From positions 1 to 25,119 of the IMG/VR virus record IMGVR_UViG_3300038619_000278: 25,119 bases of DNA; one strand, written 5' to 3'. A program made the position numbers and the translations under genes. The DNA comes from a virus. Below are positions 1 through 25,119 of the stretch, one piece after another. Below the pieces are notes generated by a model. It did not search any database. It was not told the origin of the DNA and saw only the letters and a program-made list of their open reading frames with translations. Within the stretch, counting starts at the first letter, position 1. Every line of letters begins with the position of its first letter.

Positions 1-240
1 CGGACAGGAGGTGGCCTGCAGGGCGGTGTTGTTCCAGAAGACCTTGTCTCCGGGGTTGAACGTGCTCGCGTCTTTCGCCAGATCGAACACGCCCTCCACC
101 ACCAACTCGCTCGAGTCGCCTATGTTCTGACTGTTAACCGTCACGCCGAAGATGTTGCCGACCTGGCAACCGCCGCCGCTCAGCAGCGCATAGGGCGCGA
201 CCACCGTGAGGGTTTGACCTTTTTGAACGTAATTCTGCAT
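1..240 (-). CDS. DUF2190 family phage head protein (3' end outside window)
   Basis: This is the N-terminal 80 residues of a small, Gly/Val-rich, probably all-beta protein starting MQNYVQKGQTLTVVAPY and reaching a segment reading FNPGDKVFWNN. This pattern resembles the DUF2190 (COG5471) family found directly after the major capsid gene in many tailed phages, where members are thought to decorate or stabilise the capsid. The ATG at 240 has a strong AGGAG ribosome site 8 bases upstream. It follows the capsid fusion gene by 33 bases on the same strand, the expected location. The stop codon lies beyond position 1, so the length is unknown. The family call is good, but the capsid-decoration role is inferred from the family and the position. 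Confidence 0.8.
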   Translation of the reverse strand, partial: MQNYVQKGQTLTVVAPYALLSGGGCQVGNIFGVTVNSQNIGDSSELVVEGVFDLAKDASTFNPGDKVFWNNTALQATSCP

Positions 241-273
241 CGGTTTTTCTCCTGTTCCTTATGCCGCCACGCC

Positions 274-2517
274 CTACTGGCCGGCGTTCTTCTGAAGCCC
301 GCGATAGTCGAGAGCCGCCGCGCCGAAATCCATGCGCGCCTTGATCTCGACGCCGTCCACTTCGAACCCCTGTTTGGTTTCGATGTACACGCCCTGCTGC
401 CCTTCCAGGTAGCAGTACTCCACGGTGTCGATCTGTGCCGGGTCCGCGATCAGATACCAGCCGGTGGTCCCATTCGTGGCGGCATCGAGACGCGGCTCGA
501 CCACCGGAATCAGGCTGCGCACCCACTCCGGGACGACCTTGGTCGCGTCCGCCGAAGCGATGTTGATCGGGTACACAAGCTGGAGCATGTAAGTCTCCAG
601 CGCCGTCGGCACGGCGATGAACCGCGGAATAAGGTTCAGCGGAGTGCCCTGCGGCCCCTTCTGCAGGCGCATGGCGCCGCGCCCCTTGCCCAGTGCGGTC
701 AGCGGAGCGGAGTTGGCAACGGTGGAATCGATGGCGCTGGCGACGCCGGTCAGCAGATTGGCGTGATTGGCGTGGAAGAGCGCGGTAGAGTTCTTATCGC
801 CCGCGTACACCGCCGCAGGATTCGACGTGATGATGCCCCAGACGGTATTCGATTCGAGCTGCGCGGCGGCCACGCCGAGTAGCGCCGGGACGCGGGTGAA
901 CGCCTGGAGGTCGTCGTTGATGATGACCTTGCGGGTCAGTGCCACGATCTCGCCGTAGGTGCCGAGCGCGTAGTTGATGTTGTTGTCGGTCAGGTTGGCG
1001 CGGTGGTACTCGCCCTTCTCATTCAGCGCCTGCAAGACAGGCGCATCGGCGAGCATCACCCGATTGATGGGCTTGAAATCCTGCGCCGTCACCTGTCGGC
1101 AGAAGGGCTGGAAGGTGCGAGGATAGGCTTCATAGCCCTGGCGCAAGGTCTTGTTTGCGACGTTGGCGAGGATCGCCGGGAAGTCCGCGGTGGATTCGGC
1201 GCCGCCCGCGAAGAACTCCCGTCCCCGCGAGGATCCCTGCAGTGCCATCTCCGCAATCCGCGTCACATCCATCCCGCGCGGGTTGGTACCGCGCAGTTCC
1301 AGGGCTTCCTTCGCCATATCGATGAGCTTGAAGTTGCGGTACTCGCGGGCCATCTCGACGGCGCGGCGCTGCTGTTCGGGACCGTAGCCATCGAGGTACT
1401 CCCCGGTTTCGTTGCCGTTGTGGTCCCTGCGCCGCGCCAGGAAGAACCGGCCATCCGCGCGCAGCAGCAGAGCCATCTGCATGCAGGCAAGGCGCTGCTC
1501 CATGCCGTCGCGGGTCACCGACGTGCCGCCCTCGCCGCGAATCGGGAATGCCGGGCCGTCTGCGCCGGCGCGCGGCGGGACTCCCTGCTGGCCCTTGGTC
1601 GCGAGATGGGCAAACAGTTCCTTCCGTGCCTGATCGACGGGCACGCCCTTGGCGATGAACTCGCTGATGACGGTCTCGTCGATCCCGTATTTGATTGCGG
1701 TCGCGCCCAGCGTTTGGATTTCGCTGACGCGCTCCCGTTCGGCCTGGACCGCCTCTTCCCGCGCGGCGGCCAGGGCCTGATCGTTCACAGTACGGGCATC
1801 CGCGCCCGTGTCCTGCGTGGTCGTCTGTTCCATTGCAGGTTTCTCCTTTTGTGGGCTGATTGCCCGTACTGAATCGTTGGGTTGTGCGCTCAGAAAGCAC
1901 GTGTTGAAATCGGCCGGCACCGTGCAAGGCGAAATCTCGAACGGCTCCCAGTCGGTGGCTTTGAACATGCCGATTTCTTTGTCGTTCAGGTAGGGCGGTT
2001 TGCCCTCCGGCACGCGCTCGGTCTGCGCGTCCACCTTCTCGCGTTTGTACACGAACGTTCCAAAGCTGAGGTTTTGCAGGATGCCGGTGCTGGCTTTGCG
2101 GAACATCTCGGCGCCATCCGGATCGCCCAGATCGAACTGCAATGTGGCCATGCCCTTATCGCCGTTGGGCCACGCGCGGCGCACCACGCCCAACTGGGCA
2201 CGCGTGCCTACCTTGCCCGCCATCAGGGACTTGAAATCGTCCCCGGTGAAATGGGTGTCGAACACCGGCGCGCCGTTGTTCAGCCGGTCGAAGCGGCAGC
2301 CCTGCATGTCGAGCTGAAGCATGTAGGGTTCGCCCGTCGCACGATCCACCCTCGGGACGGCGGCCCCGCTGTACCACACCACATCGATGGTGCCGTCCTT
2401 GGCGTTGGCCGTGCTCGGCAGCACCTGCGCATCGGCGGCGAAGATTTCGGCGTCAACCTGCGCGGGCGGCGGCGCGCCGGTACCCGCTGGTGATATTTCG
2501 GTTCGTAGAAGCGGCAT
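274..2517 (-). CDS. Prohead protease / scaffold / major capsid fusion protein
   Basis: This 747-residue polyprotein appears to carry three head-assembly roles. Residues 1-220 resemble the HK97/herpesvirus-fold prohead protease, with a candidate catalytic His89 (in FDTHF) and Ser151 (in QNLSFGTF) and a later ISPCTVPADF segment. Residues 229-312 are charged, Glu/Arg/Ala-rich and probably helical, as expected for a scaffold. Residues from about 430 to 747 resemble the Mu gpT-type major capsid subunit (ANVANKTLRQGYEAYP, then VIINDDLQAFTRVP). Such protease-capsid fusions are a known family. The frame is open back to 2700, but I chose ATG 2517 because an AGGAGG site lies just upstream and the upstream extension is Arg-rich and overlaps the neighbour gene. 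The protease would presumably release scaffold and capsid after prohead assembly. The catalytic residues are assigned by eye. Confidence 0.9.
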   Translation of the reverse strand: MPLLRTEISPAGTGAPPPAQVDAEIFAADAQVLPSTANAKDGTIDVVWYSGAAVPRVDRATGEPYMLQLDMQGCRFDRLNNGAPVFDTHFTGDDFKSLMAGKVGTRAQLGVVRRAWPNGDKGMATLQFDLGDPDGAEMFRKASTGILQNLSFGTFVYKREKVDAQTERVPEGKPPYLNDKEIGMFKATDWEPFEISPCTVPADFNTCFLSAQPNDSVRAISPQKEKPAMEQTTTQDTGADARTVNDQALAAAREEAVQAERERVSEIQTLGATAIKYGIDETVISEFIAKGVPVDQARKELFAHLATKGQQGVPPRAGADGPAFPIRGEGGTSVTRDGMEQRLACMQMALLLRADGRFFLARRRDHNGNETGEYLDGYGPEQQRRAVEMAREYRNFKLIDMAKEALELRGTNPRGMDVTRIAEMALQGSSRGREFFAGGAESTADFPAILANVANKTLRQGYEAYPRTFQPFCRQVTAQDFKPINRVMLADAPVLQALNEKGEYHRANLTDNNINYALGTYGEIVALTRKVIINDDLQAFTRVPALLGVAAAQLESNTVWGIITSNPAAVYAGDKNSTALFHANHANLLTGVASAIDSTVANSAPLTALGKGRGAMRLQKGPQGTPLNLIPRFIAVPTALETYMLQLVYPINIASADATKVVPEWVRSLIPVVEPRLDAATNGTTGWYLIADPAQIDTVEYCYLEGQQGVYIETKQGFEVDGVEIKARMDFGAAALDYRGLQKNAGQ
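1831..1850 (-). promoter_or_regulatory. Internal ribosome site and ATG inside the protease-capsid gene
   Basis: An in-frame ATG (codon 229, base 1833) is preceded by AAAAGGAG with a 9-base spacer, as good as the sites used by neighbouring genes. It lies exactly at the join between the protease region and the helical scaffold-like region. Initiation here would make a protease-free scaffold-capsid product of 519 residues, recalling the nested I/Z protease and scaffold genes of phage Mu. The AAG GAG bases also encode Lys-Glu, so coding chance is possible. Confidence 0.5.
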
Positions 2518-2525
2518 CGTGCCTC

Positions 2526-3014
2526 CTAATCCTTCACCGCGCTGACGGCGATGTAGTCGTTTTCTCCCAGCTTCTTCAACTGGTAGAGTTGCTTCTGCAG
2601 CCACGCGACGTGGCCCTTGAACTTGTCGTCGCCCTCGCGATGCCACTTCACCAGGTGCTGGTAGAAATGGAAGTTCGACATGTCGCCGGCGTCGTAGCAC
2701 TGTTTGCAGAGATCGCTGAACCGCGCGATGGCAGCCTGCTCAGCCGCGAACGCATCGTTCAGAATCTCGGTGACGCTATCGTGGGTCGCGGCGGGTTTCA
2801 GCTCAATCGTGGGCGCGCCTTCGAGGAACAGCACGCGGCTCACCAGAGACTTCATGTGATCCTCGCACTGCTCCTTCATCTGCTTCAGGCCATCGGCCAG
2901 ATCCAGGCCCAGGCGCTTCACGTCGCGCTGGTCGAGAAGATACTGAAGCATCATGGAGCCCTCAATGTTGGCGGCCTCCTGAAGCCCAGCGATTACCTGT
3001 GGGTTCCCTTTCAT
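2526..3014 (-). CDS. Bacterioferritin-like four-helix protein in the head operon
   Basis: This 162-residue protein aligns by eye over nearly its whole length with bacterioferritin (E. coli Bfr has 158 residues): an MKG start, Glu18, Tyr25, the RVLFLEG segment ending helix B, Glu92, and a GHVAWLQ segment near the C terminus. Bacterioferritins store iron and oxidise Fe(II) at a di-iron site. Here the site looks altered. Bfr Glu18, His54, Glu94 and His130 have equivalents (Glu18, His53, Glu92, His135), but Bfr Glu51 aligns with Cys50, Glu127 with Phe132, and the haem ligand Met52 with Glu51. Haem binding is therefore unlikely and ferroxidase activity doubtful. The open frame extends to 3380, but ATG 3014 has an AAAGGA site and begins the recognisable fold. 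It lies between portal and capsid genes, which is unusual. A structural or capsid role is inference. Confidence 0.8.
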   Translation of the reverse strand: MKGNPQVIAGLQEAANIEGSMMLQYLLDQRDVKRLGLDLADGLKQMKEQCEDHMKSLVSRVLFLEGAPTIELKPAATHDSVTEILNDAFAAEQAAIARFSDLCKQCYDAGDMSNFHFYQHLVKWHREGDDKFKGHVAWLQKQLYQLKKLGENDYIAVSAVKD

Positions 3015-3039
3015 AAACGTCCTTTCTTGGGTTGAGTCT

Positions 3040-4728
3040 TTAGCCGCGATAGAGCCGTGGCGCCGATTCGAAACCGCTGCCCGCGCGCGACATGCCAGTG
3101 ACGAGTAGGTCCTTGACCATTCCCAGGTCCTCTTCCGAGAGCGCCGTGAAACCCTGGCTCTTGGACTTGGTGGGCGCCGCTTTGCTACTCGGAGTTCGCT
3201 CTTCCGTTGCCGCCGGCTGCTCCTGGCCGCGGAGCGTCGTGTTGCGAGGGTCCGAGTCCAGGATGATTTCGAATTTGTCCACCAGCTTGTTAAACAGTGC
3301 AATCTGCTGAAGCTGGGTGGGAGGGTCGTAACCATTCTCCAGCACGGCCTCGAACCAGGTCTTGCGGCCCATGCGGACATCTTTCAATACGCCCTCTGCG
3401 TCCTTCACCGGATCGACCGATTCGAAGCGCGGCGCGGTCCACTGCACACTGCGCAGTCCGATCTTCGGGTCGGTGGCGGCGGCTTTCGGAATCTTGCCCT
3501 GCAGAATCAGCGTGTCGATGAACCGCCGCCACACAGGCATCGCGAACAACGGGATCAGGGTGAGCCAACGGAAAGCCTCCACCGTGTTGCGGAAGCCGAG
3601 CATCCCGCCGCGCCAGGAGGAGTAATTCACTTGCGACATGTCGCCCGTGCCGAGCTCGTAAGGCAGGCCAATGCCGGCCATGATCCCCTGCAACTCGGTC
3701 ATCTTGTATTCGCGGTAGCCGCCCGCCGCCGGCGGATTGTTGAACTTGATGTCCTGGCCGGGCTTCAGATACTCAACCATGCCCGGCTGGAAGCTTTCGA
3801 CCGGCAGCCCACTGGATGGATCGGTCCCTGCGATGCCGAGTGGATCTCCATCGACGCCTTCCGGTTGTTGAACGAACGCCGTAACACAGGCTTCCACCTT
3901 CTTGCGCACGCGCTCCGCATCGCAGTAATCGTCGAGGTCCCGGAGCGCCATCATCACGGGCGCGAGCCACGGCACGCCGCGAACCTGGCCAGGCCGGAGC
4001 ACGCGGTAAACGTGCATGATCTGGTCGGCCGGAACCGGCTGGCTCACAATGCCGCCGCGAGGGTTGAGGATCAGCACGCCGCCGGGGTGATAGCTGAACA
4101 GCCAGTAGGCGACGCGGCGCCCCATCTCGTCGAACTGCACGCCCTCCATCACATGGCCGTTGACCAGCCCCATGGTGCGGGCCTGATCGAGGAAATCGGC
4201 TTCGAGCATTTGAAGCTGAAGCGGAATACGCAGACCGGCGTCCGCAGGTCGCGGCCGGAAACGGACAATGGCTTCTCCCGATTCCGCCATGGTGCGGACG
4301 GTCAGCGTCTGCATGCCATAGAAATCGAGGCGTTGCGGCGTGTCACAGCCGTCGGCGAAGAACGGCCACTCGGCGTCGATGATCTTGTCGATGGCCGTAT
4401 TACCGGTCTTGGCTTGGGGCACGATCCCGGTCCCAACCACATTTCCAGCCAGTTCCTCTACCGCGCGCGCCGCATACGGATTGTTGCGGATCAGATCGCG
4501 GCTGCGGTTGCGCAGCCAGATGAGCGACCCCATCAGCTCGACGTTGGCGTCCGTCGAGGCGGCGTACCAGCCGTTTGCGCGGCGGCCAGCGGTAGCGCCT
4601 TCATACCGGAACCGCTGCGCGTGGCGCTCCAGATAGCCCGTGGTCAGTTCGAGCGCCACACGACTTCGCACACGCTGCAACGCAACGCGCGGCGCCACAA
4701 TGCTGATGGCCTTGTCGAGAAGGTTCAT
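3040..4728 (-). CDS. Phage portal protein (lambda gpB family)
   Basis: This 562-residue protein would form the dodecameric ring at one capsid vertex through which DNA is packaged and to which the tail is joined. Typical lambda-family portal segments are seen: WLRNRSRDLIRNNPYAARAV near residues 70-90, the following GNVVGTGI, then an FRPRPADAGLRIPLQLQMLE stretch, and a middle region containing SQVNYSSWRGGMLGFRN, which matches the conserved NYSS portal motif. The C terminus is Ser/Lys/Ala-rich and probably flexible. The frame is open to 4869, but that extension is Arg-rich and overlaps the gpW-like gene in another frame. ATG 4728 follows the gpW-like stop codon by 4 bases, pointing to coupled translation, although its ribosome site is weak. 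Gene order from terminase through gpW to portal is as in lambda. Confidence 0.93.
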   Translation of the reverse strand: MNLLDKAISIVAPRVALQRVRSRVALELTTGYLERHAQRFRYEGATAGRRANGWYAASTDANVELMGSLIWLRNRSRDLIRNNPYAARAVEELAGNVVGTGIVPQAKTGNTAIDKIIDAEWPFFADGCDTPQRLDFYGMQTLTVRTMAESGEAIVRFRPRPADAGLRIPLQLQMLEADFLDQARTMGLVNGHVMEGVQFDEMGRRVAYWLFSYHPGGVLILNPRGGIVSQPVPADQIMHVYRVLRPGQVRGVPWLAPVMMALRDLDDYCDAERVRKKVEACVTAFVQQPEGVDGDPLGIAGTDPSSGLPVESFQPGMVEYLKPGQDIKFNNPPAAGGYREYKMTELQGIMAGIGLPYELGTGDMSQVNYSSWRGGMLGFRNTVEAFRWLTLIPLFAMPVWRRFIDTLILQGKIPKAAATDPKIGLRSVQWTAPRFESVDPVKDAEGVLKDVRMGRKTWFEAVLENGYDPPTQLQQIALFNKLVDKFEIILDSDPRNTTLRGQEQPAATEERTPSSKAAPTKSKSQGFTALSEEDLGMVKDLLVTGMSRAGSGFESAPRLYRG

Positions 4729-4732
4729 TTCG

Positions 4733-4987
4733 TTACCAGCGGTCGTCCAGCGTCGGGCCCGTGGGACCATCGCCGCGCTGGTGTTGCGCGAACCGGACGC
4801 GGCTCCCGGTCTGCCCGCTGGCCTGCCGGATGTCCTCTTCGATCTCGGCCTTCGCCTTGCGCAAATCATCCACCGAGCGGTACGTCACCTCGCGCCCATC
4901 CGGGAACCGCACTTTCAACGTGGGATTCCCGAGCGCCTGGTTGACGGCATCCAGGTTCGATTGCAACTGCTGAATTGTCAGAGCCAT
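4733..4987 (-). CDS. gpW-like head-tail joining protein
   Basis: This 84-residue protein resembles lambda gpW (68 residues), a small head-completion protein that binds below the portal and is needed for tail attachment. The visible signature is a short helix at the start, a beta hairpin with KVRFPDGREVTYRSVDDL, then a charged helix RKAKAEIEEDIRQ. The tail of about 25 residues is Gly/Arg/Thr-rich and probably disordered. It starts one base after the large terminase stop codon and ends 4 bases before the portal start, exactly the lambda position between A and B. The start ribosome site is weak, so translation is probably coupled to the terminase gene. Confidence 0.85.
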   Translation of the reverse strand: MALTIQQLQSNLDAVNQALGNPTLKVRFPDGREVTYRSVDDLRKAKAEIEEDIRQASGQTGSRVRFAQHQRGDGPTGPTLDDRW

Positions 4988-4988
4988 A

Positions 4989-6884
4989 TCAATTTCGCCC
5001 GAACCAGTTGCGGCGCGGTATCCATGGGTCGTCCCCGCGCTCAGTGGGAGGTGGGGCGGGGCGGTCGGCGTTGGCCGATTTCGTCACGGCAGGAATTGCC
5101 GGTGGCGTCTCCCCCCGCCTCGTCTGAACCATCCTTGCGAAGCGGTCACAATGAACCGGGAGTTTCAGGCCGCTCGCGTACAGCGCGTGCAGCGCCGCGT
5201 ACGCGAGGACCCGGGCGTCCAAGCCCTCGTTGCGGGCATTGGCGGGCTTCCGCCATTCCTGTTTCGGAAAGCCGTTGTGGTACCGCGTGAACTTTCTCTC
5301 GGCGGTCAACTGCTCGAAGTACTCGATGTCCCGCCCGATCGGGAAGTGGCAATAGCCCGGCCCCACATCCCGGAGCTTCAGGCGGTCGTAGATCGCCGTC
5401 TTCGCCGCATCCACGCCGATCATAAAGAACGGCGTCTGGTTCTTCCGGCTCGGCTTGCGCGGCCAGATCGGCGACTCGCCCGCGCGCCCCTTGGTGGCGT
5501 AGACACGCCGGTTGTAGCGGTCGCGCGTGAAATGCAGCACGGTGGCATCCTTGAACCCGCAGTCGATGCACGTCGCGACGATCCGCATCGGCAGCCCGGA
5601 TGCGTGCAGGTACTCGGAGAGCAGCAGGCCCTCCAAGTGCTCCCAGACCTCGTTGCGCGTAACATCGCCGGGGATCACGTGATAGGCAATCGACCACGAC
5701 TCCTCATCTCGTCCCCATCCGGCGATCTCCATCTCCAACCGGTCGGCCTGCACGTCGACACCTGCCGTGATCAGCGCCACCCCGTCCGGCGCCTCGGCTT
5801 CGAACGGCTCGCAGCGGTTCCACAACGCGTGGGCGTCCGTCGCTACTTCGTGGGTCTCCTCCCACAGCTCAGCGAGCACCGTGTTCAGAAATGCTTTTAG
5901 TGTCTCCGGCGACTTCTTGGCAGCCAGGAACTCCACAGCGATCTCTCCCCAGGATTTCTTTGGCGAAATCAACTGCGAGACTCGAAATCCTGGAATCGGC
6001 GAGGACGGGTTCGCCGCGCGGTACTCGCCGCGCTCCACCATTTCAGCCTTGAGGCGGTGAGGAATTAGCTCGCGGCACTCGGCGCAACGATACGCAGCGT
6101 CTTCGGGTTTCCCTTCCGGCCACACCACGCCCGGCCCCGTACCATCGCCGAACGTGAGCACCTGGAAGCACCCGCACTGCGGGCAGGGCACGAAGTAATC
6201 GCGCTGGTCGCTCTCCCGCCACGCCAACTCGATGCGGCTGACGCCTTTGATCGTCGGCGTGGACGCCATCACGATCTTCTTGTTGTGAGCGAACTCCGCG
6301 GTGCGCTGGATCGCCAGCGATACCGGGTCGCCCTCCGTGCCCGCGCTCGCCGGGTAACGGTCCACCTCATCGAGCAGTGCGTACCGGATCGGCCGCATGG
6401 CCAGTCCCGAGGGCGAGATCGCCCCGGTCAGCGTGATCTGCCCTGCGCCATTTGCCAGAACTTTGTGCAGCGTCGTGTTGCTCGAATCGCGAGACTTGAC
6501 GGGCGCGATCTTCCCACGGAGTGCCGGCGTCGCGCGGAACATGGGCGCTACGCGGTCCTTCGAGAGCGCCTTGGCATCCTCCGTGCGCGGCTCGACTACC
6601 AGCACTGGCCCCGGATCCACATCGGCGATGAAGCCGATGAAATTGAGGAGCACTTCCGTCTTGAGGATCTGGGCTCCCGATAGCACGACCACCTGACGGC
6701 AGGGATGGCTGGGGCTGAGCACATCCATCGGCTCTCGCTGGTATGGCCGCGTGCGCCACTGGCCTCGCTCGGCCGCCGCGCCACCGGTCAGAACGCGGTT
6801 CTCATCCGCCCACTGCGAAACGGTAATGTCGCGCGGCGGCAGCATCGCCGCGGCGCCAACCTCATGGATGGAGAACGGCTGCAT
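4989..6884 (-). CDS. Terminase large subunit (GpA family)
   Basis: This 631-residue ATP-driven DNA packaging motor and nuclease is of the lambda GpA family (lambda gpA has 641 residues). A Walker A-like SGAQILKT lies at residues 69-76, a Walker B YALLDEVDRYP around 168-178, and an ATPase coupling-type segment VMASTPT near 205-211. A family-typical Cys-rich insert has CPQC at 234-237 and CAEC at 267-270, probably binding zinc. The nuclease half begins with the ITAGVDVQ segment, whose Asp377 is the likely first metal ligand. The C terminus is Pro/Arg-rich. It follows the small-subunit gene by one base and precedes the gpW-like gene by one base, so all are probably translated from one message. 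GpA-type terminases usually make cohesive ends, but the cos site is not identified here. Confidence 0.95.
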   Translation of the reverse strand: MQPFSIHEVGAAAMLPPRDITVSQWADENRVLTGGAAAERGQWRTRPYQREPMDVLSPSHPCRQVVVLSGAQILKTEVLLNFIGFIADVDPGPVLVVEPRTEDAKALSKDRVAPMFRATPALRGKIAPVKSRDSSNTTLHKVLANGAGQITLTGAISPSGLAMRPIRYALLDEVDRYPASAGTEGDPVSLAIQRTAEFAHNKKIVMASTPTIKGVSRIELAWRESDQRDYFVPCPQCGCFQVLTFGDGTGPGVVWPEGKPEDAAYRCAECRELIPHRLKAEMVERGEYRAANPSSPIPGFRVSQLISPKKSWGEIAVEFLAAKKSPETLKAFLNTVLAELWEETHEVATDAHALWNRCEPFEAEAPDGVALITAGVDVQADRLEMEIAGWGRDEESWSIAYHVIPGDVTRNEVWEHLEGLLLSEYLHASGLPMRIVATCIDCGFKDATVLHFTRDRYNRRVYATKGRAGESPIWPRKPSRKNQTPFFMIGVDAAKTAIYDRLKLRDVGPGYCHFPIGRDIEYFEQLTAERKFTRYHNGFPKQEWRKPANARNEGLDARVLAYAALHALYASGLKLPVHCDRFARMVQTRRGETPPAIPAVTKSANADRPAPPPTERGDDPWIPRRNWFGRN

Positions 6885-6885
6885 G

Positions 6886-7422
6886 TTACAAACCCGCGTC
6901 CGCGATGGCTTTGCTCACCTTGCGCAGCACGGCCTCGTCATCGTTTTTCAGTAGCCGATGGATGGCTTTCTCGTCGTTGACGGCGGCCAGCATGGGCGCC
7001 AAACGGTCGGCACGCGCCTGGAGGTGGTCTTTCACGATGGCCGAGAAACTCGCGGCATACTCCGACGCGCGCACCGCCTGGATCAGCTTGCCGGCGCGCT
7101 CCTCGTATTCCAACTGCGCCGTGCGCGCCTCGAAGCTCGTTTTGACCGCTCGGGCGCGCAGGTATTGAGCAACCGGATCGCCCGTTGCGGCTGGCGGTTC
7201 GGGCATCGGGGAAACGCGTTCCTTCGGTGCTGCGGCCGCCGTTCGATTGACCGTCTGGCCGGCGAAGGTGTTCTTGGCCCATTCCTGGTTGGCGCGCTCC
7301 GGATCGATGCTGCCGTCAGGCAGCGTCGTGATGCGCTTGCTGGCGATGGCTTTCTGAACGGCAGGCAGGCTGCACCCGCGCATCCGCGCGTAGGCCCGAA
7401 GAGAAATGCCCATCATCGCCAT
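6886..7422 (-). CDS. Probable terminase small subunit (DNA recognition)
   Basis: This 178-residue protein lies directly before the large terminase, where the small subunit that recognises phage DNA is expected. Its first 50 residues look like the MerR/Nu1-type winged helix of lambda terminase small subunits (SLRAYARMRGCSLPAVQKAI, then a basic wing with KRITTLPDG). A Pro/Ala-rich linker follows at residues 60-85, then long charged helices that could form the oligomerisation domain. ATG 7422 is the first of three closely spaced ATGs (7422, 7416, 7413), and none has a strong ribosome site, so the exact start is uncertain by three residues. This gene is the first of the leftward packaging operon and is divergent from the plus-strand cassette. 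Identity rests mainly on position plus the helix-turn-helix look. Confidence 0.75.
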   Translation of the reverse strand: MAMMGISLRAYARMRGCSLPAVQKAIASKRITTLPDGSIDPERANQEWAKNTFAGQTVNRTAAAAPKERVSPMPEPPAATGDPVAQYLRARAVKTSFEARTAQLEYEERAGKLIQAVRASEYAASFSAIVKDHLQARADRLAPMLAAVNDEKAIHRLLKNDDEAVLRKVSKAIADAGL

Positions 7423-7443
7423 ACGTTCGCCCAGTGAATTTGT

Positions 7444-7465
7444 TTTTCGAAAACCTGAACTTCAG
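7444..7465. promoter_or_regulatory. Paired short palindromes between divergent genes
   Basis: The 73-base gap between the leftward terminase genes and the rightward cassette holds a perfect 10-base palindrome TTTTCGAAAA (7444-7453) directly followed by CTGAACTTCAG (7455-7465), a second perfect palindrome around one central base. This AT-rich patch stands out from the GC-rich surroundings and is where promoters or an operator for both directions would lie. I could not find convincing -35/-10 boxes. Confidence 0.35.
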
Positions 7466-7495
7466 AGTTGCTATTCGCCGCGACTGAAGTGATGT

Positions 7496-7750
7496 ATGTG
7501 TTCGATGCCACGCACCACCAAGACCACCAAACAAACCACCGCCGCCTGCTACGCCGAACGCCACACCGAGTGCCAGGACCTGCTGAAGCGCATCGCCAGC
7601 CGCCTGGAGCAACACCAGAAGGACCAAAGTCAGGAACCCGCCAACTGGGGGTACGCTGGCGACCTCGGCCGCGTCACCGAAGAACTGGCCTACGTCCTCG
7701 CCAGCTTGGGCGACCGCAGCGCGGTGGACCGGAAAGGACTGGAGTACTGA
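7496..7750 (+). CDS. Small protein of unknown function, first gene of plus-strand cassette
   Basis: I do not recognise this 84-residue protein. It begins with a Thr/Lys-rich stretch (MPRTTKTTKQTT), followed by charged, probably helical sequence (ECQDLLKRIASRLEQHQ, then GRVTEELAYVLASLG) and two Cys residues near the N terminus. No signal peptide or membrane segment is seen. Two ATGs are possible, at 7496 and 7505. The ribosome site is weak for both, so the first is given. The stop codon is 2 bases before the next start, so the three plus-strand genes form one operon. It reads opposite to all the surrounding phage genes. Confidence 0.65.
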   Translation: MCSMPRTTKTTKQTTAACYAERHTECQDLLKRIASRLEQHQKDQSQEPANWGYAGDLGRVTEELAYVLASLGDRSAVDRKGLEY

Positions 7751-7752
7751 CC

Positions 7753-8262
7753 ATGCAGAAACACAACGTACAAATCGGCACGACCTACATCGTGAAGGTC
7801 AGCGGCACGCTGGCCAAGGTTCGCCTCACCCGCGAACACCCACGCGGCGGATGGTACGGCACCAACCTCGCCACCGGCCGCGAGATCCGCATCCGCACAG
7901 CCGCCCGCCTCCGCTCGGAAGTGAAGCCTGCTGGAGAAGAGCGCATCGAGAAAACCCGCAACCCGCGCTTGCCGGACTTCAGCGCCGACGAACTGCGCCG
8001 CGTTGTGGAACGGGCCAAGGCCGAGATCCTCGCGGACGTCGCCGCCGGGACTGTCCCCGGCACTTGCGCCTCCTTCAGCGAACTGCACGACCACACGGAC
8101 GCCAACGGCTACGGCGGGGCGTTTGAGCGTCCCTTCGACAACAACGAGACGGACTTCTGGAACGCTGTCCAGGATGCCGTCGACGCATGGATCAAGCAAG
8201 GAGGCTTGAAACGCCTCACTGACGAAGAGGCGCGCCGCATCGCCGACGAGATCGAATTCTGA
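7753..8262 (+). CDS. Unknown protein with small beta domain and acidic C terminus
   Basis: I do not recognise this 169-residue cytoplasmic protein. Residues 1-55 read like a small beta-barrel (VQIGTTYIVKVSGTLAKVRL, then GGWYGTNLATGREIRI), of the sort seen in small nucleic-acid or ligand-binding folds. The remainder is charged and helical with acidic patches (FERPFDNNETDFWNAVQDAV, then DEEARRIADEIEF at the end). ATG 7753 has a GGAG site 9 bases upstream. The frame remains open to 7468, but that extension overlaps the previous gene and lacks its codon character. It sits between two cassette genes with only short gaps, so it is co-transcribed. Confidence 0.7.
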   Translation: MQKHNVQIGTTYIVKVSGTLAKVRLTREHPRGGWYGTNLATGREIRIRTAARLRSEVKPAGEERIEKTRNPRLPDFSADELRRVVERAKAEILADVAAGTVPGTCASFSELHDHTDANGYGGAFERPFDNNETDFWNAVQDAVDAWIKQGGLKRLTDEEARRIADEIEF

Positions 8263-8276
8263 AACAGGAGACCACT

Positions 8277-8828
8277 ATGACGACTTTCACCATTGACACC
8301 GACCACAACATCACTGCCTTCGCCGCCGCCGAGCAGATTTCAGAAGGCCAAGATCGTTTCGCCACCGAAAAGGAGTTCGCCAAGCTCTCCGCCGACTGGC
8401 CCATCACGCAATTCGTCGAAGTGTGGAACGCCTTCGCCGGCGCGCCGCCCTTCGGAGAGTTGAAGCCGGTCAAGAAGTTCACCGACCGCAAGACGGCGGT
8501 CGCGCGCATCTGGAAGGCCATCCAAGCCCTGACGCCCACCCCCGCGCCACAGGCGGCCCCGGTTGCGCCGAAGAAGGCGAAGGCAACCAAGGCTGCCACC
8601 GCCAAGGACGCCACGGCCACGGCGCGCGACGGCAGCAAGAAGGCCATCGTCCTCGACATGCTGAAACGCCCGGACGGCGCCACGCTCGCCGACATCATGT
8701 CCGCTACCGACTGGCAGGCTCACAGCGTCCGCGGCTTCATCTCCGGCAGCCTCGGAAAGAAGATGGGCCTCACCGTCGAATCCTTCAAACGCCCCGATGG
8801 AGTGCGCGCTTACCGGGTTGCGCTGTAA
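8277..8828 (+). CDS. DUF3489 family protein
   Basis: This 183-residue protein has two parts. Residues 1-88 hold an acidic segment and a helical region (FATEKEFAKLSADWPITQFV, then VWNAFAGAPPF and DRKTAVARIWKAIQAL). An Ala/Lys/Thr/Pro-rich linker covers about 89-120. The C-terminal 60 residues (KKAIVLDMLKRPDGATLADI, then ATDWQAHSVRGFISGSL and GVRAYRV) match the DUF3489 family pattern, which looks like a winged helix and suggests DNA binding. The family is widespread on prophages and mobile elements, and its function is not established. ATG 8277 has an AGGAG site 7 bases away. It ends 18 bases before a strong terminator. Confidence 0.85.
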   Translation: MTTFTIDTDHNITAFAAAEQISEGQDRFATEKEFAKLSADWPITQFVEVWNAFAGAPPFGELKPVKKFTDRKTAVARIWKAIQALTPTPAPQAAPVAPKKAKATKAATAKDATATARDGSKKAIVLDMLKRPDGATLADIMSATDWQAHSVRGFISGSLGKKMGLTVESFKRPDGVRAYRVAL

Positions 8829-8840
8829 CAGCCCCGCACT

Positions 8841-8880
8841 GAAACGCGCCGCCAGCTTCATTCGCTGGCGGCGTTTCTGT
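8841..8880. terminator. Two-way rho-independent terminator between convergent genes
   Basis: A perfect 10-base-pair stem (CGCCGCCAGC at 8847-8856, GCTGGCGGCG at 8864-8873) with a 7-base loop is followed by TTTCTGTT on the plus strand. On the minus strand it is followed by CGTTTCAG. It lies between the plus-strand DUF3489 stop at 8828 and the minus-strand gene whose last codons are inside the stem, so it should stop transcription from both sides. Confidence 0.75.
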
Positions 8881-9118
8881 TCCGGATAGCCTGCATAAGC
8901 GTGTCGAGCCGGACGTGCATGTTTTCTTCACGCAGATGGCATTCTCCCGAGCGGACATACGTTCCGTTAATCCGGGTCGTGATCCGGTTCTCCAACTCTG
9001 CCAGATCCTTCCGAACCTCCGCCAGCAAGGCGCGGTTCTGCAATCCGACAAATGCCCCGATCAGGCCAGAGACCAGCCCGATTGCCGGCACCAGAATCTC
9101 CAAAAAGTGTTCGTTCAC
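8858..9118 (-). CDS. Small membrane protein with coiled coil, possibly holin-like
   Basis: This 86-residue protein has one predicted membrane segment near the N terminus (ILVPAIGLVSGLIGAFVGL, about residues 6-24) followed by a charged, heptad-like helix (ALLAEVRKDLAELENRITTR) and a second helical stretch at the C terminus. GTG 9118 is chosen because a GGAGG site precedes it by 6 bases and it gives the membrane segment a normal short leader; the open frame upstream to 9250 has a different residue character. Single-span small proteins of this type often occur in phage lysis cassettes, but no lysozyme or spanin pair is recognised nearby, so a holin role is only a guess. Confidence 0.65.
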   Translation of the reverse strand: MNEHFLEILVPAIGLVSGLIGAFVGLQNRALLAEVRKDLAELENRITTRINGTYVRSGECHLREENMHVRLDTLMQAIRNRNAASE

Positions 9119-9245
9119 GTTTGCCCTCCAGGATGCGCAACTCTTCTGACCAGTCCGCCAGTGCCAGACACAGGCCGACGACGTCCGGGTGACCACCGCG
9201 CAGCAACGCTTCGACGGCGGCGATTTCAGCGCGGCACCGTGCCAT
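8967..9245 (-). CDS. Small helical protein of unknown function, overlaps next gene
   Basis: This is a possible 92-residue protein. Its first 45 residues look genuine (MARCRAEIAAVEALLRGGH, then PDVVGLCLALADWSEELRIL): amphipathic, regular in composition and free of rare residues. The last 45 residues are Gly/Arg/Pro-rich and run in a different frame over the small membrane protein that starts at 9118, so they may be carried along by chance. ATG 9245 has no strong ribosome site; the frame also extends upstream to 9338 inside the preceding small gene. It sits 32 bases after the 54-residue membrane protein. I cannot assign a function. Confidence 0.45.
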   Translation of the reverse strand: MARCRAEIAAVEALLRGGHPDVVGLCLALADWSEELRILEGKRERTLFGDSGAGNRAGLWPDRGICRIAEPRLAGGGSEGSGRVGEPDHDPD

Positions 9246-9277
9246 CTCACAATGGAGATCCGGCGCCGCGGCTGCTG

Positions 9278-9442
9278 CTACTTCGTCGTTGCAGGCTGCT
9301 GCTTCGGCGGGCACTTGTGGCCCGTCTTCGCAAGGCATCCGATCTGGTGACCCACCTTCTTCACGCCATGCACGGTCTTCTGTGCTCCGATTACGACCAG
9401 AGCGACCGCCATCGCGGCCACTATGATTCCAGGGGTTGGCAT
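9278..9442 (-). CDS. 54-residue membrane protein of unknown function
   Basis: This short gene begins inside the 3' end of the methyltransferase gene (22-base overlap) with an AGGAGG site 4 bases before ATG 9442. Residues 5-20 (GIIVAAMAVALVVIGA) form a likely membrane helix. The remainder is basic, with Lys/His residues and two Cys (KKVGHQIGCLAKTGHKC, ending in Pro/Gln/Thr). The charge distribution predicts an outside or periplasmic N terminus and a cytoplasmic basic tail. Together with the single-span protein at 8858-9118 it makes a pair of tiny membrane genes downstream of the modification genes. I cannot assign a function; the pairing is suggestive of a lysis or membrane-associated role but not proof. 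Confidence 0.55.
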   Translation of the reverse strand: MPTPGIIVAAMAVALVVIGAQKTVHGVKKVGHQIGCLAKTGHKCPPKQQPATTK

Positions 9443-10752
9443 CGATCCTCCTCGTTTGACTTACGCGTGTCCGCGAATGCGCGTCCGTTCTCTGCGTGCC
9501 GCGCCTGCTTCCCGGCGAACTCCTGCCACCTGGTCACGATCACGTCGCAGTACTTCGGGTCCAACTCAATCACGCGCGCCTGGCGGCCGGACTTTTCGCA
9601 AGCGATCAACGTCGTGCCAGAGCCGCCGAACGGATCGAGCACGGTATCGCGGCCCTTGCTGCTGTTCCTGATGGCGCGCTCCACCAGTTCCACAGGCTTC
9701 ATCGTCGGGTGCAGATCGTTCACCGAAGGCTTCTTGATGAACCACACGTCGCCCTGATCGCGGGCGCCGCACCAGAAATGATCCGTGCCTTCCTTCCATC
9801 CATAGAGGATCGGTTCATACTGGCGCTGGTAATCGGAACGCCCCATCGTGAAAGTGTTCTTCGCCCACACGATGAAGGTGGACCAGTGCCCACCCGCCTC
9901 ACGGAACACCCGCTGCAGCGTGTGGATCTCCGACGACGACATGCAGATGTAGATCGCGCCCTTGGTCACCGCCAACAGGTTCGTGCAGGAGTCCCGCAGG
10001 AACTGCTCGAAGTCATCGCCCAGATTGTCGTTGGCGATCTTGCGATTCTTCTTGCGGAGCTTGTCCTTCATCGTCGCGCCGTAATTCACGTTGTATGGCG
10101 GATCGGTGAAGACCATGTCGGCAAGGCCACCGGCGAGCACCTTCTCCACGGATTCCAGCTGCGTGCTGTCGCCGCAGAGCAGGCGGTGCTCACCCAGTAT
10201 CCAGACATCGCCAGGGACCGTGATTGCACTCTCCGGCGTCTCCGGGACCGCATCGTCGTCCGTGTTCCCGGCGCGAGCCTCTTCCGGTTCCTGGAGCAGT
10301 GCTTCAATTTCCTCATCGCTGAAGCCGACAATGTCCAGATTGAAGCCGTCTACCTGGAGCGACTCCAACTCGACCCGCAGCATCTCCTCGTCCCAGCCGG
10401 CATTCATCGCCAGACGATTGTCTGCGATGACCAGCGCGCGCCGCTGTGTTTCGGAGAGGTGATCGAGGACGATTACCGGGATTTCGGTCATCCCGAGTTT
10501 CCGGGCGGCAAGCAGGCGCGCGTGACCCGCGATGATCACTCCGTCCGCGCCGACCAGGATTGGATTCGTCCACCCGAACTCGACGATGCTGGCGGCGACC
10601 TGCGCAACCTGCTCCTCCGTATGCGTCCTCGCATTGCGGATGTAGGGAATCAGGCGGTCGACCTGCCAGCGCTCCACGAGAAGATCGCGCAAGACACGCT
10701 CGGGTGTCACGGAACTGTACTGACTCGTGGTCGTATCTTGCGCGGTCTTCAT
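9421..10752 (-). CDS. ParB-domain DNA amino-methyltransferase (DPPY type)
   Basis: This 443-residue protein has two domains. Residues 25-150 form a ParB/Srx-like N-terminal domain (NARTHTEEQVAQVAASI, then ADGVIIAGHARLLAARKLG, and IVLDHLSETQRRALVIADNR). The C-terminal part is a beta-class S-adenosylmethionine methyltransferase with catalytic DPPY at 217-220 and the cofactor loop DPFGGSGTT around 373-381. DPPY enzymes methylate adenine N6 or, less often, cytosine N4. The recognised DNA sequence cannot be read from the gene. No nuclease partner is present, so this is an orphan enzyme, probably protecting phage DNA or marking it for regulation. The gene lies 12 bases after the 60-residue gene, with no clear ribosome site before ATG 10752. 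The same domain design recurs in the enzyme at 11661-13163. Confidence 0.92.
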   Translation of the reverse strand: MKTAQDTTTSQYSSVTPERVLRDLLVERWQVDRLIPYIRNARTHTEEQVAQVAASIVEFGWTNPILVGADGVIIAGHARLLAARKLGMTEIPVIVLDHLSETQRRALVIADNRLAMNAGWDEEMLRVELESLQVDGFNLDIVGFSDEEIEALLQEPEEARAGNTDDDAVPETPESAITVPGDVWILGEHRLLCGDSTQLESVEKVLAGGLADMVFTDPPYNVNYGATMKDKLRKKNRKIANDNLGDDFEQFLRDSCTNLLAVTKGAIYICMSSSEIHTLQRVFREAGGHWSTFIVWAKNTFTMGRSDYQRQYEPILYGWKEGTDHFWCGARDQGDVWFIKKPSVNDLHPTMKPVELVERAIRNSSKGRDTVLDPFGGSGTTLIACEKSGRQARVIELDPKYCDVIVTRWQEFAGKQARHAENGRAFADTRKSNEEDRCQPLES

Positions 10753-10764
10753 GTGGATGGGGAG

Positions 10765-10947
10765 TTACGCGGTCTTGGCGAGGTGGGCGCCGAGAGCCGA
10801 CGCCACGGCCTGCTGGTGAGTCGCCGGAGTCTGGCCGGCGGTGAAAGCGGCTTCGATGGCCTGGACGAGCGCCACCACCTCCTGCGTCAACTGAATGCCG
10901 GAGGGAGCCACGCTGAGAATCGTTTGAATGATCTGCAAAAAGTTCAT
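10765..10947 (-). CDS. 60-residue hydrophobic protein of unknown function
   Basis: This short protein starts MNFLQIIQTILSVAPSGIQL and continues with Val/Ala-rich helices (EVVALVQAIEAAF) and a C-terminal AVASALGAHLAKTA. It is hydrophobic enough to be membrane-bound but has no classic long membrane span, so an amphipathic helix pair is equally possible. ATG 10947 is supported by a GAAAGGAC ribosome site, and the open frame upstream to 11535 crosses the neighbouring gene in another frame. It is encoded just before the DPPY methyltransferase on the same message. I recognise no family. Confidence 0.6.
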   Translation of the reverse strand: MNFLQIIQTILSVAPSGIQLTQEVVALVQAIEAAFTAGQTPATHQQAVASALGAHLAKTA

Positions 10948-11028
10948 CGTCTTGTCCTTTCTGGTCCACACGAAAAGGCCCTTGGAGGCGGCCACGGAGC
11001 CGAAGCATCCGCAGCCGCCCCCGGTAGG

Positions 11029-11049
11029 GATCTCCCGTATGGGGAGATC
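11029..11049. other. Hairpin at the end of the Ala-rich gene
   Basis: There is a perfect 8-base inverted repeat, GATCTCCC (11029-11036) and GGGAGATC (11042-11049), with a 5-base loop. It immediately follows the stop codon of the Ala-rich gene on the minus strand. No T run follows in either direction, so it could be an RNA processing or stability hairpin rather than a full terminator. Confidence 0.4.
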
Positions 11050-11564
11050 TACGCGGCCTTGGGCTGCGTCTGGGAAGGGGTCGACGCCCCTCCGGAAGCG
11101 GTCACTACCACCGGCACCAGGGCCGCGATGGTCTGCGAGATGGCGGCGGCCAAGGCACTTGCGATCACCGGCGTCAGCGACGTGAACAGGTTCGCGACGT
11201 TGGCGGTGACAGCCTCGGCGCTCACCGCTTCGCCAGCTCCGGCGGCGGCGACGGCGCCCTTGGTCGTCTCGCTGGCGGCGGTGCCGGCGGGCGATACGGT
11301 CTGCTGGCCCTCGGTCGTGCCCACCTGGCCGGACAACACGATGCCGGCGTTGATGGCGTGATCGATCGTGGCGGCGTTCTGCGCGCGCCGGCTGGCGGTC
11401 TGCGCCAGATCCAGCGATACCGCTTCCCAGGCGCGCTGACGCGCCAGAGTTTCGCGCCGGTTGTCCAGCTCTTCGTCGAAGAGCAGCTTGATGTTTTCGG
11501 CGCCGCCCAGCAAGCTCGGCTGGTGGGTGACGCACGGGGAGAGATTGGGATTGGTTTCGGCCAT
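11049..11564 (-). CDS. Ala/Thr-rich protein of unknown function
   Basis: I do not recognise this 171-residue protein. Its N-terminal half is charged and helical (NIKLLFDEELDNRRETLARQ, then WEAVSLDLAQTASRRAQNAA). The C-terminal half is a very Ala/Val/Thr-rich stretch (residues 95-160, including LTPVIASALAAAISQTIAAL) that could be an amphipathic or membrane-inserting helix. The end is Ser/Thr/Pro/Gln-rich. A GAAAGGAC site lies 12 bases before ATG 11564, a little far. It stands between the two methyltransferase genes with about 100-base gaps on each side. A structural or membrane-active role is possible but nothing in the sequence decides it. Confidence 0.6.
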   Translation of the reverse strand: MAETNPNLSPCVTHQPSLLGGAENIKLLFDEELDNRRETLARQRAWEAVSLDLAQTASRRAQNAATIDHAINAGIVLSGQVGTTEGQQTVSPAGTAASETTKGAVAAAGAGEAVSAEAVTANVANLFTSLTPVIASALAAAISQTIAALVPVVVTASGGASTPSQTQPKAA

Positions 11565-11606
11565 ACGGGAATAGTCCTTTCGGTTGGAGTTGCGGTTAGG
11601 GTCATG

Positions 11607-11633
11607 CAGCCCGGAACGCCGGGCCGCTGTTTT
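11607..11633 (+). terminator. Terminator-like hairpin reading rightward
   Basis: The arms GCCCGG (11609-11614) and CCGGGC (11619-11624) with an AACG loop are extended by CAG/CTG around a two-base bulge and followed by TTTT on the plus strand. The polarity is opposite to the genes here, so it could stop antisense transcription. On the minus strand there is no T run. Weak evidence only. Confidence 0.3.
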
Positions 11634-11660
11634 GGGTGCTGCAAACTTGTTGAGAACGGT

Positions 11661-13163
11661 TCAAGGCCTGTCGGCGGGCTCGCCGCGCGACTCTGCGACC
11701 GCAGCGAATGTTTCTTTCGTTGCCGCGAGCATCGCTGTATCACCGGTCAGGTTCATGATCCGGCGCAGGATCACGTCGCAGTAGGCGGGGCTGATCTCAC
11801 AGCCGTATCCCTTACGCCCAAGCACATGGGCCGCAGCCATCGTTGTGCCGGACCCCATGAACGGATCGAACACCGCATCGCCGGCATCGCTGAACGCCAG
11901 CAGGAAAAACTCCACGAGCGGGCGCGGGAACGGGGCTGAATGCGATCCCTGACCGGACTCCGTGCGGACTTCGATGACGTTGGACAGCCGCGCGATGCCC
12001 GCGTGGCGCCCTTCCGAATCATCGGACAGGCTGTTCCGGCTCCGTTGCCACGCGCTCTGGTTCTTGCCGCCGTCGGCGGCTGCGCCGCGCGGCCCCGTGC
12101 CCAGCAATCCGCTACCGGAAGTCGACTTCGGGTTGTTTGGGTTGTAGTCGAAGCAATCCTCAGAGTCGTGCCCAACCGCGTTGGGCCGGAATTTGATCCG
12201 GGCCTCCGGCGCCGTGAAGTGAAAAATTGGTTCAAACGCGTTCTTGAAGCGGTTCCCCCAACCGCCGGGCACACCGTTGTCGGTTTTGCGCCAGCAGAAT
12301 TCGTCGATGAACCACCAGCCCCACTGCCGGACATGGGCAATCACCAGATCCTTGACGTACAGGCTGCGCTGCCCGCCTTCGGCGTGCTCTTTGATGTTGA
12401 GAAAGAAAGAACCATCGGGAGCCAGCACGGCCGCGATGTTCGCGGCTACATCGCGGAACCAGGCAACGTACTCATCCGGCCGGACGGGCTTGAAGCCGCT
12501 GGATGGGTCATACTCGCGCTGGGTCGCATAGGGCGGCGACGTAATCACCACGTTCGCACTCACGCCCTCGAACAACTGCGCCAAGACGCTGTAATCGCGG
12601 CAGTCGCCGCAGATCAAACGATGCTTGCCCAGCAGCCAGATATCTCCGGGCCGCGTCACCGGCTCGACCGGCGCCTCGGGGATCTTCTCTTCCACCTCGT
12701 GAGCAGCCGAAGCCGCAGTCTCAGGTTCCATCTCGGCCAACAGCGTACGGAGTTCGTCGTCGCCGAAGCCCAGCATCGCAAGGTCGACGTCGGCAGCCTT
12801 CAGATCCGCCAACTCGCCCCGGAGGATCTCGTCATCCCATCCGGCTTGCTCGGCGCTCTTGTTGTCGCAGAGGATGTAAGCTCGTTTCTGGGTCTCGCTG
12901 AGGTGGTCCAGGATCACCACCGGGACGCGCTCCAGCCCCAACTTCCGCGCCGCGAGCAGCCGCCCATGACCGGCGAGGATGCCAGCGCTGGTGTCCACCA
13001 GGATTGGATTCAGGAATCCGAACTCGGCGATGCTGGCGGCGATCTTCGCCACCTGCGCGTTGGAGTGAGTCCGGCCGTTGCGCTGGTACGGCGCCAGGCG
13101 CTCCACCGGCCAGATCTCGATGCGTTGCGCCATGATGGGCGTGATAGAAATGGGTCCGCTCAT
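11661..13163 (-). CDS. ParB-domain DNA amino-methyltransferase (SPPY type)
   Basis: This 500-residue protein has the same layout as the enzyme at 9421-10752. A ParB-like domain occupies about residues 12-135 (RNGRTHSNAQVAKIAASI, then GILAGHGRLLAARKLG and VILDHLSETQKRAYILCDNK). The beta-class methyltransferase has catalytic SPPY at 209-212 and cofactor loop DPFMGSGTT near 433-441. SPPY is typical of cytosine-N4 enzymes, whereas DPPY in the paralogue favours adenine N6, so the two probably make different marks. A middle segment at residues 340-400, rich in Gly/Ser/Arg, may be part of target recognition. ATG 13163 shares an ATGA overlap with the stop of the upstream cytosine methyltransferase, which fixes the start and indicates coupled translation. 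No restriction enzyme is seen. Confidence 0.92.
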   Translation of the reverse strand: MSGPISITPIMAQRIEIWPVERLAPYQRNGRTHSNAQVAKIAASIAEFGFLNPILVDTSAGILAGHGRLLAARKLGLERVPVVILDHLSETQKRAYILCDNKSAEQAGWDDEILRGELADLKAADVDLAMLGFGDDELRTLLAEMEPETAASAAHEVEEKIPEAPVEPVTRPGDIWLLGKHRLICGDCRDYSVLAQLFEGVSANVVITSPPYATQREYDPSSGFKPVRPDEYVAWFRDVAANIAAVLAPDGSFFLNIKEHAEGGQRSLYVKDLVIAHVRQWGWWFIDEFCWRKTDNGVPGGWGNRFKNAFEPIFHFTAPEARIKFRPNAVGHDSEDCFDYNPNNPKSTSGSGLLGTGPRGAAADGGKNQSAWQRSRNSLSDDSEGRHAGIARLSNVIEVRTESGQGSHSAPFPRPLVEFFLLAFSDAGDAVFDPFMGSGTTMAAAHVLGRKGYGCEISPAYCDVILRRIMNLTGDTAMLAATKETFAAVAESRGEPADRP

Positions 13164-14569
13164 CGAGGTGCGCCTGTGGGATTTCCGCAGTTGATGATCT
13201 GACCGGACGGCGAAGCAAAGCCATCCACCACCTGAATACGCTGCCCGATCCAACGCATGACTGGGACCGCCATCGAATTCCCGATCGCCTTGTAGCGCGG
13301 ACCGTCCGGCGTTGCGCCCAGGCGGCGCACCTCATTTAGAGGGATGCCGAGGTAAGCAGCCATCCCGTCGATCTCATCCGCGCGCAGCTTCCGGCGGTAG
13401 TTCGGGATGAGCGTGTAATTGTCGGGCAGGCCCTGGAGCCTTTCACACTCGCGGGCCGTGAGCCTCCTGACTGCAACCCACGTGGCCCGTGGCGGTGCGC
13501 CCTCGCGCGCAGCGAAACCGTCCTGCCCAAGTCCCCGGAAAGCCACCGCGAGTTGGCCGCCGGCATTCGGATGCGACTCCCGGTGGCCCATCGCGCGCAT
13601 GGTCGGCGCCACGTCTTCCATCGCGTCCGCGCCGGAGTCCTTGCACGAGAATCCCACCGGCAGGATCGGCACGCCGCGTCCGGTGCCATCCTCACTGGCA
13701 TCCATCGCTTCGCCCCGGAGCGTGTGCGCGACCAGCAACTTGCACGTATCCACGCTCGTGCCGGGGAACCGGTCGCCACCAGTGCGGTTCGCGCCGGCCA
13801 GTAGCGGAGGCGCAACCTCGACACAGAACGTCTCTGTCTCGAAGTCCATGCGCATGCTGCCGCCGCGCGCATTGCACGCCGTTGCCACGTCGATCGGCCC
13901 CGAAGTGTTGTTGCCTCCGAACGGGATCAGGTGGCCGGCCTGGGCCTGATTGTCATCCGCGCCACATGTTCCAACGCCATCCGCAGTAAGGGCGGCAACG
14001 CCCGGGTGCGCTTTGCGGCGCGCCGGAGTATCCCGGCACAGGCCTTCGCGCTCAAAAAGTACCGCTGCGGCACGTCGCCAGTCTCCAAGATGTCCGACAA
14101 CGAAGACGCGACGGCGTCGCTGGGGCACGCCGAAGAACTGAGCGTCCAGAACTCGCCAGGCGCAACCATACCCGAGTTCAGCCAGCGCCCGGAGGATGGC
14201 TCCAAAGTCCCGTCCACGGTTCGAGGACAAAACACCGGGGACGTTTTCCCAAACAACCCAACGGGGCCGCAGGCGGCCAGCCAGCCGGCAAAATTCAAGG
14301 GCCAGGTAGCCACGCGGGTCATCCAGGCCGCCTCGTCTTCCAGCGCAGGAGAAGGACGGGCAGGGAGTCCCACCGGCCAGAATGTCAATTGGACCGGCGT
14401 CGCTGGATATCGCGGTAAAGTCGCCATGGTTCTGAACGTCCGGGTAATGGTGCTTCAGCAGCGCGGAGCAAAACGGATCGATCTCTGCAAACCACGCTGG
14501 CCGGAAGCCCAGCGGCGCCCACGCCACGGTCACCGCCTCGATTCCCGAACACACGCTGCCGTAGATCAT
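13160..14569 (-). CDS. DNA (cytosine-5) methyltransferase
   Basis: This 469-residue enzyme would transfer a methyl group to cytosine C5. Motifs are in standard order: I (GSVCSGIEA, residues 4-12), IV with catalytic Cys70 (GGTPCPSFS), VI (ENVPG, 108-112), VIII (QRRRRVF), and X near the C terminus (AIGNSMAVPV). Between VIII and IX lies a long phage-type variable region (about 180-370), richer in Gly/Asp/Thr than the core, containing the target recognition part. ATG 14569 is chosen because motif I begins at once; a TTG at 14596 is an alternative with a GGTGG just upstream. The stop overlaps the next methyltransferase start by 4 bases. It is the first gene of the methyltransferase operon. The target sequence is unknown. 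Confidence 0.93.
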   Translation of the reverse strand: MIYGSVCSGIEAVTVAWAPLGFRPAWFAEIDPFCSALLKHHYPDVQNHGDFTAISSDAGPIDILAGGTPCPSFSCAGRRGGLDDPRGYLALEFCRLAGRLRPRWVVWENVPGVLSSNRGRDFGAILRALAELGYGCAWRVLDAQFFGVPQRRRRVFVVGHLGDWRRAAAVLFEREGLCRDTPARRKAHPGVAALTADGVGTCGADDNQAQAGHLIPFGGNNTSGPIDVATACNARGGSMRMDFETETFCVEVAPPLLAGANRTGGDRFPGTSVDTCKLLVAHTLRGEAMDASEDGTGRGVPILPVGFSCKDSGADAMEDVAPTMRAMGHRESHPNAGGQLAVAFRGLGQDGFAAREGAPPRATWVAVRRLTARECERLQGLPDNYTLIPNYRRKLRADEIDGMAAYLGIPLNEVRRLGATPDGPRYKAIGNSMAVPVMRWIGQRIQVVDGFASPSGQIINCGNPTGAPR

Positions 14570-14643
14570 GAATTTGTAGCGGCGAGGCCGCGACAACCAC
14601 CGAACGTGCTACCCATGCTGAAGAACCAGAGACTTGCGGGGGG

Positions 14644-14664
14644 TGACAACCGGGAATGACAACC
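14644..14664. repeat. Two direct copies of TGACAACC, 13 bases apart
   Basis: TGACAACC occurs at 14644-14651 and again at 14657-14664, separated by GGGAA, in the 207-base non-coding gap (14570-14776) upstream of the cytosine methyltransferase gene. On the minus strand it reads GGTTGTCA, whose TTGTCA resembles a -35 box, but I find no matching -10. It may be a regulator binding site. The rest of this gap shows no gene. Confidence 0.3.
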
Positions 14665-14758
14665 TGGAAAACCCGTTGTAACTAGGTAGGCTGCGCAGCA
14701 TTCCAACGCGCGGGCGCACCTCGGGTTTCAGGTCCCGCGAATGCCCCCACGGCGCCAC

Positions 14759-14777
14759 GGTGCCCCGGATTCGAACC
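14759..14777 (-). other. tRNA T-loop-like motif without a complete tRNA
   Basis: On the minus strand the bases read GGTTCGAATCC followed directly by GGGGCACC, resembling the T loop and 3' acceptor end of a bacterial tRNA. No matching 5' acceptor, D arm or anticodon arm lies upstream, because that DNA is the coding region of the small gene ending at 14777, and the T stem itself is mispaired. It could be a fragment left from an attachment site or a chance match. Confidence 0.3.
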
Positions 14778-15043
14778 TATACGTGCCGTCTGCGGATGCG
14801 CGCCGCAATCGTTAACGCCGTCTGTTGCGCCACGGTTGCGCCCACAGCGCGACATTGCTCAGCTTCGTCCTCTGCAATCTCCAGGCAGACAGCCTTTGCC
14901 GCGGCGATGCCGGCTGCGCGGGTTTCAGCCAAAGCCGTCCGCAGTGTCTCGGTCAGGCCTTCCACAACGTCATTGCGGGTCACAACCCCGAGGGAACGGG
15001 CAACGCGCGCTGCGAGCTTTTCCGGTGTGGTTACGCCTGGCAT
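14777..15043 (-). CDS. Ala-rich helical protein of unknown function
   Basis: This 88-residue protein, MPGVTTPEKLAARVARSL at the start, is Ala/Arg/Glu-rich and almost certainly all helical, with two Cys residues (AVCLEIAEDEAEQC). The C terminus is basic (AARIRRRHV). A GAAAGG ribosome site about 10 bases upstream supports ATG 15043. Its start overlaps the end of the upstream small gene by 13 bases, so they are co-translated. The stop codon falls inside the tRNA-like motif at 14759-14777. I recognise no family; the composition would suit a small DNA- or protein-binding helical bundle. Confidence 0.6.
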   Translation of the reverse strand: MPGVTTPEKLAARVARSLGVVTRNDVVEGLTETLRTALAETRAAGIAAAKAVCLEIAEDEAEQCRAVGATVAQQTALTIAARIRRRHV

Positions 15044-15210
15044 GGACTTGGGCCTTTCACTCCCATATTTTTCGGTGGGCGCGGCGCCTTGGCACTGTGG
15101 ATCGCCGCTACCGTGTGGCGCACCTCATGCCGGAACGGCCAACCCGACCACGCCGGGATCAAGCCACGCTCCTTCGCGATGTGTCTGCCCCCGATGGATG
15201 TCTTTGGCAT
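15031..15210 (-). CDS. 59-residue basic protein of unknown function
   Basis: This short, basic protein has a distinct N-terminal block (MPKTSIGGRHIAKERGLIP) and a Trp/His-containing middle (AWSGWPFRHEVRHTVAAI), followed by a Lys/Pro-rich tail. ATG 15210 has a strong GGAGG ribosome site 6 bases upstream; the frame extends to 15276 but that extension would cross the palindrome at 15234-15254 and lacks a ribosome site. It overlaps the next gene by 13 bases. A small nucleic-acid-binding role would fit the charge, but I have no family match. Confidence 0.55.
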   Translation of the reverse strand: MPKTSIGGRHIAKERGLIPAWSGWPFRHEVRHTVAAIHSAKAPRPPKNMGVKGPSPCQA

Positions 15211-15233
15211 CGTCACCCTCCGTTCAGCCAACT

Positions 15234-15254
15234 GACTGCGGAAATTCCGCAGTC
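15234..15254. promoter_or_regulatory. Perfect 21-base palindrome in intergenic gap
   Basis: The arms GACTGCGGAA (15234-15243) and TTCCGCAGTC (15245-15254) flank one central A. It lies in the 62-base gap between two small minus-strand genes, 24 bases before the start codon at 15210. It shares the GCGGAA/TTCCGC half-sites, in the reverse arrangement, with the palindrome inside the ParB-like gene at 16654-16677. It could be an operator or partition-type site; a cruciform is also possible. Confidence 0.55.
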
Positions 15255-15272
15255 GACTTGACGTTCGTCCGT

Positions 15273-15593
15273 TCACGAGTTCACCTGGCAGTCGGTCACC
15301 ACCTGCCGGAACAGCGGTCTCAATTCATCCTTCTTGCCGAGTCTCTTGAGCTTCCAGACGAGCGGTCCGCTTTCGATGCGCGCCTGGAAGCTGTACTGCG
15401 TTCCCACAGGCACTGCATTCTCGACAGCCGATGATCCATCGCGCTTCTTGGAGAAGATCGCTTTCAGATGACCTTTGCGACCGTAGACCGGACTGACCAG
15501 TCCGTTGGTGATGAGCCGCTGTGCGGCCTCCAGCGTTCGGAAGCCCCACGGCGTGCCGTCGGCTGCGTAGAGTGGTATGGATTGCGGCTTCAT
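15273..15593 (-). CDS. Small basic protein of unknown function
   Basis: This 106-residue protein starts MKPQSIPLYAADGTPWGFRT. It continues with a helix (LEAAQRLITNGLVSPVY), a basic stretch (GRKGHLKAIFSKKRDG), beta-like segments, and a Lys-rich C terminus (PLVWKLKRLGKKDELRPLF). The first 45 residues look like a small recognition domain, and the basic loops suggest nucleic-acid contact, but I recognise no family. ATG 15593 forms an ATGA overlap with the upstream stop, which fixes the start against longer open frame to 15788. It is followed by the palindrome-bearing gap. Confidence 0.65.
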   Translation of the reverse strand: MKPQSIPLYAADGTPWGFRTLEAAQRLITNGLVSPVYGRKGHLKAIFSKKRDGSSAVENAVPVGTQYSFQARIESGPLVWKLKRLGKKDELRPLFRQVVTDCQVNS

Positions 15594-16108
15594 ACGTTTT
15601 GCATCTCCCGAGCCGTTGCCGCTGCTTGCGCCACGGTGAGGCTGGAGTTCTCTCCGACGATGGCCACCACGCGTTGGCGCAGCAACGCGATGTTCCGCCG
15701 TTTGTGTTGGTCTGCCGTGATCTGAAGATCGAGCATCCGCAGATTCGCATCGAGATCGGCGACGGTGGCTTCCGTGGTCGGCACCCACTCGCAGTCGCCA
15801 TTGAGGGGATGCTCCAAGTCCACCGGCACGGCGATCATGCCGGGCATCTCGAAGCCGGCGATATCCAGACCCAACTCCAATTGCGCATCCGCTTCCGTCA
15901 CCTCGGCGGCTGACTTCATGACACGCCGGGTGAGATCAAACAGCTTCTCCCGCGCCAACTGGCTGCCCAGTTCGTCGAAGAGCGAGCCATTGGTCTCGAT
16001 CACGGCGTCGACAATGTCCTTATTCAAGAACCGGTGACCCGCTTGGCGGAACAGCGTCACGGCGCGCCGAATGGCTTCCATCAATTCGGAACGTCTACTG
16101 TCCTGCAT
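15590..16108 (-). CDS. Unknown 172-residue protein following the ParB-like gene
   Basis: I do not recognise this acidic, mostly helical protein. The N-terminal half (MEAIRRAVTLFRQAGHRFLN, then DELGSQLAREKLFDLTRRVM) resembles a helical DNA-binding or dimerising region. A middle segment is more beta-like (GFEMPGMIAVPVDLEHPLNG), and the C-terminal half is a heptad-rich helix (ATVADLDANLRMLDLQITAD, then Arg/Ala-rich to the end). Its start overlaps the ParB-like gene by 14 bases and its stop overlaps the next start in ATGA, so it is tightly coupled to both. Its position directly after the ParB-like gene suggests a partner role, which is inference only. Confidence 0.65.
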   Translation of the reverse strand: MQDSRRSELMEAIRRAVTLFRQAGHRFLNKDIVDAVIETNGSLFDELGSQLAREKLFDLTRRVMKSAAEVTEADAQLELGLDIAGFEMPGMIAVPVDLEHPLNGDCEWVPTTEATVADLDANLRMLDLQITADQHKRRNIALLRQRVVAIVGENSSLTVAQAAATAREMQNV

Positions 16109-17060
16109 GACCGTCCAACTCCTGAGTGATTTGCTGAAGGAGGGCCGCGGCCTTCCGACACTGGCCGGCGAAATCCATGTCGGGCGTATCGAACTCGCGG
16201 ATGCCGGCGGCCACTTCGGCGGCCGTCAGTGGACAAGTGGCCATGGCACGAGCGGCTTCGACCACCGCCATCACGGCGTGGTTGCGCTCGATCAATGGGC
16301 GGCGCTGCTCCATCGGCATCGGGGTCTGCCATTGAAGATTGGGGTCCAGGATGAACATGCCGGTCTCCTTGGCACGCTGATGCGCTTCGGCCGCACTGGG
16401 CAGGTCCTTGCGCCGTAGTGTGCGAACCGCCTCTCGCTGTTCCGCGGGCGGCAGGGCAACGATCTCCCGTTGCCGCTCCGGCGCTTCATCAGCGATAAGC
16501 GCGGCCGCGCTGACGGCGATCTGCTCGGAGTCCATCTGTGCGATGACCTCATCGACGGCCTTCTCGACTACCTTCTTGGCCTGCTCGTAAGTGGTGCGGT
16601 TCCCGAAGCCGGCCGTCTTCGCCGCCAGTTCACGTGTCTCGACACCTGGCTCGACTTCCGCAAAATTTTGCGGAAGTTCCCTGCCTGTGCGCCGGCCCTG
16701 CCGGTCGCCAATTTCCACCTCCAGAGCTTTCCCAATCGCCACCCGCTCGGACGGTGTGAAGTTCTTGCGGATTTCGTTCTCGGCGTACTCGCCAGCGACG
16801 ATGCTCGACACGCGCACAACGCGCGCTGTAATCGTGGCGCGTCTGAGGATGTCGCGAACTGCCAGGAGGCGCCGTTCGCCGAACACCAGCACGTTGTCCT
16901 CGGTGATTCCGATGGGCTGGAGGAGCCCTTCGGTTGCGATGCTGACAGCGAGACCGTCGAGGTCGCCCATGTCCTTCCGATGGCGGCCGGCAACACGAAC
17001 AGAGTCGCAGGCGACTTCGCCAATGGCGAGGTCATGGGTAGTGGTTTTCGGCGTGTCCAT
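16095..17060 (-). CDS. ParB/RepB-like DNA-binding protein
   Basis: This 321-residue protein has the ParB N-terminal domain (AVSIATEGLLQPIGITEDN, then FGERRLLAVRDILRR), the following YAENEIRKNFTPSERVAIGK helix pair, and a helix-turn-helix (TRELAAKTAGFGNRTTYEQA) near residues 140-165. ParB proteins bind centromere-like sites and cooperate with a ParA ATPase in DNA segregation; related phage proteins act in gene control. No ParA is seen in the window. The C-terminal third is helical and contains a GMFILDPNLQWQTPMPMEQR segment that is not standard ParB. ATG 17060 has no close ribosome site; GTG 17078 is an alternative. A 24-base palindrome lies inside the gene at 16654-16677. The same ParB-like domain type heads both amino-methyltransferases. 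Confidence 0.85.
   Translation of the reverse strand: MDTPKTTTHDLAIGEVACDSVRVAGRHRKDMGDLDGLAVSIATEGLLQPIGITEDNVLVFGERRLLAVRDILRRATITARVVRVSSIVAGEYAENEIRKNFTPSERVAIGKALEVEIGDRQGRRTGRELPQNFAEVEPGVETRELAAKTAGFGNRTTYEQAKKVVEKAVDEVIAQMDSEQIAVSAAALIADEAPERQREIVALPPAEQREAVRTLRRKDLPSAAEAHQRAKETGMFILDPNLQWQTPMPMEQRRPLIERNHAVMAVVEAARAMATCPLTAAEVAAGIREFDTPDMDFAGQCRKAAALLQQITQELDGHAGQ
16654..16677. promoter_or_regulatory. Perfect 24-base palindrome inside the ParB-like gene
   Basis: The arms ACTTCCGCAAAA (16654-16665) and TTTTGCGGAAGT (16666-16677) are exact complements with no spacer. An AT-rich centre inside a GC-rich coding region is distinctive. The site encodes part of LPQNFAEV just before the helix-turn-helix of the ParB-like protein. 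ParB proteins bind palindromic sites, often near their own gene, so this is a candidate binding site. Codon constraint on the QNF region is the alternative explanation. Confidence 0.5.
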
Positions 17061-17077
17061 GGCTGATTGCGGATACA

Positions 17078-17100
17078 CCTCCCCTGAGGAACAGGGGAGG
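17078..17100. other. 9-base inverted repeat upstream of the ParB-like gene
   Basis: CCTCCCCTG (17078-17086) and CAGGGGAGG (17092-17100) flank a 5-base loop in the 181-base gap before the ParB-like gene. It could be an operator, or an RNA hairpin hiding or presenting the GGGGAGG ribosome-like sequence on the minus-strand message. No T run follows in either direction. Confidence 0.4.
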
Positions 17101-17203
17101 GAAGGAGTTTTACGAGAGTCCCGTCTCTCGGTTCAAATTGTTTGGGAGGAATCTATCGGAGGGTGCGCTTTGCGCTCGCCTGTCGAACAGCGCCTTCACT
17201 GGT

Positions 17204-17232
17204 AATATACGCGAAACGCATGAAAAGTGTCC
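17204..17232 (-). promoter_or_regulatory. Possible weak promoter for the ParB-like operon
   Basis: On the minus strand a TATATT box (17209-17204) lies 17 bases after GGACAC (17232-17227), a poor -35. The AT-rich box stands out in a non-coding gap of 181 bases (17061-17241), about 145 bases ahead of the ParB-like start. The rest of the gap contains only the inverted repeat at 17078-17100. Confidence 0.2.
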
Positions 17233-17241
17233 GGTCGCAAA

Positions 17242-17931
17242 TCAAGATTTTTCGCGGGAGACACGCCTGATCCATGGTTGATCCACGTTCGGGTTGTAGA
17301 ATCGCTGGCGCATGTTGTTCGGCAGGATGATCTCGATGGAGTGGATGGTCACCTCACCAATCCGATCGCCGGGCTTCAGGTAGCAAACCAGACCGTAATC
17401 ACTCCCAAGTGGGAAGCGCAACGAACCGCGCATCCGGTAAAGGCTGTCGTGCTTCCAACCCAGGCCAAGAGCGCGGTCGCGGATGGCATCGACGAGCGCG
17501 GCGGATTCCGGTGAGACCGGCACCGTGTTCCGATCTGTGCTGGCAGGCACGATGGCCCGCTGGGGCGGTTCTGTCTCGGCGACCGGCGGATTGTAGTGGC
17601 CACCGTTGAAGCCACGCACTACGGCGATTAACGCCTGTTCGCCGAAATGATCGACGGCCCACTGGTGGATCGCGTTGAACCGGTGGCGCAGTTCGTCAAA
17701 CGCATCAATCCCAATCTGGCCGGCGCTGGCGGCTGTCTTCGCGAGCATCATTCTGGACCGCAGCCAGGCGTAGTATTCGGGATCAAGGCGCCGGTACGCA
17801 ATGTCGTCGATTTGCACGTCGCGTGCGAACGCGGCGGCATGCTCGGTGAACCACGTGTCGAGCGCCGTTGAGACGAACAAATGGCCGCGCGCCGACGCGC
17901 TCGAAGGAACAACCTCAGGTTGCGCGCTCAT
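17242..17931 (-). CDS. Unknown 229-residue protein coupled to the primase-helicase
   Basis: I do not recognise this protein. The N-terminal 100 residues are helical and acidic (LDTWFTEHAAAFARDVQIDD, then YYAWLRSRMMLAKTAASAG, and FNAIHQWAVDHFGEQAL). A Pro/Glu/Thr/Ser-rich linker covers about 115-140. The C-terminal 80 residues look compact and beta-rich (RMRGSLRFPLGSDYGLVCYL, then KPGDRIGEVTIHSIEIILP) and contain Trp/Tyr/Arg-rich turns. ATG 17931 overlaps the primase-helicase stop in ATGA. Translation with the primase-helicase suggests a replication accessory part, such as a loader or processivity factor, but this is inferred from context only. Confidence 0.65.
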   Translation of the reverse strand: MSAQPEVVPSSASARGHLFVSTALDTWFTEHAAAFARDVQIDDIAYRRLDPEYYAWLRSRMMLAKTAASAGQIGIDAFDELRHRFNAIHQWAVDHFGEQALIAVVRGFNGGHYNPPVAETEPPQRAIVPASTDRNTVPVSPESAALVDAIRDRALGLGWKHDSLYRMRGSLRFPLGSDYGLVCYLKPGDRIGEVTIHSIEIILPNNMRQRFYNPNVDQPWIRRVSREKS

Positions 17932-20900
17932 GACCGCTTCCCGTCGGGCGGCATGGGCCGTTCCCTGAAATCGGCGAGATCCACCCGTGCCCGATTCGGC
18001 GTCTTGGGGACCTCGGACGCGGCTGGGGACGTTGTGGGGACCTTGCCGTCAGAGGTCCCCAACCCATCTGCGCTTTCGCTGCAATCACTTGCGGACGAAA
18101 TGGGGACCTTGGGGACCTTGGGGACGTTATCGCCACCTTCTACACACACGTGCGCGCGTGTGTCTCTTTGCGCTCCCTCAGGACATTGCGAAAAATCTGT
18201 CTCTACACGCGGAGGGACCCCTTCAAGGTCCCCAAGGTCCCCAAATAGACCGCAATCCCCTGAATCATTGGCACTTGACTCGTGGGGACCTTTGCCGCCA
18301 AGGTCCCCAGAAGGTCCCCAAGGTCCCCAACTCGCGGATTCGTCAGCCTTCTCCAGGGAGTACATGGCCACGCCCTTATGTTTGGAGGCCGCTCCGGCCC
18401 GCATGATCCGCAAGCCGTCGAATGAACGATCACGGTAGCTGCCGAGAGCGCTCCCCAGCCTGGTTTGCTGCGACCGGGCGGAGCCGTCCCCGCGCAACCG
18501 CAGCATGAGTTCACGGTCTTCACAGAACTGGTTCAGTTCACTGACCTTCTTGGGTTCACCCCGGAATGTCTGCCACCAGGCCGCGGTGAACTCCCGCCAT
18601 GCTTGCCCCTCGATGTCGGCGGCTTCGTAGAGTTGGTCGAGGTTGGCCAGGAAGCCAGGAATTCCGGCGACGCCGAGAATGGCGCCGATGACACTGGACC
18701 ACCGCTCGAAAGAGCCGAGCCGGGCTCGATCCAGAGGTTTGCCTGCCACCATCCACGCGCGAATCAGGGTGACGATCGCTCCCACCAGCGCAGACCGATT
18801 CTCCTTGGCCCAGGTTGTGATCTCGGGATGCTTGAAGACCGAGCGCTTCCACGGCCGATCCACGCGCGGATCGATCCGCACCCGGATACAGCGGCGTGTA
18901 AGTTCGAGATGCAGGTTGGGGTTGTTGCCCGTCATCAGCCAGACGGCGTGATTGGGCACCGAAGCCATGATGGACTCGCCGAGCTTACGATCGGTCCAGC
19001 GGATGGAGGTCAGGACCGACGCGAGCGAAGAGGAATGCAGTTGCTTGCGGTCGTTGGCATTGTCCAGGAGAACGATGGGGCGTCCCTTCATCAACTCCGC
19101 CGTGAGCATTTTTCGTATTTCGTCCTCGCTCTCGGGCAGCGTGCGTGCCTCGCAAGCGGCGCCGGTGGCGGCGATGGAGATCAGGTTGGCGAGGAGACCC
19201 TTGCCGGATCCCATGGTGGGCGCTTCGATCAGGTGCATAGGAGTCGGCCCGTCGATCATGCGCCGGATGAACGGCAGAAACACCGCGGCAATCGCGTGCG
19301 CGCGGTCGGAGTCATCCACAAACGGGAAATCCACCAGCAGTTCGTCGATCAACAGTGTTCGCGCGGCGGCGATGTTTTCGGCCGTTGGCACGTCGGGAAT
19401 GGTTCCCAATTGAAGGTTCGGGTCCGGAGTCAGCCACAGCCGGTCGTCCCGGTGGTATCCGTCAGTCATAATCAACTCTCCATGGCGGCCGAACACAGGA
19501 GTGCTGATGACACCCTCCAGCCTCGGCAGGTGCAAATCGGGGTAAGCCAACATGTCGCGCGCCGCATCTCGTGGCGGGGATGTCTCGATATCGGCATCCT
19601 CGAGCGCCCGGTGCCAGTCTGCCGTGCGTGCCAACAATCCGAAGACGGCATCCTCGTCCATCTCCTCGATCTCCGGTCCAAATTCGCCGATGACCAGCCG
19701 CACGAGCCGCCCGGCGCGGTGATACAGAAACGGGGTATGCGGATAAATGCGACCGCCGTCCTGGTTGGCGCCATGGACGGCGAGCCAAGCGTCGGCGACG
19801 ATCTCCCGCAACTGGCGGTCGTTGATTTGGATCCTGGGGAAAGTCGACGTACTACTCGGGCCACTTCCCGGCGTCGCGCCGTCCGTACCACCACGGGTGC
19901 GTTTCCTGCGCGTGTTGCGATCCAGCACGACGACTTTCATCTGCTGGCGCAAGACGCTGACCGGCAACTTGGATTTTCCGCAGCGGCTCTGTATCAGCCG
20001 CAGGTGGCGTTCCCGCTCGATTGGGCCCATGTGTCCGATTTCCTGAAGAATCGGATCGAGGAGGCTTTCCAGGTGGTCGTCCGGCGTGCACGAATCAAGT
20101 TTCGCGATCGCCATTTCCAACGGAGTCTCCGCCGCGGTCAGGATGGCTTCAAAATCCGGTGCGGTCTTGCCGGCGGCGAAGAACTCGTTCACGTCGATCT
20201 TGGCGTCGGCCAGGAGCGCTTCGGCACGCTCGATGTCCTCCGCGGCGCGGCCATCCAGCAGTTTGGTCATCTCGCGCGGGCCGACGGCAGCATCCACACC
20301 GAAGCGGTCCTTGAGTTCTTGCCGCGCGCGCTGCTGCTTTTCCCCAAGCGGCAGTGCCGCCACGCGGGTGAGGATGCCACGCGCGGCGAGGGCCCGTGCT
20401 GTGCGCAACGCCCCGTTGAGGCCAGCCGCAGAAACCTCGTTGTCCTGGCAGATGTAGACGGTTTTCACGCCGGCGAGCTTCGGCAGCAGGCGTTCCCAAT
20501 CGGCCTCGCGGATCTGCACGGTCACCGGCGATACTGCGGGGAATCCATGCTCCATCAGGGAAATGCAGTCGGTGACGCCTTCGGTGATAATTACACGCTC
20601 GGAGCGTGTCAGGAACGCATCTTCGTTATAGAGAACATCGTTGCGGATGCACGGCGCAACGGGGCGGTGATCGCGGTCATTGCGGACCGCCAGCTTCTTG
20701 TATTTCGATTTCTCCCACTCAACATCGGGTGTCCAGGGTGTGCGGCGCCCGATCATGAACACCACATGGCCCCGACTCCAGTACGGGAATACGATCCGGT
20801 TGTCGAAGAAGGGGACCACACCGTCCTGGGCGGTCGGCCGGAACGCCGAAGTGGCGGTCAACTCTCGCGGAGTAAAGGCGCCCGGCCCTTCCATCAACGA

Positions 20901-21467
20901 GCGCGCCGTGCTGGGCCCCGCGTTGTCGGCATAGCCGATCTTGAGCCGGCCGATTGTCTCTTCGCCGATCCCGTACTTCGTCCGGAACCAGGAGAAAACT
21001 TCCGGATTGCCCGCGAGCCGCTCGTGGTAGAGGTCCGCCAGCGCAACTAACGCCTCCCGGACACGGAGCGTGAGCCGGTGGGCTTCCTCCGCCTGTTCTG
21101 TGCTGTCCGCAACGGCCTTCGCCAGGGGCGGCAACCGAACGCGCGCCGCCAGAAAATCCCGCGCCTGGCGATGCGAATCGGGCATGGGGCCCGCCTGCCC
21201 CCGCGTGACGGCGCCGTACCGCACGAACTCCACCAACTGCAGCACGTCGCCGCCGACGCCGCACGCGTGGCAGTACCATCCCTGCTTGTCGAGCCAGACG
21301 TGAAGCGACCGGTGCGATTGGCTGCGGTGATTCGGGCAATCGCAGAAGAGTGTCTGACGCGATTCCTGGGCGATGCGGCCGCCCAACAGCTCGCGTGCGA
21401 TCTCTCCGATGTCGACGTCGGTGACCTGCCGGTAATAGGCGTGGACGTCCACCGGCGGTGGCGTCAC
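17928..21467 (-). CDS. Multidomain primase-helicase (CHC2 zinc finger, TOPRIM, P-loop ATPase)
   Basis: This 1179-residue protein would prime DNA synthesis and unwind DNA. A CHC2-type zinc finger has Cys44, His47, Cys66 and Cys69 (CPNH, then CHACGVGGD). A primase core follows, with a TOPRIM-type EGVTD at about 296-300 and YICQDNEVSAAG farther on. A linker leads to a C-terminal ATPase with Walker A APTMGSGKGLL (Lys756) and likely Walker B IVLLDNAND near 810. The last 140 residues are disordered with WGP, GDL, KVP and LGT repeats encoded by the GGGGAC-core array. GTG 21467 shares a GTGA overlap with the RecD2 stop. The fusion of primase and helicase recalls P4 alpha and similar proteins. The helicase superfamily is not certain. 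Confidence 0.88.
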   Translation of the reverse strand: MTPPPVDVHAYYRQVTDVDIGEIARELLGGRIAQESRQTLFCDCPNHRSQSHRSLHVWLDKQGWYCHACGVGGDVLQLVEFVRYGAVTRGQAGPMPDSHRQARDFLAARVRLPPLAKAVADSTEQAEEAHRLTLRVREALVALADLYHERLAGNPEVFSWFRTKYGIGEETIGRLKIGYADNAGPSTARSLMEGPGAFTPRELTATSAFRPTAQDGVVPFFDNRIVFPYWSRGHVVFMIGRRTPWTPDVEWEKSKYKKLAVRNDRDHRPVAPCIRNDVLYNEDAFLTRSERVIITEGVTDCISLMEHGFPAVSPVTVQIREADWERLLPKLAGVKTVYICQDNEVSAAGLNGALRTARALAARGILTRVAALPLGEKQQRARQELKDRFGVDAAVGPREMTKLLDGRAAEDIERAEALLADAKIDVNEFFAAGKTAPDFEAILTAAETPLEMAIAKLDSCTPDDHLESLLDPILQEIGHMGPIERERHLRLIQSRCGKSKLPVSVLRQQMKVVVLDRNTRRKRTRGGTDGATPGSGPSSTSTFPRIQINDRQLREIVADAWLAVHGANQDGGRIYPHTPFLYHRAGRLVRLVIGEFGPEIEEMDEDAVFGLLARTADWHRALEDADIETSPPRDAARDMLAYPDLHLPRLEGVISTPVFGRHGELIMTDGYHRDDRLWLTPDPNLQLGTIPDVPTAENIAAARTLLIDELLVDFPFVDDSDRAHAIAAVFLPFIRRMIDGPTPMHLIEAPTMGSGKGLLANLISIAATGAACEARTLPESEDEIRKMLTAELMKGRPIVLLDNANDRKQLHSSSLASVLTSIRWTDRKLGESIMASVPNHAVWLMTGNNPNLHLELTRRCIRVRIDPRVDRPWKRSVFKHPEITTWAKENRSALVGAIVTLIRAWMVAGKPLDRARLGSFERWSSVIGAILGVAGIPGFLANLDQLYEAADIEGQAWREFTAAWWQTFRGEPKKVSELNQFCEDRELMLRLRGDGSARSQQTRLGSALGSYRDRSFDGLRIMRAGAASKHKGVAMYSLEKADESASWGPWGPSGDLGGKGPHESSANDSGDCGLFGDLGDLEGVPPRVETDFSQCPEGAQRDTRAHVCVEGGDNVPKVPKVPISSASDCSESADGLGTSDGKVPTTSPAASEVPKTPNRARVDLADFRERPMPPDGKRS
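18004..18330. repeat. Array of 13 GGGGAC-core repeats in both directions
   Basis: The unit is GGGGACCTT, 9 bases, sometimes GGGGACGTT or GGGGACCTC. Direct copies start at 18006, 18025, 18036, 18102, 18111, 18120 and 18284; reverse copies (AAGGTCCCC or GAGGTCCCC) start at 18052, 18225, 18234, 18300, 18311 and 18320. Copies at 18102-18128, 18225-18242 and 18311-18328 are in tandem. The array lies within the 3' end of the primase-helicase gene, where the frame reads the unit differently (WGP, GDL, KGP, KVP, LGT). Clustered inverted and direct repeats in a replication gene resemble origin iterons, as in lambda O. Function is inferred. Confidence 0.85.
18144..18163. other. Hairpin within the repeat array
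   Basis: ACACACG (18144-18150) and CGTGTGT (18157-18163) flank a 6-base loop in the middle of the GGGGAC array, between the direct and reverse groups. It is an alternating purine-pyrimidine tract, so it could also adopt unusual DNA structure. It may be part of an origin, or simply reflect codon choice in the disordered tail (encoding RAHVCVE). Confidence 0.4.
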
Positions 21468-23641
21468 CGCTGGGTCTCCGAGTTCAGCAGGAAGGAGAGG
21501 AACGTGTTGCGTCGATCCACCTGGCGCTTGGAGGCGCAGTTATCGATGCCCCAGCGGTCCCCGAGGATGATCACGGATTCCCTGGCGCGCGTCACCGCCG
21601 TATACAGCAAATTCCGGTGGTGCATAAAGGAATGCGATTTATGGGCGACTACCACCGAGCAAGGGAACTCGGAGCCCTGGACCTTGTGGATCGAAGTGGC
21701 GTACGCCAGTTGCAGGTTCCCGAGGGCGTCCGAGTCTTTCCCGACTTCAACCGGCATGCCGTCGAAGTTGACGGTGAGGCCGCCGCCGTTGTCGGCGCCG
21801 AGCACGATGCCCATGGCGCCGTTCATGACGCCCAACTCGTAATCGTTCTTCATCTGGATCACTTTGTCGCCCGGGTAGAACCGCGGCCGGCGGCCCGGAT
21901 CCACGTCGGGCACATCAAAGTGGAAGAGCTTCTTCTGCAACAGGCGCTGCAACTCCACGTTCAACTCCAGCGTGCCGAGCGGCCCTTTGTGAGTGGGCGT
22001 GAGCACCTGGACGTCCCGGATCAGGTCATAGCCCAGCTTTTCGGCAAGCACTTCTTCGAACAGGAGCAGCAGCATTTGCCGGACGTCCTCGCGGTCGGCG
22101 AACCTGTCGATGACGTACCATGGCCGGCGCGTGCCCACCTGCACATCCGAGGTCGGGCGTACTTCGCCGGAGAGCACCGCGGTTGAATTCTCCTTCAGCA
22201 CGCCTGCCTGGCGGATGATCCTGGTGAGGAGAACGGTGGGGATGGCACGGGACCGCGTCAGATCGCGGAGCAGGTTGCCCGGGCCCACCGGGGGCAACTG
22301 GTTGTGGTCGCCAACGAAGACCACGGCGGTGCGTTGGAGATCCAAGGCCTGGAAAAGGCGCCAGGCGAGCGGCACGTCCACCATCGAGACTTCGTCCACC
22401 ACCAGAATGTCGGCCTCGATCGGATTCAGAGCATCCCGCGAGTAAGTGCGGCCATTGAACCCCAGCAGGCGGTGGATGGTGCTGGCCTCGTGTCCGACGA
22501 CCTGCTCGAGCCGCTTGGCTGCCTTGCCAGTAGGCGCAGCGAGCACCACCTTCAACTCCAGCCGGTCAGCGATGCTAGCGATGGTCGAGACCGCGTACGT
22601 CTTTCCACTACCGGCGCCGCCGGTCATCAGAGAGATCGAATAGGTGAACGCATTCCCGACTGCCTCCCGCTGCTCCAGATTCAGCTCGCAGCCCTCGGCG
22701 TCGAGCAACTGACCCACTTCGGCCACCGCGTGCGGGCTGCGCCGGTGTGCGTCTTTGAGAAGCGCCGCCAACTCCGTCTCCATCCGGTGAATTTCCGGAT
22801 CGGCGACCACCAGCCGCTCAAAGGGCTGCGAAAGAAGGGCACCTTCGGCGATCAACGCTTCCAGGTGGCCTTCGATCACCTCCCGACTGTCCATCGTGTC
22901 CATGACCAGCAAGGTATTGGCGCGATCCAGCAGATCCTCGTACTCAACCCAACAGTCACCATCGTCGAGCGCGGCCGCAATGCAGAATTGCAGGCCAGAG
23001 CGAATCCGCGAAGGGAGGTCTTTCGGTGTTCCCATCTTCCGTGCGATCTTGTCCACCCGCTTGAACCCGAAGCCCGCGATTTCGCGCACCAGCACGTATG
23101 GATCGCGCTCCAGGATGGGCACGACCTGGCTGCCGAACTTGCCGACCAGCGTGGTGACCTGGTGGTGTGTCAGCCCGAACGCGGCGAGATACGCCATCGC
23201 GGTGTTGAAATCGCTGTTGGCGATCCACACCTGCTGAAGCCCAACGATGGTTTCCAGGGGAACCTTCGCGGCCGCGGCGACCGCCTCCGGCTGGGTGCGT
23301 ATTACAGCATCGAAGCCGGCACCGAACTCATCCGCAATCAGCCGCGCCTTCGCCGGCCCGATCCCCTTCACGTCCGGATGGTTCGCCAGGAAGTTGGCCA
23401 GGCCATCCGGGTCCATCTCCAGGTCGTGGCCCATGAACTCGGCCTCGAACTGGCGGCCGTACTTGGGATGGTGCGCCCAATGCCCCTCGAGGCGGACGGC
23501 GTCATTCTCGCGCAGAAACACCTTGCCGGCGAATTTCACCACCGCTCCGTCCGCGGTGCGGAGGCGTCCGGCACTGAACGTGGGCCCCGAGTAGAAGACC
23601 GTCTCCACCACCCCGCGAATGCTGGCACGTTCTGCTGTCAT
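21464..23641 (-). CDS. recD2: RecD2-like DNA helicase
   Basis: This 725-residue superfamily 1B helicase would move 5' to 3' on DNA using ATP. The N-terminal region has an OB-like start and helix-hairpin-helix segments (FLANHPDVKGIGPAKARLIA, then REIAGFGFKRVDKIARKMG), typical of RecD2 rather than RecD of RecBCD. The motor has Walker A GGAGSGKT (Lys347), motif Ia APTGKAAKRL, Walker B DEVSMVD, motif III GDHNQLPPVG, and C-terminal motifs STIHKVQGSEFP-like (ATSIHKVQGSEFP) and TAVTRARESV. The length is near that of Deinococcus RecD2 (about 715). ATG 23641 shares an ATGA overlap with the ERCC4 nuclease stop; the open frame to 23839 is a non-coding-like extension over that gene. It probably unwinds DNA during recombination-driven replication. 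Confidence 0.93.
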   Translation of the reverse strand: MTAERASIRGVVETVFYSGPTFSAGRLRTADGAVVKFAGKVFLRENDAVRLEGHWAHHPKYGRQFEAEFMGHDLEMDPDGLANFLANHPDVKGIGPAKARLIADEFGAGFDAVIRTQPEAVAAAAKVPLETIVGLQQVWIANSDFNTAMAYLAAFGLTHHQVTTLVGKFGSQVVPILERDPYVLVREIAGFGFKRVDKIARKMGTPKDLPSRIRSGLQFCIAAALDDGDCWVEYEDLLDRANTLLVMDTMDSREVIEGHLEALIAEGALLSQPFERLVVADPEIHRMETELAALLKDAHRRSPHAVAEVGQLLDAEGCELNLEQREAVGNAFTYSISLMTGGAGSGKTYAVSTIASIADRLELKVVLAAPTGKAAKRLEQVVGHEASTIHRLLGFNGRTYSRDALNPIEADILVVDEVSMVDVPLAWRLFQALDLQRTAVVFVGDHNQLPPVGPGNLLRDLTRSRAIPTVLLTRIIRQAGVLKENSTAVLSGEVRPTSDVQVGTRRPWYVIDRFADREDVRQMLLLLFEEVLAEKLGYDLIRDVQVLTPTHKGPLGTLELNVELQRLLQKKLFHFDVPDVDPGRRPRFYPGDKVIQMKNDYELGVMNGAMGIVLGADNGGGLTVNFDGMPVEVGKDSDALGNLQLAYATSIHKVQGSEFPCSVVVAHKSHSFMHHRNLLYTAVTRARESVIILGDRWGIDNCASKRQVDRRNTFLSFLLNSETQR

Positions 23642-24096
23642 GCTCCCCACCTCGTGTGCGCGGCGAGAAGATACGCCTGTACAAAATGGCAGGCCGCCTG
23701 GCGGTTGCCGCAGAAGAACACCGGGATCTCGAAGTCGAGAATGATCGACAGCGCGTTTCCCAGCACCGCGTGCGGATGAGAGCCGCCCTGGTAGCGCCCC
23801 TGCAAAATGTCGGCAAGCCCGGCCTCCACCACTACGCACGCCGCCCGGTAGCCGGCCAGCTTCCGCAGTTCTTCGCGGAACCGTTTCCGGCCGTGAATCA
23901 CCGTGGACACGAAATCATCGAGCGTCTTCCGTTCCACGGCGACCAACCCCTCCAGGCCCTCAATGGAGTAATCCCCGGCTAGTAGCGCGCGCCGCACAGC
24001 GGCCGCCAACCGGGGATCGAACGAATACGGCTCCTGCTCCCGCGTGTCAATGAGGATCGTCGCCGGCCCCCGGTCAGAACGGGACAAGGGCATCAT
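23638..24096 (-). CDS. ERCC4-fold (XPF/Mus81-type) nuclease
   Basis: This 152-residue protein matches the ERCC4 nuclease domain: ILIDTREQ (Asp17, Glu20), GDYS at 41-44, and the catalytic VERKTLDD (Glu55, Lys57, Asp60). XPF/Mus81-type enzymes cut branched or flapped DNA, and related small phage proteins act on forks or Holliday junctions. There is no C-terminal helix-hairpin-helix pair, so it is a single-domain type. ATGs at 24102, 24096 and 24093 are possible; 24096 is chosen because an AAGG lies 6 bases upstream. The start overlaps the DUF669 gene end by about 23 bases and the stop overlaps the RecD2 start. Working with RecD2 and the annealing ATPase is inferred from the operon. Confidence 0.85.
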   Translation of the reverse strand: MMPLSRSDRGPATILIDTREQEPYSFDPRLAAAVRRALLAGDYSIEGLEGLVAVERKTLDDFVSTVIHGRKRFREELRKLAGYRAACVVVEAGLADILQGRYQGGSHPHAVLGNALSIILDFEIPVFFCGNRQAACHFVQAYLLAAHTRWGA

Positions 24097-24532
24097 CCGC
24101 ATCCTTGCGAAACTTCCCCGGCGCCCGATCGTTCTCGATGCGGCGGTTGAAGAAGATGTTCTCGTTGTCGCCCTTGGTCTTCTTGGTGACCTCCAGCTTC
24201 ACGTCGAGCAGCTTCTTCAGGTGCTTCGGCAACTCGGATAGTGTGTCGAGATCGAGCCCGCAGGTGTGCAGGTCTGTTTTGACGTACTTCAGCGTGTTGT
24301 GGGTGATGACGCTGTTGCGCCACATCAGCCGGTTCACGAATTTCGGCGCGATCACACGCAGCGTCCACTTCAGCATGGGGTTGCCGGAAGACTGCGCCTC
24401 CGTCAGTTCCACCTTCTCTACGGTCACCTGATACTTGCCGTCGGGAACGCTTTCGAAATCGCCGCGTTCCTCCGGCTGCTCACTTTGGAAGTCGTTGTCG
24501 AACTGGGATAGATCAATTGCGCGTTTACTCAT
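24074..24532 (-). CDS. DUF669 family protein with SSB-like acidic C-terminal tip
   Basis: This 152-residue protein belongs to the DUF669 type found in phage replication and recombination operons. An acidic N-terminal segment (DLSQFDNDFQSEQPEERGDF) is followed by a beta-rich core (GKYQVTVEKVELTEAQSSG, then NPMLKWTLRVI, and an internal LDVKLEVTKKTKG), consistent with an OB-type fold. The C terminus DADDALVPF resembles the acidic tip (DDDIPF) that bacterial SSB proteins use to recruit partner proteins. It may coat single-stranded DNA for the annealing ATPase encoded just upstream. ATG 24532 has an AAGGAG site 7 bases away and an ATGA overlap with that ATPase. Function is inferred from family, neighbours and tip. 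Confidence 0.82.
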   Translation of the reverse strand: MSKRAIDLSQFDNDFQSEQPEERGDFESVPDGKYQVTVEKVELTEAQSSGNPMLKWTLRVIAPKFVNRLMWRNSVITHNTLKYVKTDLHTCGLDLDTLSELPKHLKKLLDVKLEVTKKTKGDNENIFFNRRIENDRAPGKFRKDADDALVPF

Positions 24533-25119
24533 CGGTTATCTCCTTGCGGTTGTTTCGCCGCCTTGGCGGCGGTCGCCTTCAGCGGCGCCACGGCCACATT
24601 GAAGGCATCGAGAAACTTGCCGAAATCCAGGTCGAGCGTCTCCGGCAGGCGGCCAGTGCGATCGCCGGCTTCGTAGTACTTGCTTGGCTTGGTGCGGATC
24701 AACCGGCGGGTGGTCTTATCCTCGGCGTCTTCCAGGTCGCAATACAGAACCATGTCGACCATGCCGAGGACGATCTTGCGGGCTTTGTCCGGGAGTGTCG
24801 GGACGGTGCGGCTGTACTTGCCGGTGCGGGTCTCGACTTCGATCTCCTTGGAGTGGGAGACGAGAAACAGGCCGTAGGGCCGGAAAGCCAGCTTCGTGAG
24901 CACGCGCTGGAATTCGTTGTTGACGATGGCGTAGCCCTTCCCATAGCCGAGATCCGACTCGTGCTCGACCTTCAATTTCTTCAAGATGTGATCCGTGCAG
25001 AATTTGTAGGCGTTGTCGATCGTGTCGATGATGACGGTCTTGAAGGGGTGGCCGCCCTTCTCAAGCTCGGCGCAGGCGTTGAGTAGGTCGTCCCAGGACA
25101 GGACGGGGACCTGGTACAC
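24529..25119 (-). CDS. Sak4-like RecA-fold ATPase / recombinase (5' part missing)
   Basis: The 3' part (197 codons) of a P-loop ATPase is visible. Its Walker B strand TVIIDTIDNAY, the SDLGYGKGYAIVNNEFQRVL helix, FLVSHSKE (a sensor-like strand) and the following segment match the phage nucleotide-binding proteins of the AAA_24/Sak4 group, which are RecA-like single-strand annealing proteins. The Walker A motif and start lie beyond position 25119. The C-terminal 25 residues are Ala/Lys-rich and probably flexible. The stop overlaps the DUF669 start by 4 bases. Together with the SSB-like, nuclease and helicase genes it would form a recombination set. A general AAA ATPase is the alternative. Confidence 0.82.
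   Translation of the reverse strand: MYQVPVLSWDDLLNACAELEKGGHPFKTVIIDTIDNAYKFCTDHILKKLKVEHESDLGYGKGYAIVNNEFQRVLTKLAFRPYGLFLVSHSKEIEVETRTGKYSRTVPTLPDKARKIVLGMVDMVLYCDLEDAEDKTTRRLIRTKPSKYYEAGDRTGRLPETLDLDFGKFLDAFNVAVAPLKATAAKAAKQPQGDNR

Follow-up and report, generated by a model that had tools for sequence, protein, structure and literature searches.

A bacterioferritin-like protein with changed metal-site residues, encoded between the portal and capsid genes of a phage lineage

We report here that a derivative of bacterioferritin (Bfr), which is not a member of the functional Bfr, is fixed in the head operon of a lineage of uncultivated phages. The window, by which we mean the whole stretch of DNA analysed, comprises 25,119 bases (positions 1-25,119 of the IMG/VR virus record IMGVR_UViG_3300038619_000278). 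In the explanation that we prefer, and whose prospects we judge to be evenly balanced, a single capture brought in a Bfr, which then became an accessory protein made together with the head; it would combine the Bfr fold with a changed metal pocket and be without the usual ferroxidase and haem chemistry. This explanation is supported by the fixed place of the gene in the operon, a ratio of nonsynonymous to synonymous substitution (dN/dS) like that of the capsid, the Bfr fold, the changed ligands, the conservation of His120, His125 and Gly128, and the confinement of the gene to one clade.

The gene, its predicted fold and its place in the operon

Based on an open reading frame (ORF) call on the window, the bounds of the Bfr-like gene are exact (Table 1). 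On the minus strand, the order of genes is terminase small subunit, terminase large subunit, gpW-like adaptor, portal, Bfr-like gene, and protease/major capsid fusion, and the location between portal and capsid genes given in the original prediction is thus confirmed. Translation of the Bfr-like gene and of the protease-capsid gene is probably coupled, because the TAG stop of the former overlaps the ribosome-binding sequence of the latter. Elsewhere on the minus strand of the window, three DNA methyltransferase genes are clustered at 9421-14596 (two fusions of a ParB N-terminal domain with an N6/N4 methylase, and one C5-cytosine methylase), and a RecD2-type helicase adjoins an ERCC4-domain nuclease at 21464-24102.

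Table 1. Features of the window in and around the Bfr-like gene (codon counts refer to the 64 distinct family sequences)
Feature	Position	Strand	Basis or conservation
Bfr-like gene, 162 aa, subject of this report	2526..3014	-	ORF; PF00210 and TIGR00754 profiles; AlphaFold2; structural alignment
Portal protein, lambda type, upstream neighbour	3040..4728	-	PF05136, E=1e-104
Head maturation protease/major capsid fusion, downstream neighbour	274..2517	-	PHROG 4523, E=6e-166; PF25209
gpW-like head-tail adaptor	4733..4987	-	PHROG 2545
Terminase large subunit (GpA)	4989..6884	-	Profile matches
Terminase small subunit	6886..7422	-	Profile match
Bfr-like TAG stop overlapping Shine-Dalgarno-like TAGGAGG of protease-capsid gene	2518..2528	-	Sequence; 8-base gap
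Glu18 codon, Bfr E18 (Fe1 ligand)	2961..2963	-	Kept in 62/64
Cys50 codon, at bridging E51 position	2865..2867	-	Cys in 60/64
Glu51 codon, at haem Met52 position	2862..2864	-	Variable in family, never Met (64 sequences)
His53 codon, Bfr H54	2856..2858	-	57/64; Tyr/Phe/Ala/Asp in divergent members
Glu92 codon, Bfr E94	2739..2741	-	63/64
His125 codon, most likely at bridging E127 position	2640..2642	-	Invariant, 64/64; register from model and alignments
7-codon insertion GDDKFKG, residues 128-134, modelled loop breaking helix D at ferroxidase site	2613..2633	-	Model, alignments
His135 codon, Bfr H130	2610..2612	-	63/64

The Bfr fold of this head-operon protein is well supported by profile searches and structure prediction. 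The protein matched PF00210 with 45.4 bits (E=9.9e-12), which passes the Pfam gathering score of 24.5, and matched TIGR00754 (bfr) over residues 1-158 with E=3e-11 and 43.7 bits, which is below the NCBIfam equivalog cut-off of 125.55 bits. In a profile search, bacterioferritins of the PDB matched across its full length. An AlphaFold2 model computed from 28 family members reached a pLDDT of 91.6 and contains the complete five-helix Bfr fold, with helices predicted at residues 5-34, 42-65, 81-108, 112-127 (D1), 135-149 (D2) and 151-158. The best structural match of this model was Brucella Bfr 8sqr (Z 21.7, rmsd 1.6 A, 155 residues), and among the matches listed by Foldseek the TM-scores by query length were 0.80-0.87. 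The model of a divergent family member (L156; pLDDT 95.8) gave Z 24.5 and an rmsd of 1.2 over 154 residues. Helix E, which lines the four-fold pore in Bfr, is retained in both models, and the presence of this C-terminal fifth helix (151-158) separates the protein from Dps, a four-helix subunit without a fifth helix. The strong full-length fold match noted in the original prediction was thus borne out, as structure prediction and comparison with Bfr yielded a ferritin-type bundle with a fifth helix, and chance similarity to Bfr is ruled out by the Pfam, profile and structure results. We found no C-terminal targeting extension: only four of the 162 residues lie beyond the end of helix E (residue 158), with no excess over Bfr. 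The pI of 5.5 differs modestly from that of a host Bfr (4.9), and overall there was no sign of a basic DNA-binding protein.

The family comprises 64 distinct sequences including that of the window, collected as 83 loci from two scans of viral contigs, together with divergent members from a portal-based scan. In all 79 of the loci (L002-L084) at which both neighbours are present, portal, Bfr-like and protease-capsid genes follow one another in this order on one strand, with median gaps of 32 and 13 bases; at the remaining four loci one neighbour is missing because the contig ends there. The cultivated relatives identified by portal (Rhodobacter RcHotPocket, Bordetella PY223 and Synechococcus MinM1) have the portal gene followed directly by the capsid gene, and the Bfr-like gene is therefore an insertion. 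A stray or contaminating host gene is excluded, as dozens of independent contigs have the gene at this one place in the operon and the phage copies form a clade apart from 33 host Bfrs. At two loci, about 0.8-1.3 kb of extra DNA between the portal and Bfr-like genes (L043:4750-6000 and L081:5235-6000) appears to result from insertions at the junction and carries ORFs on the minus strand (239 aa in L043, 113-123 aa in L081). A tiny membrane-like ORF with the pattern M[ML]DFWxTYKPIIxA...TGLLVWxDPTLL is located behind the portal gene of some related phages, whether or not they carry the Bfr-like gene (L082, about 5870-5975; L138, about 7690-7800).

No PHROGs family matched the Bfr-like protein (best E 0.04), and 50,697 records of isolated phages contained no head-operon relative at the sensitivity used. 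The Bfr-like matches in the latter were records annotated or recognisable as bacterial bfr; those inspected were unverified records with a canonical Bfr surrounded by bacterial-looking genes. Three unverified 'phage' records among these (MT835709.1, MT837148.1 and OQ572407.1) carry a canonical bacterial Bfr amid bacterial-looking ORFs and are likely mislabelled bacterial DNA. In BFVD there were weak fold matches only (E 0.004 or worse), some of them named prohead protease or Dps. Those named prohead protease come from uncultured Caudovirales phages (A0A6J7WIS1, A0A6J7XDU5 and A0A6J7WPK9), appear alongside several matches named Dps, and may be another instance in which ferritin-like domains occur close to head proteases. 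Our search of the open-licence literature returned no earlier description of a head-operon Bfr, only viral bfr auxiliary genes and a ferritin-like protein from a tail region.

Metal and haem sites

In the ferroxidase site of Bfr, Fe1 is bound by E18 and H54 and Fe2 by E94 and H130, E51 and E127 bridge both, and Met52 is the haem ligand (PMC13136788). The four terminal ligand positions are occupied by E18, H53, E92 and H135 in the window protein. The six-ligand set (E18, E51, H54, E94, E127, H130) is incomplete: Cys50 takes the place of E51, as judged against host and Escherichia coli Bfr, and according to the register of the model His125 takes that of E127. The same comparison confirmed that the haem Met is replaced, with Glu51 at the Met52 position. 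By comparison, 35 full-length acidobacterial Bfrs keep E18, E51, M52, H54, E94, E127 and H130, with E127S as the one exception, and both E51 and M52 are absent from all phage proteins. Newly conserved across the family are His120 and His125 (each 64/64) and Gly128 (62/64).

The assignment of His125 depends on the reading of helix D, which in the AlphaFold2 model is split by the loop of residues 128-134 into D1 (112-127) and D2 (135-149). Matching helix 112-127 to Bfr 114-129, in an N-terminal register, places His125 at position 127 and His135 at position 130. Based on secondary structure and sequence register, His125 is thus most likely at the E127 position, with an ambiguity of one residue because of the conserved KWH motif. 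The original prediction had aligned two ligand positions to Cys50 and Phe132. Cys50 stands, but Phe132 as the replacement of E127 is an alignment artefact that arose because the gap was placed N-terminal to the modelled insertion, as our automatic alignment did likewise; the position of the modelled loop favours His125. The altered ligand set of the original prediction is upheld in outline. In L156, a divergent member, a single extra residue stands at the site of the loop (KWHEDDH), and helix D is continuous. The most divergent members have lost further ligands: E18 is replaced by Leu in L146, E94 by Cys in L159, in which H130 is missing, and E51 by Ala and H54 by Tyr in L156.

Because the positions of E51 and E127 are changed and divergent members lose more, a canonical carboxylate-bridged di-iron centre is improbable in the phage protein. 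Haem binding through Met52 is not possible. In the main subfamily, it is possible that one or two transition metals are bound via the E/C/H/E/H/H set. Cys50 and His125 still look like metal ligands, and a site that is changed fits the subfamily of the window better than one that is lost.

Distribution, host and selection

A portal tree with 69 rows places every phage that has the gene inside one clade of 40 (28 with and 12 without it), and no row outside this clade has it. Presence and absence on the tree require five gains or losses, and the simplest reading of this distribution is one ancient capture followed by several losses. The phage proteins form one group against 33 host Bfrs with support of 100/100, in a tree in which long branches part both groups, so that it speaks to the unity of the phage set and not to its root.

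A close relative of the window phage (L144:3990-4250) has a near-complete in-frame deletion of the Bfr-like gene, in which its first codons (MNPQVIAG) are joined to the N-terminal part of the protease; this deletion is known from a single 4.5-kb contig and may stem from assembly or from a defective phage. Absence in sister clades and the deletion in L144 indicate that the gene is dispensable or accessory.

A scan of genome contigs yielded two relevant loci and two ordinary host Bfrs. One locus is a close relative on a small contig of a Bryobacterales bin (L085). The other (L086) is a decayed copy surrounded by chromosomal genes on a 59-kb contig of Acidobacteria, with acetate kinase-like, aldehyde dehydrogenase-like and UDP-glucose dehydrogenase-like ORFs recognised by eye as neighbours. 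Based on these two loci, the host of the phages likely belongs to the Acidobacteriota, probably soil Acidobacteria. The host genomes examined carry a canonical Bfr, and identity of the phage protein to the host Bfrs returned by the search for relatives was only about 28-29%.

The Bfr-like protein is under strong purifying selection, with a constraint like that of the capsid. Median pairwise dN/dS against the window was 0.079 for the Bfr-like gene, 0.051 for portal, 0.069 for capsid, 0.13 for protease and 0.15 for gpW. At short range, constraint on the Bfr-like protein is thus like that on core head proteins, and at long range it diverges more.

The survey of phage head operons, with the same gene in order at 79/79 loci, leaves no room for the stray host gene that had been considered beforehand. 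The reuse in connection with the head that had been proposed is well supported by this order, the capsid-like constraint and ligands unlike those of hosts. However, the gene is repeatedly missing from sister phages and is deleted in frame in L144, which argues against an essential structural part.

Possible roles and comparison with known systems

According to the explanation that we prefer, an ancestor of the phage lineage, probably on Acidobacteria, would have captured a Bfr gene once, and this gene would have inserted between the portal and protease-capsid genes. Its product would be an accessory protein co-expressed with the head, probably working for the particle or its assembly and not in ordinary iron storage. 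It may assemble as a dimer or cage and would probably be associated with the procapsid or head, either within it or on its surface. In the changed E/C/H/E/H/H pocket a transition metal could be bound, either to stabilise the protein or to sequester the metal, and the pocket would not run the di-iron ferroxidase and haem cycle. Several observations count against this explanation. The lack of the gene in several sister clades and the L144 deletion suggest that heads can be built without the protein, a moron using late expression could have the same operon position, and the decay of ligands in divergent members (L146, L159) is hard to reconcile with a single metal function conserved in the whole family.

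The protein could instead act inside the cell late in infection as the product of an auxiliary metabolic gene, binding or oxidising iron and thereby limiting Fenton damage to phage DNA, or retaining iron, with the head operon serving merely for expression. Dispensability fits such an accessory gene, the main subfamily keeps E18, H53, E92 and H135 and could use Cys50 and His125 in place of the other ligands, and a virus-encoded bfr under purifying selection has been reported in another virus (PMC10904782). We nevertheless consider this handling of iron or peroxide unlikely, if the least so of the alternatives, since the phage protein has lost both bridging carboxylates and the haem Met to other residues although hosts have a canonical Bfr of their own, the ferroxidase site decays further in divergent members, and a metabolic gene would not usually be found so invariably between portal and capsid. 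Interference with host ferritin, in which the phage subunit would co-assemble with host Bfr and poison or open the cage, for example releasing iron, has precedents in mixed Bfr cages with ferroxidase-free subunits (PMC13136788; Shewanella hetero-Bfr, PMC12120770) and agrees with the canonical Bfr of the host genomes and the retained helix E of the four-fold pore. The low identity to host Bfrs and the lack of an evident reason for keeping the gene between portal and capsid make it improbable in our view.

We give equally little credence to an iron-bearing head, in which the protein would be packaged in or on the HK97-fold shell, as in the 'Ferrojan' hypothesis or as encapsulin-like cargo, so that iron helps entry or protects DNA. 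The gene is immediately upstream of one for an HK97-type shell, like a cargo-shell gene pair, and the same hypothesis was reported for a ferritin-like virion protein of Vi01-like phages, but was unsupported in the tonB/feoB mutant hosts tested (PMC10892097). The changed ferroxidase and haem sites and the lack of a targeting extension past helix E also speak against it.

Encapsulins share the HK97 fold with phage capsids and often carry ferritin-like cargo. A further reading, that phage heads of this lineage contain or display a repurposed Bfr holding metal at a new Glu/Cys/His site, as a viral counterpart of the encapsulin-ferritin pairing, seems to us rather doubtful. If true, a genuine phage shell would have acquired a partner from the ferritin family. 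With a Bfr derivative lodged next to an HK97-type capsid gene, selected much as the capsid is and systematically altered at its metal site, the lineage offers a natural setting in which to ask how shells and ferritins come to be paired, and whether metals are carried or managed by phage particles. For genes annotated as bacterioferritin in viral contigs, ligands and gene context should be checked before they are read as iron-storage auxiliary genes.

In comparison with Bfr (TIGR00754, PF00210; Brucella 8sqr, E. coli 1bcf), the phage protein shares the full-length five-helix fold including helix E and equivalents of E18, H54, E94 and H130, at 23-30% identity. It differs in the lack of haem Met52, in the replacement of E51 by Cys and, most likely, of E127 by His, in a 7-residue loop that splits helix D and is conserved in the main subfamily, in its location in a phage head operon, and in a score far under the equivalog cut-off. 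Hetero-Bfr subunits (Acinetobacter baumannii 9bts, Shewanella SoBfr2) likewise combine the Bfr fold with a degenerate or less active ferroxidase site; the A. baumannii subunit without a ferroxidase centre has H18, Q51, V94 and Y130 (PMC13136788). Unlike the phage protein, which is without the haem Met, these subunits keep haem binding and act in mixed cellular cages. A virus-borne Bfr under purifying selection is also known as an auxiliary gene (PMC10904782), but that bfr was described as coming from cells and encoding a functional Bfr that oxidises Fe2+, and not as a head-operon gene. The window protein lacks the intact ligand set expected of a virus-encoded functional bfr. Vi01-like phage gp217 is another predicted ferritin-like phage protein and was itself seen in the virion proteome; its gene lies beside a tail completion gene in a different phage group, and the prediction is from Phyre2 only (PMC10892097). 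In encapsulin-ferritin pairs, as here (8 bases upstream in the window; 79/79 loci), a ferritin-family gene adjoins the gene of an HK97-fold shell. A C-terminal targeting extension marks the FLP-TP class of encapsulated ferritins and is absent from other classes; no targeting peptide is visible in the phage protein, which is a Bfr-type five-helix subunit in contrast to the short EncFtn subunit, and the shell beside which it is encoded is that of a full phage, which also has a terminase, a portal and a protease.
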